Source: an uncultured Eubacteriales bacterium
Lineage (GTDB): Bacteria > Bacillota > Clostridia > Oscillospirales > Acutalibacteraceae
Direction: 5' to 3'
NCBI GenBank assembly: GCA_900314355.1
Contig: OMUY01000016.1
Coordinates: forward strand, 104,713 to 168,712
Length of the DNA stretch: 64,000 bases
Positions 1-64,000 of the stretch are shown here, one piece after another. A program made the position numbers and the translations under genes. Each line of letters begins with the position of its first letter. Within the stretch, counting starts at the first letter, position 1. The notes beneath the pieces were generated by a model that saw only the letters and a program-made list of their open reading frames with translations, did not search any database and had not been told where the DNA came from.

Positions 1-17
1 GCAAAGTTTTTTTATGC

Positions 18-45
18 TTGACATTAATTGCTGTTTTGTTATAAT
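18..45 (+). promoter_or_regulatory. Sigma-A-type promoter of the cobalamin uptake operon
   Basis: TTGACA at 18-23 and TATAAT at 40-45 are separated by 16 bases. Both boxes match consensus exactly. The riboswitch aptamer starts about ten bases downstream, so transcription would begin at its 5' edge. Confidence 0.85.
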
Positions 46-55
46 GAAAATGACA

Positions 56-158
56 ATTTGCGTATACGGGAAAGCTCCGTGAAAACCGGACACAGCCGAC
101 AAAGGTGTTCTTTTGAACGCAACTACTGCCGTTAAAGCCGGAATGCCGTATTTGTAAC
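56..158 (+). promoter_or_regulatory. Cobalamin (B12) riboswitch aptamer
   Basis: The conserved cobalamin-aptamer blocks appear in order: GGGAA near 68, CCGTGAAAACCGG near 77-89, a CGCAACTACTG block near 119-129, and the B12-box-like AAAGCCGGAATGCCG at 134-148. A closing helix forms between ATACGG (64-69) and CCGTAT (146-151). It lies directly behind a consensus promoter and ahead of an ECF transport operon, which fits repression by B12. The exact cobalamin class was not determined. Confidence 0.85.
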
Positions 159-304
159 GAGGTAATTTTTTGAAAGACGAAATTTATACGATTTAAGTTT
201 TTCGGAAAAAACGTTATTAATCGCATATCATATTTTAATTGTCTTTTGGGTCGGAAGAGATGATGAACTGTATCAAAGCGATATGGTTTTATTTCTTTTA
301 CTTT

Positions 305-336
305 CGGCCGCAATAAAATGCGGTCGTAATTTTTTT
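305..336 (+). terminator. Intrinsic terminator acting as riboswitch expression platform
   Basis: CGGCCGCA (305-312) pairs with TGCGGTCG (319-326) around a six-base loop, with one G-U pair, and a T-run follows at 330-336. It ends just before the ribosome-binding site GAGGTG (339-344). This is the expected place for a B12-dependent transcription-termination switch. Confidence 0.8.
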
Positions 337-351
337 ATGAGGTGTAAAATT

Positions 352-1272
352 GTGAAAAAAACAAACCTTTCCAAAATCTTATCCGTATTTCTTTCGGTTC
401 TTATGATGTCCGGAGTTCTCTGCCTTTTTTCATTTGCGTCTGATGACAGCGTAACCGTTTATTTCAGCGCCGTCGATCAGTCCTCTTCATATGAAAACGG
501 AGTGATAATGGCGGAAAAGGAAATAACCGTAAGCAAGGGCGACGCCGTAAAGTACGGTTATAAAAACGCCGCTTCGGATCACAACGGAAACGAAGTAGAC
601 TACGTAACGGCTCTTGACGCGATAGCCGACGCGAGCTACCTTGTATACGGAAGCGAGGACGGAGTTAAAAATTCCCTCACCGTTTCTTCCGGCTACATGT
701 CAAAGGCTTTTTCAAGTTTCGGCCCGTGGATGATAACCGTTAACGGCTCTATGCCCCACGACGATATTCTTCTTTCATGGGGATATACAGGCTATTCTGT
801 AGACGAAATGGAAATTAAAAACGGAGATCATATAAATCTCAGCGTCTATTACGATAAGACAGGATATTCGGATTATATTACGTCGGTCGAAGCTCCGGAA
901 AATGTCAAGGCCGGCGATGGTTTCAAGGTCAAAGTGACGGGTTATTCAAGCTATGTCGCGATGTCGGGAGACGATGCGGTCAAGTCGGCTACTTATCCTG
1001 TCGACGGCGTCGAGATTTACAAAATTACAGACGGAAAATCAGCCCTTCTCGGCAAAACGGACTCAAACGGCGAGCTGACTGTTAAAACAAGCAAAAAGGA
1101 CACAGAAAACTACATAATTATGGCGAAGGGATCCTCATCCGCGACGGCTGACGGTTCATCGGCTGCTGTATCAAATTCATTTGCTGAGGTTAATATCAAG
1201 CTCTCGTTTATAGGACATATAATTAAGTTTTTCAAAACTATAGCGGATTTTTTCGCGAAGCTTTTTAAATAA
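352..1272 (+). CDS. Secreted DUF4430-domain protein, putative cobalamin-binding surface protein
   Basis: The protein has 306 residues. It has a signal peptide (KK... then a hydrophobic stretch ending near FASDD), a DUF4430 domain over roughly residues 32-165, and an Ig/CNA-B-like domain (about 180-275). DUF4430 is related to the C-terminal domain of transcobalamin/intrinsic factor. A Phe-rich basic amphipathic helix ends the protein (IIKFFKTIADFFAKLFK). I chose the GTG at 352 because GAGGTG lies seven bases upstream. An upstream in-frame ATG at 283 precedes the riboswitch terminator and has no ribosome-binding site. As first gene of a B12-riboswitch operon with an ECF importer, it probably captures corrinoid outside the cell. 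Binding is inferred. Confidence 0.72.
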   Translation: MKKTNLSKILSVFLSVLMMSGVLCLFSFASDDSVTVYFSAVDQSSSYENGVIMAEKEITVSKGDAVKYGYKNAASDHNGNEVDYVTALDAIADASYLVYGSEDGVKNSLTVSSGYMSKAFSSFGPWMITVNGSMPHDDILLSWGYTGYSVDEMEIKNGDHINLSVYYDKTGYSDYITSVEAPENVKAGDGFKVKVTGYSSYVAMSGDDAVKSATYPVDGVEIYKITDGKSALLGKTDSNGELTVKTSKKDTENYIIMAKGSSSATADGSSAAVSNSFAEVNIKLSFIGHIIKFFKTIADFFAKLFK

Positions 1273-1275
1273 TTG

Positions 1276-2541
1276 ATGAATACCTCTTTTTCGAAACGTT
1301 TTGTTTCAATTTTCTTTGCTGTCATCCTTGCACTGTCTGCATTTATATCCGTGCAGGCGGCGGAAGCGTCTGTTTCAAAAAAATTCGGGACGTCTTACGC
1401 GGACGCCCCGTCTGTCCCCGAGGTAACCGAGGACAATATCTATTTAATACAAAAACAATATCTTTTAAAGCTTGACAAAAACCTTGAGGAAACAGCCGAG
1501 CCAAAGGCGGAGCTTTCCGCCAGCGCGGGCTACGGACTCGTATCTCCCACTTTTTCCGACGGCTTGGTATTCTGTCCCTTAAATAAAGGATATGTGGACT
1601 GCGTAGACAGCGGAACCATGAAAAAGCTATGGAGTTATAAAGACGATTCGTCGGGTCAGTCAAATACGAAAATTTCCGTTTCGGACGGAAAAGTATACGC
1701 GTCGTTCTGGTATTCCGAGACAGATACAGGCGCATTTGTATGCCTCGACGAGTATACGGGAAAACTTATTTTCAGAATAGAAAACGCCGGCGGCTTTTAT
1801 ATGGCGGGACCTGCCTTTTGCGGAGATTACGTCATTTTCGGCTCCGACAACGGTTCATACGAAGACGACGCCGAGTCGAAAATATACGCCGCAGATAAAA
1901 ATACAGGAAAAATATCTTCTTTTGTTACGGTAAAAGGCGACGTCCGCGCATCGGTTGTCCCGGACTTTTTAGGCGGAAAATTTTTCGCGGTGTCAAAGGC
2001 CGGCTATCTGTATTCGTTTTCTTTTTCGGACGGAAAAATTTGCGATTTGAAGGAAAGAAAGCTTTCGGGTCAGTCAACTTGCGTTCCCGAAATCATCGGC
2101 TCGTATGTCGCAGTCGGAGTAAAAGGCGAAAATATCAATTCCGGAAAAGTCGAAATATTTGACGAAGAAACTTTAAACCCCGTAAAGACAATAGACGTAC
2201 CGGGATATCCTCAATCGGGATTTGCGGAGATATTAAAAGATGATTCGGCAATCAGCCTTATTTTCGCCGTAAATTCAAGATTGGGAAATCTTTATAAAAT
2301 AGATTATTCCGGCGGCGAATTTTCGGATTCAGGACTTTATTTTTCCGCTCCCGAAAACGGGTTTACCGTTTGTCCTGTAATATGCGACGACAAAGGCTTT
2401 ATTTATTACAAAAACGATTCCGAATATATATACAAAATAAAAGCGCAGCCTGATTTTTCCGGTATTTCAAAGCTAATAAAAGAAATTTTTTCGTCCGTCG
2501 GAAAAATTCTGTCTTTATTTCATTCACTTTATTTTCTATGA
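1276..2541 (+). CDS. Secreted PQQ-like beta-propeller protein in cobalamin operon
   Basis: The protein has 421 residues: a signal peptide (about 1-28, cleavage near VQAAEA), then repeats of the WD40/PQQ-like propeller type. Typical phrases are KGYVDCVDSGTMKKLWSY, GAFVCLDEYTGKLIF and SKIYAADKNTGKISS, i.e. blades reporting a value and then comparing it. The last 25 residues are a hydrophobic amphipathic helix (ISKLIKEIFSSVGKILSLF). The ATG follows the upstream stop by three bases, so translation is probably coupled; a TTG three bases earlier is possible. Beta-propellers bind corrinoids in other bacteria (BtuG of Bacteroides). Whether this one does is inference from the operon. Confidence 0.65.
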   Translation: MNTSFSKRFVSIFFAVILALSAFISVQAAEASVSKKFGTSYADAPSVPEVTEDNIYLIQKQYLLKLDKNLEETAEPKAELSASAGYGLVSPTFSDGLVFCPLNKGYVDCVDSGTMKKLWSYKDDSSGQSNTKISVSDGKVYASFWYSETDTGAFVCLDEYTGKLIFRIENAGGFYMAGPAFCGDYVIFGSDNGSYEDDAESKIYAADKNTGKISSFVTVKGDVRASVVPDFLGGKFFAVSKAGYLYSFSFSDGKICDLKERKLSGQSTCVPEIIGSYVAVGVKGENINSGKVEIFDEETLNPVKTIDVPGYPQSGFAEILKDDSAISLIFAVNSRLGNLYKIDYSGGEFSDSGLYFSAPENGFTVCPVICDDKGFIYYKNDSEYIYKIKAQPDFSGISKLIKEIFSSVGKILSLFHSLYFL

Positions 2542-3431
2542 AACGTTTTTCCGATACTTATCCGCCGGTTGCGATAATTTATTATGTTTTCGTTCTCGTT
2601 TTCTCGCTTTCGGCGAAACACCCCGTATACCTCGCGATTTCTGCCGTATGCTCGCTTGCGTGCGACATATCGTATAAGGGAATTGACGTTTTAAAGACTT
2701 TTGTTAAAATCTGCCTTCCAGCCGTCGTCGTAATAACTTTGCTGAACGGTTTTACATCCCACTGGGGCGAGACTGTTTTATTTAAAATGAAAGGCGGCAA
2801 CAATATCTGCCTTGAGCCTTTTATATACGGGTTTGTCACGGGGATTGACGTCTCCGCGGTCATATTAATATTTGACTCTTTCAATTTCATTTTCACATCC
2901 GACAAGCTTATTTTCGTCTTGGGTTCCAAAGCGAAAAATACAGGCGCTGCAGTCACCATGGCTTTAAGGGAAATTCCTTTAATCGGCAGGCGTTTCAGAG
3001 AGACGAGAGAGGCGCTTGCCGGAATAGGGGAATACGGCTCCGATGGCAGAAAGAAAAATTTTATGCTTTCCGCGTCTATTCTTGCGTCTATGATTTCAAG
3101 GACTGTCGAGGAAAGCGTAATAAGATCCGACTCAATGATTTCAAGGGGATGGGGACTTAAAAAATCCTCAAGATACGGTAAATTTATCTTTTCGTTTTCA
3201 GACAGGATAATTCTTTGTTTTTCCGTCGTTCTCGCTTTGATTACGGCAGCCGGACTTTTATCCGGATACGGCGAAGTAATTTACAACCCTTATTTTGAAA
3301 TGCGTAAAACAGATGCGGTCTCCTTGATTTTTTTCATTTGTTATTTTCTGCTGCTTACTGTTCCGCTTATTTTTAATTTAAGCGAAGTTGTAAAATACAA
3401 AAAATTCGATAAAATTTCAAATTGTCAATAA
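2538..3431 (+). CDS. ecfT: ECF transporter transmembrane component EcfT (CbiQ family)
   Basis: This 297-residue integral membrane protein has several hydrophobic segments (about 8-50, 56-75, 95-115, 230-250, 268-288). It carries the cytoplasmic coupling motif of EcfT, seen as SDSMISRGW near 196-204, equivalent to the Ala-Arg-Gly motif that contacts the ATPases. Its ATG overlaps the stop of the propeller gene by four bases (ATGA). It would transmit ATP hydrolysis to the S component encoded downstream. Confidence 0.82.
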   Translation: MKRFSDTYPPVAIIYYVFVLVFSLSAKHPVYLAISAVCSLACDISYKGIDVLKTFVKICLPAVVVITLLNGFTSHWGETVLFKMKGGNNICLEPFIYGFVTGIDVSAVILIFDSFNFIFTSDKLIFVLGSKAKNTGAAVTMALREIPLIGRRFRETREALAGIGEYGSDGRKKNFMLSASILASMISRTVEESVIRSDSMISRGWGLKKSSRYGKFIFSFSDRIILCFSVVLALITAAGLLSGYGEVIYNPYFEMRKTDAVSLIFFICYFLLLTVPLIFNLSEVVKYKKFDKISNCQ

Positions 3432-3452
3432 ATATTTTATAACTAATAAAAA

Positions 3453-5054
3453 TTGGAAAAATATAATATCAGTATAGATTCGTTTAAATATGCGTTGTCG
3501 GAAAAAGAAGCGCTTAATAATATTTCTCTCTCTGTAAAAGAGGGAGAATTTGTGATTATAGCCGGGCTCAGCGGCTCGTCAAAGACGACGCTTATAAGGA
3601 TGCTCAAAACTTCGATTTCTCCCAAAGGTGAATTTTCGGGAAAAATAGAATTCGAGGGCAGAAATTTAAATACTGTCCCTTTCAGAGAGCAGACAGAAAA
3701 AATCGGATACGTAAATCAGTTTCCCGATGCGCAGTCAGTCTCCGATTCAGTATGGCACGAGATATCTTTCGGGTGTGAAAATTTAGGCTTTCCGCCTCAA
3801 AAAATCAGAATGATGTGCGGCGAAACATGCGCTCAACTCGGCATTTCGGATCTTTGGAACAGAAAAACCGACACGCTTTCCGGGGGAGAAAAACAGCTCG
3901 TAAACCTCGCCGCCGTTATCGCAATGGCGCCGAATACTCTTCTGCTCGACGAACCGTGTTCAAATCTTGACCCTTCGTCTTCTGAAAAATTTTATGACGC
4001 CGTAGACAAACTTAATAAAGAACAGGGGATAACGGTAATTTTATCGGAACACAATCCGGAGTATCCTCTGCGGTTTGCGGACAGAATAATTTTTCTCGAC
4101 TCCGGAAAGATATCGGGAGAAGCAAAACCGCAAAATATCATGTCAACAGAAGACAAAACAGGGTTTATTAAAGCCGTCGCGCCGGACTCGATGAAAATAT
4201 TAAATCCGTTTTTATCGGGAGAACTGCCGCTTACCGTCAGGGACGCCGAAAACGACATCGAAAAATTATTAAGCGAAAATAAAATTTCCGTTTCAAAGTC
4301 GTGTTTTCCAAAACCCGAAAATGACAGCGGACAAAAAAAAGAATATGCCATAAAATTGAAAGACGTATCATTCAGGTACGAAAAAAAAGGCTGCAATATA
4401 ATCGAGAATACGACATTATCTGTTAAAAAAGGAAAAATAACCGCTTTGGTCGGCGCTAACGGCTCGGGAAAATCCACGCTTTTGAAACTCTGCGCTAAAG
4501 TTTACAAGCCGCAGAGCGGAAAACTGACTGTCAACGGAAAAACCGCGCTTCTGCCGCAGGAGCCTCTGAGTCTGTTTTTTAAGCAGACAATAGAGGATAA
4601 TTTAAAAATTTCCGCCGATGAAAAAGAAGTATACGAAATATCAGAGAAGTTCGGGATTAAAAATATTCTTTCTTCAAATCCGTTCGACGTGTCCGGCGGA
4701 GAAATTCAGCGTGCGGCGGCGGCGAAAACATTCCTCGCGAAGCCTGATATTCTTATTCTCGACGAACCGACAAAGGGAATGGACAAGTTGTTTGTCTCTG
4801 ATTTTGAAAAGATTCTCAGAGATTTCACAGACTCCGGCAGGACTGTTCTTTTAGTAACTCACGATATGAAATTTCTTTCCGAGACTGCCGATGAAATCTG
4901 CTTTTTCTTCGACAAAAATGTTTCCGGCTTGCTCGGCGCAAGAGAATTTCTGTACGAAAGCAGATTTTTCACTACCGACGCCTGCAAAATTATGAGAAAA
5001 TATAACGACGCCGTAACGGCTGATGAGGCTTTGAAAAAAATAACGAAGATATAA
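3453..5054 (+). CDS. Fused double ATPase of ECF transporter (EcfA-EcfA')
   Basis: The protein has 533 residues with two ABC ATPase domains in tandem. Domain 1 has Walker A GLSGSSKTT (38-46), signature LSGGEKQ (about 143-149), Walker B LLLDEP and a SEH switch. Domain 2 has Walker A GANGSGKST (about 334-342), Q-loop LPQEP, signature VSGGEIQ, Walker B LILDEP and VTHD. Walker A of domain 1 has Ser43 where Gly is usual. The start is TTG at 3453 with no clear ribosome-binding site, 21 bases after ecfT, so translational coupling is possible. It energises the cobalamin-regulated importer. Confidence 0.85.
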   Translation: MEKYNISIDSFKYALSEKEALNNISLSVKEGEFVIIAGLSGSSKTTLIRMLKTSISPKGEFSGKIEFEGRNLNTVPFREQTEKIGYVNQFPDAQSVSDSVWHEISFGCENLGFPPQKIRMMCGETCAQLGISDLWNRKTDTLSGGEKQLVNLAAVIAMAPNTLLLDEPCSNLDPSSSEKFYDAVDKLNKEQGITVILSEHNPEYPLRFADRIIFLDSGKISGEAKPQNIMSTEDKTGFIKAVAPDSMKILNPFLSGELPLTVRDAENDIEKLLSENKISVSKSCFPKPENDSGQKKEYAIKLKDVSFRYEKKGCNIIENTTLSVKKGKITALVGANGSGKSTLLKLCAKVYKPQSGKLTVNGKTALLPQEPLSLFFKQTIEDNLKISADEKEVYEISEKFGIKNILSSNPFDVSGGEIQRAAAAKTFLAKPDILILDEPTKGMDKLFVSDFEKILRDFTDSGRTVLLVTHDMKFLSETADEICFFFDKNVSGLLGAREFLYESRFFTTDACKIMRKYNDAVTADEALKKITKI

Positions 5055-5125
5055 ACTGTCCGCCGGATTAGTTTTTCTGATAAGCATTATTGAAAATATA
5101 TCGACAGGTTTGAATTTTTGGTAAA

Positions 5126-5842
5126 ATGGTAAAAGACAGAAAGATAATCAAAACCGCAATTATTTACCTGATAGTTTTCGCCGTGTGTCCGGCGCTTGTT
5201 CTGATGTCGTATTTCCTTTTCGGAAATGACAAAATATATCTCTTCGCCTCTGTTTTATCTGTTATCGCGGTGCTTCCCGTTTTCATCAGGTTTGAAAAAA
5301 AGCAGAACGCTTCAAGAGAAGTGTCCGCCACGGCCGCGCTTACTGCGGCGGCGGTAGCGTCAAGGGCGGCGTTTTATTTTCTTCCTCAGGTTAAACCGAT
5401 AGGAGCGGTTTGTATAATTGCCGCCGTTTCTTTCGGAGCGGAAGAGGGTTTTTTGGTCGGCGCGCTGTCGATGTTCCTTTCAAATTTTATATTCGGTCAG
5501 GGCTCGTGGACGCCTTTTCAGATGCTCGGCATGGGTCTTACGTGTTTTATATGCGGTCTTATCGCTAAATCTGAAAGCCTTAAAAGAAGGAGAATTATAT
5601 TTCCGTTTATACTTTCACTCGTTCAGTTTATTGTCTACGGTTTTACAGTTGATACCGACACGGCTCTTTACATATCGTCTCCATCTTTTGAAACGGTATT
5701 CTCGGTATATCTCGCCGGCGCTCCGTTCAACCTGATATTTGCCGCAACTACATTCGCCGTACTCGTTCTGATTTTAAAGCCTGTTTCAGAAAGGCTTGAC
5801 AGATTGAAAAAGAAATACGGAATATTTGAGGAGAAAAATTAA
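5126..5842 (+). CDS. ECF transporter S component, likely corrinoid/cobalamin specific
   Basis: This 238-residue membrane protein has six predicted hydrophobic segments. The motif GQGSWTPFQMLGMG near 125-138 resembles the S components found in B12-regulated ECF systems (CbrT/CblT type). S components bind the substrate and topple in the membrane to release it. The gene follows the ATPase by 71 bases and precedes a DUF4430 lipoprotein by two bases. Substrate is inferred from the riboswitch; a cobalamin precursor such as dimethylbenzimidazole is an alternative. Confidence 0.75.
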   Translation: MVKDRKIIKTAIIYLIVFAVCPALVLMSYFLFGNDKIYLFASVLSVIAVLPVFIRFEKKQNASREVSATAALTAAAVASRAAFYFLPQVKPIGAVCIIAAVSFGAEEGFLVGALSMFLSNFIFGQGSWTPFQMLGMGLTCFICGLIAKSESLKRRRIIFPFILSLVQFIVYGFTVDTDTALYISSPSFETVFSVYLAGAPFNLIFAATTFAVLVLILKPVSERLDRLKKKYGIFEEKN

Positions 5843-5844
5843 AT

Positions 5845-6561
5845 ATGAAAAAATCGATTGCTGTATTTGCGATATTGTTGATATTCTGTTTTTCTTTTTT
5901 TTCGTGCGGAAAAAGGTCCGAAGATTATTCAACCGAAGTATATTCGGAAGAAGAAAGTTCTGCCGAAATTTTCTCATTTCGGGAAAATAAAGAAAAAGAA
6001 ACGTCAACAGCCGAAGAAAATGATTGTTCCAGACCGTCGGAAAAAAATAAAGACGAAAATAATAATCTGTTATCCGAAAAGACGACAGCGAAAAAAGAGG
6101 CGGAGCGTCATTCAGCGAAAAAATCCGTTTCAAATTGTGAAGCCGAAACGGTTAAGACAACGGAGAAAAAAAATGACGAGGTTACTGTTTCAATCAACTG
6201 TTCGACGATTTTAAACAATATGGACTCTCTTAAACACGGCAAAGAAAATTATGTTCCCGCGGACGGGTATATTCTTCCGGATACAAAAATACAAATTGAA
6301 AAAGGCGATACGGTTTTCGATGTTCTTCAAAAAGCGTGCGATAAATATTCTATACAGCTTGAATATACTTATTCTTCGGTCTATTCAACCGAATATATCG
6401 AGGGAATAGGCCAGCTCTACGAATTTGACTGCGGTTCATCGTCGGGCTGGATGTTCAAAGTAAACGGCAAAGTTTCCGAGTTGGGCGCGTCGTCGGTCAA
6501 ATTGAAATCGGGAGACAAAGTCGAATGGGTTTACACGTGCGACATGGGAAATGATATTTAA
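5845..6561 (+). CDS. DUF4430-domain lipoprotein, putative corrinoid-binding protein
   Basis: The protein has 238 residues. A short signal sequence ends at a lipobox-like FFSC with Cys21 as the lipidated residue. A low-complexity Glu/Lys/Ser linker (about 24-112) follows, then a single DUF4430 domain (about 113-238) with the typical SGWMFKVNGK segment and SGDKVEWVYTCD end. It is the last gene of the riboswitch operon. The lipid anchor would hold the domain on the outer face of the membrane near the S component. Being anchored this way, it lacks the Phe-rich C-terminal helix found on the first gene's product. Confidence 0.72.
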   Translation: MKKSIAVFAILLIFCFSFFSCGKRSEDYSTEVYSEEESSAEIFSFRENKEKETSTAEENDCSRPSEKNKDENNNLLSEKTTAKKEAERHSAKKSVSNCEAETVKTTEKKNDEVTVSINCSTILNNMDSLKHGKENYVPADGYILPDTKIQIEKGDTVFDVLQKACDKYSIQLEYTYSSVYSTEYIEGIGQLYEFDCGSSSGWMFKVNGKVSELGASSVKLKSGDKVEWVYTCDMGNDI

Positions 6562-6592
6562 AACATCAATCAGATTAAATATAACAGAAGAC

Positions 6593-6620
6593 CCCCGGAA
6601 AAAATTCCGGGGATCTCCTT
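6593..6620 (+). terminator. Terminator of cobalamin uptake operon
   Basis: CCCCGGAA (6593-6600) and TTCCGGGG (6605-6612) form a perfect 8-bp stem with a four-A loop. A short T-containing stretch follows. It sits between converging genes. Confidence 0.65.
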
Positions 6621-6693
6621 TTGGTGTGTAAAAAATAGAAGAAATCAAAAGTTATAATATAAAGAAAAACATGAAATCAATATTTGAAAATTT

Positions 6694-6924
6694 TTATTTG
6701 CACTGCTCGATTTTTATATTTTTCAGCTCGTAGCCGGTGGAGTCTATTGCGCTTTTCAAAAGGTTTTCGTCGGGTTTTTCTTCCGAAATGAATTTTGCCG
6801 TTTTCTTGTGTCTGTCGGCTTTGACTTTTTTCGCTTTCGGATAAATTTTTCTGATGGCGTCCTGAATATGAGCCTCGCACATAGAACACATCATACCCTC
6901 AATTTCAAGCTCTGTTTTGTACAT
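6694..6924 (-). CDS. Heavy-metal-associated (HMA) domain protein, CopZ-like
   Basis: This 76-residue single-domain protein has the metal-binding MxCxxC motif (MMCSMCEAH, Cys13 and Cys16) on the first loop of a ferredoxin-like fold. It matches copper-chaperone-type HMA proteins. Start at ATG 6924 is supported by GGGAG about eight bases upstream; an in-frame ATG eleven codons earlier has no such site. The second half is unusually Lys/Glu-rich. No P-type ATPase is next to it, so the partner is unknown. Confidence 0.75.
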   Translation of the reverse strand: MYKTELEIEGMMCSMCEAHIQDAIRKIYPKAKKVKADRHKKTAKFISEEKPDENLLKSAIDSTGYELKNIKIEQCK

Positions 6925-6975
6925 CGTTTTGTCTCCCAAATTAAATTTTTCAATCAAAAATTCAATTAATATGTT

Positions 6976-6993
6976 TGTTAGCCTCCGCTAACA
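6976..6993 (-). promoter_or_regulatory. Palindromic operator upstream of the HMA gene
   Basis: TGTTAGC-CTCC-GCTAACA is a perfect 7-bp inverted repeat. It covers the expected transcription start of the HMA gene. TTAG/CTAA half-sites recall DtxR/MntR-family operators, but the regulator is not identified here. Confidence 0.55.
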
Positions 6994-6998
6994 TCTAT

Positions 6999-7027
6999 AT
7001 AATACACTTTTTATTTTGAGTTGTCAA
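6999..7027 (-). promoter_or_regulatory. Promoter of the HMA gene
   Basis: On the minus strand TTGACA (7027-7022) and TATTAT (7004-6999) are spaced by 17 bases. The palindrome lies immediately downstream, so a bound repressor would block initiation. Confidence 0.7.
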
Positions 7028-7113
7028 CTGCTAACTGATTAATTTTTCTGATATTTTTCAAGTTTTTTTGATTTATTTACGTCTACTGATAATATAATGC
7101 CTATTAACATTAA

Positions 7114-7142
7114 TTGACAAATATATGTATTTTTAGTATAAT
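7114..7142 (+). promoter_or_regulatory. Promoter of the hydrogenase-regulator/nitrogenase-like run
   Basis: TTGACA at 7114-7119 and TATAAT at 7137-7142 with a 17-base spacer form a full consensus promoter. It is the only strong promoter I found ahead of the co-directional run to hypE, although the spacers before hydF and hypC could hide others. Confidence 0.8.
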
Positions 7143-7174
7143 AAAAACAATCAATAAAAAGAGGGTCGTTTTAA

Positions 7175-7411
7175 TTGGAGACAAAAGTTGCCGTTGTGGC
7201 TATCATAGCTCACGGAAATGACAAATCGGGAGAGATCAACTCTGTTTTGCACGAGTATTCCGAATATATCATAGGCAGAATGGGAATACCGTATGAGAAA
7301 AAGGGCGTAAATATCATCTGCATAGCGGTTGACGCTCCGCAGGACAAGATAAATTCTCTCGCCGGAAAAATAGGCAGAATAGATTCGGTTACCGCCAAAA
7401 CCGTATATTGA
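7175..7411 (+). CDS. TM1266-family putative iron-only hydrogenase system regulator
   Basis: This 78-residue ACT/NikR-like small protein fits the TM1266 family. Those genes are typically found among hydE, hydG and hydF in organisms with [FeFe] hydrogenase. Visible family traits are the length, the IIGRMGIPYEKKGVNIICI centre and the GKIGRIDSVTAKTVY ending. Translation starts at TTG with GAGGG (7161-7165) upstream. It is the first gene of the run leading to hydF and the nitrogenase-like genes. Its ligand and DNA target are unknown. Confidence 0.75.
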   Translation: METKVAVVAIIAHGNDKSGEINSVLHEYSEYIIGRMGIPYEKKGVNIICIAVDAPQDKINSLAGKIGRIDSVTAKTVY

Positions 7412-7530
7412 TATTGAATTTATATATCGTTTTTATATTAGGACTTAAATTTTTTCGGACTGGGTTTGTATTTTAGTCTTCTGTTTAATTTATTTTTGGT
7501 TTTCTGACATAAAAATTTTATTGATATGAA

Positions 7531-7607
7531 AGAAACCGATGTTAAAAGATTTTTTCAAAATTATTTTTGAATTTAATATTTTGCACGGTTTCTTAAAAAA
7601 TTTTTTT
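7531..7607 (+). promoter_or_regulatory. Structured leader ahead of hydF
   Basis: AGAAACCG (7531-7538) pairs perfectly with CGGTTTCT (7586-7593), and an internal TTCAAAA/TTTTTGAA pairing extends it. An A-run and T-run (7594-7607) follow, just before the GAGAGG ribosome-binding site of hydF. The 215-base spacer thus resembles a regulatory leader. It matches no riboswitch class I recognise. Confidence 0.4.
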
Positions 7608-7626
7608 GAGAGGTCGTGTATTTTTT

Positions 7627-8829
7627 ATGGGATTAAACGATACGCCGTCAGGCGACAGAACTCACATTGGCTTTTTCGGACTCAGAAACGCCGGCAAGTC
7701 AAGTCTTGTAAACGCTTTTACTTCGCAGGAATTATCGGTTGTCTCCGATATTAAGGGAACTACGACAGACCCTGTCCAAAAATCCATGGAGCTTCTGCCT
7801 CTCGGACCTGTCGTAATAATAGACACTCCAGGATATGACGACGAGGGTTCTCTCGGAGAAAAAAGAGTTCACGCCGCGAAAAGAATACTCAACAGAACCG
7901 ACATCGCGGTGCTTGTTACAGACGCTGCATCGCCTTTAACGCATCTTGAAAAAGAGCTTATTTCAATTTTTGAGGAAAAAGAAATAGCTTACGTAATCGC
8001 GGAAAATAAATCCGACCTTCTCGAAAAAATTCCTTCCGACGACGACAGGCACATATACGTTTCGGCTAAAAACAAGACGGGAATTGAAAAATTAAAAAAC
8101 AAAGTCGCTTCTTTAATGAAAAATGAGCTTCTTTCAACAGACCTTCTCGCGGGGCTGGTCAAAAAAAACGAGACGGTAATTTTGGTAACGCCTATAGACG
8201 ACGCGGCTCCTAAAGGAAGGATGATTCTTCCCGAACAGATGGGAATAAGGGACGCGCTTGATTCGGACGCGATATGCGTAGTAGTAAAGGAGACGAATTT
8301 AAAGCAGGCGCTTGAACAGATACCAGGCGTATCGCTTGTCGTTACCGATTCTCAGGCATTTGAGATAGTGTCGTCATTAGTCCCCGAGAACATTCCGCTC
8401 ACGTCTTTTTCCATATTAATGGCTAAATACAAAGGCTTTCTGGAAGGCGCCGTGGAAGGCGTTACGGCTATATCCGAACTTAAAGACGGAGACAATGTTC
8501 TTATTTCGGAAGGATGCACGCATCACAGACAGTGCGAGGATATAGGCACAGTTAAAATGCCCGGCTGGCTCACCGAAGCGAGCGGGGCCAAACTCAATTT
8601 CAGCTGGTCATCCGGAAGAGATTTCCCCGAGGATCTTTCAAAATACCGGCTTGTTGTTCACTGCGGAGGCTGTATGCTTCCGTCAAGAGAATTGACGTAC
8701 AGAATGAAATGCGCTCACGACCAGGGCGTTCCTTTTACAAATTACGGTATATCAATAGCATATATGCACGGCATTTTAAAAAGAGCCTTATCGGTATTTC
8801 CGGAACTTGCGTCTAAGATAAAAGACTGA
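7627..8829 (+). CDS. hydF: [FeFe]-hydrogenase H-cluster maturation GTPase HydF
   Basis: The protein has 400 residues. An N-terminal GTPase domain has P-loop GLRNAGKSS, the GTTTDP switch, DTPG and NKSD. A dimerisation domain follows, then the C-terminal cluster-binding motif C297-x-H299-x45-H345-C346-xx-C349, which ligates a [4Fe-4S] cluster in HydF. HydF is the scaffold that receives the diiron CO/CN precursor from HydE and HydG and delivers it to hydrogenase. Start at ATG 7627 is chosen; GAGAGG lies upstream. HydE and HydG are absent from the window, and the next genes are nitrogenase-like, which is unusual for hydF. Confidence 0.92.
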   Translation: MGLNDTPSGDRTHIGFFGLRNAGKSSLVNAFTSQELSVVSDIKGTTTDPVQKSMELLPLGPVVIIDTPGYDDEGSLGEKRVHAAKRILNRTDIAVLVTDAASPLTHLEKELISIFEEKEIAYVIAENKSDLLEKIPSDDDRHIYVSAKNKTGIEKLKNKVASLMKNELLSTDLLAGLVKKNETVILVTPIDDAAPKGRMILPEQMGIRDALDSDAICVVVKETNLKQALEQIPGVSLVVTDSQAFEIVSSLVPENIPLTSFSILMAKYKGFLEGAVEGVTAISELKDGDNVLISEGCTHHRQCEDIGTVKMPGWLTEASGAKLNFSWSSGRDFPEDLSKYRLVVHCGGCMLPSRELTYRMKCAHDQGVPFTNYGISIAYMHGILKRALSVFPELASKIKD

Positions 8830-8840
8830 AAACATATTAA

Positions 8841-8879
8841 CGCCGAAGTTTGAATAATCTGTTGGATTATTTGTCGGCG
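8841..8879 (+). promoter_or_regulatory. Intercistronic stem-loop between hydF and the NifH-like gene
   Basis: CGCCGA (8841-8846) pairs with TCGGCG (8874-8879). An inner AATAATC/GATTATT helix (8853-8859/8865-8871) stacks on it. No T-run follows, so it is more likely an mRNA processing or stabilising element than a terminator. Confidence 0.5.
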
Positions 8880-8916
8880 CTGTAGTAAAACTAAAATTAC
8901 AAGGAATTTAATCATC

Positions 8917-9672
8917 ATGGTAAAAATCGCTGTTTACGGAAAAGGCGGAATAGGAAAATCCACGACAGTTTCCAATATGTCGGCATGTCTCGCGGACAAG
9001 GGATTAAAGGTTCTTCAAATCGGCTGCGACCCTAAAGCGGATTCCACTTTGTCGCTTCACGGAGGAGTAAGGCTGCCGTCCGTCCTCGATTTGATAAGAG
9101 AAAAAGACGATGATTTTACGCTCGACGATATGATAATCAAAGGCTACAAGGGAGTTCTCTGCGCTGAGGCCGGCGGGCCGGTGCCTGGAGTCGGGTGCGC
9201 GGGCAGAGGAGTAATCACCGCTCTTGAAAAGCTTCAGGATAAAGGCGTTTACGAAAAATACCATCCCGACGTCGTTTTCTACGATGTCCTCGGCGACGTT
9301 GTCTGCGGAGGATTTTCAATGCCGATGAGAAAAGGATACGCGGATAAAATATACATTGTCACATCGGGCGAGAATATGTCAATTTACGCTGCCGCCAATA
9401 TAGCTGCGGCTTCAAGAAATTTCGCGTCGAGAGGATACGCCCCGCTCGGAGGATTTATTCTCAACAGGAGAAATGTGAAAAACGAGGATGAAAAAGTAAA
9501 AGAGCTTTGCGCTGATTTCGATTCAAAGATAATTGGAGCGATAGACCGCTCTCAACTGATACTTACAGCAGAGGAAAAGGGGAAAACGGCTGTGGAGCTT
9601 TTCCCCGATTCCGATATAGCGGACGAATACCGCATTCTCGCGGAAAATATTCTTCTCGATTTAAAAAAATGA
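8917..9672 (+). CDS. NifH-like Fe protein (nitrogenase reductase superfamily)
   Basis: The protein has 251 residues versus about 290 for NifH. The P-loop is GKGGIGKST (8-16). Cys94 in GVGCAGRGV and Cys130 in [11 protein letters not shown] are the two ligands that bridge a [4Fe-4S] cluster between subunits. Arg97 corresponds to the Arg contacting the partner. So it is an ATP-driven one-electron donor of the NifH/BchL/CfbC type. The ribosome-binding site AAGGA precedes it. Its stop overlaps the next ATG by four bases, tying it to the component-1-like genes. No NifE, N, B or V genes are nearby, so true N2 fixation is not supported. Confidence 0.9.
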
Positions 9673-11006
9673 TAATAAGCGCAAACAATCAAAAACGCTC
9701 TGTGCCGGAAATAAAAATATCTGATTTCAAATATCCGACGTCTTTTAAAGAAACACTCGATTATTCTTCTCCGGCGAGGGGAAAATGGAACATAGTTCAG
9801 ACTGCTTTTTTGATTCCCGAATCCCACCAGATATATATCTGCGCTCAGGGATGTCTCAGGGGAGTGGTTTTAACGGCAGCCGAGATGAATTGTATGGACA
9901 GGCTTTCATGGATATCCGTATGTGAAAATGATTTTTTTGACGGCGGACTTGAAGACGACGTTATTTCGGGAGCAGACGACATAATTTCCAACATGGACAA
10001 AAAACCGAAAGCCGTAGTGCTCGTCTACTCCTGCATGCACCTTTTCGCCGGTTCGGATATAGAAATGATCACAGACTCCATGAATAAAAAATTTCCCGAT
10101 ATTAAATTTATAACGGGATATATGCAGCCTGTCAGAAGAAAATCATTATCTCCCGATGAGCTTATGAGGTGTCAGATATATTCCTGCCTTGAAAAAACCG
10201 GGTGCGACGAAAATTCAGTAAATATTATCGGCAGCAATTTCAAAACAGACGACGATTCCGAGCTGAAAATTTCTTTGAAAAACGCCGGAATAAATATAAG
10301 GGATATCACCGAAGCCAAAACATACGGCGAATTTCTCGAAATGGGCAATTCTCGGCTTAATATATTGTACGATAAAGCCGCAATTCCGGCGGCGAAACAG
10401 TTGAAAAAAAGACTCGGAACGGATTTTGTTTATATCCCGAGAACTTACGATTTTGAAAAGACCGAAGAAAATTACAAATTGCTTTTTTCCAAACTCAATC
10501 TGCCTCTGCCGGACTTTTCCGAATACAAAGAAAGAGCGGCAAAATCCGTTATAAACGCGAAAAAGATTTTAGGTTCCGTTCCGATTGAAATTGACGCTTT
10601 GTCTACAACAGCGCCTGTGTCGCTTGCTCTTTTTCTCTGTGAAAATAACTTCAATGTGACAAAAATATATCTTGACGCTGTCTCATCTGACGAAGAAAAG
10701 GCGTTTGACAAACTCAAAAAAATATCTCCGGAAATATCCGTTTCTCCTCTGCACGACCCGGCTATGAGATTTATGAATACTATCTCGGCCGAAAGTAAAA
10801 AGAATAAAATCCTGGCGTTCGGACAGCAGGCCGCTTATTTTGCGGATACCGGTTATTTCGTAAATACTGTTGAGGGAGAAGGACGCTACGGATTTTCGGA
10901 AATTGAAAAGACGATGAATCTTTTGACCGACGCGTTCTTAAACGAAAAGGATATGCTCAAAACCGTTTCAATAAAGGGATTGGAGTGTGATTCCTGCTTA
11001 TGCTGA
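9669..11006 (+). CDS. Nitrogenase component-1-like protein A1 (NifD/NifE/BchN fold)
   Basis: The protein has 445 residues of the oxidoreductase/nitrogenase component 1 superfamily. Candidate cluster ligands are Cys58/Cys62 (ICAQGCLRG), Cys85 and Cys122 ([11 protein letters not shown], the position of the C-x-x-x-x-G-D motif of NifD/K). The C-terminus is Cys-rich (ECDSCLC), which is unusual for the family. It overlaps the Fe-protein gene by four bases and the next gene by seven. It resembles the gene at 12163 in the layout of its N-terminal half, so the operon encodes two related pairs. Substrate and cofactor are unknown. Confidence 0.8.
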
Positions 11007-12154
11007 GACACGCCTCGATAACGTCTATTTACGCCGCCGACACTTCTGGAGTCGCGTCAGCGCTTTTTGAGCTCGGCGGACTTACGGTAATTCACGATCC
11101 GTCGGGATGTAATTCTACATATACTACTCACGATGAGCCGAGATGGGCTGATTTTGACTCTATGTTCTACGTCTCCGGACTTACGGAAAAAGACGCGATA
11201 ATGGGAAATGACGAGAAAGTCATATCCGATCTCGCATATACGGCAGAACGTTTAAATCCCGAATTTATAGCGATATGCGGCTCTCCGATGCCGATGATGG
11301 TCGGCACGGATTTCGACGCCCTCGCTTATGAAACGGAAAAAAGAACAGGTATAAAGACGTTCGCTTTTCATACAAACGGAATGAACGACTATATTTCCGG
11401 CGAGGAGGAAGCTTTTTACGAACTCGTAAAATATTATTCAATAGAAAAACATTCAGAAGAAAGCGGCGATTTTCTCGTAAATGTCATAGGCGCGACACCT
11501 ATTGATATGACTGATTATTCTCACATCAAATCAATTTCCGATTTTCTTGAAAAACACAAAATGAAATTAAATTCATGCCTTTCAATGGGCTGCAAAATTC
11601 CGGACATTGAGAAAATTCCGGACGCGGACGCGAATTTGGCGGTATCATATTCGGGAATAAAAGCGTGTGAATATCTGAATAAAAAATTCGGTCAGAATTA
11701 CGCGGCGGGTCTTCCTTTCGGCGAAAAATTTTCCGAAAAGCTTGCCGACGCTTTGAAATCAGGAAAAAATATAAATCTGTTCAACCGAGATTTCGGTTCC
11801 GGTTTTCCCGATATCGTAATTGAGGGCGAGTCCGTTTTTTCTCTTTCGCTTTCATCGGCGCTTTATGACGATTTCAATATCGGTTCGTCCGTAATCTGCC
11901 CGTTGAAAACAGATAAAAATTTTCTCGGGAAAAATGATTTCTCAGTATCCGATGAAAATGAAGAAAAAAAGATATACAAAAATTTTAAGACAGCAGTGGC
12001 GGACAATCTTTATAAACCTATCATTCCGAAAAACTGCCGTTTCGTATCCCTGCCGTCCGTCGGATTTTCCGGCAGATGCTTTCTCGGACAGATACCCGAT
12101 TTAAGCAGAAAATCGGATTTTCAAAATCTCGTAAAAAAAATAATTTCTAAATAA
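11000..12154 (+). CDS. Nitrogenase component-1-like protein B1 (NifK/NifN/BchB-like partner)
   Basis: The protein has 384 residues. It begins almost at the fold, with no long N-terminal arm. Key segments are LFELGGLTVIHDPSGCNST (Cys37), DEPRW, AIMGNDEKV and ICGSPMPMMVGTDF (Cys93). These match the P-cluster-side cysteine and the GxD motif of component 1 proteins. It overlaps the gene before it by seven bases, which suggests stoichiometric production with A1 as a heterodimer. It is clearly paralogous to the gene at 13431. Function beyond superfamily membership cannot be assigned. Confidence 0.78.
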   Translation: MLRHASITSIYAADTSGVASALFELGGLTVIHDPSGCNSTYTTHDEPRWADFDSMFYVSGLTEKDAIMGNDEKVISDLAYTAERLNPEFIAICGSPMPMMVGTDFDALAYETEKRTGIKTFAFHTNGMNDYISGEEEAFYELVKYYSIEKHSEESGDFLVNVIGATPIDMTDYSHIKSISDFLEKHKMKLNSCLSMGCKIPDIEKIPDADANLAVSYSGIKACEYLNKKFGQNYAAGLPFGEKFSEKLADALKSGKNINLFNRDFGSGFPDIVIEGESVFSLSLSSALYDDFNIGSSVICPLKTDKNFLGKNDFSVSDENEEKKIYKNFKTAVADNLYKPIIPKNCRFVSLPSVGFSGRCFLGQIPDLSRKSDFQNLVKKIISK

Positions 12155-12162
12155 TATCGTCT

Positions 12163-13434
12163 ATGAATAATGCAGAATATTTCACAACCGGCTGTCTTGC
12201 CGAATATGGACCCGACATGATTCCCGACTTGTACAAAAGCGCAAGTCATCTTATTTATTCGTCTCCCGCATCGCTCGCGTTCAATTCGCCAGGCGCGTCG
12301 GGATTCGGAGTAAAAAGAGCGGGACTTTCCGTTCCTGGCTCTGTAATGCTTCTTGTTTCGCCCGGATGCTGCGGCAGAAACACGACGCTTGAAAGCGTAA
12401 GAGACGGCTATTCGGACAGGTTTTATTTTCTCGAGCTTGATGACACCGATATAATAACGGGCAGGTATCAGGAAAAAATTCCGCGCGCGTGCCGTGAAAT
12501 AGCCGGGCAGAGAGATGAAAAACCGTCGGCTGTCATGATATGCGTAACGTGTGTAGACGCTCTTCTCGGTACAGACGCGGAAGCTCTTGTCAAAGAATCG
12601 GAAAATGAATGCGGTCTGCCGGTCGCCGCCTGCTATATGTACGCTTTGACGAGGGATTCAACTCTGCCGCCAATGGTATCTGTCAGAAAATCGGTCTATT
12701 CGCTTTTGAAAAAAAAGGAAAGACGCCCCGATGAGATTAATATTCTCGGATATTTTTCGCCGGTAGACAGGTCGAGCGAGCTTTTTGAAATACTCGAAAG
12801 CGCGGGAATAAAAAAAATTCGTGAAATTTCAAGGTGTAAAGATATAAGCGAATATTATGACATGGCGAGGGCGAATTTTTCACTCGTTCTCGATTCAAGC
12901 TCAAATTACGCCGCCGACGATATGATGAAGCGTCTCGGCATTCCGTATATCGAAATTGTCAGAACATACGATATAGATAAGATAGATAAAACTTACAGAT
13001 CTCTTTGTTCCGCGATAGGCGCGAAGGCTGAAACCGAAAAATATTATTCCTCCGCAAAATCGGAAATAGAAAAGGCAAAGCGGAAAAATCCCGTTTTTTC
13101 TGTAGGCGAGACTTTAAACGCGGATGCGTTTGATTTGACTTTGTCTTTATTGAGGTACGGGTTTAAAGTGTCGGAAATTTTCGGTACGCCTTCAAAATAC
13201 AATTACGGTATGATAAAAAAAATCGCCGCGATTTCTCCTGATACGAAAGTATATTCGAATCTTTCACCGTCGATGCTTTTCTACGATGAGAATGAGAATA
13301 AATGCGACATATCTGTCGGAAAAGACGCTTCTTATTATCATTCAAACGCGGAAAAAATATTGTGGGCTGATGAAATACAGCCGTTCGGATTTGCAGGAGT
13401 AAGAAAGCTTTTTGAAGAAATAAACAGTCTATGA
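12163..13434 (+). CDS. Nitrogenase component-1-like protein A2
   Basis: The protein has 423 residues. The N-terminal half aligns by eye with A1: SPGCCGRNTTLES carries Cys69/Cys70, and ICVTCVDALLGTD carries Cys127/Cys130. A Cys equivalent to A1 Cys85 is not seen. It also has extra features near the start (TTGCLAEYGPDMIPDLYKS). It begins eight bases after B1 and overlaps B2 by four. By analogy with NifDK/NifEN, one pair could be catalytic and the other a cofactor scaffold; which is which is not visible. Confidence 0.77.
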   Translation: MNNAEYFTTGCLAEYGPDMIPDLYKSASHLIYSSPASLAFNSPGASGFGVKRAGLSVPGSVMLLVSPGCCGRNTTLESVRDGYSDRFYFLELDDTDIITGRYQEKIPRACREIAGQRDEKPSAVMICVTCVDALLGTDAEALVKESENECGLPVAACYMYALTRDSTLPPMVSVRKSVYSLLKKKERRPDEINILGYFSPVDRSSELFEILESAGIKKIREISRCKDISEYYDMARANFSLVLDSSSNYAADDMMKRLGIPYIEIVRTYDIDKIDKTYRSLCSAIGAKAETEKYYSSAKSEIEKAKRKNPVFSVGETLNADAFDLTLSLLRYGFKVSEIFGTPSKYNYGMIKKIAAISPDTKVYSNLSPSMLFYDENENKCDISVGKDASYYHSNAEKILWADEIQPFGFAGVRKLFEEINSL

Positions 13435-14474
13435 AAAATTTATACAAAATGATCTCTCCGTTTTCTCCCGACCAGTCGGGGGCGGTATCTGTTCTCTATG
13501 AGCTTGGTGGCGTAGTCGCTGTTCTCGACGCCGGCGGATGCGCCGGAAATATATGCGGATTTGACGAACCGAGATGGATGACAAAAAAATCTGCCGTATT
13601 TTCCGCCGGTCTGAGGGATATGGACGCGATTATGGGCAGGGACGAGCTTCTCGCCGAAAAACTCAAAGCGGCGTGCGAAAAAATTGACCCTGAATTTTGC
13701 GCCGTCGTAGGGACCCCGGCGCCTGCAATAATCGGAACCGATTTTGACTCTTTAAGACAGATGATTGAAGAGATGACAGGCAAAAAAACGGTATGTGTAG
13801 AGACGACAGGAACAAAATATTTTGATTCGGGCGAGGAAAAAGCCTACCTTGACCTTTTCAAAACATTCGCCGAAAAGAAATTTGACGCCGTAGAGGGAAA
13901 AACAGGCGTAGTCGGAGTGACGCCTCTTGAGTTTTCCTGCCTTGACGCGGACAAAAAAATAAGGAATGTAAAGGGCTTTGAAAACGCCGTATGCTTCGGA
14001 TATAATTCCGGGCTTGACGAAATCGTAAAAGCGTCAGAATGTGAAAAGCTTGTCGCGGCTTCTCCGTCGGCTGTAAAAGCGTGCGAATATCTCAGCGCAA
14101 AATTTGATATTCCGTATGAAAAAGACCGCATATACATCCCCGAAAAAATAAAAAATAAATGCGAAAATATCAAAGATAAAAAAGTTCTTGTAATTACCGG
14201 GCAATTCATTTTTGAAAAGTTAAAAGATATTTTAAATAAAAACAACAATGAAGTGACTTTCGCCTCGTTTTTCATGACAAAAGGAAAAACGGATTATGAT
14301 ATTATAAAACTTTCGGACGAAGATTCTCTGACAGAATTGATCTCATCTTCGGAATTTGACGAGGTTATAGGCGATGCCGCTTTTGAAAAAATATACAGAA
14401 AATTCGCATTGAATAAAACAAGCGAATTTACGGATTTTCCTTCGTTTTCGGTATCGGGACGTCTGACGGATTAA
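13431..14474 (+). CDS. Nitrogenase component-1-like protein B2
   Basis: The protein has 347 residues and is paralogous to B1. Shared segments are LYELGGVVAVLDAGGC (Cys37), DEPRWM, MDAIMGRDELL and GTPAPAIIGTDFDSL. Where B1 has Cys93, B2 has Val93, so one potential cluster ligand is lost, while an extra Cys42 appears. It is shorter than B1 at the C-terminus. The stop is followed after 46 bases by hypF. The asymmetry between B1 and B2 suggests the two heterodimers do different jobs. Confidence 0.77.
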   Translation: MKNLYKMISPFSPDQSGAVSVLYELGGVVAVLDAGGCAGNICGFDEPRWMTKKSAVFSAGLRDMDAIMGRDELLAEKLKAACEKIDPEFCAVVGTPAPAIIGTDFDSLRQMIEEMTGKKTVCVETTGTKYFDSGEEKAYLDLFKTFAEKKFDAVEGKTGVVGVTPLEFSCLDADKKIRNVKGFENAVCFGYNSGLDEIVKASECEKLVAASPSAVKACEYLSAKFDIPYEKDRIYIPEKIKNKCENIKDKKVLVITGQFIFEKLKDILNKNNNEVTFASFFMTKGKTDYDIIKLSDEDSLTELISSSEFDEVIGDAAFEKIYRKFALNKTSEFTDFPSFSVSGRLTD

Positions 14475-14520
14475 AATAAAGGCGGAAAAACCGAACGACG
14501 TTTTTTGAATATAATAAATT

Positions 14521-16827
14521 ATGAAAACATATCTCATCAGGCTTTACGGAATAGTTCAGGGCGTCGGCTTCAGACCGTTCGTCAAAAATCTCGCCGACTC
14601 TTATCTTGTAAAGGGAACAGTATCGAACAAAGGCTCATATGTCGAAATATACGCGCAGGGTGAAAATGCGGAAAATTTCATGTCAGACCTTACGGTGAAA
14701 AATCCGGAACGTTCGATTATTTTAAAAAAAGACGTAAAGACTCTTGATCTCGATAAATATTCGTCGTTTGAAATAATCGGTTCCGAACACGAGACCGGCG
14801 ATATTTTCGTCTCGCCCGACATAGCGACTTGTCCGGAATGCAAAAGGGAACTGTATGACAAGACCAACAGACGCTACCTTCATCCGTTTATCAACTGCAC
14901 TCAGTGCGGACCGAGACTTACTATTCTCGATTCCATGCCTTACGACCGCGAGCGCACTTCAATGGCGGAATTTCCGATGTGCGAAAAGTGTGAAAAGGAA
15001 TATTATGACCCGTCGTCAAGACGTTTTGACGCTCAGCCGGTATGCTGCAACGACTGCGGCCCAAAGCTTTATATAGTCGGAAAAGACATAACCGGTCTCG
15101 ACGCCGTCAGATATTCGAGAGAGCTTATAATGTCCGGAAAAATCGTCGCGGTCAAAGGAATAGGCGGGTTTCATCTCTGCTGCGACGCAAAAAACAGCGA
15201 GGCTGTAATCAGACTCAGAAAACTTAAAAACAGACCGCAGAAACCGTTTGCCGTGATGATGAAAGATATGGAAACGGCGGAGAAATACTGTGAGATTTCC
15301 AAAGAGGAAAAAAAACTTCTCGACTCATATCAAAAGCCGATAATATTACTGAAAAAGAAAAAGAGCTTTAAATTTGAAGCCGTCGCTCCCGGCAATCCAT
15401 TTCTGGGAGTAATGCTTCCGTATGCGCCTGTTCAGATGCTTCTTTTCTCTCTTCCAAATTCCGATTCAAATAATACTGTCGCCGACGACGGTATGACCGA
15501 CTGTTTCGTCATGACGAGCGGAAACGTTTCGGGTGCGCCGATTTGCAGGGACGACGAGACAGCTTTGGAGGAGATTGGATCTTTCTGCGACGCTGTTTTG
15601 TCTCACGACAGAAAAATCAGAATAAGAGCCGACGATTCCGTTGTGTCGTTCTTTTTTGGCAAACCGTATATGATAAGACGTTCAAGGGGATACGCTCCTC
15701 TTCCCGTCATCACTTCATTTTCTTCCGCACGCAGAGTTCTGGCAATAGGAGGCGAGCTTAAAAACACTTTCTGCTTAGCCCAAAACGATATGTATTACAT
15801 GTCGCCTTATGTCGGAGATTTAGCGGATATCAGAACCGTCAACGCGCTTGAGGAGACTGTGGGACGAATGGAAGAGCTTCTTGAAATTGAGCCCGATACG
15901 GTAGTATGTGACAAACATCCGCTCTACAACAGCGTTTCTGCCGCCGAAAAAACCTGGCTTCCTTTGGTCAGGGTTCAGCACCACTACGCCCATATTTTAT
16001 CTTGCATGGCGGAAAATGATTTAAGAGGCGCGGTTTTGGGGATTTCATTTGACGGAACAGGCTACGGAGACGACAAAACCGTATGGGGCGGAGAATTTTT
16101 TGTCTGCGATGAGAAAAATTACAAGAGAGCGGGACATATCTCACCTTTTTATCAGGTCGGCGGAGATCTTTCCGCGAAAGAGGGTTTCAGAATAGCCGCC
16201 GCGATGACTGAAAATTACGAAACGGCCGAAAAACTCGGTCTCTGCGACAAAAAAACTTTCGACTTGATAAAAGTCTGCGCTCAAAAAAATATTAATTCCG
16301 TTAAATCTACAAGCGCCGGCAGGCTTTTCGACGCTGTATCGGCAATTCTCGGAATAAAAAGAAAATCGACGTTTGAATCCGAAGCGGCTTCGTCTCTTCA
16401 ATCTTTCGCCGAGACAGATTCCGACGGAAACATAACGGATCTTGAGCCTTGTCTTTCCGAAAAAGATATAGAAAAATATTCGTTCCTTTCCGGGCGGGGA
16501 TCGGACGGACTGTGCGAAGCAAAAACGGATATTATTTTTAAAGATATCACGAATAAAGCTCTCGAAAACTATGACAGGCATTACCTCGCTTCTCTTTTTC
16601 ATAAAATGCTCGCGTCGTCTGTAGTAAACGTCTGCATTAATGTAAGAGAAAAGAGCCGTGTGAACAGAGTATGTCTTTCCGGAGGAGTATTTCAGAATAT
16701 ATATTTTCTGTCTCTTGTAAAGTCCGGTCTTGAAAAATCCGGTTTTGACGTATATATTCATTCTTTGATTCCGCCTAACGACGGCGGCATTGCTCTCGGA
16801 CAGGCTTATTACGGCATGAATATGTAA
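14521..16827 (+). CDS. hypF: Carbamoyltransferase HypF
   Basis: The protein has 768 residues, full length. It has an acylphosphatase domain (1-90, GIVQGVGFRPF with Arg18), four CxxC zinc-binding pairs starting at Cys104/Cys107 (CPECKRE, CTQCGP, CEKCEK, CNDCGP), a YrdC-like domain (DITGLDAVRYSREL onwards) and a Kae1-like domain (VQHHYAHILSCM, SGGVFQN). HypF turns carbamoyl phosphate into carbamoyl-AMP and transfers it to the HypE C-terminal Cys, the source of cyanide ligands. There is no clear ribosome-binding site. It follows the nitrogenase-like genes by 46 bases. Confidence 0.93.
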   Translation: MKTYLIRLYGIVQGVGFRPFVKNLADSYLVKGTVSNKGSYVEIYAQGENAENFMSDLTVKNPERSIILKKDVKTLDLDKYSSFEIIGSEHETGDIFVSPDIATCPECKRELYDKTNRRYLHPFINCTQCGPRLTILDSMPYDRERTSMAEFPMCEKCEKEYYDPSSRRFDAQPVCCNDCGPKLYIVGKDITGLDAVRYSRELIMSGKIVAVKGIGGFHLCCDAKNSEAVIRLRKLKNRPQKPFAVMMKDMETAEKYCEISKEEKKLLDSYQKPIILLKKKKSFKFEAVAPGNPFLGVMLPYAPVQMLLFSLPNSDSNNTVADDGMTDCFVMTSGNVSGAPICRDDETALEEIGSFCDAVLSHDRKIRIRADDSVVSFFFGKPYMIRRSRGYAPLPVITSFSSARRVLAIGGELKNTFCLAQNDMYYMSPYVGDLADIRTVNALEETVGRMEELLEIEPDTVVCDKHPLYNSVSAAEKTWLPLVRVQHHYAHILSCMAENDLRGAVLGISFDGTGYGDDKTVWGGEFFVCDEKNYKRAGHISPFYQVGGDLSAKEGFRIAAAMTENYETAEKLGLCDKKTFDLIKVCAQKNINSVKSTSAGRLFDAVSAILGIKRKSTFESEAASSLQSFAETDSDGNITDLEPCLSEKDIEKYSFLSGRGSDGLCEAKTDIIFKDITNKALENYDRHYLASLFHKMLASSVVNVCINVREKSRVNRVCLSGGVFQNIYFLSLVKSGLEKSGFDVYIHSLIPPNDGGIALGQAYYGMNM

Positions 16828-16911
16828 AAAGAAACCATAGTTAAATATTTAATTAACATTAATAAGTGATAATATAAAATTTGAAAAGCAAATTTCGGAG
16901 GAAAATTAAAA

Positions 16912-17124
16912 ATGTGTGTAGGTATTCAGGCAAAGGTTTTGTCGGTTGATGACGACACAGCCGTAGTTGACGCCACAGGGGCGAAAAGGGAAGTTTCGTC
17001 GGCTCTGCTTGACGATCTGGAGCCGGGCGATTACGTTATGGTTCACGCAGGCGTAGCTATAGCGAAGATTACATCGTCTTCAGACGAAGAGACCGAAGAA
17101 ATTCTTTCCGATAAAAAATCATGA
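16912..17124 (+). CDS. hypC: Hydrogenase maturation chaperone HypC
   Basis: The protein has 70 residues. The N-terminal MC with invariant Cys2 carries the Fe(CN)2CO unit with HypD. The family motif near HxGFA is present as VHAGVAIAKI. The usual MCLAVPG start reads MCVGIQAKV here, a modest departure. GGAGG (16897-16901) gives a strong ribosome-binding site. The stop overlaps hypD by four bases. Confidence 0.9.
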   Translation: MCVGIQAKVLSVDDDTAVVDATGAKREVSSALLDDLEPGDYVMVHAGVAIAKITSSSDEETEEILSDKKS

Positions 17125-18167
17125 ACGAAAAATTAATCGAAGCTAAAAATTATCTCGAGACATACGACGGCAGACCGTTAAGGATAATGGAAGTCTGCGG
17201 CACTCATACGCACGAGATTTTCCGTCTCGGAATAAGGAAAATACTTTCCGAAAAAATTAAATTGATTTCCGGTCCGGGCTGTCCCGTTTGTGTAACGGGA
17301 GTCGGATATATAGACAAGGCTGTTTTTCTCGCGTTTGAAAGAAATGCAATAATCTGCACGTTCGGCGATCTAATAAGAGTTCCGGGCACAGAGATGTCTT
17401 TGGGCGAAGCTAAAGCGAAAGGCGCGGACGTCAGAATGGTGTACACCCAGTCTGACGCTGTTAATATTGCGAAAGAAAATCCCGATAAGCAGGTTGTTTT
17501 TCTTTCCGTCGGATTTGAAACGACTACCCCCGGAGCTTGTCTCGCGGTCAAAAAAGCGAAAAATGAGAATGTCGGTAATTTTTCTCTTCTCATGTCAAAT
17601 AAGACTATGCCCAACGCATATGAGGCTCTTAAAAACAGCGCGGACGCGTTTCTCTACCCGGGTCACGTCAACGCTATAACAGGTACTGCGACGCTCGAAA
17701 AGCTTAAAAATGAAGGCGTTTCCGGAGTCGTGACGGGATTTACGGCAGGCGAACTTTTGACCGCGCTCAGCGTCACCGTGAAAAATCTGCAAAAAGACGA
17801 GCCGTTTTTTGAAAACTGCTATCCGAGAGTAGTGAGACCTGAGGGAAATATAAAGGCTCAAAAATTGATGTCTGAAACTTTGATTCCCTGCGACGCTGAA
17901 TGGAGAGGTCTCGGAATTATTCCAGGATCGGGCGTTAAACTTAACGACTCATATTCGGAATTTGACGCCGAAAAAAAGCTGTCTGTCCCCGATATCAAAG
18001 GCAGACCGAATCCGGCTTGCAGATGCGGAGATATTTTGAGAGGCGGCTGCCTGCCGAACGAATGTCCGCTGTACGGAAAAATCTGCAATCCCTTACATCC
18101 CGTAGGCGCTTGCATGGTGTCGTCCGAGGGCGCCTGCTCAGCTTATTACAAATATTCTCAAATTTAA
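17121..18167 (+). CDS. hypD: Hydrogenase maturation Fe-S protein HypD
   Basis: The protein has 348 residues. Conserved motifs are MEVCGTHTHEIFRLGI, SGPGCPVCVTG and GFETTTPG. The C-terminal [4Fe-4S] region has ACRCGDILRG, GGCLPNECPLYGK and CNPLHPVGACMVSSEG. HypD with HypC is the scaffold on which the Fe(CN)2CO moiety is assembled. Coupled to hypC by ATGA overlap, followed by hypE after 17 bases. Confidence 0.94.
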   Translation: MNEKLIEAKNYLETYDGRPLRIMEVCGTHTHEIFRLGIRKILSEKIKLISGPGCPVCVTGVGYIDKAVFLAFERNAIICTFGDLIRVPGTEMSLGEAKAKGADVRMVYTQSDAVNIAKENPDKQVVFLSVGFETTTPGACLAVKKAKNENVGNFSLLMSNKTMPNAYEALKNSADAFLYPGHVNAITGTATLEKLKNEGVSGVVTGFTAGELLTALSVTVKNLQKDEPFFENCYPRVVRPEGNIKAQKLMSETLIPCDAEWRGLGIIPGSGVKLNDSYSEFDAEKKLSVPDIKGRPNPACRCGDILRGGCLPNECPLYGKICNPLHPVGACMVSSEGACSAYYKYSQI

Positions 18168-18184
18168 AATCAGAAAAAAAGAAA

Positions 18185-19189
18185 ATGGAAGAATTTATAA
18201 CATTAAATCACGGCGCGGGCGGAAAACAGACGTCCGAGCTTATTGACAAAGTTTTTAAAAAACATTTTGAAAATCCGTGTCTTACGTCCGACGACGCGTC
18301 TGTTTTAAGCGTCGGAAATGAAAAAATCGCTTTTACAACCGACGGATTCATCGTATCTCCGTACAAATTCAACGGCGGAAATATCGGCAAACTTTCTATC
18401 TGCGGAACTGTAAACGACCTCGCTTGCATGGGCGCCGAACCGCTTTATATTGCCACCGCTTTCGTTATCGAAGAAGGTTTTCCGATTTCTGAACTTGAGG
18501 AGATAACGTCTTATATGGAAAAAACAGCCGCCGAAGCAGGAATAAAATTCGCCGCCGGCGACACAAAAGTAGCGGGGAAAGGTCAGGTAGACAAAATATT
18601 TATCACGACCACCGGAATAGGCAGAATTACGCAACGCGTAAATCTTTCCGGGGCGAACGCGAAGCCGGGAGACAAAGTTATAGTTACGAGAGACATCGGC
18701 CGCCACGGATCGGCAATACTTATCGCTCGAAACGAATTCGGAATTGACTCCGACATAAAATCAGACTGCGCGCCGCTTTGGGGAACAGTGAAAGATATGC
18801 TTTCTGTTTCAGAAAATATTCACACAATCAGAGACTCCACAAGGGGCGGCGTCGGTACCGTTTTATATGAAATAGCCGGTCAGTCAAATGCGGGAATTGT
18901 CCTTGACGAGGACAAAATTCCCGTTGACGGCAAAGTCTCCGGCTTATGCGGAATGCTCGGCTTAAATCCGCTTTACCTCGCGTGCGAGGGTACTTTAGTC
19001 GTAATATGCCCGCCGGAGGACGCGGATAAACTGATTGAAACGCTTCATAAAGGCGAGTATTCCGAAAACGCGGCTGTCATCGGTGAAGTTGTATCCGATT
19101 ACCCCGGAAAAGTCATTATGAATACGGAAATCGGCTCCCAGACTCTTCTGCCCGAACCACAGGGCGAGCTTCTTCCGAGAATTTGCTGA
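18185..19189 (+). CDS. hypE: Carbamoyl-dehydrating protein HypE
   Basis: The protein has 334 residues. It has the AIR-synthase-like ATP-binding fold (NHGAGGKQTSELI, FTTDGFIVSPY, DSTRGGVGTVLYEIA) and ends in the diagnostic PRIC, with the terminal Cys334 that receives carbamoyl and becomes thiocyanate. The ATG at 18185 matches the family N-terminus; a longer frame upstream runs inside hypD and is not the start. It is the last gene of the run. HypA and HypB, needed for nickel insertion, are not present. Confidence 0.94.
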   Translation: MEEFITLNHGAGGKQTSELIDKVFKKHFENPCLTSDDASVLSVGNEKIAFTTDGFIVSPYKFNGGNIGKLSICGTVNDLACMGAEPLYIATAFVIEEGFPISELEEITSYMEKTAAEAGIKFAAGDTKVAGKGQVDKIFITTTGIGRITQRVNLSGANAKPGDKVIVTRDIGRHGSAILIARNEFGIDSDIKSDCAPLWGTVKDMLSVSENIHTIRDSTRGGVGTVLYEIAGQSNAGIVLDEDKIPVDGKVSGLCGMLGLNPLYLACEGTLVVICPPEDADKLIETLHKGEYSENAAVIGEVVSDYPGKVIMNTEIGSQTLLPEPQGELLPRIC

Positions 19190-19228
19190 TTCACTTTATA
19201 AATATTACGATAAAATAAAAGAAAACAG

Positions 19229-19257
19229 TTGCATTTCATAATTTGTTATGATATAAT
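19229..19257 (+). promoter_or_regulatory. Promoter of rpsB-tsf
   Basis: TTGCAT (19229-19234) and TATAAT (19252-19257) are spaced by 17 bases, about 110 bases ahead of rpsB. This separates ribosomal genes from the hyp run. Confidence 0.7.
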
Positions 19258-19271
19258 TTTTTAGAAATTTT

Positions 19272-19345
19272 CATGATACAGCGGGTGAAAATAGCGCTCC
19301 TGCGGTCATTTACTGCTGACCGTCGCGCGTTTACGCTGTTTCATG
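19272..19345 (+). promoter_or_regulatory. Structured rpsB leader, possible S2 autoregulatory element
   Basis: CATGATACAGCG (19272-19283) pairs with CGCTGTTTCATG (19334-19345) with one mismatch, enclosing about 50 bases of further GC-rich structure. It lies between the promoter and the AAGGAGG ribosome-binding site. Autoregulation by S2 is inference from position. Confidence 0.5.
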
Positions 19346-19369
19346 CGATAATTTAAGGAGGAAAAATTT

Positions 19370-20140
19370 ATGGCAGTAGTATCAATGAAACAGCTTCTTG
19401 AAGCCGGTGTTCATTTCGGACATCAGACAAGAAGATGGAACCCCAAGATGGCTCCGTACATCTTCACGGAGAGAAACGGAATTTATATCATCGACCTTCA
19501 GAAGACAGTCAAGAAACTTGACGAGGCTTATAATTTCGTTCACGAAGTAGCGGCTGAAGGCGGTCAGATTCTTTTCGTAGGAACAAAAAAACAGGCTTCC
19601 GACTCTATCAAGGAGGAGGCTATGCGCTGCGGAATGCCTTACGTAAATGCGAGATGGCTCGGCGGAATGCTCACCAACTTCTCGACAATCAAACTCAGAA
19701 TAAGAAGGCTTCATCAGCTCCAGAAAATGGAGGAGGACGGCACATACGATATGCTTCCCAAGAAGGAAGTCGCCAATCTCAAAAACGAGAAAGATAAGCT
19801 TGAAAGATTCATGGGCGGCATCGCCGACATGAAGACAATGCCCAAGGCAATGTTTATCGTTGACCCTCACAAAGAGAGAATAGCGGTATCAGAGGCTAAA
19901 AAGCTTCATATCCCGATTGTGGCTATCGTAGACACAAACTGCGATCCCGACGAGATTGACTATGTAATCCCCGGCAACGACGACGCTATCAGAGCTGTAA
20001 AACTTATTACGGCTGCTATGGCTGACGCTGTTATAGAGGCAAATCAGGGCGAGCAGAACGCTCCCGAGGAGACAGATGAAGCAGCAGAGGAAGCTCCGGC
20101 AGAGGCTCAGGACGCTGCGGAAGCTGACGCAGAGGAATAA
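19370..20140 (+). CDS. rpsB: 30S ribosomal protein S2
   Basis: The protein has 256 residues. It matches S2 throughout: [89 protein letters not shown]. The last 30 residues are a Glu/Ala-rich acidic tail, common in Clostridia. AAGGAGG lies at ideal distance. It is followed by tsf, the usual partner. Confidence 0.98.
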
Positions 20141-20163
20141 TTCCAAATATATATTTAAGTTGT

Positions 20164-20214
20164 ATTCGGAATGTTTTGAGGTTAGTCTATCCTGAAAATA
20201 TTCCGAATTTTTTT
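20164..20214 (+). terminator. Attenuator/terminator between rpsB and tsf
   Basis: ATTCGGAAT (20164-20172) pairs with ATTCCGAAT (20200-20208). Inner TTTT-AGG/CCT-AAAA pairs extend the stem around a TTAGTCTAT loop, and a run of T follows. It would reduce read-through from rpsB into tsf. Confidence 0.75.
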
Positions 20215-20243
20215 GAAATTTACATAAAGGAGAAGAAAATATA

Positions 20244-21173
20244 ATGGCACAGATTACAGCTGCTATGGTAAAAGAGCTTCGTGAAAAGACAGGCATCGGC
20301 ATGATGGAGTGCAAAAAAGCTCTTGCGCAGACAGACGGCGATTTGGAAAAGGCGATTGACGTTCTCAGAGAAAGAGGACTTCAAATAGCCGATAAAAAGG
20401 CTTCAAGAGTAGCCGCCGACGGTTTGGTCTCCACATATCAGGAGAACGGCGTAACGGTAATTCTCGAGGTAAATTCAGAGTCCGACTTCGTCGCGTCTAA
20501 CGATCTTTTCGTATCGTTTGTAAACGGCGTAGCAAAGACTATAGTCGAAGAGAGACCGAAGGATGTAGACGCTCTTCTCGCCTGCAAATACGCCGGCGAC
20601 GGAGAGGGAACCGTAAACGATGTACTCAAAGAGAGAATAGCTGTTATAAAGGAAAACATTAAGATCAGACGTTTTGAAATTATTGAAGGCGCAGTTGTCA
20701 CATACGTACACGCCGGCGGAACTGTCGCGGCCGCTGTTAAGTTCGACGCAGACGCCGATACCGCCGCTAAAGACAAGTTCAAAGAGATGGGCAAAAACGT
20801 AGCTATGCAGGTAGTTTCGATGTCGCCCTCATATCTTGACCCCGATTCCGTACCTGCCGACGTTCTCGCTCACGAAAAAGAAGTTCTCAAGGCGGAGATG
20901 GACAACGATCCCAAGTTCGCAAACAAACCCGACGCCGTCAAAGAGAAGATTCTTCCCGGCAAACTCAACAAATTCTACGATGAAAACTGCCTTGTAAAAC
21001 AGGCCTACATCAAGGACGACAAAATTACTGTTGCGCAGTATGTTGAGTCGGTTGCAAAGTCACTCGGAGCAAACTTCAAAGTAACAGGCTTTGTCCGCTA
21101 CGCTAAGGGCGAGGGAATTGAGAAGAGAAACGACAATCTCGCCGATGAAGTCAAAGCTATGATTGGCGGCTAA
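20244..21173 (+). CDS. tsf: Elongation factor Ts
   Basis: The protein has 309 residues. The N-terminal UBA-like part contains MVKELREKTGIGMMECKKAL; the core contains VLEVNSESDFVASND, followed by the C-terminal dimerisation region. EF-Ts exchanges GDP for GTP on EF-Tu. AAAGGAG precedes the ATG. An attenuator stands between it and rpsB. Confidence 0.98.
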   Translation: MAQITAAMVKELREKTGIGMMECKKALAQTDGDLEKAIDVLRERGLQIADKKASRVAADGLVSTYQENGVTVILEVNSESDFVASNDLFVSFVNGVAKTIVEERPKDVDALLACKYAGDGEGTVNDVLKERIAVIKENIKIRRFEIIEGAVVTYVHAGGTVAAAVKFDADADTAAKDKFKEMGKNVAMQVVSMSPSYLDPDSVPADVLAHEKEVLKAEMDNDPKFANKPDAVKEKILPGKLNKFYDENCLVKQAYIKDDKITVAQYVESVAKSLGANFKVTGFVRYAKGEGIEKRNDNLADEVKAMIGG

Positions 21174-21193
21174 TTTTAAATTCCATAAAAACG

Positions 21194-21220
21194 AGACGTC
21201 CGTAAGGGCGTCTTTTATTT
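21194..21220 (+). terminator. Terminator of tsf
   Basis: AGACGTCC (21194-21201) pairs with GGGCGTCT (21206-21213) around GTAA, with one mismatch, followed by a T-rich stretch. Confidence 0.75.
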
Positions 21221-21225
21221 GATAC

Positions 21226-21355
21226 TATCCTTTGTTTCAAACAGCGCTCTTTCCGGCTTTCGACCGTTTTGAAAGGGCGTCTTTTTAGATTATCCTTCGT
21301 TTACAAAAACAGCGTTTCTTTCGGGCTATCTGCCGTATTGAAAGGGCGTTTTTTT
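21226..21355 (+). repeat. Two imperfect tandem copies of a ~62-65 bp terminator-like unit
   Basis: Unit 1 (21226-21287) and unit 2 (21291-21355) both start TATCCTT-GTTT, contain ACAGCG and TTTC-GG-CT and end TTGAAAGGGCGT followed by a T-run. The GGGCGTCTTTT end also resembles the tsf terminator just upstream. They look like duplicated terminator segments with no coding potential. Confidence 0.6.
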
Positions 21356-21420
21356 GGGAACGTTTAATCGTAAAACGGACATGCTAAAAAAAGAAAGCCT
21401 TGGCTGTCTTCTTAAAAAAA

Positions 21421-21708
21421 TTACTGCTCAGCCGCAACAGTTTTGGCGGTTTCCGACGTGTCGATTTTTTCGTATAATTTTCTGATACATTCAGCGCAGA
21501 CTTTTTTGCCGGCGTAATCAACGACGTTGTCGAGACTTTGACAGAAAATGCAGGAAGGTGAATATTTTCTTAATACAATTTTGTCGTCGTCTACAAATAC
21601 CTCAAGCGCGTCGGCCGGACTTGTGAGATCCATCGTTTTCCTAAGTTCTTTCGGAATGACGAACCTGCCCATTTTATCTATTGTCCTGACGATTCCGGTT
21701 GATTTCAA
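21421..21708 (-). CDS. AbrB/SpoVT-family transition-state regulator with CxxC-CxxC tail
   Basis: The protein has 95 residues. It opens with the canonical AbrB swapped-hairpin DNA-binding domain, MKSTGIVRTIDKMGRFVIPKEL. The C-terminal half has CIFC and CAEC about 18 residues apart, suggesting zinc binding. I chose TTG 21708 because GGAG lies nine bases upstream and the protein then starts exactly as family members do; an ATG three codons earlier overlaps that site. It is alone between terminators, so it is probably a global regulator unconnected to neighbours. Confidence 0.85.
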   Translation of the reverse strand: MKSTGIVRTIDKMGRFVIPKELRKTMDLTSPADALEVFVDDDKIVLRKYSPSCIFCQSLDNVVDYAGKKVCAECIRKLYEKIDTSETAKTVAAEQ

Positions 21709-21871
21709 AAAAATCATCTCCAAAATATATTAATATGTAATTATATGGGAATAATACCATTAATTGGAAGTTAAGTCAAGCAAAAAAATGATATTTTCAA
21801 ATATGAATTATGATATTGTCTTCACCTTAATTTCAAATAATTTTCGCTGAATTCGGAAAAAATGTTAAATT

Positions 21872-21898
21872 AAAAAGCGCCCGGTTTTCACCGAACGC
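21872..21898 (-). terminator. Terminator of the Ser/Thr-rich anchored protein gene
   Basis: On the minus strand GCGTTCGGT pairs with ACCGGGCGC (21898-21877, with mismatches) around a short loop, followed by TTTTT (21876-21872). Confidence 0.7.
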
Positions 21899-21922
21899 CT
21901 TATTTGTGAGTCAGAATATTTA

Positions 21923-22867
21923 TCAGTATGTTATGTTGTAGATATGAACTGTATCAATAAGCTCGCCTGATGCGTCAACAGTAGCTATTGTAACTTTTAC
22001 GTTAGCCTTGATAGATATATTCATTACCTGATTTACATCGGTAACCTGATTTGTTGAGGTGTTGTACGTTATAGTTGATGTGCAGTCGTGGTAGTTAAGG
22101 TCGAAGCTGTTTACTTTAATAGCCGAAATCTTTGCAAGCTCATCATTGATCGACTTCTTGCTGATAGGCGAGAATACGGCGCCGGTGTTTGAAGATGCTG
22201 ATGTCGCTCCTTCCGCGCAGGGCTCCGGACCTTCCTCATCATTGAGAACTAAAGTAATTGTACCTGTTCCGTCTCCGTTGTCTTTCATAGATGCGCTCTT
22301 GATAGCCGAAGCGTCTGTAAGAAGACATCCGGCTGTTGCGTGAATGACAGGGAACTGATCCGGTTTGTCGTGAGACTGCTCTTCCGCATCCGCTTCCGGA
22401 GTCATATATTTATCTATGATAGGCTGTGCTATGCTTGTTACCATTGAATTGCCGAGGTCTACGGAAGGAAGCTCCTGCCACTCTTTCTTATTGAAAGTCT
22501 TTACGGCTTTCTTTGAATTGTTCATTACCTCGGTATATTTCGCGAGAACCGCCGCGGGATCAGAACCGTCGCCTGCTGCTGCGCTTGCATCGCTATTAGT
22601 ATTATTGGAACCACTTCCTGTCGCACTGTTTGCAGCTGTTGGTGTCTCAGCCGAAGGTGTAGCCGAACTACTGGCGTTACTACTTCCATTGTTCGTGCTG
22701 GTGTTTGTGTTCGTTCCGGTGTTGGAGGAACCACCGCCCGTTGTGAGCTGAGTCATTTTGTATGTCGTGAGACATGTGCATACCGAGCAGATGCAGATTG
22801 CTAATACTGTGATTACCGATACTATTCTCGAGAGAACCGGAGAATCATATTCGTGGCTTCTTTTCAT
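21923..22867 (-). CDS. Membrane-anchored extracellular protein with Ser/Thr/Asn-rich linker, unknown function
   Basis: The protein has 314 residues. One N-terminal transmembrane segment (about 13-35) acts as an uncleaved anchor. A low-complexity Gly/Ser/Thr/Asn linker (about 43-103) follows, then a globular domain (about 105-314) with three Cys. The ending IKANVKVTIATVDASGELIDTVHIYNITY is beta-rich. I do not recognise the family. The linker suggests a domain held off the cell wall. It has its own promoter and terminator. The ribosome-binding site GAGAGGGG is strong. Confidence 0.7.
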   Translation of the reverse strand: MKRSHEYDSPVLSRIVSVITVLAICICSVCTCLTTYKMTQLTTGGGSSNTGTNTNTSTNNGSSNASSSATPSAETPTAANSATGSGSNNTNSDASAAAGDGSDPAAVLAKYTEVMNNSKKAVKTFNKKEWQELPSVDLGNSMVTSIAQPIIDKYMTPEADAEEQSHDKPDQFPVIHATAGCLLTDASAIKSASMKDNGDGTGTITLVLNDEEGPEPCAEGATSASSNTGAVFSPISKKSINDELAKISAIKVNSFDLNYHDCTSTITYNTSTNQVTDVNQVMNISIKANVKVTIATVDASGELIDTVHIYNITY

Positions 22868-23254
22868 ATTTCAAAGTACCCCTCTCAAGATAAACAAAAG
22901 TCTATCTGTTTTTAATCCGTGCAAAAAAAAAATTAAACCGCCTAAAATTCAAATAGATACGTAATGATAAAAAATCCTTCACTCAGCCGTATCCCTTTGA
23001 CTAATAATTGCTATAATTAAATTTACAACAAATTGCATTAAATGTCAATACTAAACTTGATTTTAATTATATTATTTTTGGTTTGGTGTTTATTATTTTA
23101 CCATTTACACAACAAATATACAATTATTTATTTTTTTATTCCGCCGTTTTTTTGCGGAGAACTTTATTTGTACCGATTTTGACGATTTTTTTTATTTTTG
23201 CTGTTGCTATAATATTATAATTCATCTATAATGAGAAACAAAGAGGCGATATTC
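22868..23254. other. Intergenic region between divergent genes
   Basis: AT-rich, no gene seen. It holds the minus-strand promoter described separately. A small CCGC/GCGG hairpin with an internal T-run lies near 23143-23157, and AT-rich TATAAT-like sequence just ahead of the plus-strand gene lacks a well-spaced -35 box. Confidence 0.6.
23020..23048 (-). promoter_or_regulatory. Promoter of the anchored Ser/Thr-rich protein gene
   Basis: Minus-strand TTGACA (23048-23043) and TAAATT (23025-23020), spacer 17 bases. Confidence 0.6.
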
Positions 23255-24109
23255 ATGAAAGGCGAACTGTGTGTAAATCTTCAATCTGATCTTACCGAAA
23301 GTATATCGGATCAGATTCCTGTCATCAGATCTGCGGGATTTTACGGAATATTCTTTGACTGGGACAGAAATCTTGACGCGGAAAAAATCGCTGTGTCGGC
23401 GGCGAAAAACGGACTGTTTCTTCAGTCTATCCACGCGCCGTTTTACGGAATGGACGATATATTTTACGACAGACTGGGCGAAAAGGCCGGCAGAATGACG
23501 GAGGATATAAAATCCACAATCGACGACTGCGTAAATTTCGGCGTAGATCTTGTTGTATGTCATGCGATAATCGGCATGGATAACCACGAGGTTACGTCAC
23601 TCGGTCTTGACAGAATAGGCGAAATAATAGACTATGCAGTCAAAAATGAGATTAATATCGCCTTTGAGAATACGGAAGGTCTTGAATTTTTAGACGCTGT
23701 TTTCTCAAGATTCGGAGAAATCGACGGCGTAGGCTTCTGCTTTGATTCGGGTCACATGCTGTGCTACAATAAAGGCGAGGATGTTTTGAAAAAATACGGA
23801 AAATATCTTTTCTGCACACATCTAAACGATAATCTCGGTCAGACCGAAAAAGAGATAAATTTTTGCGACGACAATCATAAACTTCCTTTTGACGGAGTCG
23901 CCGACTGGAATAAAATCGCGGACGAACTCGCCGAACTTAAATTCTCCGAACCTTTGACGTTTGAATTTGTCAAAAAAAACCGTCCGGCAAGGCACACAAA
24001 CGACGTGTACGAGGCAATGTCTTTTCACGATTATATTTTTGAGGCATACCGCCACGCGAAAAGATTTTCAGACATGTTTGAGGAAAAACTGGGTAAAAAT
24101 GTGTATTGA
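23255..24109 (+). CDS. Sugar phosphate isomerase/epimerase-like TIM-barrel protein
   Basis: The protein has 284 residues of the AP-endonuclease-2/xylose-isomerase-like superfamily. Metal-ligand-type motifs are IHAPFYG, VVCHAI, FENTEG, CFDSGHMLCY and CTHLNDN. Such enzymes bind a divalent metal and isomerise or epimerise sugars. The start at ATG 23255 has GAGG eight bases upstream; the ATG at 23231 does not. It is monocistronic, so the substrate cannot be inferred from neighbours. Confidence 0.8.
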   Translation: MKGELCVNLQSDLTESISDQIPVIRSAGFYGIFFDWDRNLDAEKIAVSAAKNGLFLQSIHAPFYGMDDIFYDRLGEKAGRMTEDIKSTIDDCVNFGVDLVVCHAIIGMDNHEVTSLGLDRIGEIIDYAVKNEINIAFENTEGLEFLDAVFSRFGEIDGVGFCFDSGHMLCYNKGEDVLKKYGKYLFCTHLNDNLGQTEKEINFCDDNHKLPFDGVADWNKIADELAELKFSEPLTFEFVKKNRPARHTNDVYEAMSFHDYIFEAYRHAKRFSDMFEEKLGKNVY

Positions 24110-24514
24110 TTATCGAAATCGGTTCGGCATTATTAAAATGATTTTTAATGTATAATTATTATATTGTTTTCCGCGGAAATTTATCTTCGGAAACCTCCGG
24201 AGAAATATATCTTCGGAGACTTTTATTGCCTTATGCGCGATGCGGCAGACGATTAAATTCACGTATATTTTAAAAATATAAAAATGATTTAAACTTTATG
24301 TCGGTTTAAATTTTTTTCATAGGATCCCAAATTTATTTGAATTTTCATATCTTTACTTAAAATAAATTAAAAATTATGCCATAATATACAAATTAACAAA
24401 TTGTTCACAATAGTTTTAAATTCCTGCATAATTTTATAATATAAATATGTTACAATTTTATTGTAGTATATATATGACCGATATATAAACTATTTTTTTT
24501 TGTGAGGTATTTAA
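24110..24514. other. Long AT-rich intergenic region before the CotH gene
   Basis: No gene seen. A terminator sits at 24195-24227. The remaining sequence is very AT-rich with several TATAAT-like boxes (for example near 24436), so a promoter for the CotH gene is likely here, but I could not place a convincing -35/-10 pair. Confidence 0.6.
24195..24227 (+). terminator. Terminator of the TIM-barrel isomerase gene
   Basis: CTCCGGAG (24195-24202) pairs with CTTCGGAG (24211-24218), with one G-U pair, around an eight-base loop. ACTTTTATT follows. Confidence 0.65.
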
Positions 24515-26551
24515 ATGAAATCAGAAAAGAAATTTTTGACTTGTATATTGCTCGCAGTTTTATTAACAGCTTTTTTTGCAGTGGCATCATTTGCCGCGGA
24601 CGGACAGGATTCAGCATCTACAGATGAACCCATTACTTCGTTCTCGGTCGATTTGAACGGAAACTCCGCCACGTCTACTGATCTCGGCGTGACAAAATGG
24701 TACAAGTCGTCGGACGGAAATTACTATATTTTCGCCAACGGAAAGACCGACAGAACAAATCTCAAGGTCTATTTTGATTCCACTGATTCCGTATTCGTCT
24801 CAGGAAAAGAGCTGAAGTCCGGTCAAGCCACAGACGTCTTTTCCGAGGGCGATAACTTTGTTTTGACATCCGGCGGCAAATCTTACAATCTCGTGTTTAT
24901 TGAGATGTCCAATTATCCTGCAATATTTATCAATACGCAATCAGGCACTCTTGATAATGTTTACGCGGACAAAGAATACAAAGAGCCGGGAAACATAGAG
25001 GTAATTGATTCCGACGGAAAAGACCTTTACAACGGCGCCCTTGACTATATAAAAGGCAGGGGCAACGAGACGTGGGGACATGATAAAAAGCCGTTCAATA
25101 TAAAGCTCGCGAAGAAAGCAAATCTCTTCAAAATGGGCAAATCAAAAAAATGGTGTCTTCTCGCAAATGCTACCGATAATACTCTTCTCAGAAATAAAAT
25201 AGGATACGAGATGGGTACAAAAATCGGACTTGATACGACGTCCGACGTAGTTCAGTTGAATCTTTACGTAAACGGAGAATATCTCGGAGCGTACACTATA
25301 ACTGAAAAAGTTGAGATTGGCGACAACAGGGTTGAAATCAGAGACCTTGAGGGCGATACCGAAAATCTGAACGCGGACGCTCTTGAGACTTATTCAAGGG
25401 GCGGCAGCGTAAATTCAATCGCGCCCAATTCCTATAAATATGTAAATATACCGACAGACCCCGACGATATCACCGGCGGATATCTTCTTGAACTCGATTA
25501 TCTTGACAGGTATCGTGCGGAAGTTTCGGGTTTCGTCACAGACAAAGGTCAGGGAGTAGTTATCAAATCCCCGGAATACGCTTCAAAAGCTCAGGTCGAA
25601 TACATCAGAAATTATTTCAACGAAGCTTACGAAGCCCTTTATTCTCCTACAGGATATAATTCAAAGGGAAAATATTACACCGATTATTTTGATATCGACT
25701 CTCTTGCACGTATCTATATAATTCATGAGTTCACTAAAACAGTTGACGTTTGCTCTTCAAGCTTCTATATCTATAAGGACGTAGGCGGAAAATTCTGTTT
25801 CGGACCTCTTTGGGATCTTGACCATTCGCTGAAATACTGGAATTCAAACCAGTCAAAAAGAGGAGTAGATATGGATCCCGCAGATCCTACAGGCTTTTAC
25901 GCAGCTAACAGCAACATGGTGTTAAACGCGGAGACTGTAACTCCAGAAGATTATTACAAATCGTTTGAAGCTCAGGCTTTGAATCACCTTGATTTCTGCG
26001 CCAAGGTAAAAGAAATATGGCAAAATGATTTCAGTCCTAATTACTCCGGCATAGCGTCTGATTTCGCTGAATACGCAGATGACTGCACTTCCATTGCCGT
26101 GGCGAACGCTTTGAGATGGAATGTATTTTCCACATCCGATCGGACGGCGGCTGCAGCGTCATATAAGAAAGAAACAGATGCTGTCGCCGATTTCATGAAT
26201 TCAAGATTCAATTTCCTGAACGACGCGTTTTCTTCAGACAGATATGAAATAAGGTACGACGTCAAGGGAATGAATAAGATAGCCGTCGATTCAAACGTAT
26301 ATTCAAGCGGCGATAAGGCGACGCTCAAAAATGTCGATTCGGACTATATTCTTCTCGGTTGGACTACAGAGCCCGAGGGGACAACCGCCATGTACGCTCC
26401 CGGCGATCAGTATACAGTGACCGGTGATACTGTTTTCTACGCTGTATACGGCGAAAAGAAAAAGCTGCACGTCAGATTATTTGAAAAAATATCTGCGTTT
26501 TTCAGTAAAATATATAAATTTTTCAAAAATCTGTTTTCAATAAAAAAATAA
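24515..26551 (+). CDS. Secreted CotH-kinase-family surface protein with InlB-type repeat
   Basis: The protein has 678 residues. A signal peptide covers about 1-28 (ASFAADG). The CotH kinase domain (about 130-530) shows KGRGNETWG, KPFNIKL, LLRNKIGYEMG, YTITEKVEIG and the active-site-like PLWDLDHSLKYW. An InlB B-repeat-like module (about 575-640, ILLGWTTEPEG) and a Phe-rich basic C-terminal helix (ISAFFSKIYKFFKNLF) follow. CotH of Bacillus is a protein kinase that phosphorylates spore coat proteins; here it is extracellular, target unknown. GAGG precedes the ATG. The next gene encodes a phosphodiester glycosidase/phosphatase protein. Confidence 0.85.
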   Translation: MKSEKKFLTCILLAVLLTAFFAVASFAADGQDSASTDEPITSFSVDLNGNSATSTDLGVTKWYKSSDGNYYIFANGKTDRTNLKVYFDSTDSVFVSGKELKSGQATDVFSEGDNFVLTSGGKSYNLVFIEMSNYPAIFINTQSGTLDNVYADKEYKEPGNIEVIDSDGKDLYNGALDYIKGRGNETWGHDKKPFNIKLAKKANLFKMGKSKKWCLLANATDNTLLRNKIGYEMGTKIGLDTTSDVVQLNLYVNGEYLGAYTITEKVEIGDNRVEIRDLEGDTENLNADALETYSRGGSVNSIAPNSYKYVNIPTDPDDITGGYLLELDYLDRYRAEVSGFVTDKGQGVVIKSPEYASKAQVEYIRNYFNEAYEALYSPTGYNSKGKYYTDYFDIDSLARIYIIHEFTKTVDVCSSSFYIYKDVGGKFCFGPLWDLDHSLKYWNSNQSKRGVDMDPADPTGFYAANSNMVLNAETVTPEDYYKSFEAQALNHLDFCAKVKEIWQNDFSPNYSGIASDFAEYADDCTSIAVANALRWNVFSTSDRTAAAASYKKETDAVADFMNSRFNFLNDAFSSDRYEIRYDVKGMNKIAVDSNVYSSGDKATLKNVDSDYILLGWTTEPEGTTAMYAPGDQYTVTGDTVFYAVYGEKKKLHVRLFEKISAFFSKIYKFFKNLFSIKK

Positions 26552-26608
26552 TTGAAGCGGAAAAATTTTATACCAACAAAAGACTATAGCAGGAAATGAG
26601 GTTTTTTT

Positions 26609-29600
26609 ATGAAAAAATCACTGAAGGCCCGCCTATCGATTCTTCTGGCTTTGATAATGCTTCTTACAAGCGTTATCCCTGTCACATCTATGGCGGAGAA
26701 CACGAATACCGACCCGGCAAATCCGACGATTGACACGTCCAAGCTCCCAAGCGGCAGTATTCTTACATCGCAGACGAATTACCCGATAGCGTCGGGAATT
26801 ACTGAGACTGACCTTATTTTAAACAACGCTCAGGGCACTAACCAGAAAAAGGCTTTTGTTCTGACTGTAAATCTCAACAATTCCACAACGGGCATCGTCG
26901 CATCGTATAACGACCATAACGGCAAAAAGCTCGGACTTCAGTCCACAAGAGACCAGGCGGCCGCGTACACGAGGGACACAGGAGTAAAGGTCGTCGGCGG
27001 CGTCAACGCATCGTTCTTCAATATGCAGACAGGCGCTCCTTCGGGACTTTTCATTATGGACGGCGTCAAATATCAGGACTGTGATTCTAATTACAGGGGC
27101 GTTTTCGCTATAATGAAAGACGGTTCGTACAGGATATTCCCGAATAACCCCGACAGTTCTGTAATTTCGGACATTGAGCAGGCTACCGCAGGTATTCCGA
27201 TTGTCATTAATTCACAGTTCACATCGGCTGTTACGGAAAATTCATATGCGACGGGATCCGATGTTCCCAGAACGGCTGTCGGCGTTAAGCCGGACGGAGA
27301 AGTTGTTTTCTACGTAGTTGACGGACGTCAGGCTCCCTCTTCATGCGGACAGACATACGCCGAAGTTGCGAATACAATGATGGCTATGGGATGCACCGAC
27401 GTCATCAATTTCGACGGCGGCGGATCCTCAACATTTCTTTCAAGACGTGAAGGCGAAGAACTTGATTGTCACAATTCACCTTCCGACGGCAACGAAAGAA
27501 GAGTTTCTTCTTCATTCCTTATCACAAGTACAGCTAAACCCTCCGGAACTTTTGATCACGCCGTACTTCTTCCCAATAACAAATATTACACTCCCGGTTC
27601 CGAAATTCAATTTACGGCTTCAGGCGTTGATTCTTCGGGAGCGGCCGTCTCGCTTCCCGAAAACGGAAAATTCGTCCTTGACGAGCAATCTGAAAGCGGA
27701 ATAGGCTCTATCGACGAAAATACGGGACTTTTCAAAGCCGATGATAAAAAGACAGGCAAAGTAGTTGTCGATTACATCGTCGACGGAAAAATAACTGGTT
27801 CTATTTCAAATGAAATAGTAATCCCCGACAAATTCTATGTTCCATCTCAAGACGTATCTCTCGGATACGATGTTGACACTACTTTCTCTCTTCAGGCTCT
27901 TTATAAGTCTATAGAGGTAAATCAGAAAGACGGCGACATAGTTTGGACAGCTGTCGATTCATCCGGAAACGATATTATTGACAAGGCGTTTTCATCTCAT
28001 GACGGACTTACTCTTCACACTATCGATTCGACAGAAATGGTTCAGGGCGTTTTGACCGCGACAAGCAAGTTTAACGAGTCCGTAAAATCGGATATCAATA
28101 TTGTCATCGGCGCAAAACCCAATGTTTTATACGATTTCGAGTATACGACAGATGAATCCGCAAAGGGTACGGATAAATATGTTCCGTCGCTTTCATTCCC
28201 GAATATATATCAGGACGGCTATCCGACTTACGTTTCTATTTATCAGGCCGGCTATCCGCTTGCGGGATGGATAAACACAGCTTTAAACGACAGACAGAAT
28301 TCAATGAAAGTCAGCGCTGTTTCGTCGGATGACGGCGAGCCTGTACGTTTCGGCAATAAATCGCTGCGAATTGATTTTGACTTTACGTCATACAATGCCA
28401 GCTCCAACGCGAACTTCTACCTCAGAGACACTCATCCTGACACATTCTACGGTAAGCCTACGGCAATCGGATGTTGGATCTATATTCCCGAAGGGGCGCT
28501 CGGAAGCGGCGTTCATCTTTATCTTAACTGTGGCTCTTACACAAAGACAGATGCAACTGACCATGAAGCGCAATATAATGAGGAAGGCAACTTCTATTAC
28601 AAATATAATAAGTTTGTCTATAAGGAGCTGAAAGTTGACACCAATAAATCCGGCTGGCAGTATTGTGAGATGGATCTCACATCTGATGAGTTCGCTTCTC
28701 TTGATACTTATCTGTATCAGGGCGCCGGACTTTTCTGGGTTTCATTCCAGAGAGCCGGAAGTGCGGAAAACATGCCTACTGCGGCTCATGTATACCTTGA
28801 CAACTGGACTTTAATTTACGGCGCTAACACAGACGATACAGGCAGCCCCGAGATTACAAGCGTTAACGCGGGCGGCGAAGAAATAAAGGACGGCGAGACA
28901 GTTCTCACATCAAATACAAATACATTCAAGGCGAGCTACAAAGACGCTGAAGGCAAATATGCCACAGGCATCGACGATTCCGCCTGCAGAATGTTGATTG
29001 ACGGAGTTGACGTCACAAGCAAGTGTTATGTAAACGAGCCTGATGACGAGATGTATTACTACGACGCGCAACTTCCCAACGGCGTTCATTCTATTACAAT
29101 TCAAGCGGCTGACAAATTCGGAAATGTCTCAACCGTAACAAGAGATTTCACAGTTAAGTCAGATGAAGAGCAGACTATTAAAACTGCCGAATTTAAGGCG
29201 GTAGACGATAACCCGGTACTCGGAAGAACATATTCTATGAACGTGTCGTCCGATGACATTTCAAGTCTCACGGAGGCGGATGTCAGCGTAAAGATACTTT
29301 CTTCATTCGTAAAATACTGGAGAGATTTCACCGTAACTCCTTCCGCGAATTACGAGCTTGACGGCACTCCTCATTACAGCGACATCAACGATACAATAAA
29401 CTTCAAAGTAAAAAGAAAAGCAGATGCCGACACATCAAAAGACGACGGCACCGCGGCGACGCTTTCAATTAACGTTCCTGCCGACGTTCCCGAGGATACG
29501 AGCGTAACTTACAAGATTCAGAAAGGAGCTCTCACATTCTCCGACGGAACACTCGGTTCGTTCGGCGGCATAGTAACATCAAAAGTTGACGCTCCTCTTC

Positions 29601-31879
29601 ATGTCACATCCGACGTATTTACAGTCGGACAGGAAAACGCCAATTTCTACGTAAAAGATTCGGACGGCAATCCTGTAACAGGCGCTTACCTTTATAACTC
29701 GGCGGATAATTCTGTAATAGGAACGACAGATTCCGAGGGCAAAGTCACAACCGCGCTCTTCCTCGACGCAGTAACTTCGTTCAGTGTTTACGCCAAGAAG
29801 GATACAGATACGTCGTTTATCTATACGAGCCAGTCGTACAAAGCCGGCGGAAATGAAGACGCTTCTCCGATGTACGTCGTTGAAAACGCCTCCGAAAATC
29901 CTTCCACCACGCAGTCGTTCGGATGGTACGCGAATCCGCTCAAAGCAAAACATGCGGCCTTAGCTCTCTATGCGGAAAAATCCGCGTATGATAAAGACGG
30001 CGAATCGGCATTTAAGACTGCCGACGGCAGGAGCGTTTTGACCGAGATGAAATCATCGGGATCCGCTTCTACCAACTATACGGTTCTTGAAAATACCGTA
30101 ACTATTACAGGACTTAAACCTGATACGGAATATGTCGCGAAAGTAGGCGACGGCGAGACATTCTCGGATATCAAGACTTTCACGACCGATAACCCCGGCG
30201 TAGATACAAATTTCTTCGTAATCGGCGATACTCAGGCGAATGATACGACAAATACGGATCTTATCACTAAATATCTTTCGGAATCCGGAGTAAAATACGC
30301 GTTCGGAACGCAGCTCGGCGACGCGTGCGACAACGGCGGAGACTACGGAATGTGGACGAAAATCAACAAAGTCTTCTCAGACGGATTCCTCGGAAATACC
30401 GATACAATTCACGTTCTCGGCAATCACGAGTATTACGGAGATGATAACGCTATAAACGCCGCGAATTATTTCGATTTTCCCGGAAAGACGGAAGAAAAAG
30501 CTCCTATCGTTTACTCTGTGACTTACGGCAATGTATATGTAGCCGTAGTGGATTACTGTACAAGCGCGTCCGATTATCAGAAAGCGGCAGACTGGATTAA
30601 ATCCGACGCCGCAAACGCAAAATCAGTTTGGAAGATTCTTGTAATGCATCAGCCCATTTACTACACCAACCCCGGAGTAGGCAACGAGAAACTTCACGAT
30701 ATATTTGTTCCTATGATAGACGAGGTCGGAATTGATTTCGTATTCGCAGGTCACGATCATTCTTATGCGAGAACAAAGGCCATGATCGGCGATAAGCTTG
30801 ACAGTAACGGAACTACTTACGTTATTTCCGGCTCGACAGGCGAGAAGTCGTATTCGGCAATCAACAACCCGGCGTTCAACTTTGAAGTAATCAGAGGTAA
30901 AGACGCCGCCGAGGAGTACAACGCTACTTTCATCACGGTAAACGCTACCGATACGGAGTTTACCATGACTACATACGATATGACCGGTTCTGACGAGTCA
31001 GGCAATCCGACAGTTCAGATACTCGACTCCTACACAAAGAAAAAGACAGAATGTACTCATGATTACGTATTGAACGGTGATAAACTTATCTGCGATAAGT
31101 GCGGCAAGCAAATCGGCGTATCCGGCTACACGGGATTCCTCAAAACAACAGACGGCAATGTCCGCTATTATATCGACGGAGCCGCTAAGAAGGGCTGGTT
31201 CACTCATAACGATAAGAACTACTACTTCAACGATGAAGGAAACGCGGTAGACGGTTCTCAGCAAATTGACGGCTATAATTATACTTTCAAAGACCATATA
31301 CTTGTAAGAGGAGACCTTGTCCAGATTACAAAGAATCATAACGGAGTAGATTATAAAGCCTACGGCTATATCTTCGCCGGACAGTGGCAGAAAGGCTGGA
31401 TTCAGATTGACGACGACTGGTATTACTTCTACTGGCGTTTGACAAAGACAATGCCCGACGGCTCAAAAGCTTATCTTTGTGCAACAAATAGGAAGCCTTA
31501 CGCAACGGCATCAGGCAAATTCGGCATCAAGGATTCGGGAAGCTCCTACACATATTATTATACGTTTGACAAAAACGGCAAATATGTGACAGGCGCGTTC
31601 GTAGATACCGATGAAGGCACATTCTACGCTGTTGAAGAGTTCAAGAAACTCTACGGATGGCAGACAATCAATGACAAGACTTACTACTTCGATCCTGAGA
31701 CAGGATATGAGGCTAAAGGCGATGTCGTTATCGACGGTCAGTCATATCATTTCAGTTCCGAAGGCGTTCTGAACGGAGCCGAACCCTCGACATTCGGAAT
31801 TAAAGGTTTCTGGCAGAGATTTGTTGAGTTTATCAATAAGATAGTCAAGTTCTTCTATAAACTGACACATCTGTTCTGA
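26609..31879 (+). CDS. Giant secreted phosphodiester glycosidase-metallophosphoesterase with cell-wall-binding repeats
   Basis: The protein has 1756 residues. Order: signal peptide (1-29); NAGPA-type phosphodiester glycosidase (about 85-307, VVGGVNASFFNM, VNFDGGGSST-like INFDGGGSSTF); Ig-like region; carbohydrate-binding-like region (about 507-740); Ig-like and cohesin-like modules (about 748-1085); purple-acid-phosphatase N-domain (about 1090-1203); calcineurin-like metallophosphoesterase (about 1204-1450) with GDTQ, LGDACD, GNHEYYG, MHQP and GHDHSY; choline-binding-type wall repeats (about 1504-1720, e.g. KKGWFTHNDKNYYFNDEG); and a Phe-rich C-terminal helix. NAGPA removes a sugar from a phosphodiester-linked sugar; the second domain could remove the exposed phosphate. 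Module limits are approximate. GAGG precedes the ATG. Confidence 0.85.
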   Translation: MKKSLKARLSILLALIMLLTSVIPVTSMAENTNTDPANPTIDTSKLPSGSILTSQTNYPIASGITETDLILNNAQGTNQKKAFVLTVNLNNSTTGIVASYNDHNGKKLGLQSTRDQAAAYTRDTGVKVVGGVNASFFNMQTGAPSGLFIMDGVKYQDCDSNYRGVFAIMKDGSYRIFPNNPDSSVISDIEQATAGIPIVINSQFTSAVTENSYATGSDVPRTAVGVKPDGEVVFYVVDGRQAPSSCGQTYAEVANTMMAMGCTDVINFDGGGSSTFLSRREGEELDCHNSPSDGNERRVSSSFLITSTAKPSGTFDHAVLLPNNKYYTPGSEIQFTASGVDSSGAAVSLPENGKFVLDEQSESGIGSIDENTGLFKADDKKTGKVVVDYIVDGKITGSISNEIVIPDKFYVPSQDVSLGYDVDTTFSLQALYKSIEVNQKDGDIVWTAVDSSGNDIIDKAFSSHDGLTLHTIDSTEMVQGVLTATSKFNESVKSDINIVIGAKPNVLYDFEYTTDESAKGTDKYVPSLSFPNIYQDGYPTYVSIYQAGYPLAGWINTALNDRQNSMKVSAVSSDDGEPVRFGNKSLRIDFDFTSYNASSNANFYLRDTHPDTFYGKPTAIGCWIYIPEGALGSGVHLYLNCGSYTKTDATDHEAQYNEEGNFYYKYNKFVYKELKVDTNKSGWQYCEMDLTSDEFASLDTYLYQGAGLFWVSFQRAGSAENMPTAAHVYLDNWTLIYGANTDDTGSPEITSVNAGGEEIKDGETVLTSNTNTFKASYKDAEGKYATGIDDSACRMLIDGVDVTSKCYVNEPDDEMYYYDAQLPNGVHSITIQAADKFGNVSTVTRDFTVKSDEEQTIKTAEFKAVDDNPVLGRTYSMNVSSDDISSLTEADVSVKILSSFVKYWRDFTVTPSANYELDGTPHYSDINDTINFKVKRKADADTSKDDGTAATLSINVPADVPEDTSVTYKIQKGALTFSDGTLGSFGGIVTSKVDAPLHVTSDVFTVGQENANFYVKDSDGNPVTGAYLYNSADNSVIGTTDSEGKVTTALFLDAVTSFSVYAKKDTDTSFIYTSQSYKAGGNEDASPMYVVENASENPSTTQSFGWYANPLKAKHAALALYAEKSAYDKDGESAFKTADGRSVLTEMKSSGSASTNYTVLENTVTITGLKPDTEYVAKVGDGETFSDIKTFTTDNPGVDTNFFVIGDTQANDTTNTDLITKYLSESGVKYAFGTQLGDACDNGGDYGMWTKINKVFSDGFLGNTDTIHVLGNHEYYGDDNAINAANYFDFPGKTEEKAPIVYSVTYGNVYVAVVDYCTSASDYQKAADWIKSDAANAKSVWKILVMHQPIYYTNPGVGNEKLHDIFVPMIDEVGIDFVFAGHDHSYARTKAMIGDKLDSNGTTYVISGSTGEKSYSAINNPAFNFEVIRGKDAAEEYNATFITVNATDTEFTMTTYDMTGSDESGNPTVQILDSYTKKKTECTHDYVLNGDKLICDKCGKQIGVSGYTGFLKTTDGNVRYYIDGAAKKGWFTHNDKNYYFNDEGNAVDGSQQIDGYNYTFKDHILVRGDLVQITKNHNGVDYKAYGYIFAGQWQKGWIQIDDDWYYFYWRLTKTMPDGSKAYLCATNRKPYATASGKFGIKDSGSSYTYYYTFDKNGKYVTGAFVDTDEGTFYAVEEFKKLYGWQTINDKTYYFDPETGYEAKGDVVIDGQSYHFSSEGVLNGAEPSTFGIKGFWQRFVEFINKIVKFFYKLTHLF

Positions 31880-31916
31880 AAGCAAAGCTTTTGAATTCCG
31901 AGATAAGTAGATAAAA

Positions 31917-31950
31917 ACGAGCCGGAGGTAAAATTCCGGCTCGTCTTTTT
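31917..31950 (+). terminator. Terminator of the giant surface protein gene
   Basis: ACGAGCCGGA (31917-31926) pairs perfectly with TCCGGCTCGT (31935-31944), followed by CTTTTT. Confidence 0.9.
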
Positions 31951-32146
31951 GCAGTTTCGCGCCGGCGTCTTTTCCGCGGCGTAATATCTTCATTTCAGTT
32001 ATAGTCAAATAGAAGATTTCGATAAAAAAACAATAGGACGGAAATCGTTTTAATTTTAAACGGCGTTTTTGACAGTTTTTCCTCGTTGAGAAATAAAAAG
32101 CTTGTTTTATTAAAATGAAAAATCCGGAAAAACCGATTGATTAAAT

Positions 32147-32174
32147 AAAAAAAACAGGCGAAAAATTTCGTCTG
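32147..32174 (-). terminator. Terminator of the glycolytic run (downstream of gpmI)
   Basis: On the minus strand CAGACGAAA pairs with TTTCGCCTG (one mismatch) and eight T follow (32154-32147). T-rich sequence on the other side may allow bidirectional action. Confidence 0.75.
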
Positions 32175-32207
32175 TCTTTTTATTATTTATTTTGGAAGTA
32201 TTATTAC

Positions 32208-33728
32208 TCAGTCTTTGATAAGGCATCTGCCCGTCATTTCCTTTGGCTGTTCGAGACCCATCATGTGAAGGAGAGTGGGGCACAAGTCGCAGAGTCTGCC
32301 TCCTTGTACCAAAGCCTTGACTTTGTGATTTACAACGATTAATGGAACGAGGTTTGTCGTGTGAGCCGTGAAAGGAGTTCCGTCCTTTTCCATCATTTTA
32401 TCCGCGTTGCCGTGATCTGCGGTTATTAGCATCTCACCGCCCATTTTTGTAATCGAGTCGACTACTCTGCCCAAGCATTCGTCAACCGTTTCCACGGCCT
32501 TTACGGCGGCGTCAAATACGCCTGTGTGACCTACCATATCGCAGTTGGCGAAGTTTAATATAATTGCGTCATACTTGCCGGATTCAATCGCGACAACTAT
32601 TTTGTCCGTGACCTCGTAAGCCGACATCTCCGGCTGCATGTCGTAAGTCGCGACTTTCGGGGAATTTACAAGTATTCTGTCCTCGCCTTCGTACTGTTTT
32701 TCAACTCCGCCGTTAAAAAAGAAAGTTACATGAGCGTATTTTTCCGTCTCGGCGATTCTGAGCTGAGTCATGCCGAGCTTTGAAATATATTCGCCGAACG
32801 TGTTAACCAAAGTCTCGGGCTTGAACGCGACATGTACGTTTGGCATAGTTGCGTCGTACTGCGTCATAGTCGTGAAGTAGAGGTCGTTTATCATCGGTCT
32901 CTCAAAGCCGCTGAAATCCGGGTCTACGAAAATTCTCGTAATCTGTCTCGCTCTGTCCGGACGGAAGTTTATGAAAATTACGCTGTCGCCGTCTTTAATC
33001 GGACTGTAGTTCTCATTTACAGATGGAATTACAAATTCATCTGTTACTTTGTCGGCGTAAGATTTTTTCATAAGCTCAACGCCGCTTGTGAATTTATTTC
33101 CCTCACCTTTCGCGATAGCGTTGTAAGCTTTCTGCTCGCGGTCCCAGTTTTTGTCTCTGTCCATCGCGTAGTAACGCCCTTCTATCGTTCCGATTGAGCC
33201 TGCGCCTATTTCTTTCAGTTTGTCTTCGAGTTCAGCGATATATTCTACGCCTGACTCTGGAGGAGTATCTCTGCCGTCCATGAAACAGTGGACGAATATT
33301 TTTTCAAGTCCGTTTAGTTTTGCGAGTTTAACTGCCGCGTATAGGTGTGTATTGTGCGAATGTACTCCGCCGTCAGAAAGAAGACCGAAAATATGCAGAG
33401 CGCCGCCGTTTTTTTTCGCATGATCCACAGCGCCCAACATAGCCTCATTTTTAAAGAAATCGCCGTCATCAATAGATTTTGAAATTCTCGTAAGTTCCTG
33501 ATAGACTATTCTGCCGGCGCCGATATTTGTATGACCTACTTCAGAATTTCCCATCTGACCGTCCGGAAGACCAACGTCAAGCCCAGACGCTCCAATAAGA
33601 GTATGCGGACATTCGGCCAAAAGTCTGTCGATGTTGGGCTTTTTCGCCTTTCTGATTGCGTTGCCAAAATCGTCGTGGTTATATCCGAACCCGTCCATTA
33701 TGCAGAGCAGATAAGGTTTTTTTGCCAT
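32208..33728 (-). CDS. gpmI: 2,3-bisphosphoglycerate-independent phosphoglycerate mutase
   Basis: The protein has 506 residues, full length. The alkaline-phosphatase-superfamily metal motif is LCIMDGFGY; the phosphoserine nucleophile lies in DGQMGNSEVGHTNIG. HCFMDGRDTPP and TADHGNADKM supply other metal and active-site residues. It interconverts 3- and 2-phosphoglycerate with Mn2+. It follows tpiA, with a terminator-like hairpin in the spacer. Confidence 0.97.
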   Translation of the reverse strand: MAKKPYLLCIMDGFGYNHDDFGNAIRKAKKPNIDRLLAECPHTLIGASGLDVGLPDGQMGNSEVGHTNIGAGRIVYQELTRISKSIDDGDFFKNEAMLGAVDHAKKNGGALHIFGLLSDGGVHSHNTHLYAAVKLAKLNGLEKIFVHCFMDGRDTPPESGVEYIAELEDKLKEIGAGSIGTIEGRYYAMDRDKNWDREQKAYNAIAKGEGNKFTSGVELMKKSYADKVTDEFVIPSVNENYSPIKDGDSVIFINFRPDRARQITRIFVDPDFSGFERPMINDLYFTTMTQYDATMPNVHVAFKPETLVNTFGEYISKLGMTQLRIAETEKYAHVTFFFNGGVEKQYEGEDRILVNSPKVATYDMQPEMSAYEVTDKIVVAIESGKYDAIILNFANCDMVGHTGVFDAAVKAVETVDECLGRVVDSITKMGGEMLITADHGNADKMMEKDGTPFTAHTTNLVPLIVVNHKVKALVQGGRLCDLCPTLLHMMGLEQPKEMTGRCLIKD

Positions 33729-33768
33729 TTTATTTTCTCTCCCTTTTTAATTGTGATTTGCTGTTATT

Positions 33769-33795
33769 AAAAAGCCCGAACATTCAAGTCCGGGC
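33769..33795 (-). terminator. Partial terminator between tpiA and gpmI
   Basis: On the minus strand GCCCG (33795-33791) pairs with CGGGC (33778-33774), followed by TTTTT. The stem is only five base pairs with a 12-base loop, so it probably attenuates rather than stops. Confidence 0.5.
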
Positions 33796-33804
33796 AAAAT
33801 CAAA

Positions 33805-34572
33805 TTATTTGCTTGCGGCTTTTACTATTATCGAAAAATCCTGAGCTTTGAGCGAAGCTCCGCCGATAAGTCCGCCGTCTACGTCAGGTTGAGCGAGAAG
33901 CTCGTCGCAGTTTTTGGCGTTCATTGAACCGCCGTACTGAACGGTGAACGCGTCTGCATCAGCCTTAGAATAAAGTTCGGAAATTAAAACTCTGATTACG
34001 TGGTTGACCTCGTTAGCCTGCTCGGGAGTAGCTGTTTTTCCCGTGCCGATAGCCCAAACCGGCTCGTAAGCGATTATAATATTCTTGAGTTCTTCGCTTG
34101 TCACTCCCTGAAGAGCGATTTTTGTCTGCATTCTGACTACTTCGTCAGTTACGCCCTGCTCTCTCTGCTCGAGTCTTTCGCCTACGCAGAGTATTACTTT
34201 AAGACCAGCGTCAAGAGCGGCTCTTACTCTTTTGTTTACCGTCTCGTCAGTTTCTCCGAAATACTGTCTTCTCTCGGAATGGCCTATGATGACATAAGGA
34301 ACGCCAACTTCAGTGAGCATTTTAGCGGAAACCTCGCCGGTGAACGCTCCGGATTCAGCCCAGTGAACATTTTCAACGCCTATTTCAATGTTAGAACCTT
34401 TTGCAGCGTCGAGAGCCGCGAAAACGTCAATATAAGGCACGCATAATATAACTTTGCAGTCAGCTCCGGCTACGAGGGGCTTCATTTCGTTTATGAGAGC
34501 CGTTGTCTCAGACGGCGTCTTGTTCATTTTCCAGTTGCCGGCAATTACGGCAGCTCTTTTTGACTTGTCCAT
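33805..34572 (-). CDS. tpiA: Triosephosphate isomerase
   Basis: The protein has 255 residues. GNWKMNKT carries the catalytic Lys, IIGHSERR the catalytic His, AYEPVWAIGTG the catalytic Glu, and YGGSMNAKN and GGASL the phosphate-binding loops. It interconverts dihydroxyacetone phosphate and glyceraldehyde 3-phosphate. It sits between pgk and gpmI; a strong AGGA site precedes the ATG. Confidence 0.98.
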   Translation of the reverse strand: MDKSKRAAVIAGNWKMNKTPSETTALINEMKPLVAGADCKVILCVPYIDVFAALDAAKGSNIEIGVENVHWAESGAFTGEVSAKMLTEVGVPYVIIGHSERRQYFGETDETVNKRVRAALDAGLKVILCVGERLEQREQGVTDEVVRMQTKIALQGVTSEELKNIIIAYEPVWAIGTGKTATPEQANEVNHVIRVLISELYSKADADAFTVQYGGSMNAKNCDELLAQPDVDGGLIGGASLKAQDFSIIVKAASK

Positions 34573-34695
34573 ATTAAATATATCCTCCGTTTATTTAAAA
34601 CACATCGGAAAAAATACCCGATAAAAACGTATTTAAAACGGCGAAGCAACTTATAAATATTTTTCTGCCCGCCGTTTAAATTGCCGTATTATAAA

Positions 34696-35898
34696 TTATT
34701 TGTTGTCAATGCAGGCGATGCCGGGAAGTTCCTTGCCCTCTAAGAATTCAAGTGACGCGCCGCCGCCGGTCGAAACGTGAGTTACCTTGTCGGCAAATCC
34801 GAGCTTCTTGATTGCTGCCGCGGAATCTCCGCCGCCGATGATTGAAACCGCGCCATTCTCAGTAGCGTTGGCGACAGCTGTAGCAACAGCTATTGTTCCG
34901 GCCGCGAAATTATCCCATTCTGAAACGCCCATAGGTCCGTTCCAGACTATAGTTCCCGCGCCTTCTATTGATTTTGAATAAAGTTCCTGAGTCGTGTTGC
35001 CGATGTCAAGACCCATCCAGCCGTCGGGAATGGAATCGGAGTAAATTCTCATGTATGTTGTGTCGGGCTTATATTCTCTGCCTATGACGTTATCTACAGG
35101 GAGAAGGAAGTTTACTTTCTTCTCTTTTGCTTTTTCAAGAAGGTTTTTGGCGAGGTCAAGCTTGTCATACTCGCATATTGATGTGCCTACATTGTTGCCG
35201 AGAGCCGCGAAGAACGTGTAAGCCATTCCTCCGCCGATGATTAATGTGTCGCATTTGTCAATAAGATTTTCTATAACGCCTATCTTATCCGAAACTTTCG
35301 CGCCGCCGAGTATAGCGACGAAAGGTCTCTTGGGATCTTCGAGAGCGTTGCCCATGGTTTCAACTTCCTTCTGCATAAGGAAGCCGATCGCTGACTCCGA
35401 TACGTAATCCGCTACGCCCGCCGTAGATGAGTTCGCTCTGTGAGCCGTGCCGAACGCGTCGTTTACATAGATGTCGCAGAGAGACGCGAATTTCTTTGAA
35501 AGTTCGGGGTCGTTCTTTGTCTCGCCGGGCTCGAATCTTGTATTTTCAAGAAGCATAGCCTCTCCGTCCTTGAGTTCGGACGCGAGCTTGTGAGCGTCGT
35601 CGCCAACTACGTCTTTGGAAAGTTTTACATCCTGACCAAGATACTCTGAAAGTCTCTCCGCCACGGGCTTCATTGAAAACGCGGGGTCAAACACGCCCTT
35701 CGGTCTTCCGAGATGCGAGCAGAGTATAACCTTTGCTCCGTGTTCAAGCAGATATTTTATCGTGGGCAGAGCCGCGACAATTCTCTTGTCGTCAACGATT
35801 TTTTCGCCGTCCATTTTGACGTTGAAATCGCAGCGTACAAGCACTTTTTTCCCTTTTACGGAGAGATCTTCGACTGTCTTTTTTTTAAGTGAACTCAT
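34696..35898 (-). CDS. pgk: Phosphoglycerate kinase
   Basis: The protein has 400 residues. [19 protein letters not shown] and [11 protein letters not shown] form the 3-phosphoglycerate-binding side, [12 protein letters not shown] and GGGDSAAA the nucleotide side. It makes ATP in lower glycolysis. It is the first gene of pgk-tpiA-gpmI. GAPDH, the usual upstream partner, is not adjacent. AAAGGAG precedes the ATG. Confidence 0.98.
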
Positions 35899-35966
35899 TA
35901 ACTTTTTTCTCCTTTAAATAAAGTACCTATTTTTGTTTATCTTTAGTCTAAAATAACCACTGTAAA

Positions 35967-35995
35967 AGTATATACCAGCGGGGGTAATTTATCAA
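35967..35995 (-). promoter_or_regulatory. Promoter of pgk-tpiA-gpmI
   Basis: Minus-strand TTGATA (35995-35990) and TATACT (35972-35967) with a 17-base spacer, about 70 bases ahead of pgk. Confidence 0.65.
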
Positions 35996-36176
35996 TAGTA
36001 ATTTTGTATGAAAAGAAGCGTCGGGAATTAAAAAAATTCGCATAAAAACAGCTAAAATAAAGACTTGCTGCAAAAAGTTCCAAACGCCTGCGTTTCAGAA
36101 TCACGGTTGAGCTTTTATATGAACAATGATATAATTTTACCCTTATGTTTTCTTAAAAAAACCTCATTTTTACATG

Positions 36177-36208
36177 AAAAACGCCGCGTCCCCGAAAGCG
36201 GAACGCGG
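36177..36208 (-). terminator. Terminator of the amino-sugar/GH4 run
   Basis: On the minus strand CCGCGTTCC pairs with GGGGACGCGG (36208-36184) around a short loop, followed by CGTTTTT (36183-36177). Confidence 0.8.
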
Positions 36209-36222
36209 ACTTTTATCGCAAA

Positions 36223-37533
36223 TTATTTTTTTCTGTTTAAAACTTTCTCTCCGCGCCAGAACTGAGGAAGATATTCCATGTTTGCCTGTTTCATCTCGTA
36301 GTAGCAGGCCTTCGTTCTCGCGTAATCGCCGAGAAGAGGATGAATTAAAAGAGCGTTCATAGCCGCGTCGTCCGAGCCTGTCATTGCGGCTTCGACAGTC
36401 AGTTTTTCGTATTCCTTTACGACTTTCATAAGACCTACCATATGTCTTGTCCATGTCGGTCTTATCGCGCACGGTTTAGCTCCGTCGGCGCCTATAGTCG
36501 CGGCAATCTCTACTACGTCGTCGTCATCCATAAACGGCAGCGCGCCTTGGTTGTTGATATTGACTATGTGTTTTTCCTGCTTGTCGTTTGCTATCGCGTC
36601 TATAAGCGAGCAGGCTACAAGAGAATATTTGTGACCGCCTCTTTTATCGAGTATCGCGGGCTTTGTGACTACCGTAGGATCCTGATAGAGTTTTAAAAGC
36701 TCCTCCTCTATTTCCATACAGACTCTCGCTCTGCATTCCGGTTCCTCTTTGAGGTGCTTTAATTTCGCATCTCTGTCATAGTAATACTGAAGGTAGCTTG
36801 AAGGAATGCCGCCTACCGCTTTTAAGCAGTCGACATCAAATCCGTCGTCGTGAATGTTTGCCATAACGGCGGGAGCGTATCCCTCGTTGAACAAATCGTA
36901 CAGCTTCTCGTTTCCGTCTTTGTCAAGAACGGAAGTTATCCATGAAAGGTGGTTAAGTCCGAGATAAGTGATGTCGCAGTCGTCGCCCACGGCTTCTTTT
37001 ACGGAGTCAACCATATCTATGGGAACGTTGCAGAGCCCTATGCACTTGACGTTTGTGTTGTTTAAAACGTAATCCGTTATAATTCCCGACGGATTGGTGA
37101 AGTTTATCAGCCACGCGTTGGGACAGATAGCCTCTATTCTCTCTGTGATGTGCGCTATCTGCGGAATAGTTCTGAGCGCCTTGAAAAATCCTCCTATTCC
37201 TGTGGTTTCCTGACCTATGTATCCGTATTTTACGGGGATAGTCTCGTCGAGGTATCTGCAGTGAAGTTTGCCGACTCTTATCTGAGTTACGACGAAATCT
37301 GCTCCCTGAAGAGAATAGTCGAGGTCGTCTGTCATTTCAAGAACGCAGTCCGAACCGACGTGATCAAGCATTCTCTGTACCATAGAACCTACAATCGTTC
37401 TTTTTCTTTCGTCGATATCCATAAGGACGAGCCTTTTAAGCTTGAGTGAATCTTTTCTCTTCAAAAATCCGTCTACGAGCTCGGGACAATAAGTCGAGCC
37501 GGAACCGATTACAGTTACATTAATTTCTTTCAT
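36223..37533 (-). CDS. Glycoside hydrolase family 4 (6-phospho-beta-glucosidase-like)
   Basis: The protein has 436 residues. The N-terminal NAD-binding fold has VIGSGSTYCPELV. Mn2+ and catalytic segments are INFTNPSG, GLCNVPIDMV (metal Cys) and GLNHLSW (metal His). GH4 enzymes hydrolyse phosphorylated glycosides by an NAD-dependent oxidation-elimination mechanism. Exact sugar (6-phospho-glucoside or amino-sugar) is not decided. It is last in a run with a GlcNAc-kinase-like gene and a GH109-like gene, so it may act on amino-sugar glycosides. GGGAGG precedes the ATG. Confidence 0.88.
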   Translation of the reverse strand: MKEINVTVIGSGSTYCPELVDGFLKRKDSLKLKRLVLMDIDERKRTIVGSMVQRMLDHVGSDCVLEMTDDLDYSLQGADFVVTQIRVGKLHCRYLDETIPVKYGYIGQETTGIGGFFKALRTIPQIAHITERIEAICPNAWLINFTNPSGIITDYVLNNTNVKCIGLCNVPIDMVDSVKEAVGDDCDITYLGLNHLSWITSVLDKDGNEKLYDLFNEGYAPAVMANIHDDGFDVDCLKAVGGIPSSYLQYYYDRDAKLKHLKEEPECRARVCMEIEEELLKLYQDPTVVTKPAILDKRGGHKYSLVACSLIDAIANDKQEKHIVNINNQGALPFMDDDDVVEIAATIGADGAKPCAIRPTWTRHMVGLMKVVKEYEKLTVEAAMTGSDDAAMNALLIHPLLGDYARTKACYYEMKQANMEYLPQFWRGEKVLNRKK

Positions 37534-37560
37534 ATATAAATATCCTCCCGAATTAAAATT

Positions 37561-38505
37561 TTATGCGCCTTTTGATTCAAGCAGCCAGTTAATACAGCCG
37601 GTGACAGGCTGCTTGTCAAGCTTTATAAAATCAAATCTTCTCTGAGTTTTGTCCTCGGAATTTCTGAGAAGTTCTTTAATAAAGGAATCATTTTTTGTTT
37701 TGGTAAGCATTGAACCGGAAAGAACGACGTGAATTTTTCCCGGCTCGAATTTCATCTTTCTTACGTGAGCGGCAATGAGATCGGAGCATCTGTCAGCCAT
37801 ATAGCTTTGAATATCATCGGCTTCTCCGTCTCCTGCTTCCACGGCCTCGAAAAGAGTGTCTGTAAGATAAATTCTGTACTTGTTTAAATCGGGGGAGTCG
37901 AATACCGTTACAGCTTTGCCTATATCCTCCGCCGTCTTTGAAATTCCGGCTTTTTTGCAGAATATATCTGACATTATCGTCTTGTGGCATCCGAGAACTA
38001 TATCTCTGTAAATCGCCGCGAATACACGTTCGCTTATCCATTCGCCGTTGCCGCAGTCCCCGGAAAGTTCTCCGAAACCGCCCAACTGGAGCATTTCGCC
38101 CCTCGAGTCTATCGAGTTGCAGCAAGTGCCCGTTCCGAGATTAAGCCCGATGCCTACGCCGTCTGGAGCGCCCGCCTTAATTACAATATATCCGTCGTTG
38201 CATACGTCGAAGCGTTCGACTCCTTTTTCTTTGAGCTTCGCGAACATTTCGTCATGCTGAAATTTATGGTCTATGCCGGCGAGACCCATAAGCGTGCCTG
38301 TTATCATAGACGGTTTTAAAGTGTTCTTTCTTATAAGCGATGAAAAACCGTTCCATATGATTTCTGCGGCCTCGGAAAAACCTCCGCTCAGGTTTTCATG
38401 GTTTGAACCTCTCGTCTCACATGAGTCGATGATGTTTTTGTTTTCATCAAAGAGAGCGTAAAAGGTCTTTGTACCTCCTCCGTCCACTCCAATGTAGTAA
38501 TTCAT
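37561..38505 (-). CDS. N-acetylglucosamine-kinase-like protein (BadF/BadG/BcrA/BcrD ATPase fold)
   Basis: The protein has 314 residues. The ASKHA fold shows phosphate-1 YIGVDGGGTKT, a GLNLGTGT loop and VVLSGSML as adenosine motif. The family includes GlcNAc and glucosamine kinases. It follows the oxidoreductase gene and precedes GH4, so it probably phosphorylates a liberated amino sugar. Specificity is inference. Confidence 0.78.
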   Translation of the reverse strand: MNYYIGVDGGGTKTFYALFDENKNIIDSCETRGSNHENLSGGFSEAAEIIWNGFSSLIRKNTLKPSMITGTLMGLAGIDHKFQHDEMFAKLKEKGVERFDVCNDGYIVIKAGAPDGVGIGLNLGTGTCCNSIDSRGEMLQLGGFGELSGDCGNGEWISERVFAAIYRDIVLGCHKTIMSDIFCKKAGISKTAEDIGKAVTVFDSPDLNKYRIYLTDTLFEAVEAGDGEADDIQSYMADRCSDLIAAHVRKMKFEPGKIHVVLSGSMLTKTKNDSFIKELLRNSEDKTQRRFDFIKLDKQPVTGCINWLLESKGA

Positions 38506-38549
38506 ATTTATATTTCTTCCTTCACAAAAATAATTTCCTGATTTATATA

Positions 38550-39776
38550 TTAAAACAGATCCTCGCAGACTTCTCTGAGGCAGTATTTAGATCTTCTGTA
38601 AGGCTTTGGCGAAATCCACGAACCGTCCGTGAAATCCGGGAAAGGAACAGGCGCCGAGCCCATTGCGGCGGATTGTTCCGAAAGGTAAGTTACAGCCATT
38701 AAAGTAGCGGTGTCGTAAATGTCGATAGGAGCGTCGCCGGTTCTCACGGCGTCCGCGAACGCTTCAAGAATCAAAACGTCCATTCCTCCGTGACCTATTT
38801 TCGCGTTCTCTGTTTCGTCAAGTTTCCAGAGAGGATGAGCGTATTTTTCGTAATAGCTTTCATCGAAATCGAGCCATCCGTCGTCGCCGTCAAGATGAAT
38901 CCAGCCTTTGTGATCGTCATGACTTTCCTCGAAAATGCCGTTTGTTCCCTCTACCGTGTAGGCTCTTGAATAAGGTCTCGGCGTGGAACAGTCGTGGTTT
39001 AAAAGTATAGTTTCGCCTCGGGCGCATTTAATCATTGTGGTTGTGACGTCGCCGCAGCCGAATCTGTACTTATAAAGGTCGTAGTCCTCGCCTTTGTTTT
39101 TTCTTATCCACTCGTTGAGACCGGCGGATTTGGACGACATTGACGTAAGGTACAAAAATCTGTTGCCCCTGTTTATGTCAATAAGCTCCATAAGAGGACC
39201 CAGCTCATGAGTAGGGTAAAGTTCGCCGTCTCTCAATTTGAAATTGGCAAGTCTGCCGTGATGATTTTCCCTGCCGAGGACTATCTCGTCTCTGAGATCG
39301 TGTCTGTATCCTCCCTCAAGGTGAGTTATTTCGCCGAAAAGACCTTTTTTCACCATGTTGAAAACCGCCATTTCTTTTCTGTCGTAACAGCAGTTTTCCA
39401 TCATCATTGTAAATTTGCCTGTTTTTTTCGACGTTCTGATGAGTTCGCGCACCTCGTATTCGCTCGCCGCGCCTCCAACTTCAATTCCGGCGTGAAGACC
39501 CGAATTCATGCAGTCTATCGCTATTTTTGAGTGAGTAATCCAAGTTGTTGCGATGTATACGGCGTCAAGATCCTCTTTTTCTATCATCTCGCGGTAATCA
39601 GAGTAGATGTTCATGTGTTTGCCGTTTTTTTCAAGTTCGGCTTTGGCGTTTTCGAGTCTCGGCTCGTAGTTGTCGCAGCAAGCAGGCACATAAACGCCGG
39701 CAATATCTGTCAACGCGAACATCATGCTCAAACCTCTGCCTCCGAGACCTATCACGCCTATTCTGACTTCATCCAT
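38550..39776 (-). CDS. Gfo/Idh/MocA-family protein, GH109-like (NAD-dependent glycosidase or oxidoreductase)
   Basis: The protein has 408 residues. The Rossmann motif is IGVIGLGGRGLSM. The middle contains HHGRLANFKLRDGELYPTHE, closely resembling GH109 alpha-N-acetylgalactosaminidase. Such enzymes use bound NAD to cleave a glycoside. I chose ATG 39776: GGAG lies nine bases upstream and the Rossmann strand then starts at residue 4; the longer frame starts nine codons earlier. A simple sugar dehydrogenase is the alternative. Confidence 0.75.
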   Translation of the reverse strand: MDEVRIGVIGLGGRGLSMMFALTDIAGVYVPACCDNYEPRLENAKAELEKNGKHMNIYSDYREMIEKEDLDAVYIATTWITHSKIAIDCMNSGLHAGIEVGGAASEYEVRELIRTSKKTGKFTMMMENCCYDRKEMAVFNMVKKGLFGEITHLEGGYRHDLRDEIVLGRENHHGRLANFKLRDGELYPTHELGPLMELIDINRGNRFLYLTSMSSKSAGLNEWIRKNKGEDYDLYKYRFGCGDVTTTMIKCARGETILLNHDCSTPRPYSRAYTVEGTNGIFEESHDDHKGWIHLDGDDGWLDFDESYYEKYAHPLWKLDETENAKIGHGGMDVLILEAFADAVRTGDAPIDIYDTATLMAVTYLSEQSAAMGSAPVPFPDFTDGSWISPKPYRRSKYCLREVCEDLF

Positions 39777-39871
39777 TAATCTATTCTCCGAGTGAATGTT
39801 CAAATAATTAATATAACATAATTATAATAATAATATGTAAATCGTTTTTAAACTTTTCGGCAAAAAAGTCA

Positions 39872-40702
39872 TTATTTGTTTATTTTTTTGAGAGTCTCAA
39901 TAGACTGCTCTGCTGCGTGAAGAGACGTATTGCCCCTGTCAGGCTCGTCCTGCTCGACTATATACCATTCAGCTCCGGCTTTTACGCAGGCGGGCAGTAT
40001 TTTCTCCCAGTCCTGAACGCCGTATCCTATCGGCTTGAACTGAAAATCTCCGCCGTTGTCCGTCTTTTCGTTTTCGTTTTTCGTTCCGATGAGGTTGTAA
40101 AGCTTTTTCGGCTTTTCTTTGCCTTTCATTTCAAAGTCCTTGATGTGGACGACAGGAGCTCTTCCTGAATATTTCATCACATATTCCGCCGGGTTTTCTC
40201 CGCCGACGTTTACCCAGCACAGGTCAAGCTCAGTTTCGAGCAGCTCGGCGTCTATCACGCGGTACATGTAGTCGAGACCTACTTCTCCGTTAATTTTCTT
40301 GAATTCAAAATCATGGTTGTGATATAGAAGAGTAATCCTTTTTTCATTGCACATTTTTCCGAATTTCTTTATAAACTCTTCTGTCTCCGGCCATTTTTCG
40401 GCGTCGTATCTTCTGTCCTCCGGGAGGTACGGAATAGCTATGTAGCGGCACCCTATGGTCTGATAATCTCTTATTACTTTTTCGGGGTCCGCCATCATCT
40501 CATCAAGAGAAACATGGCATGATATCGGGACAATTCCGATTTCCCTGCACATATCTCTGACCGATTCGGGGCTGTTGCCGTAAAGTCCGGCGAACTCAAC
40601 GCCCTCGTATCCCATGTCGTAAATTTTTTGAAGAGTTCCTCTGAAATCTTTCTGAGCTTCGTCTCTTACCGAATAAAACTGAATTCCAACAGGCAGTTTC
40701 AT
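39872..40702 (-). CDS. Sugar phosphate isomerase/epimerase-like TIM-barrel protein
   Basis: The protein has 276 residues. The family is recognised by IQFYSVRDEA, YEGVEFAGLYG, YHNHDFEF, ELDLCWVNVGG and VVHIKDFEMKG, metal-binding strand ends of a xylose-isomerase-like barrel. It is separated by only three bases from the antiporter gene before it, and is followed by the GH109-like gene. Hence it is likely part of the amino-sugar or polyol route. GGAG precedes the ATG. Confidence 0.8.
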   Translation of the reverse strand: MKLPVGIQFYSVRDEAQKDFRGTLQKIYDMGYEGVEFAGLYGNSPESVRDMCREIGIVPISCHVSLDEMMADPEKVIRDYQTIGCRYIAIPYLPEDRRYDAEKWPETEEFIKKFGKMCNEKRITLLYHNHDFEFKKINGEVGLDYMYRVIDAELLETELDLCWVNVGGENPAEYVMKYSGRAPVVHIKDFEMKGKEKPKKLYNLIGTKNENEKTDNGGDFQFKPIGYGVQDWEKILPACVKAGAEWYIVEQDEPDRGNTSLHAAEQSIETLKKINK

Positions 40703-40705
40703 AAT

Positions 40706-41902
40706 TTAAGCAGTCTCCTTTTTCTTTTTTCTTTCAGGCTCTGTAATCTCGCCGGCCTTTTTCAGGGCGAACTTGGTCAGTATCGGTCCCGTCAGCTCAT
40801 AAACCAACATGGCGCAGAGTATTACAGCCCGTATTTCATCGCCGTATTTCGGCAGAATATTTACAATCAGCTGGCTCATTCCTATTGCCACGCCTTCCTG
40901 CGGCAATAAAGTAAATCCCAAATATTTTATGACGTTTTTGTCTGCTTTTGTTACAGCGGCTCCGAGAGTCGCTCCGCAGTATTTTCCGACCGCTCTCGCT
41001 ATAACGTAAATTACGCCGATAAGTCCCACTGTCGGCAGTATCTTGAAATTGAGCGACGCGCCCGACAGAACGAAGAAAACAATATATACGGGAGGCGTCC
41101 ATCTGTCGCAGACGTCGAGCATTTTATCAGCTTCCTTCGAGAAGTTTACCATTATTGCGCTTTCCATCATGCAGACGAGAAGCTGCGAAAGATTTAGCTT
41201 GTCGGCAAGCGCGGTGCAGAAAAACAGCGAGGCTATAATAACGGATATTCTGTTGGCTCTCGATTTGAAAAGTTTTGAACAGAAAGCTACGACAAAGCCC
41301 ATAGCGGCGCCTATCAAAAGCGAAAGTCCAATTTGTTTAAGAGGCTTTAACAGCATAGACGCCACAGATAAATCCGTGCCGTTTACCATCTCCGCGGAAA
41401 TTGACGACAGAACCGAGAATAGAATAAGACATACGGCGTCATCCATCGCGACGACAGGAAGAAGCATCTGGGTGACCGGTCCTTTGGCCTTGTACTGTTT
41501 CGCTACGAGAAGAGTAGTGGCGGGTGCCGTCGCGGCGGCAATAGCGCCCAACGAAAGCGACTCAGGAACCGGAAATCCGAAGATAAGACAAAATGCAATT
41601 ACAAAAGCGCTTCCTCCGCATGCTTCGAGAACAGTTATTAATATTGACTTTGAACCTATTATTTTCAGGTTTGACATCTCAAACGACGAGCCTATGGAAA
41701 ACGCTATAAAAGCCAGCGCGACGTCTGAAATTATCGAAAGCGAACTTACTTCTTTCGCCGGAAGAAGATTAAAAACGTAGGGGCCGAAAAGAACTCCTGC
41801 TACAACGTAACCTGTTACGTTGGGAAGATGAACAAGCTTTACGAGACGGTTGAATACAAGTCCTACCGCCATCGCCAGACTCAGATAAAAAATTTCTTTC
41901 AT
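40706..41902 (-). CDS. Cation/proton antiporter (CPA2-type Na+/H+ exchanger domain)
   Basis: The protein has 398 residues with about twelve hydrophobic segments. The family is seen from VKLVHLPNVTGYVVAGVLFGPYVF near the start and LLPVVAMDDAVCLILFSV, which holds the conserved acidic pair of the ion site. No RCK/TrkA-N domain follows, unlike Kef proteins. A PII-like gene directly upstream may supply regulation instead. Confidence 0.83.
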   Translation of the reverse strand: MKEIFYLSLAMAVGLVFNRLVKLVHLPNVTGYVVAGVLFGPYVFNLLPAKEVSSLSIISDVALAFIAFSIGSSFEMSNLKIIGSKSILITVLEACGGSAFVIAFCLIFGFPVPESLSLGAIAAATAPATTLLVAKQYKAKGPVTQMLLPVVAMDDAVCLILFSVLSSISAEMVNGTDLSVASMLLKPLKQIGLSLLIGAAMGFVVAFCSKLFKSRANRISVIIASLFFCTALADKLNLSQLLVCMMESAIMVNFSKEADKMLDVCDRWTPPVYIVFFVLSGASLNFKILPTVGLIGVIYVIARAVGKYCGATLGAAVTKADKNVIKYLGFTLLPQEGVAIGMSQLIVNILPKYGDEIRAVILCAMLVYELTGPILTKFALKKAGEITEPERKKKKETA

Positions 41903-41948
41903 TTTATTTCCCCGATTAAAACGAGCTATCCTAATTATTTATTGTGCG

Positions 41949-42290
41949 TTATTCATGAAGACCCGCCCAGTCAGATATCGGCAGAGTGAATAATATTCCG
42001 GTATTAGGCTTGTCGAGACCGCCTACCACTTTGTCTACTATTTTTTTCGCCTTTTCAACGTCCCCGTCTTTTAATACAAGGAACAACATTTTGGAATCTT
42101 TAGTCCCTCTGTTCATTATATATCTCAGCGAGCCGAAAATCGGTGGCGGTTCGACGTCGGAATCGTCCAATATTTTGAGTGAACCCTGGCAGTCTATCAC
42201 CGTTGGATCTCCAAGGTTTTCATTCATAAGATTTGAGACAATTTGCGGCATTTTTTCTGTTTTCGTCAAAATAACTATCATCAGCTGCAT
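41949..42290 (-). CDS. PII-superfamily-like small regulator
   Basis: The protein has 113 residues. MQLMIVILTKTEKMPQIVSNL and SKMLFLVLKDGDVEKAKKIVDKVVG give the double beta-alpha-beta pattern of PII/CutA-like trimers. The classical T-loop uridylylation signature is not visible, so it is a PII-like rather than GlnB/GlnK protein. It is first in the run and 46 bases ahead of the antiporter. PII-like proteins next to transporters often gate them (SbtB-SbtA is a known case); here that is inference. AGGAGG precedes the ATG. Confidence 0.7.
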   Translation of the reverse strand: MQLMIVILTKTEKMPQIVSNLMNENLGDPTVIDCQGSLKILDDSDVEPPPIFGSLRYIMNRGTKDSKMLFLVLKDGDVEKAKKIVDKVVGGLDKPNTGILFTLPISDWAGLHE

Positions 42291-42306
42291 AATATCAACC
42301 TCCTGT

Positions 42307-42324
42307 TATGCGCTAAGTCGCATA
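42307..42324 (-). promoter_or_regulatory. Palindrome in the leader of the PII-like gene
   Basis: TATGCG-CTAAGT-CGCATA is a perfect 6-bp inverted repeat starting just downstream of the -10 box. It could be an operator for an unknown repressor. Confidence 0.4.
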
Positions 42325-42327
42325 GAT

Positions 42328-42356
42328 ATTATACTATCTTAAATACTTATATTCAA
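42328..42356 (-). promoter_or_regulatory. Promoter of the PII-like/antiporter run
   Basis: Minus-strand TTGAAT (42356-42351) and TATAAT (42333-42328) with a 17-base spacer. Confidence 0.7.
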
Positions 42357-42632
42357 GGATATTTTTAGTTTCGGTTTACTTTATAACATTATATCGTAAA
42401 AATTTTTTTTCGTCTGAATAAAAATATAACATAATAAAACGAATTCGTATTAATTTCGATTTATTTATTTGAAAATTTTCGGTTCAGACAGAAAAACGAT
42501 AAGCAAAAACGAGAGTGATGATTTTTTATTCTCCGTGAAATTTCTTTGAGAAAGACGCCGAAAAATATCGTTTTGGTTTTTTCGAGAATTTTCGTAAGAC
42601 TCTAAAAAAATAAAAAGCAAAACTTAAAACGC

Positions 42633-42663
42633 AAAAAAAACGAGCCGCCGAAAAGCAGCCCGT
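42633..42663 (-). terminator. Terminator of the secreted beta-rich protein gene
   Basis: On the minus strand ACGGGCTGC pairs with GCGGCTCGT (42663-42640, two wobble pairs) and eight T follow (42640-42633). Confidence 0.8.
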
Positions 42664-42690
42664 CGATTATTAGTATTTTTAAAAATCAAA

Positions 42691-44001
42691 TTATTTGGAG
42701 AAGATATTTTTCATCTCCGAGAAGCTGCCGAAAATATCTTCGAAAACTTCTTTGATTATCTGGAAAATCTGTTTGATAAGACTGAGTACGTTGTTTATAG
42801 TTCCCTGAGTTTTGTTTGAAATTACGCCGAGAACCATGATTGTACCGTTCTGCTGAATTCCGCCCGTCGGTGACATCTCGTATAGGTCTGTAGAATAAGT
42901 TCCTGAATCAAGCTCGTCGTCCGAAGCCGGCTGCTTAGTGGATTTGACAAGTATAGGTCCTGTGATGGTGTAATATCCGTCTGCGCCCTTTGTAAGTTTG
43001 TATGTTCCGAAATAAACGGATACATCCGACTTGTCGTAATCCTTTGAGAGAACTACTCTGAATGAAAGCGTTGAACCGTAGTTTACTGTTACGTCGTGAA
43101 GACCTTTGCCCTCATATCCGAAAGCCTCGGTGTAATAAGAATCAGTGTAGGGAAGAGTGATTGTGAACTGTCTTACGCAGTTTGAATATCTCTTTGACGC
43201 GTCGGGAACGGTGATGAACGCGGCTGATGTAAGTTCAAACGCCCAAATACCTGTGCAGTCGTCAATGGCTCTTGAAGAATCGGATGTTTCAAGCGATTTT
43301 ACAACGATGTTGCCGTTTGTCGAAAGAGGCATTCTGCCTGTGTCAATGAACGGAGCCTCGGAGCCGCCCTCTTCCGCTCTGATTGTGACATAAAGCTTGG
43401 CGTCGTAAGGAACGGATACCGTCGCGCCTGACGAACCTGTAGATGTGTATTTTGAATAGTCGAGGTAAGCCGCGTCAGAATCAAACTTGGATGAGTCTGA
43501 AGAAAGAAGATAAGCGGGCTTGTATGTAACAGTGTGCGAAGAATGATCGTATGTTCCGTCGCTGCTTGAATACGAAACTTTGTACTCGCCGGGAACATAA
43601 ACCTTGTTTACGAACGTGGCGTTGTTGCCTACATAAATCGCTTGGTCGTTCGCGCCGTCGGTCAATATTGTGCCGTAGTTTGTTACGCTGCCGCCGTTTT
43701 GAATCTGAAGAGTGCCGCTGTCCTTTATTGAGACCTTTGCGGAGCTAACCGAATTGCTCGTCATTGCTGTGCCTACCTTGAGTGAAGCGCCGCTCGGAAC
43801 GACAATAGAACCGCCGTCCGCTATAGTCACCGTTACGCCCTCGGGTACGGTCGCCGTGCCGCTTACATATACTACCTGATCAATAGTCATATCGGACAGG
43901 TTGCCGGAAAGCGTATCCGCGGCGCTTGATACCGCCGATAAGCCTGCGAAGCAAGACACAGAAAGCAAAACGGCAAGAAATACGGATAAAGTCTTTTTCA
44001 T
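42691..44001 (-). CDS. Secreted beta-helix-like protein with Phe-rich C-terminal helix, unknown function
   Basis: The protein has 436 residues. A signal peptide covers about 1-28 (SAVSSAADT). Residues 35-135 form short repeats such as GTATVPEGVTVTIADGGS and SVKISIKDSGTL-like strands, resembling a right-handed beta-helix cap. The rest is beta-rich and not recognised. The C-terminus is an Ile/Phe-rich amphipathic stretch (LSLIKQIFQIIKEVFEDIF). GAGGAGG precedes the ATG. It is monocistronic with its own promoter and terminator. Confidence 0.72.
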   Translation of the reverse strand: MKKTLSVFLAVLLSVSCFAGLSAVSSAADTLSGNLSDMTIDQVVYVSGTATVPEGVTVTIADGGSIVVPSGASLKVGTAMTSNSVSSAKVSIKDSGTLQIQNGGSVTNYGTILTDGANDQAIYVGNNATFVNKVYVPGEYKVSYSSSDGTYDHSSHTVTYKPAYLLSSDSSKFDSDAAYLDYSKYTSTGSSGATVSVPYDAKLYVTIRAEEGGSEAPFIDTGRMPLSTNGNIVVKSLETSDSSRAIDDCTGIWAFELTSAAFITVPDASKRYSNCVRQFTITLPYTDSYYTEAFGYEGKGLHDVTVNYGSTLSFRVVLSKDYDKSDVSVYFGTYKLTKGADGYYTITGPILVKSTKQPASDDELDSGTYSTDLYEMSPTGGIQQNGTIMVLGVISNKTQGTINNVLSLIKQIFQIIKEVFEDIFGSFSEMKNIFSK

Positions 44002-44071
44002 GTTTTTGTCCTCCTCTGAAAAATCAGAACTTTAAAACAATAGTTTTATTAAAATATTAATTTTCAAATAA

Positions 44072-44100
44072 ATTATAATTAAAAATTCATCAAATGTCAA
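44072..44100 (-). promoter_or_regulatory. Promoter of the secreted beta-helix-like protein gene
   Basis: Minus-strand TTGACA (44100-44095) and TATAAT (44077-44072) with a 17-base spacer; both boxes are consensus. Confidence 0.8.
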
Positions 44101-44274
44101 TACCGCCAGTCATTAATTTTTGTATGTATCGACATTAAATCTCAATTTGATTACAAACGAAATATAGTCTTCGATACTTTAATTTCCCTTGAAATGATTT
44201 CACCAATGTGATAAGATTATTATGAAAAATTTAAATTTTTATTATTTTTTGAATATTAATTATTAAATAATCGT

Positions 44275-45027
44275 ATGAATTTTCTGTTTAAAAATAATAC
44301 AATAAGAAAACCGCCCGTTTCCCATTATGTGATATGGATTATTTGCAGATGTCTCCTTTTCGCATTCGGCATTTACGGGCTTTTCACCGATTCCGTGACC
44401 GAATACCTCATGGGTATGTTCGCTCTCGGCTTTACTCATCTTTGGGATCTTTTTCAGCTCATCGGCGGAAAGTCGTTTATTTCCCGTCTCGACCATTTTT
44501 CTCAGACGCTTTTGTCATGTTTTCTCGTATGGTCTTGTTTGATCTACTGGCTTAACGTCAACACGAATATAAAGTATCTTGACAATTTTTCCCATCTCTT
44601 CGCCGGATTTATGGCGTCGTGGTTCTGGTATGATTTCATCACCGTTATGCAGGGCAAAAAGCACCACATTAAGCCGGCTGTCGCCGCGTTATCCGCTTTG
44701 CTTTTTGCGATAAGCATTTCTACGGCGTGGGAATTTTATGAGTTTACAATGGACAGAGTCTACGGCTACATGCTTCAGACGTCCGATTTGATCAGCGAAA
44801 GAGGTCTTGTTGACACAATGACCGATTTAATCGAGGGAACTATCGGCGGACTTGTCGGAATGTTTATCTCCGTGTTCTACCGTGTCGGCATAATAGGACC
44901 GGGACGAAAAGAAAAGAGAAAATTTTTCAGGGAGCAGTCAAAAAAAGACAGTCTCGAAGAACGAAAACTCTACGAAGAAGAAAGGTTGAAAGAAAAAAAA
45001 TCCCACGATTCGGATTTAAATAAATAA
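44275..45027 (+). CDS. YjdF/DUF2238-like polytopic membrane protein
   Basis: The protein has 250 residues with about six hydrophobic segments up to residue 205. Conserved polar groups inside or next to them are YLDNFSHLFAGF, STAWEFYEFTMD and DTMTDLIEGTIGG, the pattern of YjdF-like membrane proteins. The last 45 residues are a highly charged Lys/Glu tail. No ribosome-binding site is seen. Its stop overlaps the mreD start by one base (TAATG), so the two are translationally coupled. Function unknown; location next to mreD and pbp2 suggests the cell envelope. Confidence 0.68.
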   Translation: MNFLFKNNTIRKPPVSHYVIWIICRCLLFAFGIYGLFTDSVTEYLMGMFALGFTHLWDLFQLIGGKSFISRLDHFSQTLLSCFLVWSCLIYWLNVNTNIKYLDNFSHLFAGFMASWFWYDFITVMQGKKHHIKPAVAALSALLFAISISTAWEFYEFTMDRVYGYMLQTSDLISERGLVDTMTDLIEGTIGGLVGMFISVFYRVGIIGPGRKEKRKFFREQSKKDSLEERKLYEEERLKEKKSHDSDLNK

Positions 45028-45599
45028 TGTATAATAAAAAAGATATTAGCGTAAAAGAAAAAAAGAAAAACCGCGGATTCCGAAGATATTTTTTATATCT
45101 TCTTATTGTGCTGCTGTTCTGCGCGCTGCAATTTACGGATGGTCTTTTCCCAAAAATTTTCGGCTGCTCTTTTTTTCTGACTGTCCCGCTGATTATATCG
45201 ATCGGGATGTTTGACTACGAGTTGTCGGGCGCTGTATTCGGATTGATTGCCGGAGCTTATTCCGACTTTATGTCTGCAGGTCCAGACGGAATAGGCGCTC
45301 TTTTTATGACTGCCGCGGGATGTGTCTCCGGTCTTCTGCTCAGGTATTATATGATGAACAAAATAAAAACGTTTTTTTTGCTAAGCTCTGCGGCGACGTT
45401 TTTATACGCTTTTTTTTCATGGTTTTTTGATAGTTGGATGCCGGTAGGCGACAAAAATCTTGTACGGTTTTTGACATATTATCTGCCGTCGGCTATAATC
45501 ACGGTGCTGTTTTCGTTTATCACATATTATATTGTAAAGGCCGTTCACGAAAAATTTACAGACGACAAGGAAGAAAGCGACATACTTCGGATGAGGTAA
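45027..45599 (+). CDS. mreD: Rod shape-determining protein MreD-like
   Basis: The protein has 190 residues with five to six hydrophobic segments after a basic N-terminus. GAVFGLIAGAYSDFMSAGPDGIGALFM matches the MreD core. MreD belongs to the elongasome with MreC, RodA and PBP2. The pbp2 gene follows after 15 bases, supporting the call. mreB and mreC are not present upstream here. Confidence 0.8.
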   Translation: MYNKKDISVKEKKKNRGFRRYFLYLLIVLLFCALQFTDGLFPKIFGCSFFLTVPLIISIGMFDYELSGAVFGLIAGAYSDFMSAGPDGIGALFMTAAGCVSGLLLRYYMMNKIKTFFLLSSAATFLYAFFSWFFDSWMPVGDKNLVRFLTYYLPSAIITVLFSFITYYIVKAVHEKFTDDKEESDILRMR

Positions 45600-45614
45600 G
45601 ATAAATAAAATAAG

Positions 45615-47723
45615 ATGAGAAAAAACAGTCTTGATAAAACTCAGAAAAGAAGAATGAGGTTCGGCATCGCCGTGTTTCTGGCGGTGCTTGTTATGTTCGT
45701 CGTTTTTCTTTTTTATTATATGGCGGTAGGCCCCGACGCAGGCGCGGCGTCAGGCTCTTCAAAGACTTATAACGTGACCGTGGACGCTCCGAGGGGTGAG
45801 ATTCTCGACAGGAACGGAGTCGCTCTCGTTTCAAACAGACAGGGAAACGCGCTTAGATTCAACGCCGCGTTTTTCCCTTCAAAACAGACACAGAGAAACG
45901 AGGAAATTTACGTCCTTATAAACCTTCTCGAGTCTAGAAACGAGAAGTGGACCGACAATCTTCCGATCGTTGAAGACAAAAACGGCAATTTCGTATTCGC
46001 CAATGACAGGGATTCCGACATAAAGGCGATGAAGTCGAAAAATTATCTCAACTTGAATTCATACGCCTCAGCGGACGACTGCCTGTACGCTCTTTCGGAA
46101 ATGTACGACCTCGATAAATACGACCGCTCTGCTCAGAGAAAACTCGCTTCCGTCCAGTACGAGATGTGGAGAACAGGATATTCCGTATCTTCTCCTTACA
46201 CATTCGCGGACGACGTGTCAGATGACACGGTTTCTATAATCAAGGCAAATTCCGACAAGCTGGCAGGAGTTGAGCCTCTGATAACGTCATACAGGGAAAT
46301 TCCCGACGGCACCATAGCTCCTCACATCATAGGTGAAACAGGCGTTATATCTGAAGATTTCTACAATGAACAGAAAGAAAAGCTTGATAAGGAGCTTGAT
46401 GATTCTTCATTGAGCGACGAGGAAAAGGCGAATCTCAAATTAAACGCTTATTCTGTAGATGACGTCGTAGGTCAGTTCGGCATCGAGAGTGCGATGGAAA
46501 AATATTTGAGGGGCAAAAAGGGAATACAAAAAGTCACAGTCTCGTCTGACGGTTCTGTTGACACGTCGTATTCGGTAAATCCGTCTCAGGGCGATACGGT
46601 AGTTCTGACTATTGACGCGGGTCTGCAGAGAGTAGCTCAAAACGCTCTTGAAAACAGGGTTAAACAGCTTGTAGATACGAGTACGGGTCTTGAAGCCGCC
46701 GGAGCTTGCGTAGTTCTCGACGCTGATACGTCGGAGGTTCTTGCGTCCGCAACTTATCCTTCTTACGATTTAAACGAATATTATAAAAATTATTCAAAGC
46801 TTCTTAAAGCCGACGGCAATCCTCTTATCAACAGAGTACTGCAGTCCACTTATGAGCCGGGTTCCACTTTCAAGCCTGCTATGGCTATAGCGGGGCTTGA
46901 GAGCGGTGTAATAGACATCAACACGGAGTTTTACTGTTCGTCTGTTTTTCAATATTATGATATGAAATTCGGCTGCCTCTCGGCTCACGGTAATCAGACT
47001 GTTAGAGATGCTCTTCAAAATTCGTGCAATATCTATTTCTACAATGTCGGTGAACGCCTCGGAATTGACCGCATGAACGAATACTGCAGAAAATTGGGAT
47101 TGGGCAAGCCTACCGGAGTTGAGCTGTCGGAATCGGACGGCATTCTCGCCGGCAGGGAATACAGACAGTCTATCGGTTCCGTGTGGCAGATGGGCGATAC
47201 TATTCAGGCGGCAATCGGTCAGTCGGACAATCTTTTCAATATAATGCAGCTTGCGAATTACTGTGCGACTATAGCAAACGGCGGCACGAGACATCGCTGT
47301 CATTTTGTGAAATATATTACAGATCCGTCAACTGGCACAGAGATTTACGACGCCGGAACAAAGACCCTTGAAAACACCGGTTTTTCTCAGAAAAATCTTA
47401 ATATTGTAAAAGAAGGCATGTACAGGGTCGCGAAATACGGCACGCCTGCGTCGACGTTTTCTCAGATACCGGAAAACGTGGCGGCTAAGACAGGTACCAC
47501 CCAGGTTAAAAGACTTGTAAACGGCAAATATATTTCCGGAAACAACGGTCTTATTATTTCATTCGCACCTTATGAGGATCCCGAGATTGTAGTGGCGGTC
47601 ATTGTCGAAAATGTCGATTCAGGCTCGGCGACTGCTCAGGTGGCGGCGGATATCTACAATTATTATTTCTCAACAAGAACGCAGGTCGTGTCCGGACAAA
47701 ATACGGGAACTCTTCTCAGATAA
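45615..47723 (+). CDS. Penicillin-binding protein 2 (class B transpeptidase)
   Basis: The protein has 702 residues. One N-terminal transmembrane segment (about 18-40) is followed by the dimerisation domain (VDAPRGEILDRNGVAL) and a transpeptidase domain. Active-site motifs are STFK (YEPGSTFKPAM, Ser about 417), SCN (about 470) and KTGT (about 627). It cross-links peptidoglycan during elongation. The mreD neighbour points to PBP2 rather than FtsI. Confidence 0.92.
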   Translation: MRKNSLDKTQKRRMRFGIAVFLAVLVMFVVFLFYYMAVGPDAGAASGSSKTYNVTVDAPRGEILDRNGVALVSNRQGNALRFNAAFFPSKQTQRNEEIYVLINLLESRNEKWTDNLPIVEDKNGNFVFANDRDSDIKAMKSKNYLNLNSYASADDCLYALSEMYDLDKYDRSAQRKLASVQYEMWRTGYSVSSPYTFADDVSDDTVSIIKANSDKLAGVEPLITSYREIPDGTIAPHIIGETGVISEDFYNEQKEKLDKELDDSSLSDEEKANLKLNAYSVDDVVGQFGIESAMEKYLRGKKGIQKVTVSSDGSVDTSYSVNPSQGDTVVLTIDAGLQRVAQNALENRVKQLVDTSTGLEAAGACVVLDADTSEVLASATYPSYDLNEYYKNYSKLLKADGNPLINRVLQSTYEPGSTFKPAMAIAGLESGVIDINTEFYCSSVFQYYDMKFGCLSAHGNQTVRDALQNSCNIYFYNVGERLGIDRMNEYCRKLGLGKPTGVELSESDGILAGREYRQSIGSVWQMGDTIQAAIGQSDNLFNIMQLANYCATIANGGTRHRCHFVKYITDPSTGTEIYDAGTKTLENTGFSQKNLNIVKEGMYRVAKYGTPASTFSQIPENVAAKTGTTQVKRLVNGKYISGNNGLIISFAPYEDPEIVVAVIVENVDSGSATAQVAADIYNYYFSTRTQVVSGQNTGTLLR

Positions 47724-47796
47724 TAAATTGAAGCACCTCGCACAAAATTAATCTTTTGCGGCAAAGCGTAAACATTTTCCGGTTTTAATCGCAAAT

Positions 47797-47825
47797 TTGA
47801 CAATACTCATGTTTTATAGTATAAT
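47797..47825 (+). promoter_or_regulatory. Promoter of the MinD-like gene
   Basis: TTGACA (47797-47802) and TATAAT (47820-47825), 17-base spacer, consensus in both boxes. Confidence 0.8.
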
Positions 47826-47863
47826 AATATTTCATACGATAAATAATCGTCAACGGTGATAAA

Positions 47864-48604
47864 ATGGCAGCTGTAATTCTTTTCACATCCGGCAAGGGAG
47901 GAGTGGGAAAATCCACCTCATGCGCTGCGATAGGCGGGTATTTTTCCTCTACGGGAAGGAAAACTCTGCTTGTTGACGCGGATGCAGGTCTCGGTGCGCT
48001 TGATATAATGCTTGGCGTGTCTGAATCAGTTGTCTTAGACTGGTCGGATATCGGAAAATCCGGCGTTTCGTTCGACGACGTTGTAATAAAAAAGGAAAAT
48101 AAGCCCGACCTTCTTCCGTCGCCGAGAGTTTACTCCGATAATATATCTTTTGACTGCATAAAAAAAATAATAGATTCGCAGTCGGATAATTATGATTATA
48201 TACTTATAGATTCCCCCGCCGGAGTTGATTCGGGATTTAAAAGAGCCGCGTCGGCAGCCGACAAGGTGATAATTGTCGCGACGCCGGACGAAGTGTCTGT
48301 AAACTGCGCTTCAAAAACTTTCGACGAGTGCGTATCAATCGGCATAGAAGAAGATAATATCAGACTTCTGATAAACAGATTTGATAAAAAAGCGGCGAAA
48401 AAATCTAAGCTTCTCAATATCGACGGAACTATCGACCGTTCGGGGATAAGACTTTTGGGTATTCTGCCCGAGGACGAAAAACTTACTTATCTTTCTGTGA
48501 CTAATGTTTCACCCGGCAGAAAGTCAAAATTTTACAGAGCCGTGACAAGAGTCGCGAGGCGTATTTCAGGTGCAAATGTCCCTCTCTCTGTCAATAAGCT
48601 GTAA
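47864..48604 (+). CDS. MinD-like P-loop ATPase
   Basis: The protein has 246 residues. The deviant Walker A SGKGGVGKST starts near residue 9; VDADAGLGALDIMLG and LIDSPAGVD are switch and Walker B elements of MinD/ParA proteins. No MinC or MinE gene adjoins it. The C-terminus is basic (RAVTRVARRISG) but is not the classic MinD membrane helix. It may position the division site or serve as another ParA-type switch. It follows the PBP2 gene but has its own promoter. Confidence 0.8.
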   Translation: MAAVILFTSGKGGVGKSTSCAAIGGYFSSTGRKTLLVDADAGLGALDIMLGVSESVVLDWSDIGKSGVSFDDVVIKKENKPDLLPSPRVYSDNISFDCIKKIIDSQSDNYDYILIDSPAGVDSGFKRAASAADKVIIVATPDEVSVNCASKTFDECVSIGIEEDNIRLLINRFDKKAAKKSKLLNIDGTIDRSGIRLLGILPEDEKLTYLSVTNVSPGRKSKFYRAVTRVARRISGANVPLSVNKL

Positions 48605-48702
48605 AAATTTATCTCCTGCGAATTTGCCGAATCCGATTTGTTGCAAATTAACTAATAAATAAAACAAAGTTTGGATTTTTTAAAGAAATTTTATAAAAAT
48701 TC

Positions 48703-48731
48703 TTGCATTTTGGTTTTTTTTATGATAAACT
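48703..48731 (+). promoter_or_regulatory. Probable promoter of the methylglyoxal-synthase-like gene
   Basis: TTGCAT (48703-48708) and TAAACT (48726-48731) with 17-base spacing. Confidence 0.5.
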
Positions 48732-48863
48732 AAACTAAATTTAATGTGAAAGGCTTTTTCCTGCGTCATCAATCTGTTCCGAAGGCGGAAGCTTATATTA
48801 AATGATAATTATATATTAAAGGGTATAAATCATAATTAGAACACAAGGAAGGAGTTTTTGCAT

Positions 48864-49271
48864 ATGAGTGACCCCGTAAAAATGAATATCGCTTTAATCG
48901 CTCATGATTCAAAAAAAGAGCTCATGACTCAGTTCTGCATAGCTTACTGTGGGATTCTTTCTAAACATAATCTGTTTGCGACAGCCACAACCGGCAGATT
49001 TGTCCATGAGGCGACAGGTCTTCCGATTGAGCTTGAAATGGCAGGTTCTCAGGGCGGCGTTCAGCAGATAGCGTCTCTTATCGCCTGCGATGAAATAGAT
49101 CTTCTTCTGTTTTTCAGGGATCCGCTTAACGCAAAGCCCAACGAGCCTAACGAGTCGGCGATTTTAAGACTGTGCGACGTTCATACAATTCCGGTCGCGA
49201 CAAATATTGCGACAGCGGAGCCTCTTATCATGGGACTTCAGCAGGGTCTCCTCAATTGGAGAAAATTATAA
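48864..49271 (+). CDS. mgsA: Methylglyoxal-synthase-like protein lacking the catalytic Asp
   Basis: The protein has 135 residues. The MGS fold is clear: MNIALIAHDSKKEL with His14, ATATTGRF, FFRDPLNA and IPVATNIATAE. In E. coli MgsA numbering, His19 and Asp91 are kept, but the general base Asp71 (GGDQQ) is Val66 here (GGVQQ), and His98 and Asp101 are Asn93 and Asn96. So classical conversion of dihydroxyacetone phosphate to methylglyoxal is doubtful. ATG 48864 is chosen because GGAG lies nine bases upstream; a TTG two codons earlier is less likely. Confidence 0.8.
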   Translation: MSDPVKMNIALIAHDSKKELMTQFCIAYCGILSKHNLFATATTGRFVHEATGLPIELEMAGSQGGVQQIASLIACDEIDLLLFFRDPLNAKPNEPNESAILRLCDVHTIPVATNIATAEPLIMGLQQGLLNWRKL

Positions 49272-49298
49272 TTTTTTTATAGATATTTCAAAACCTTT

Positions 49299-49323
49299 CC
49301 GGCGCAAGCCGGATTTTTTTTCT
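49299..49323 (+). terminator. Terminator of the methylglyoxal-synthase-like gene
   Basis: CCGGC-GCAA-GCCGG (49299-49312) with a GNRA-type loop, followed by a long T-run. Confidence 0.88.
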
Positions 49324-49341
49324 ATTTTATTTTAATTGATA

Positions 49342-49370
49342 TTGAAATAAAAGCTGATTTCTGTTAATAT
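49342..49370 (+). promoter_or_regulatory. Promoter of hisS-aspS
   Basis: TTGAAA (49342-49347) and TAATAT (49365-49370) with 17-base spacing, 50 bases before hisS. No T-box signature was found in the leader. Confidence 0.55.
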
Positions 49371-49420
49371 AAACTATTGAAATATTTTCGTACGCTGATA
49401 TTAATTTCTGGAGTATTAAA

Positions 49421-50800
49421 ATGGCGATAATCACAAAAGCTCCGAGGGGAACGCAGGATCTTCTTCCTTCAAACGGTTTCAGGGAGCAGTTTATTGAAAA
49501 AAATCTGACAGATATAAGTTCGTATTACGGCTATAAAATAATAAGCACGCCCGTATTTGAGCACACCGAGCTTTTTGACAGGGGAGTCGGAGAAACTACC
49601 GACGTCGTTCAAAAGGAAATGTACACATTTGAGGACAACGGTCGCAGGTCAATAACCTTAAAGCCGGAGGGAACCGCGGGAGCCGCAAGAATGTTCATAG
49701 AACACGGACTTTTCAACGAACCGATGCCTCAGAAATATTCATATGTAACACCTTGCTACAGGTATGAAAAGCCACAGGCGGGAAGGCTGAGGGAATTTCA
49801 TCAATTCGGCGTGGAATGTTACGGTTCATCGTCGCCTCAGACTGACGCCGAGGTTATTTCGCTTGCGAGAGCCATATTTGATTTCTTCGGAATTGACGGA
49901 TTGAAGCTTAAGATAAACTCAATCGGATGCCCCAAGTGCAGGGCAAGATACCAGAAGGCTCTGAGAGATTATTTCACTCCTTTCAAAGATGAGCTTTGCG
50001 ACACGTGCAAGACAAGGCTTGAAAAAAATCCTATGAGGCTTCTCGACTGCAAGGATCCTGACGACAAGAAAAGAGCTTCGGGCGCGCCTAAAATTCTTGA
50101 CTATTTATGCGACGAATGCAGGGAACATTTTGAATCTGTCAAAAAATATCTCGATTGTCTTGATATTCAGTATGAAGTCGATCCTTCTATTGTGAGAGGT
50201 CTCGACTACTACACGAGAACGGTTTTCGAGTTTGTTTCCGACAGTCTCGGCGCTCAGGGTACGGTTTTGGGCGGAGGCAGATACGACGGACTTATTTCCC
50301 AGCTCGGCGGACCGGAGACGCCTGCCATAGGTTTTGCGATGGGTCTTGAGAGGTTTAACCTTCTGCTTGACGCGCAGGGTGTGAATTTGCTCGAATGTCC
50401 TGTTCCCGACATCTATATAGGCTCTGTCGGCGAGGACGCAAAAATCGCCGCGATGCGTCACGCCGAGGAATTGAGAGAAGACGGATTTTCCACCGAGATC
50501 GACCTTGTCGGAAGGTCAATCAAAGCGCAGATGAAATACGCAAACAAAATAGGTGCGCTTTTCACATGTATAATAGGAAGCGATGAAATTAAATCCGGCG
50601 CTGTCTCGGTAAAAAAAATGAAAACAGGCGAGACATTTTCGTTAGAGCTTAAAAATTTCGCCGAATCTTTTGAAAGACTGAGAATAAACGATATGTGCGA
50701 AAACATATCTTTTCCCGATGGAACGGACGCTACAGACTTGAACTCTTTAATGGGAAAAGTATCCGGCGCGGAAGATAATAAAGAACAACCATTTGTTTAA
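49421..50800 (+). CDS. hisS: Histidyl-tRNA synthetase
   Basis: The protein has 459 residues. Class II motifs: PRGTQDLLP start, YVTPCYRYEKPQAGRLREFHQFGVE (motif 2) and GGGRYDGL/GFAMGLER (motif 3). The histidine-specific segment is RGLDYYTRTVFE. The C-terminal anticodon domain (IYIGSVGEDA...) is present. It charges tRNA-His. aspS follows after 17 bases. Confidence 0.98.
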   Translation: MAIITKAPRGTQDLLPSNGFREQFIEKNLTDISSYYGYKIISTPVFEHTELFDRGVGETTDVVQKEMYTFEDNGRRSITLKPEGTAGAARMFIEHGLFNEPMPQKYSYVTPCYRYEKPQAGRLREFHQFGVECYGSSSPQTDAEVISLARAIFDFFGIDGLKLKINSIGCPKCRARYQKALRDYFTPFKDELCDTCKTRLEKNPMRLLDCKDPDDKKRASGAPKILDYLCDECREHFESVKKYLDCLDIQYEVDPSIVRGLDYYTRTVFEFVSDSLGAQGTVLGGGRYDGLISQLGGPETPAIGFAMGLERFNLLLDAQGVNLLECPVPDIYIGSVGEDAKIAAMRHAEELREDGFSTEIDLVGRSIKAQMKYANKIGALFTCIIGSDEIKSGAVSVKKMKTGETFSLELKNFAESFERLRINDMCENISFPDGTDATDLNSLMGKVSGAEDNKEQPFV

Positions 50801-50817
50801 GGAGAAAAACAGGCATT

Positions 50818-52602
50818 ATGGAATTGATAGCTGGATTAAAAAGAACTTGCTACTGCGGTGAAGTCGCCGATTCCTTCATAGGAAAGACAGTCACCGTTTT
50901 CGGATGGGCTCAGAGACAGAGAGACCTCGGAGGACTCATATTTATAGACCTGCGCGACAGAACGGGAATAGTTCAGCTCGCGTTTGACGATTCGACAGAA
51001 AAGGACGTGTTTGAAAAAGCGTCTTCGGTCAGGTCGGAATATGTGCTCGCGGCTGTCGGAAATGTGCGTGAAAGAAAATCAAAGAACAAGGATATCGCCA
51101 CCGGTAATGTGGAGATATTCGTAACTGAACTCAGAATACTTTCAAAATCCGAAACTCCTCCGTTTGAAATAACGGACGACTGCAAGACGGCAGAGACTAC
51201 GAGACTTAAATACAGGTATCTCGATTTGAGACGCCCTGTTCTACAGAAAAATCTTCTTTTCAGGAACAAGCTTGCGAAACTTACGAGGGATTTCTTCTAT
51301 GACAACGGATTTGTTGAGATTGAAACGCCGATGCTCATAAAATCCACGCCCGAAGGCGCGAGGGATTTCATTGTTCCGTCAAGGCTTCATAACGGCAGAT
51401 TTTACGCTCTTCCTCAGTCGCCGCAGCTGTATAAACAGCTTTCTATGGTCGCCGGATTCGACAGATATATCCAGGTCGCGAGATGTTTCAGGGATGAAGA
51501 CCTCAGAGCTGACCGCCAGCCTGAATTTACGCAGATAGATTTGGAAATGTCGTTTGTCGATGTGGAGGACGTACTCGACGTCGGCGAAAGATATATAAGA
51601 TACGTATTTAAGGAGGCTCTCGGCGTAGATGTTCCAGAACATCTTCCCAGACTCAAATATAAGGATGCGATGGATCGCTACGGTTCAGACAAGCCTGACA
51701 CGAGGTTTGAAATGGAGCTGTTCGATTTATCGGATGAGGTAAAAAATTCCGGATTTGCCGTTTTTGATTCGGCTCTCGGTTCACGAGACGGCGCCGTCAG
51801 AGGAATATGCGCCAAAAACGCCGTCAAGACTCTGTCAAGAAAAGAGCTTGACAAGCTTACCGACTCCGTAAAAGGAAACGGCGCGAAGGGTCTTGCGTGG
51901 GTCAGATGGACAGACGACGGTATTTCTTCATCTTTCGGCAAAAAAGTATCGTCGGAAACAATGGACTCAATAATTAAAAAAGCAGGCGCCGAAAAAGGCG
52001 ACGTGATAATGATAGTTGCCGACGTCAAAAAATCCGTCGTTCTGACGTCTCTCGGAGCTCTCAGATGCGAAGTGGCGCGAAAACTTGATATAATCGGCGA
52101 CGGTTACAATCTTCTGTGGATTACGGAATTTCCGTTCTTCGACTGGGACGAGGACAATCAGACGTATGTCGCGATGCACCATCCTTTTACTGCTCCACTC
52201 GACGAGTGCCTTCCTTATCTTGAGTCCGATAAGGCGAATGTCAGGGCAAAAGCTTACGATCTCGTATTGAACGGAATAGAACTTTCATCGGGTTCAATCA
52301 GAATAACGGATCCCGAGCTTCAGGACAGAATATTCAAGCTTCTCGGACTTACCGAACAGCAGGCTCACGAAAAATTCGGCTTCCTTCTTGACGCTTTCAA
52401 ATACGGAGCGCCGCCCCACGGAGGAATGGCGATCGGCCTTGACAGACTTTGTATGCAGATGCTCGGAGCCGAATCGCTCAGGGACGTAGTGGCATATCCA
52501 AAACTCAAGGACGCTACCGAAGCTATGACTAATGCGCCCGGATATGTAGACGACGAACAGCTTTCCGTTCTCGGTATAAAAGTAGTAAATACCGAAGAAT
52601 GA
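50818..52602 (+). CDS. aspS: Aspartyl-tRNA synthetase
   Basis: The protein has 594 residues. The OB-fold N-domain (FGWAQRQRDLGGLIFIDLRDR), class II catalytic motifs (FRDEDLRADRQPEFTQIDLEMSF; GGMAIGLDRLCM) and the bacterial GAD insertion (about 290-420) are present, so it is the bacterial-type enzyme. It is cotranscribed with hisS, a common Firmicutes pairing. Confidence 0.98.
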   Translation: MELIAGLKRTCYCGEVADSFIGKTVTVFGWAQRQRDLGGLIFIDLRDRTGIVQLAFDDSTEKDVFEKASSVRSEYVLAAVGNVRERKSKNKDIATGNVEIFVTELRILSKSETPPFEITDDCKTAETTRLKYRYLDLRRPVLQKNLLFRNKLAKLTRDFFYDNGFVEIETPMLIKSTPEGARDFIVPSRLHNGRFYALPQSPQLYKQLSMVAGFDRYIQVARCFRDEDLRADRQPEFTQIDLEMSFVDVEDVLDVGERYIRYVFKEALGVDVPEHLPRLKYKDAMDRYGSDKPDTRFEMELFDLSDEVKNSGFAVFDSALGSRDGAVRGICAKNAVKTLSRKELDKLTDSVKGNGAKGLAWVRWTDDGISSSFGKKVSSETMDSIIKKAGAEKGDVIMIVADVKKSVVLTSLGALRCEVARKLDIIGDGYNLLWITEFPFFDWDEDNQTYVAMHHPFTAPLDECLPYLESDKANVRAKAYDLVLNGIELSSGSIRITDPELQDRIFKLLGLTEQQAHEKFGFLLDAFKYGAPPHGGMAIGLDRLCMQMLGAESLRDVVAYPKLKDATEAMTNAPGYVDDEQLSVLGIKVVNTEE

Positions 52603-52622
52603 TTTAAACTTTCAAACATATT

Positions 52623-52650
52623 TGCCGCTTCTGAAAAGGAGCGGTTTAAT
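52623..52650 (+). terminator. Weak terminator-like hairpin after aspS
   Basis: CCGCTTC and GGAGCGG form a short stem near 52625-52644 with a short T stretch after it. The T-run is poor. Confidence 0.35.
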
Positions 52651-52759
52651 CCGGAAAAAATTTTTTAAAATTATTAGTGAGCAAATCATATAAAAACTAA
52701 AGAAAAAACGAGAAAAACAGAGAATATAAAATTTAAATTAATTTTGACCGAAAAAAGTA

Positions 52760-52788
52760 TTGACTATTAAATTTGGTTGTGTTAATAT
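52760..52788 (+). promoter_or_regulatory. Promoter of rplM-rpsI
   Basis: TTGACT (52760-52765) and TAATAT (52783-52788) with 17-base spacing. Only about 40 bases separate it from rplM, leaving no room for a large leader. Confidence 0.65.
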
Positions 52789-52830
52789 ATTCAAGCAATT
52801 TAAGATTAATTTTACACGGAGGAAAATGCG

Positions 52831-53262
52831 ATGTCTACTTATACGCCCAAGGCAGGCGACATTAAGCGCGATTGGTATATTATCGACGCCGCCGGAAAAA
52901 CTCTCGGTTCGGTCGCCGTTGAAGCCGCTGTGCTTCTCAGGGGCAAACAAAAACCAACATTCGTTTACAACGAGGACTGCGGAGACAATGTAATTGTCAT
53001 CAACGCGTCTAAAATAGTTCTTACAGGCAAAAAGCACACAGATAAAATTTACTATCACCACACCGGATATATCGGCAACATGAAAAAAGTTCAGTACGGC
53101 ACTCTTCTCAAAGAGAAGCCCGAATTTGTTGTCGAGCACGCCGTAAAGGGAATGCTTCCCGATTCCACGCCGGGACGCAAGGCTTTCACAAGACTTCACG
53201 TCTACGCAGGACCGGAACACAAGCACGAGGCTCAGAAGCCCGTCAGCGTTGAAGTTAAATAA
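52831..53262 (+). CDS. rplM: 50S ribosomal protein L13
   Basis: The protein has 143 residues. Conserved segments are WYIIDAAGKTLGSVAVEAA, VVINASKIVLTG-like IVINASKIVLTGKK, YYHHTGYIGNMK, GMLPDSTPGRKAF and RLHVYAGPEHKHEAQ. It is an early assembly protein of the large subunit. GGAGG precedes the ATG; rpsI follows. Confidence 0.98.
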   Translation: MSTYTPKAGDIKRDWYIIDAAGKTLGSVAVEAAVLLRGKQKPTFVYNEDCGDNVIVINASKIVLTGKKHTDKIYYHHTGYIGNMKKVQYGTLLKEKPEFVVEHAVKGMLPDSTPGRKAFTRLHVYAGPEHKHEAQKPVSVEVK

Positions 53263-53278
53263 GAGGGAGGCAAAATAA

Positions 53279-53680
53279 ATGTACGAGACTGAAAATGCTT
53301 ATTTTTACGGCACAGGCAGAAGAAAAAGCTCTGTTGCGAGAGTAAGACTTTACCCCGGAACAGGAAAAATCACAATAAATTCCAGAGATATCGACGATTA
53401 TTTCGGACTTGACACCCTCAAGCTCATCGTTCGTCAGCCTCTCGCTCTTACAGGCACTACAGAGAAATTCGACGTCATAGTCAACGTTCAGGGCGGCGGA
53501 GTTACAGGTCAGGCAGGCGCTGTACGCCACGGAATTGCAAGAGCTCTGCTCCAGTATGACGAGTCACTCAGACCGGCTCTCAAGAAGGCAGGATTCCTCA
53601 CAAGAGATCCGAGAATGAAAGAGAGAAAGAAATACGGTCTCAAAGGCGCTCGCCGCGCACCGCAGTTCTCAAAGAGATAA
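53279..53680 (+). CDS. rpsI: 30S ribosomal protein S9
   Basis: The protein has 133 residues. [20 protein letters not shown] and [19 protein letters not shown] are diagnostic, and the C-terminus [11 protein letters not shown] is the tail that reaches the P-site tRNA. GGGAGG precedes the ATG. Confidence 0.98.
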
Positions 53681-53699
53681 AATTTTATCAAATATTAAT

Positions 53700-53742
53700 C
53701 CCACGTATTCAAGATTTTCCCTTGAATTGTGGGATTTTTTTT
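53700..53742 (+). terminator. Terminator of rplM-rpsI
   Basis: CCCAC (53700-53704) pairs with GTGGG (53729-53733); inside it ATTCAAG pairs with CTTGAAT; eight T follow. The inner part (53706-53728) is repeated at 54043-54065. Confidence 0.9.
53706..53728 (+). repeat. Left copy of 23-bp direct repeat (att-like) in the rpsI terminator
   Basis: TATTCAAGATTTTCCCTT followed by GAATT. It differs from the right copy at one base (G versus A at 53724). The copy lies within the stem-loop of the rpsI terminator. Confidence 0.8.
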
Positions 53743-54062
53743 GTCCGTTTTTAGGGTATTTGCCGCAATTAAAGACAAAGACGTCAAAAGCGAACGCCGG
53801 GCGGCTTGTAATGACAGAGTCGGCGTATTTCGGACAGCAGGCTCAAAAACAGTGCTTCAACGAATTAGGCGTTGAGAAATACGAGATTGTAGCGACGCTT
53901 GATTCAAGGACTTCGGAAATCTGCCAGGAAAAAGACGGTATGATTTTTGACATGAAGGATTACGAGCCCGGCGTTACCGCTCCGCCTTTCCACGTGAATT
54001 GCCGTTCAACGACAGCTCCGTACTTTGATGATGACTTCGATATATTCAAGATTTTCCCTTAA
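53730..54062 (+). pseudogene. Remnant of phage minor head protein (SPP1 gp7/MuF C-terminal domain)
   Basis: About 95 residues remain of what is usually a 300-residue or longer protein. The MuF-type signature is clear: NAGRLVMTESAYFGQQAQ, ATLDSRTSEICQEKDG and PPFHVNCRSTT. The 5' part is missing: the frame starts without a ribosome-binding site, directly after the rpsI terminator. The last residues (IFKIFP) are encoded by the right direct repeat. No other phage genes lie nearby. It is probably a prophage scar, not expressed. Confidence 0.75.
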
Positions 54063-54065
54063 ATT
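54043..54065 (+). repeat. Right copy of 23-bp direct repeat (att-like)
   Basis: TATTCAAGATTTTCCCTT followed by AAATT; 22 of 23 bases match the copy 337 bases upstream. It overlaps the 3' end of the MuF remnant. Confidence 0.8.
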
Positions 54066-54106
54066 ACGGTTTTTTTATTCTCGCAGCTTTTTCTCGGCGA
54101 AAAAAT

Positions 54107-54141
54107 ACGGCGTCCTTTTTCAGTCGGTACGCCGTTTTTTT
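54107..54141. terminator. Bidirectional terminator downstream of paaK
   Basis: ACGGCGT (54107-54113) pairs with ACGCCGT (54129-54135). A T-run follows on the plus strand, and an A-run before it gives a T-run on the minus strand, where paaK ends. Confidence 0.78.
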
Positions 54142-54152
54142 GTTTAACTTTA

Positions 54153-55391
54153 TCAATTATATCTTTCGTCTATTACTCTTGCGGTCTTTTTCGTGCTTCT
54201 CGGAAGAACGCCTTCCTCGACAACTTTGACTATCGGAGTAAATCCAATCTTGCTTTTTATCCTCTCAGCGAGTTTTTCCGCTGTTTCGGCGAAATTTACT
54301 CTGCCCGATACAGCCTCAACGTAAATTCTCATTGTGTCTTTTCCGTCGAGATGAGAAATGTGAATCTGATATTCGGAATTTATCTCGTCAAATTCAGCTA
54401 TTATCTCCTCTATTTGAGACGGGAAAACGTTTACGCCTTTTATCTTCATCATGTCGTCAGTTCTGCCCTGAATAGAGTCGATTCTCGGGTATTTGGAACC
54501 GCATTCGCATTGTCCCGGAATTATCCTCGACAAGTCGTGAGTTCTGTACCTGATAAGCGGCGCGCCTTCTTTTACGAGAGTCGTTATTACAATTTCTCCG
54601 AATTCGCCGTCCGGCACGTTTTCTCCTGTCTTAGGGTCGATTATCTCAAGGTAAATGAAATCGTCCCAATAGTGCATTCCGGTGTTGTATTTACAGCTTA
54701 TTCCTATGCCGGGACCGTAAATTTCCGTCAGTCCGTAGATGTCGAAAAGTTCGATTCCGAGAGTCGATGAGATTTTGTCTCTCATTTTTTTACTCCATCT
54801 CTCCGAGCCTATGACTCCGCGTTTGAGACAGATTTGGTTTTTGAGACCTCTTTTTTCTATCTCCTCCGCGAGAAGAAGGGCGTAGCTTGAAGTTGCGCAG
54901 ATAACTGTCGATTTTAAATTTATCATCATTTCAAGCTGCTTTTCCGTGTTGCCGGGACCCATAGGTATCGCCATCGCGCCGAGTTTTTCACATCCCGCCT
55001 GAAATCCTATTCCGGCAGTCCAAAGACCATAGCCGGGAGTAATCTGAACTCTGTCAAGCTTTGTGACTCCGGCGAACTCGAAACATCTCGCAAACTGCGT
55101 AGCCCAGTCGTCAACGTCTTTTTGAGTATACGGTATTATTACCGGTTTTCCTGTAGTTCCGGATGAAGAATGAATCCTAACTATTTTCTCCTCCGGAGCC
55201 GTCATTAAGCCGAGAGGATACGCGTTCCTCAGATCTTTTTTCTCGGAAAACGGAAGCTTTTTAAAATCCTCCGGGGAATGAACCTCGTGTATTCCCGCCT
55301 CGTTAAGTTTCTGCCCATAAAAGCTTCCCGACTTTTCGAGCTCCTTTATTCTGTCGTTTACCTGCTGCAGTTGTAATTCGGTAATTTCCAT
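54153..55391 (-). CDS. paaK: Phenylacetate-CoA ligase family protein
   Basis: The protein has 412 residues. The AMP-binding motif SSSGTTGKPVIIPYT, the DIYGLTEIYGPGIG loop and IDSIQGRTDDMMKIKGVNVFPS near the C-terminal domain match PaaK. It interconverts an aryl acid (phenylacetate, indoleacetate) with its CoA thioester using ATP. It lies 22 bases after iorB. In amino-acid fermenters the reverse direction makes ATP from the aryl-acetyl-CoA produced by IorAB. Direction here is inference. Confidence 0.9.
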   Translation of the reverse strand: MEITELQLQQVNDRIKELEKSGSFYGQKLNEAGIHEVHSPEDFKKLPFSEKKDLRNAYPLGLMTAPEEKIVRIHSSSGTTGKPVIIPYTQKDVDDWATQFARCFEFAGVTKLDRVQITPGYGLWTAGIGFQAGCEKLGAMAIPMGPGNTEKQLEMMINLKSTVICATSSYALLLAEEIEKRGLKNQICLKRGVIGSERWSKKMRDKISSTLGIELFDIYGLTEIYGPGIGISCKYNTGMHYWDDFIYLEIIDPKTGENVPDGEFGEIVITTLVKEGAPLIRYRTHDLSRIIPGQCECGSKYPRIDSIQGRTDDMMKIKGVNVFPSQIEEIIAEFDEINSEYQIHISHLDGKDTMRIYVEAVSGRVNFAETAEKLAERIKSKIGFTPIVKVVEEGVLPRSTKKTARVIDERYN

Positions 55392-55413
55392 ATTTTCACC
55401 TCCGAATGAAATA

Positions 55414-55998
55414 TTATTTTGAATTTACGACCGTATCAACGATCTTTAAATTAATTGCGTGAAATTTTTCCGGAAGCTGTTTTTTTATGGCTTCCTTCAG
55501 CCCGTCAACTGATATTCCCAGTTCGCCGGACGCCGCCGCGCCCGCGAGAAGAGCGATATTCAAAACTTTCGGCGAGCCGCATTTTTTCTCAATTTCATCT
55601 CCGTCGATTACCGTAAGATTTTTGACGTTTTCGAAAAGATATTCGAGGCAGTCCGATCCGTCGTAATTCGATTTTGAAAGGCTTGCCGTTACAGGTTTCT
55701 GCGGTCTGCTGTTTACAATAACCGTTCCGCCTTCTTTGAGGTAGTCAAGACATCGGACAGCTTCGCCCGGTTCAAACGCTATAATCATATCCGCTCTTTT
55801 TTTAGGAATTATCGGCGACTGTATTTTTTTGTCCGAAATTCTTACATGGCTCACTACCGAGCCGCCCCTCTGAGCCATTCCGATTGTTTCGGCAGTCTTG
55901 GCGTTGTACCCCGCGTCCATGCCGGAATGAGCTATTATCCTCGACGCCAAAACCGTACCCTGACCGCCGACGCCGCAAAGAAGTATATTTTTTTCCAT
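55414..55998 (-). CDS. iorB: Indolepyruvate:ferredoxin oxidoreductase subunit beta
   Basis: The protein has 194 residues. It has the gamma-domain fold with CGVGGQGTVLASRII and AQRGGSVVSHVRIS. It forms the heterodimer with IorA and takes part in oxidative decarboxylation of aryl-pyruvates. Three bases separate it from iorA. Confidence 0.93.
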   Translation of the reverse strand: MEKNILLCGVGGQGTVLASRIIAHSGMDAGYNAKTAETIGMAQRGGSVVSHVRISDKKIQSPIIPKKRADMIIAFEPGEAVRCLDYLKEGGTVIVNSRPQKPVTASLSKSNYDGSDCLEYLFENVKNLTVIDGDEIEKKCGSPKVLNIALLAGAAASGELGISVDGLKEAIKKQLPEKFHAINLKIVDTVVNSK

Positions 55999-56001
55999 AT
56001 C

Positions 56002-57834
56002 TTATTTCTCCTCCTTTCTGATTGCGTCGAACGGACACACATACGCGCAGAGCGAACAGCCGTAGCAAAGAGCTTTGTCAATTTCGGCTTTTCCGTCGTT
56101 AAACGAAATAGCCGGGCAGCCTATCTCTGTTACGCATCTTCTGCATGACCTGCATTTATCCTTGTCTACTTTGTAAGGCACGCCGGGTTTTGTTACGGCT
56201 ATGCAGGGCGACTTGAAAATAACAGCCTTTACGCCTTTCAGCTCGGACGCTTTTTTTATTGTTTCTATCGCTTTTTTCTGATCGAAAGGATCTACTGTTT
56301 CGCAGAAAGCAACTCCTATTCCCCTTAAAACTTTTTCAATGGAAACGGCGTTCGCTACGTCCTCCCTTATACCGGCCTTTTTCTTTTGATAAAAATCCGT
56401 CATTGTGATACCGGTGCCGGGATGAGGCTGATGACCCGTCATTGCCGTCGTGGAATTGTCGAGCACTACTAAAATTATGTCGTTGTGATTGTATACGGCG
56501 TTTACAACTCCTGTAATTCCCGAAGCGAAAAACGTCGAATCTCCTATAAACGAAAAAGCAGTTGTATCGGGTTCGGTGATTTTAATTCCCTGGGCGATAG
56601 TAACATCCGCGCCCATGCAAAGGCATGTGTCTACCATGTCGAGAGGAGCGGCGTTGCCGAGAGTGTAGCATCCGATATCTCCGCAGAAAACGGCTTTTCT
56701 CCCTTTCATCGCCTGTTTTACGGCGTAAAACGACGCTCTGTGCGGACAGCCGGCGCAAAGCACAGGAGGTCTTGCCGGTGTTTCCGGCTTATTTGTGAAT
56801 AACTCCTTATTATCGGTTTGTATTCCGAGAAAGTTATTTACGTAATTTTTCACCGATTCCGGAGTGTTTTCTCCGGCGCACGATGTTGTACCATCTGTTT
56901 TTCCGTGAATTTTTATATTTAAGTGATTTTTTCCCGCCGTAAAAATTAAAGCCCTTTCGATAACCGGATCCAATTCCTCGATACAAAGCACTTCATCGAG
57001 TCCGTCCATGAAATTAAGAGCCGCTTTTTCGGGAAACGGAAAAGGTGTTCCGACTCTGAAAAGAGATACGCCGGATATATTTTCCATATTGATGACCTCG
57101 TTAAGATAAGCCCAAGAGTCTCCGCCGGCGGCAATTCCTTTTTTCGACGTGCTTTTTTCAACGGTGTTGAACTTATATGACGAAAGCGTTTCGCTCAGCT
57201 CTTTGTTTCTCTTTTCGATTTTTTGATGATTTAAAAATGACGCCCTCGGAAAAATTACCCATCTCTTTGTGTCTTTTACGAAGCCTTCCGCCTCGTTTTT
57301 CTCGTAGGAATCGGAAATATCTATCGACTCGCAGCCGTGGCATATTCTCGTAGTCGGTCTGAAAAATACCGGAGTTCCGTATTTATGAGACATGATAAAC
57401 GCGTCTTTCATCATGTCGTATGCTTCCTGAACATTGCTCGGGTCAAATACAGGCAGCTTTGAAAACATCGCGAAAGTCCTCGTGTCCTGCTCTGTCTGAG
57501 ATGAAATAGGTCCGGGATCGTCTGCAACGGCTATAACCATTGCGCCTTTTACGCCGACATATGCTAAACTCATAAGCGGGTCTGAAGCCACGTTCAGTCC
57601 TACCTGCTTCATAGTGACTAAAGTGCTAGCCCCCGCGTAAGCTGCTCCGGCGGCTACTTCCATTGCCGCTTTTTCGTTTACCGACCATTCAACGTGTATA
57701 TATCCGGGATTGTTTTTCGCGACCGTCTCCAATATTTCGGTTGACGGAGTTCCGGGATAGCCTGATACTAAATTTACTCCGGAATGTATCGCCCCGAAAC
57801 CGGACGCTTCATTTCCCATTAAAAATTTTTTCAA
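56002..57834 (-). CDS. iorA: Indolepyruvate:ferredoxin oxidoreductase subunit alpha
   Basis: The protein has 610 residues. N-terminal pyrimidine-binding domain (SGYPGTPSTEI), TPP-binding domain (GDIGCYTLG, DNSTTAMTGHQPHPG), and a C-terminal ferredoxin domain with CRSCRRCVTEIGCP and CYGCSLCAYVCP for two [4Fe-4S] clusters. It converts aryl-pyruvates to aryl-acetyl-CoA with reduced ferredoxin. TTG 57834 is chosen: MKKFLMGNEA is the family start and AAAAGGA lies upstream; a GTG three codons earlier is too near that site. Confidence 0.94.
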   Translation of the reverse strand: MKKFLMGNEASGFGAIHSGVNLVSGYPGTPSTEILETVAKNNPGYIHVEWSVNEKAAMEVAAGAAYAGASTLVTMKQVGLNVASDPLMSLAYVGVKGAMVIAVADDPGPISSQTEQDTRTFAMFSKLPVFDPSNVQEAYDMMKDAFIMSHKYGTPVFFRPTTRICHGCESIDISDSYEKNEAEGFVKDTKRWVIFPRASFLNHQKIEKRNKELSETLSSYKFNTVEKSTSKKGIAAGGDSWAYLNEVINMENISGVSLFRVGTPFPFPEKAALNFMDGLDEVLCIEELDPVIERALIFTAGKNHLNIKIHGKTDGTTSCAGENTPESVKNYVNNFLGIQTDNKELFTNKPETPARPPVLCAGCPHRASFYAVKQAMKGRKAVFCGDIGCYTLGNAAPLDMVDTCLCMGADVTIAQGIKITEPDTTAFSFIGDSTFFASGITGVVNAVYNHNDIILVVLDNSTTAMTGHQPHPGTGITMTDFYQKKKAGIREDVANAVSIEKVLRGIGVAFCETVDPFDQKKAIETIKKASELKGVKAVIFKSPCIAVTKPGVPYKVDKDKCRSCRRCVTEIGCPAISFNDGKAEIDKALCYGCSLCAYVCPFDAIRKEEK

Positions 57835-57875
57835 ATACCGCACCGTCCTTTTAAGACAAAAAAATAATTATTTAT

Positions 57876-57904
57876 ATTTTAAAATATTATGAATATAAAT
57901 TCAA
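57876..57904 (-). promoter_or_regulatory. Promoter of iorA-iorB-paaK
   Basis: Minus-strand TTGAAT (57904-57899) and TAAAAT (57881-57876) with 17-base spacing. Confidence 0.5.
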
Positions 57905-57928
57905 TATTATTTTTTTTGATTTAATAAA

Positions 57929-57951
57929 TCCCGCCCGAAAAACGGACGGGA
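57929..57951 (-). terminator. Terminator of the ychF-tRNA transcript
   Basis: TCCCGTCCG and CGGGCGGGA (minus strand) form a nine-pair stem with one mismatch; a T-rich stretch (TTTATT) follows. Confidence 0.55.
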
Positions 57952-57961
57952 TAAATATTGG

Positions 57962-58035
57962 TCTGCTCGGGGGAGTTCGAATCCCCAGCCTTCAGAGTCG
58001 GAGTCTGACGCGCTATCCAATTGCGCCACGAGCAG
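57962..58035 (-). tRNA. tRNA-Arg (CCG)
   Basis: A full cloverleaf folds: acceptor CTGCTCG/CGAGCAG, D-arm GCGC/GCGC, anticodon stem TCAGA/TCTGA with loop CTCCGAC (anticodon CCG), T-arm GGGGA/TCCCC with loop TTCGAAC, discriminator A. The 3' CCA is not encoded. It lies 13 bases after ychF on the same strand, so it is likely cotranscribed. Confidence 0.92.
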
Positions 58036-58048
58036 TTGCAGACTTAAA

Positions 58049-59140
58049 TCAGACGTTGAATCTGAATAAAACGATATCTCCGTCTCTCATGACGTAATCC
58101 TTGCCCTCAGACCTTACGAGACCTTTCTCTCTTGCGGAAGCCATAGATCCGCATGACATAAGCTCGTCAAACGAAATTACCTCCGCGCGGATGAATCCTC
58201 TCTGCATATCAGAGTGAATTTTTCCGGCTGCTTCCGGGGCTTTAGTCCCTTTTTTGATTGTCCATGCCCTGACCTCGTCCGAGCCTGTCGTCAAAAACGA
58301 CATAAGTCCGAGAAGGTCATAGCTTTTCTGAATAAGCAGATCGAGACCGCCTGTTTTTATTCCTGCGTCCTGAAGGAACATCTCCTTTTCGTCCCCGTCG
58401 AGATCCGAAATCTCTGCCTCAAGCTCTGCGCATATCGGCAGAACTTCGCTTCCCTCTGAGGCGGCTTTGTTTTTTACGTCGATGAAATATTTATTTGAAT
58501 CGGGATCTTTAATATCGTCCTCCGACATGTTGCAGGCGTAAATTACAGGCTTGCTGGTCAGAAGGTCTACAGTTGAAAGAACTTTTTCCTCGTCTTCTGT
58601 AAGCTCGTTTTCGGCGGCTCTCTTGCCGTCGTTGAAAGAATCCATAATTCTCTTGAAAAGCTCTACGTTACCGGCAAGGGATTTGTCGCCTTTCATCGCC
58701 TTTGCGTCTTTATCTATTCTTCTTTGAAGAATTTCCATGTCAGATAAAATCAGCTCGGTATTGATAGTGTCAATATCCCTCACAGGATTTATAGAGCCGT
58801 CTACGTGAGTAATGTCCGGGTCGTCAAAGCATCTGACGACATGAACAATCGCGTCTACCTCTCTTATGTGCGAAAGAAATTTATTCCCGAGACCTTCGCC
58901 TTTTGACGCGCCTTTTACAAGTCCCGCGATGTCGACAAATTCAATAATCGCCGGCGTTACCTTCTTTGGATTGTACATTTTCGCGAGAGCGTCAAGTCTC
59001 GCGTCCGGCACGGCCACAACTCCTACGTTCGGTTCTATCGTGCAGAACGGGTAATTCGCCATTTCAGCTCCGGCGTTTGTCAAAGCGTTGAAAAGAGTGC
59101 TTTTTCCGACATTCGGAAGACCTACAATACCTAACTTCAT
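58049..59140 (-). CDS. ychF: Redox-regulated ATPase YchF (Obg family)
   Basis: The protein has 363 residues. G1 is GLPNVGKSTLFNAL; NYPFCTIEPNVG and DIAGLVKGASKGEGLGN follow; the G4 motif reads NMSE, the YchF variation that favours ATP over GTP. A coiled-coil insertion and a C-terminal TGS domain (IKKGTKAPEAAGKIHSDMQ) complete it. It binds ribosomes and takes part in stress responses. It is followed by tRNA-Arg. Confidence 0.97.
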   Translation of the reverse strand: MKLGIVGLPNVGKSTLFNALTNAGAEMANYPFCTIEPNVGVVAVPDARLDALAKMYNPKKVTPAIIEFVDIAGLVKGASKGEGLGNKFLSHIREVDAIVHVVRCFDDPDITHVDGSINPVRDIDTINTELILSDMEILQRRIDKDAKAMKGDKSLAGNVELFKRIMDSFNDGKRAAENELTEDEEKVLSTVDLLTSKPVIYACNMSEDDIKDPDSNKYFIDVKNKAASEGSEVLPICAELEAEISDLDGDEKEMFLQDAGIKTGGLDLLIQKSYDLLGLMSFLTTGSDEVRAWTIKKGTKAPEAAGKIHSDMQRGFIRAEVISFDELMSCGSMASAREKGLVRSEGKDYVMRDGDIVLFRFNV

Positions 59141-59193
59141 TTTATTCTCCTATATACAGTTAATAAGCGCGGCAAGATTTAAACTTAAAAATT

Positions 59194-59529
59194 TCAGCCG
59201 AATTTTATTATCAGAAAGATGACTGCGGCAATCTGAATCAAACACAATATCGGCAGAGTTATCATAAATTTCGGGTGCTTGGTTTTATGCCTGATTCTTT
59301 TCATCGTTATGTACTCTCCGACAGCGCCGCCGAATACGGCTAAAATCAGAAGCGCATTTTCGCTTATCCTTCTTTTTCCGGCTTCCGCCGCGAGTTTATC
59401 GTAAGTTGTAACGACGAAGGATACAAAACTCATTACGGCGAGAAATATCGCCAATATGTATCCCGGACCGAGATGAAAATTGTCAAAAAGATGCGAAAAA
59501 TCTATCTGCGAAAAAACGTTTAGTGCCAT
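59194..59529 (-). CDS. DUF1294 small membrane protein
   Basis: The protein has 111 residues with three hydrophobic segments. YDKLAAEAGKRRISENALLILAVFGGAVGE followed by HKTKHPKF matches DUF1294. Function unknown. It follows the nitroreductase gene by 16 bases, so it is likely in the same transcript. Confidence 0.85.
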   Translation of the reverse strand: MALNVFSQIDFSHLFDNFHLGPGYILAIFLAVMSFVSFVVTTYDKLAAEAGKRRISENALLILAVFGGAVGEYITMKRIRHKTKHPKFMITLPILCLIQIAAVIFLIIKFG

Positions 59530-59545
59530 ATTTTAATTTAACGTA

Positions 59546-60100
59546 TCAATCCGAGACGGCGATTTTGAAATTCTCGTTAATTCTCGGCTTCTTGACAGGA
59601 TTTTCAGTCCCGTGCCCGACGGCGATTGATATCTGAAATTTCAGATTATCGGGTACGCCCATTTGTTTTCTTAATTCTTCGGACGCTTCGTTATTAAGGA
59701 AACCGCCGACAGAACCGATTATTACCGAATTAAGACCGAGTCCCTGAGCCGCTATTGCCAAATTTTCGACCATGATTCCGGCGTCCGTCATATTGTTTCC
59801 GGTCGAGAAAATGAAAAACATTGCCGGAGCGTTCTGATAAAACGGAGATTTGTCCCAGTTTGTATAAGCCGGAGTGTCCCAGCCTACGAAATCTTTGAAC
59901 GCTATGTTCATATCTCTTAAAAATTCAGAGCTTGTGACGCCGAACACACTGCACGGCTGTCCGTTTCTCGAACTCGGAGCCCATTTTGCACATTCGAGCA
60001 AAGTGGCAATCTCGCTGTCTGTCAGTTTTTCTTCGGTATAAAATCTGACCGAACGCCTGTCGAGAATGTTGTCAATGGTTTCATTGTGAATTATTTCCAT
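59546..60100 (-). CDS. Nitroreductase family protein
   Basis: The protein has 184 residues. FMN-binding landmarks: DRRSVRFYTEEKLTD, CAKWAPSSRNGQPC, and GLGLNSVIIGSVGGF. These flavoproteins reduce nitro groups, quinones or other acceptors with NAD(P)H. No specific substrate can be assigned. AGGTGG precedes the ATG. Confidence 0.9.
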   Translation of the reverse strand: MEIIHNETIDNILDRRSVRFYTEEKLTDSEIATLLECAKWAPSSRNGQPCSVFGVTSSEFLRDMNIAFKDFVGWDTPAYTNWDKSPFYQNAPAMFFIFSTGNNMTDAGIMVENLAIAAQGLGLNSVIIGSVGGFLNNEASEELRKQMGVPDNLKFQISIAVGHGTENPVKKPRINENFKIAVSD

Positions 60101-60132
60101 TTATCCACCTGCAAATAAACATTAATTTAATA

Positions 60133-60714
60133 TCAGGTCAGCTGATCCAAAGTAAGCTCAAAAGGAGGAAGAAATTCTTCAATAAAAATATCCGCCTCTT
60201 TGAGATTCATCCGCTCCAAAGCTTTTCTTGACGATGTCTCGGCCTTTTCAAATTCTTTGTTGCCGGCTTTTCTTTCCTCTACGCATTTTATTAAAGCCGA
60301 TATTTTGTCGGCGGCTTTTACGAGTTTTAAGACGTATTCGTCCTCGCCGGTGTGATAAAGCAGGGGCGCAAAATCAGACGCAAGATCGGGAGGAACAGTC
60401 GAAATAAGTTTATCGCACGCGGCTTTTTCCACCTGCTTGTACGAATCTTTCATATCCGTGTTGAAATATTTTACCGGAGTGGGCATATCGCCGGTTAAAA
60501 TTTCGGGAGCGTCATGGAAAAGACCGAGAGCGGCGGCTCTGTCGGCGTCGAGATTTTTTCCGAGTCTTCTGTTCCCTATTACGCAAAGAGCGTAGGCGAC
60601 TGCGGCGACTTCAAAAGAATGCTGACTTAAATTTTCCTCTTTTGTGTTTCTCATCAGAGCCCATCTGTCGATGTATTTCATTCTGTTGAGAAAAGCGTAA
60701 AAATTTGAAGACAT
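60133..60714 (-). CDS. HD-domain 5'-deoxynucleotidase (YfbR-like)
   Basis: The protein has 193 residues. HD motifs are LSQHSFEVAAVAYAL, LFHDAPEILTGDMPTPVKY and a later Asp (KAADKISALIKC). YfbR hydrolyses deoxynucleoside monophosphates with divalent metal. Its start overlaps the stop of the kinase gene by one base (TAATG). Confidence 0.88.
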   Translation of the reverse strand: MSSNFYAFLNRMKYIDRWALMRNTKEENLSQHSFEVAAVAYALCVIGNRRLGKNLDADRAAALGLFHDAPEILTGDMPTPVKYFNTDMKDSYKQVEKAACDKLISTVPPDLASDFAPLLYHTGEDEYVLKLVKAADKISALIKCVEERKAGNKEFEKAETSSRKALERMNLKEADIFIEEFLPPFELTLDQLT

Positions 60715-61814
60715 TATCTTTTTACTCTCGCGCTTCCGCCGTTTACTATGTTCTCGACTTCCGACAGCGACGCTGTTGACGTGTCCCCCGGCGTAGTCAT
60801 GGCGAGCGCGCCGTGAGCTATTCCGTAATTTACGGCAACCGACGGGTCGCCGAATTTCATAAGACCGTAGATAAGTCCCGATGCGAAGGAATCTCCGCCG
60901 CCGACTCTGTCGTAAATTTCAAGAGAATCAAGGCTCATTCCTCTCGTGATTTTCCCGTCGGAGAATACCATTGCCGACCAGTCGTTTACCGTAGCCGATT
61001 TGACTGTTCTTAGGGTAGTCGCTATCACCTTGAAATTGGGATATACCTTTGTGACGTTTTTGAGCATTTTCTCGTATCCGTCAAGGTTCAGTTTTTTCAG
61101 GTTTTTGTCGTTCCCCTCTATTTCAAATCCGAGACAAGCGGTGAAATCTTCTTCGTTTCCAATCATCACGTCGATGTAGGGAGCTATTTCCTTGTTTACC
61201 TCGCGGCATTTTTCCTGACCGCCGATTCCCTGCCAGAGAGAAGGTCTGTAATTTAAATCGTATGAAACTACAGTTCCGTATTTTTTTGCAGCCTTTACGG
61301 CTTCAATGACCATTGCGGACGAGTTCTCCGAAAGAGCTGCGTAAATTCCGCCTGTGTGAAGCCACCTGACGCCGAGTTCACCGAAAATATAATCCCAGTC
61401 CACGTCTCCCGGCTTCATCTGCGAAACGGCGGTGTTTCCTCTGTCCGATACGCCTCTCGCGCCTCTGACGCCGAATCCTCTTTCGGTGAAGTTTAAACCG
61501 TTTCTGACGGTTCTGCCCGTTCCGTCGTACGGAACCCATTTGATAAGCGACGTGTCAACTCCGCCCTGAAGAATGAAATCCTCGCAGAGTCTGCCGACGT
61601 CGTTGTCCGCAAACGCGGTCACTACGCCTGTCTTCATATTGAAGCAGCGTCTGAGACCTCTTGCGACATTATATTCGCCGCCGCCTTCCCACGCTCTGAA
61701 ACTGCGGGCGTTTTTTATTCTCATATCTCCGGGATCGAGTCTCAGCATGACCTCGCCCAAAGCTATCATATCATATCTGCAATCTTTTTCGTCTCTAAGG
61801 TTAAAAAGACTCAT
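60714..61814 (-). CDS. kdgK: PfkB-family sugar kinase, 2-keto-3-deoxygluconate-kinase-like
   Basis: The protein has 366 residues. N-terminal signature ALGEVMLRLDPGDMRI, WEGGGEYNVARGLRR for substrate binding and C-terminal DRVGGGDSFASGL with the catalytic Asp. It fits kinases of the Entner-Doudoroff branch that phosphorylate 2-keto-3-deoxygluconate. ATG 61814 is preferred: GGAGG lies ten bases upstream; the TTG two codons earlier is too close. No aldolase is adjacent. Confidence 0.83.
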   Translation of the reverse strand: MSLFNLRDEKDCRYDMIALGEVMLRLDPGDMRIKNARSFRAWEGGGEYNVARGLRRCFNMKTGVVTAFADNDVGRLCEDFILQGGVDTSLIKWVPYDGTGRTVRNGLNFTERGFGVRGARGVSDRGNTAVSQMKPGDVDWDYIFGELGVRWLHTGGIYAALSENSSAMVIEAVKAAKKYGTVVSYDLNYRPSLWQGIGGQEKCREVNKEIAPYIDVMIGNEEDFTACLGFEIEGNDKNLKKLNLDGYEKMLKNVTKVYPNFKVIATTLRTVKSATVNDWSAMVFSDGKITRGMSLDSLEIYDRVGGGDSFASGLIYGLMKFGDPSVAVNYGIAHGALAMTTPGDTSTASLSEVENIVNGGSARVKR

Positions 61815-61845
61815 CTTCAATCGACCTCCGTTAAACCGTTTATAT

Positions 61846-61874
61846 ATTATATAACAATTATCTTTTCATTGCAA
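61846..61874 (-). promoter_or_regulatory. Promoter of the kdgK run
   Basis: Minus-strand TTGCAA (61874-61869) and TATAAT (61851-61846), spacer 17 bases. Confidence 0.65.
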
Positions 61875-61918
61875 TTTTAATTTTTTATAATCGTCGATTT
61901 TTGAAATGTTAATTTATC

Positions 61919-61947
61919 TTGACAAAATATTCAAATAATTGTAAAAT
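61919..61947 (+). promoter_or_regulatory. Promoter of folP-folB-folK
   Basis: TTGACA (61919-61924) and TAAAAT (61942-61947), spacer 17 bases, divergent from the kdgK promoter. Confidence 0.75.
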
Positions 61948-61994
61948 TTAATTAACAATTATTATATTTTTTTGTTATATTTTATGTCAATGAG

Positions 61995-62837
61995 GTGTAT
62001 TTTACGGGAAAGGTATTTAAAGCGAAAGCCAAAACGCTTGACGATTCAAAAGCTTACGTTATGGGTATACTGAATGTCACTCCCGATTCTTTTTCAGACG
62101 GCGGACTTTATTTCAGACCGGAAAATGCGATAAAGCACGCAGAAGAAATGTTAAAAGACGGGGCGGATATAATCGACGTAGGCGCATATTCGACAAGACC
62201 CGGTTCGGAAGAAATAACTGATAAAGAAGAGATGCGAAGACTGTCGCGCGTATTGCCTGAAATAAGGAAGATGACAGACAAAATCATCTCGGTCGATACG
62301 TTTAATCCGGAAACAGCCGAATATTCTCTTGAAAACGGGGCGGACGCGATAAACGACGTATCCGGAAAGTTCAATCCTGAAATCGCGTCGCTTGTTAAAA
62401 AATACGGCGCGGGATGGATAATCACTCATACGTCTAACGTAAAATCAGAAACAGAAATAAAATATAAAAAAGGAGTTTGTTATTCGGTAGAACAATTTTT
62501 CGACGAAATTTTGAAAGATGTTGAAAAATTCGGAATAGACAAAAATCAAATCTGCCTTGACGCGGGGTTCGGATTCGCGAAAAATAACAGCGATAACATC
62601 GAGCTGTTAAAAAATCTTGAGACCGTAATCAGACCCGACGTATTCTTCCTTACGGCTCTTTCAAGAAAAAGATTCGTCGGCTATCTGTCCGGAAAGGAAA
62701 ATGCCTGCGAAAGAGATATTGCGTCAAGGTATTTGGAACTTTTGTCTCTTGAAAAGGGAGCAGACTTAATAAGAGTCCACGACGTGAAATCGGCGTCGGA
62801 GTTAATTAAAGTATATAACAGTCTATTTAAAGATTGA
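61995..62837 (+). CDS. folP: Dihydropteroate synthase
   Basis: The protein has 280 residues. VMGILNVTPDSFSDGG, DVGAYSTRPGSEEI, SVDTFNPETAE, NDVSG and LDAGFGFAKNN define FolP. It joins pteridine pyrophosphate and p-aminobenzoate. The best available start is GTG 61995; no clear ribosome-binding site precedes it, so the exact start is uncertain. folB and folK follow. Confidence 0.95.
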   Translation: MYFTGKVFKAKAKTLDDSKAYVMGILNVTPDSFSDGGLYFRPENAIKHAEEMLKDGADIIDVGAYSTRPGSEEITDKEEMRRLSRVLPEIRKMTDKIISVDTFNPETAEYSLENGADAINDVSGKFNPEIASLVKKYGAGWIITHTSNVKSETEIKYKKGVCYSVEQFFDEILKDVEKFGIDKNQICLDAGFGFAKNNSDNIELLKNLETVIRPDVFFLTALSRKRFVGYLSGKENACERDIASRYLELLSLEKGADLIRVHDVKSASELIKVYNSLFKD

Positions 62838-62884
62838 TATATTATTATTAAATAAACTATAACGAAAACACGGGGTTTGCTGAA

Positions 62885-63244
62885 ATGGATAAAATATTTA
62901 TTAAGGGATTGGAGCTTTACGGCTATCACGGCGTCAATAAAAGCGAAAGAACTATAGGTCAAAGATTTATATTAAATATCACCTGCTGGTATAATATGAA
63001 TAAAATCTGCGTCGACGATAAAATTGAAAACGGCGTAAATTATTCGGATGTCGTAAACGTCGTGAGAAATGTTTTTTTAGCCGGAAACAACAACACGCTT
63101 GAAAGAACAGCGCAGGTTATATCCGACGCGATTTTTAAAAATTTCCAGAATGTCAAAAAGACAGAGATAACAATCGAAAAGCCCGACGCTCCGATTAAGG
63201 CCAATTTTGAATCGGTCGGCGTCACTATCGAACGGACAAAATAA
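62885..63244 (+). CDS. folB: Dihydroneopterin aldolase
   Basis: The protein has 119 residues. IFIKGLELYGYHGVNKSER and ITIEKPDAPIKANFESVGVTI match FolB. It cleaves dihydroneopterin to 6-hydroxymethyl-dihydropterin, the FolK substrate. The folK gene starts 13 bases later. Confidence 0.95.
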   Translation: MDKIFIKGLELYGYHGVNKSERTIGQRFILNITCWYNMNKICVDDKIENGVNYSDVVNVVRNVFLAGNNNTLERTAQVISDAIFKNFQNVKKTEITIEKPDAPIKANFESVGVTIERTK

Positions 63245-63257
63245 ATAGATGAAATAG

Positions 63258-63812
63258 ATGAACAGAAAATACAGCGGCACGGCAATAGTCGGAATCGGAG
63301 GAAATCTCGGCGACAGGGAAGAAAATTTAAAAAATGCCGTCACGTCATTGGACAGATTGATTAATTCCCGCGTAGAAAGAAAATCCGATATTTTCGAAAC
63401 CGAGCCGGTGGGATATAAAAATCAGCCGGATTTTCTCAACATGACCGTCGAAGTTCAGACCGATTTATCTCCCAGAACATTTCTCGGAGCCTGTCTCGGA
63501 ATTGAATCGGCGCTTTTTAGAAAAAGGAATTTCAAGAACGGACCCAGACTGATTGACATTGATCTTCTGCTTTTCGCAAAAAAAAAGGAAGATGAGGACG
63601 AATATGAATTGATATTTTCCGATGATCCGGAGCTTTATCTGCCTCATCCAAGGATGTTTGAACGCGGATTTGTCCTTAAACCTCTTGAAAATATGATTTC
63701 ATCGGATAAAATTTTCGGAATTGATTTTTCAAAGAAACTTCAAAATATTGAGCCGGGCACGGTCAGATATTATAAAAAATACGAAGATATAGAAAATCCG
63801 CAGGATAGATGA
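63258..63812 (+). CDS. folK: 6-hydroxymethyl-7,8-dihydropterin pyrophosphokinase
   Basis: The protein has 184 residues. GIGGNLGDREENL, GPRLIDIDLLLF (two Mg-binding Asp) and LPHPRMFERGFVLKPL are family hallmarks. It makes the FolP substrate. folE is not in the window. Confidence 0.96.
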   Translation: MNRKYSGTAIVGIGGNLGDREENLKNAVTSLDRLINSRVERKSDIFETEPVGYKNQPDFLNMTVEVQTDLSPRTFLGACLGIESALFRKRNFKNGPRLIDIDLLLFAKKKEDEDEYELIFSDDPELYLPHPRMFERGFVLKPLENMISSDKIFGIDFSKKLQNIEPGTVRYYKKYEDIENPQDR

Positions 63813-63856
63813 TGATTTTAACACACGGCAGAGTTTAAAAAATCAGAAAAAAACTC

Positions 63857-63885
63857 TTGACAACAGTGTTTTGGAGATGTAAAAT
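63857..63885 (+). promoter_or_regulatory. Strong promoter downstream of folK
   Basis: TTGACA (63857-63862) and TAAAAT (63880-63885), spacer 17 bases. No coding sequence follows in the 115 bases before the window ends. Confidence 0.75.
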
Positions 63886-63976
63886 TAAGAACGTTCAACA
63901 CGAACCGGACAGTCGATTCAAATTGAACAGATGAACTTTGATACAAAATTTTTTCCAAAAAATATCAAGAAAGCAC

Positions 63977-64000
63977 TTGACAAAAAGAATAGAAAGTGAT
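63977..64000 (+). promoter_or_regulatory. Second promoter, -10 box at or beyond the window edge
   Basis: TTGACA (63977-63982) is followed by exactly 17 bases up to the last base of the window, a T, which would be the first base of the -10 box. Tandem strong promoters are typical of rRNA or tRNA operons; what follows is not visible. Confidence 0.55.

Follow-up and report, generated by a model that had tools for sequence, protein, structure and literature searches.

We identified, in a stretch of 64,000 nucleotides from an uncultured Eubacteriales bacterium (hereafter the window), an operon that probably belongs to a HydG-independent route to the H-cluster of [FeFe]-hydrogenase, in which a nitrogenase-like reductase would ready an iron-CO/CN unit for HydE; we put the probability of this reading at roughly 60%. 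The CO and CN ligands of the H-cluster are commonly attributed to HydG. In terms of gene content, the replacement of HydG by the nitrogenase-like system is well supported, and the chemistry of the HydG-free route is what we infer.

Eleven genes, all on the + strand, span positions 7175-19189 of the window (Table 1). As the original prediction had it, their profile matches give a TM1266-type regulator, HydF, a NifH-like protein, two component-1 pairs, and HypF-C-D-E; the predicted start at 7114 has to be corrected, as the first coding base is 7175. By mutual similarity, the four proteins matching PF00148 form two A/B pairs, c1A/B and c1C/D. In the translation of HydF, of which the first Met may be at 7627, the C-x-H and H-C-x2-C residues are visible. 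C94 and C130 of NifH1, which we take to be the two predicted cluster Cys, are kept, with conservation of 95% or more across 71 orthologues. It was also correctly noted that a hydrogenase structural gene, HypA/HypB, and a nif assembly gene are all absent from the eleven genes, and no described system of such composition was found in the open-access literature among the matches listed. Gene sets of this kind recur in relatives across many genomes, and the operon is therefore not a product of chance.

Table 1. Genes of the operon, with positions in the window and the matches on which the names are based.
Gene product	Position	Strand	Basis
TM1266-like putative regulator of iron-only hydrogenase systems (Pfam name)	7175..7411	+	PF21699 6e-29
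HydF, GTPase/scaffold of H-cluster maturation	7606..8829	+	TIGR03918 523 bits, cut-off 326
NifH1, Fe-protein-like ATPase	8917..9672	+	PF00142 3e-89
c1A, nitrogenase component-1-like	9669..11006	+	PF00148 2e-17; AF2 pLDDT 86.5, component-1 fold
c1B, partner of c1A, weakly BchB-like	11000..12154	+	PF00148 1.5e-27; TIGR01278 61 bits, cut-off 490
c1C, second component-1-like protein, type II only	12163..13434	+	PF00148 5.5e-29; AF2 pLDDT 82.9, component-1 fold
c1D, partner of c1C, type II only	13431..14474	+	PF00148 5e-16
HypF carbamoyltransferase	14521..16827	+	TIGR00143 748 bits, cut-off 466
HypC chaperone, N-terminus MCVGIQ	16912..17124	+	TIGR00074 60 bits, cut-off 48
HypD, clade apart from ten control HypD	17121..18167	+	TIGR00075 397 bits, cut-off 193; tree
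HypE, C-terminal PRIC	18185..19189	+	TIGR02124 416 bits, cut-off 252

The genome from which the window derives (G000) is 86% complete and has HydE (on C9) and HydA (on C4) in addition to the HydF of the window; this HydA carries TSCSPGW, MPCTAKKYE, and EVMCCPGGC. HydG (TIGR03955) over the cut-off was not found in this 86% complete genome, the sole weak match being HydE. When the genomes were scanned with c1A, 309 matching stretches were obtained, and the best 80 loci of the 309 were examined; the carriers are Clostridia of several families and also metagenome-assembled genomes (MAGs) of Lentisphaerota and Synergistota. Whole-genome searches of 54 distinct carriers found HydE in all, and HydF and HydA each in 52; HydF was not detected in G002, a carrier with 70% completeness, and HydA was not detected in G111 and G120. 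The HydA motifs were matched only in part at L177, L184, and L186, and the motif rows of L048, L049, L058, L169, and L185 are uninformative, the wrong frame having been picked there.

HydG over the cut-off was found in five of 50 carriers and, once G000, G041, G057, and G089 were added, in five of 54 distinct ones. These five, in which HydG is intact, are two Intestinibacter bartlettii, Clostridium thailandense (with the C-x2-C-x22-C end), a Synergistaceae MAG, and a Lachnospiraceae MAG, and include all three named isolates tested. The HydG-less carriers among the 50 are, judging by their titles, metagenome-assembled or uncultured, and absence of HydG is thus never proof. Among the 48 HydF-bearing genomes in a baseline of 98 relatives (own genome included), HydG was found in 0/7 carriers, which are 86-99% complete, versus 39/41 non-carriers (Fisher p 4.9e-7, kinship uncorrected). 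The genus of the window holds both kinds, with G000 and G002 as carriers and G005 as canonical. Since HydE, HydF, and HydA are the constant partners and HydG is the usual absentee, the system more likely belongs to H-cluster maturation than to a new reductase with its own Fe-CO/CN cofactor.

It is to be noted that G048, a genome with 99% completeness, has HydF but neither HydG nor NifH1; HydG can therefore be missing without the NifH1-c1A-c1B system. Also, 42 of the 98 relatives have HydA but lack both HydF and HydG, and HydA in these relatives may accordingly have other cofactor sources. Both observations would suit a different replacement of HydG, either by an unrecognised enzyme encoded elsewhere or by CO/CN obtained from outside the cell, with NifH1 and c1A/B doing a side job in the same regulon, as would the activation of about 1% by HydE and HydF in the absence of HydG that is cited in PMC9431212. 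We consider this very unlikely, because NifH1 and c1A/B often adjoin HydE/HydF and are swapped near-completely with HydG among the HydF-bearing relatives.

The usual operon is TM1266-HydE-HydG-HydF, all four of which were present in 17 of 20 HydG loci (chosen out of 40). HydE immediately precedes NifH1 in 23 of the 80 carrier loci and HydF does so in 11, ten loci have c1A between HydE and HydF, and 36 of 37 well-flanked loci have at least one of TM1266, HydE, and HydF on the same strand. The predicted tie of the nitrogenase-like genes to Hyd and Hyp genes is borne out. TM1266, which is found at many of the carrier loci as well as in the canonical hyd operons of relatives, probably regulates the system. 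With the HydE-HydG-HydF maturation, the system shares TM1266, HydE, HydF, and HydA, but HydG was not found in 49/54 carriers and NifH1-c1A-c1B together with Hyp or an importer is present instead. HydE itself has no fixed difference in the columns compared; conservation of 90% or more in the 39 carriers and also in the 14 non-carriers was seen at 97 columns (16 rows left out). On the tree, HydE of carriers is intermixed with that of HydG-bearing non-carriers, with eight changes on the best tree, three of which are forced by well-supported branches; such branches give only three independent pairs (median p 0.5).

The carrier loci can be categorized into two types: type I, in which NifH1-c1A-c1B is accompanied by a Fec/Btu-like importer (45/80 loci), and type II, the form of the window, in which c1C/D is present and HypFCDE is usual (28/80 loci). 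No locus was of both types. Among the seven unclassed loci, those of G123, G136, and G138 proved on tracing to be of type II, their c1C-c1D-Hyp part lying elsewhere, and L095, L130, L131, and L136 were left unclassed; in G123, NifH2 is cut by a contig end. The c1C/c1D of type II relatives come with their own NifH2. In eight of the 28 type II loci, NifH2/c1C/c1D have no Hyp within the locus as recovered, and HypD was found elsewhere in all five searched genomes of these eight. Among the 54 carriers searched whole, all 28 type II genomes have HypD and none of the 26 type I genomes does. While the original prediction tied the nitrogenase-like genes to both hyp and hydF, the tie to hyp failed in 26/54 carriers, which have NifH1-c1A-c1B without any HypD, and that to hydF held in 52/54. 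A constant requirement of the system for hyp is ruled out by type I, and Hyp is to be regarded as one of two alternatives. I. bartlettii and C. thailandense are the named isolates carrying the two types, both with HydG.

The importer parts of type I resemble ABC families for heme, B12, and siderophores, with scores below the cut-off, and the nitrogenase superfamily includes tetrapyrrole reducers. One might therefore think of an iron-acquisition or tetrapyrrole system, where an imported heme, corrinoid, or siderophore is reduced by NifH1 and c1A/B to give iron to the hydrogenase, with HydG lost for unrelated reasons; also, c1B is weakly like BchB (61 bits, cut-off 490) and CfbD (34 bits, cut-off 268), both below the cut-off. 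Such a system is quite unlikely, however, as it leaves unexplained both the loss of HydG and the mutual exclusion of Hyp and importer (HypD in 26/26 versus 0/24 among the 50). DPOR (BchLNB), CfbCD of F430 synthesis, and methylthio-alkane reductase are two-component nitrogenase-like reductases as well, with 9fmg, 9d9u, 2xdq, and 8vqj as fold matches of the c1A/c1C models, but the cut-offs of DPOR and CfbCD are not reached and the genomic partners here are hydrogenase maturation genes. Another pair of nitrogenase-like loci (L038 and L039) beside cysteine-synthase-like genes, named by reading, has NifH with about 48% identity and component-1 pairs but differs in its neighbours and in the distant component-1 proteins (best E ~1e-5 to 1e-7).

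The Hyp set of the window is intact, HypC, D, E, and F being full length and over the cut-off, and Cys2 of HypC as well as the PRIC end of HypE is kept as in NiFe maturation by HypCDEF. An ordinary NiFe hydrogenase, with the remaining genes as chance neighbours, could account for such intact proteins, and a NiFe-like large subunit is found by motif in six of ten control hyp loci, one of them from C. thailandense. Nonetheless, this account is extremely improbable. The NiFe large subunit (PF00374) was found in two of 58 genome searches and was not found in 52/54 distinct carriers, and we accordingly rejected a NiFe hydrogenase as what hypFCDE are there for; G114 and G117 have NiFe-like genes (G117 judged from translations). 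Nor was it found in the 86% complete genome of the window, where the original prediction had left room for a NiFe hydrogenase that explains hypFCDE. Furthermore, c1C, c1D, and HypF, C, D, and E are all together in 14/80 loci, and type II HypD forms one separate clade (SH-aLRT 100). C. thailandense has two HypD on opposite sides of the type II branch, one beside a NiFe-like large subunit and the other in the type II locus. The set also differs from that of NiFe maturation in the lack of HypA/HypB from the operon and in the loss of HypC Pro6 (22/25 rows versus 1/9 controls), which the HypC of the window has lost as well.

NifH1 is the sole strong NifH match in its own genome, the other three having E values of ~1e-7, and stays below the cut-offs of both nifH (322 bits, cut-off 394) and CfbC (321 bits, cut-off 402). 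Together with the matches to PF00142 and, fourfold, to PF00148, the models of c1A and c1C, which match the component-1 fold with a Foldseek probability of 1.00, place the set in the nitrogenase superfamily. Like NifEN and NifDK, the proteins have the component-1 fold and a NifH partner, and, of the PDB sequences, NifE gives the c1A and c1C profiles their highest scores; however, the scores are far below the NifE/NifN cut-off of 505 (63.5 bits for c1C, 42.8 for c1B, and 33.3 for c1D, with no match for c1A), the cofactor Cys is mostly lost, and the operon is devoid of nif assembly genes, NifB included. At the position aligned by HMMER, which presumably corresponds to the cofactor Cys of NifE, c1A of the window has Asp, and c1C has Asn, Asp, or His in 25/25 sequences. 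Nitrogen fixation is unsupported, with NifH below the cut-off and the cofactor Cys mostly absent.

The idea of Fe-CO/CN chemistry in the original prediction holds in part, but we regard a maturation pathway as more likely than the new metalloenzyme proposed there. As such an enzyme, c1A/B (and c1C/D) would be a reductase or scaffold carrying an Fe-CO/CN cofactor from Hyp and HydE/HydF, with a reaction unrelated to HydA. The same gene content would fit, the six invariant Cys of c1C in 25 sequences (C69, C70, C127, C130, C157, and C225) exceed the needs of a plain 4Fe-4S site, and the five HydG-keeping carriers imply that the system can exist beside normal maturation. We nonetheless find it unlikely; HypD is absent in 26/54 carriers, the presumed cofactor position is Cys in only 2/80 c1A and 0/25 c1C, and neither the HydG missing from 49/54 carriers nor the HydA kept in 52/54 would be explained.

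In the HydG-independent route to the H-cluster, NifH1 would hand ATP-driven low-potential electrons to c1A/c1B, which may perform the final step ahead of HydE to give an iron-CO/CN synthon or its equivalent; HydE and then HydF would process this synthon in the usual way. Either of two interchangeable modules might supply the feedstock of c1A/B. In type II, HypF and HypE would turn carbamoyl phosphate into cyanide, and HypC and HypD would build an Fe-CN-CO unit for c1C/c1D, a putative NifEN-like scaffold; in the window, NifH1 may act with both pairs. The type I counterpart would be the Fec/Btu-like ABC importer, bringing in an iron chelate in place of the Hyp supply. A bolder version is conceivable yet doubtful: a second biological H-cluster route, in which nitrogenase-like reductases, aided by a dedicated Hyp set, need neither tyrosine nor HydG to make the diiron CO/CN synthon, the type I importer takes up an Fe-CN-CO precursor (or equivalent) made by others, and an organometallic precursor is thus shared among gut bacteria.

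A natural HydG-free route, if true, would be another biological way to iron-CO/CN units; the nitrogenase superfamily would gain a role in hydrogenase maturation, and Hyp proteins would serve something besides NiFe hydrogenase. According to PMC9431212, HydE and HydF were found, without HydG, in five of eight acetogenic Clostridium, an open puzzle on which such a route may bear. The gene sets are small enough for expression, and the system is hence testable. Many gut bacteria appear to build the H-cluster without HydG and to have a nitrogenase-like enzyme in its place, with either cyanide/CO-making proteins or an iron-chelate-type importer, and this enzyme is often encoded among their remaining maturation genes.

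The eleven genes of the operon lie on a single strand, several overlapping or touching, and are followed by rpsB and tsf as judged by reading the translations by eye. None of the proteins in the window reached a curated cut-off of NifH, NifD/K/E/N, BchLNB, or CfbCD, and the draft genome (2.2 Mb, 86% complete) has one strong NifH, hereafter NifH1. In the ECF-type module, the S component and one DUF4430 protein were confirmed by domain search, the remainder being assigned by reading the translations.

Positions of the operon, its neighbors, and a HydG remnant in a relative
Feature	Sequence	Position	Strand	Content
Operon	window	7175-19189		TM1266-like, HydF, NifH1, c1A, c1B, c1C, c1D, HypF, HypC, HypD, HypE
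ECF-type transporter module	window	2538-6561		with DUF4430 protein; upstream of the operon
Small heavy-metal-associated (HMA) domain protein	window	6694-6957	-	between the ECF module and the operon
HydG remnant	L197 (genome G147)	about 7232-7948		without radical-SAM core

In maturation of [FeFe] hydrogenase (HydA), HydG cleaves tyrosine to give CO and CN and produces an Fe(CO)2CN synthon, which HydE and HydF convert into the [2Fe] unit. The role of HydG is also given in PMC9431212, where HydG is undetected in 5 of 8 acetogens and hypotheses, but no settled explanation, are offered. When 98 relatives (the window's own genome included) were searched, we found true HydF in 48 and true HydG in 40. 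HydF without HydG was seen in nine, namely the seven carriers of NifH1 (own included), G048, and G091, which has a HydG-like C-terminal fragment where a contig ends. Among HydF-bearing relatives, HydG was thus present in 0/7 carriers versus 39/41 others (Fisher p = 4.9e-7, kinship not corrected for); these near carriers are 86-99% complete, and G002, a 70% complete draft in which HydF was not found, stands outside the 0/7.

We then consider carriers more widely. An alignment of c1A, one of the component-1-like proteins, was scanned against GTDB genomes, giving 309 stretches that encode a relative at E ≤ 1e-3, and the best 80 were kept; by title, these 80 belong to Clostridia of several families, Synergistaceae/Synergistes, Lentisphaeria, and Victivallales. 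HydG was over the cut-off in five of the 50 carriers searched among the 80 (C. thailandense, two I. bartlettii, a Synergistaceae MAG, and a Lachnospiraceae MAG), while carrier genome searches gave HydE in 58/58, HydF in 48/50, and HydA in 48/50. After removal of four genomes counted twice, the 54 distinct carriers have HydE in 54, HydF in 52, HydA in 52, and HydG in 5. All three named isolates tested keep HydG, and the system there would therefore be an alternative or a partner.

Also, several observations were made on HydG and HydA in the surrounding genomes. The remnant in G147, another of the 50 carriers searched and one whose system has an importer, looks as if HydG were being lost. In G048 (locus L201; 99% complete), HydF is present but neither HydG nor NifH1 was found, so that HydG is missing without the nitrogenase-like system. 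Furthermore, in 42 of the 98 relatives, an [FeFe] hydrogenase domain occurs with neither HydF nor HydG over the cut-off; nine of these genomes are in the window's own genus, G002 being the one carrier among the nine, and H-cluster motifs are kept in the four HydA looked at (L052, L054, L061, and L062). As G048 and these 42 show, there is more to HydA in this group than is explained here.

In terms of gene neighborhood, the best 80 loci can be categorized into type I with importer genes on the same strand (45), type II with NifH2, c1C, c1D, or Hyp genes (28), both (0), and neither (7). Among the 98 genomes, NifH1 relatives at 62-67% identity occur in six others: G041, G053, G057, G076, G089, and G097. 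All but G057 have a FecCD/BtuC-like permease, an ATPase, and an IsdE/FecB-like binding protein adjoining NifH1-c1A-c1B (names resting on sub-cut-off matches of a few examples, plus similarity), with HydE and/or TM1266 nearby and, in G041, HydF as well. G057 has HydE-TM1266-NifH2-c1C-c1D-HypF-C-D-E-NifH1-c1A-c1B, and G002, of the window's own genus, has NifH1-c1A-c1B-NifH2-c1C-c1D-HypF-C-D-E. NifH2, absent from the window, is present in 28/28 type II loci; Hyp genes are in 20/28 and c1C and c1D together with HypF, C, D, and E in 14/28, many of the loci ending early. In L028, L029, and L031, the reading frame of the importer ATPase was noticed to end in a second TM1266-like domain, and other type I loci likewise have a second TM1266 match after the ATPase. 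Loci L034 and L035 (G049 and G018) are other nitrogenase-like loci, with Fec-like importers, component-1 proteins that are distantly related, and a NifH of 55-57% identity; both genomes do have HydG.

The relatives' HydG loci were fetched for 20 of the 40, partly for a close HydE-like match, and 17/20 in this sample, which leans toward intact operons, have all four genes in the order TM1266, HydE, HydG, HydF. In the 80 carrier loci, the gene directly before NifH1 is HydE in 23 and HydF in 11; in 10, c1A has HydE on one side and HydF on the other, and in others HydE or HydF is elsewhere. Two MAGs (L106 and L108) have HydE-TM1266-NifH1-c1A-c1B-HydF.

When HydE of 39 carriers was compared with that of 14 non-carriers having HydG over 97 strongly conserved columns, we found no fixed difference. 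Outside this comparison stood four non-carriers of very divergent sequence, a HydG-less carrier that is divergent (L225), five carriers that have HydG (L234 among them being divergent), and another six carriers whose genomes had not been searched for HydG. The absence of a fixed difference argues that HydE probably has the same substrate in both groups. Carriers and non-carriers are mixed in the HydE tree (69 rows; a quick search with 22/66 inner branches weak), the best tree having 8 changes and well-supported branches forcing 3; with only three independent pairs, significance is not obtainable from this tree.

In maturation of NiFe hydrogenase, HypEF convert carbamoyl phosphate to cyanide, and HypCD carry Fe(CN)2CO. 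Of the 50 wider genomes, 26 have HypD, comprising all 23 of type II plus three that lack an importer at the c1A locus and have c1C-c1D-HypF-C-D-E with NifH2 elsewhere; it was found in 0/24 importer genomes; adding the window's own genome and G057 (type II) and G041 and G089 (type I), the totals are 28/28 versus 0/26. A NiFe large subunit is present in two of the 54 carriers, C. thailandense (G114) and G117. In a tree of 24 type II rows (one genome twice) and 10 controls, five of these long-branched, the type II HypD group together in a single clade (SH-aLRT 100); a NiFe-like large subunit was recognized by motif in 6/10 control loci, and none was seen by script in the other four. Of the two HypD of C. 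thailandense, the one beside NiFe genes falls among the controls, and the other, from the type II locus, inside the type II clade. Also, Pro6 of HypC is lost in 22/25 type II rows (one genome twice) versus 1/9 controls. Hyp thus looks dedicated to the nitrogenase-like system.

AF2 models of c1A and c1C (pLDDT 86.5 and 82.9) have the component-1 fold, with Foldseek probability 1.00 to NifDK, NifEN, DPOR, and methylthio-alkane reductase. The conserved Cys residues (c1A C58, C62, C122, and C440; c1B C37; c1C C69, C70, C127, C130, C157, and C225; c1D C37 and C42) would suffice for an interface cluster like that of DPOR or like the P-cluster. At the position aligned by HMMER with what we take to be the cofactor Cys of NifE, Cys occurs in 2/80 c1A and 0/25 c1C.

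No such system was found in the open-access literature among the matches listed. We infer that NifH1/c1AB may stand in for the last product of HydG, converting an iron unit, which would be supplied either by Hyp with c1C/c1D or by the importer, into what HydE requires; reduction of CO2 to CO on iron, for example, is a candidate reaction that would suit a low-potential, ATP-driven reductase. NifH1/c1AB would take the part of HydG in a HydG-independent route to the H-cluster of [FeFe] hydrogenase.
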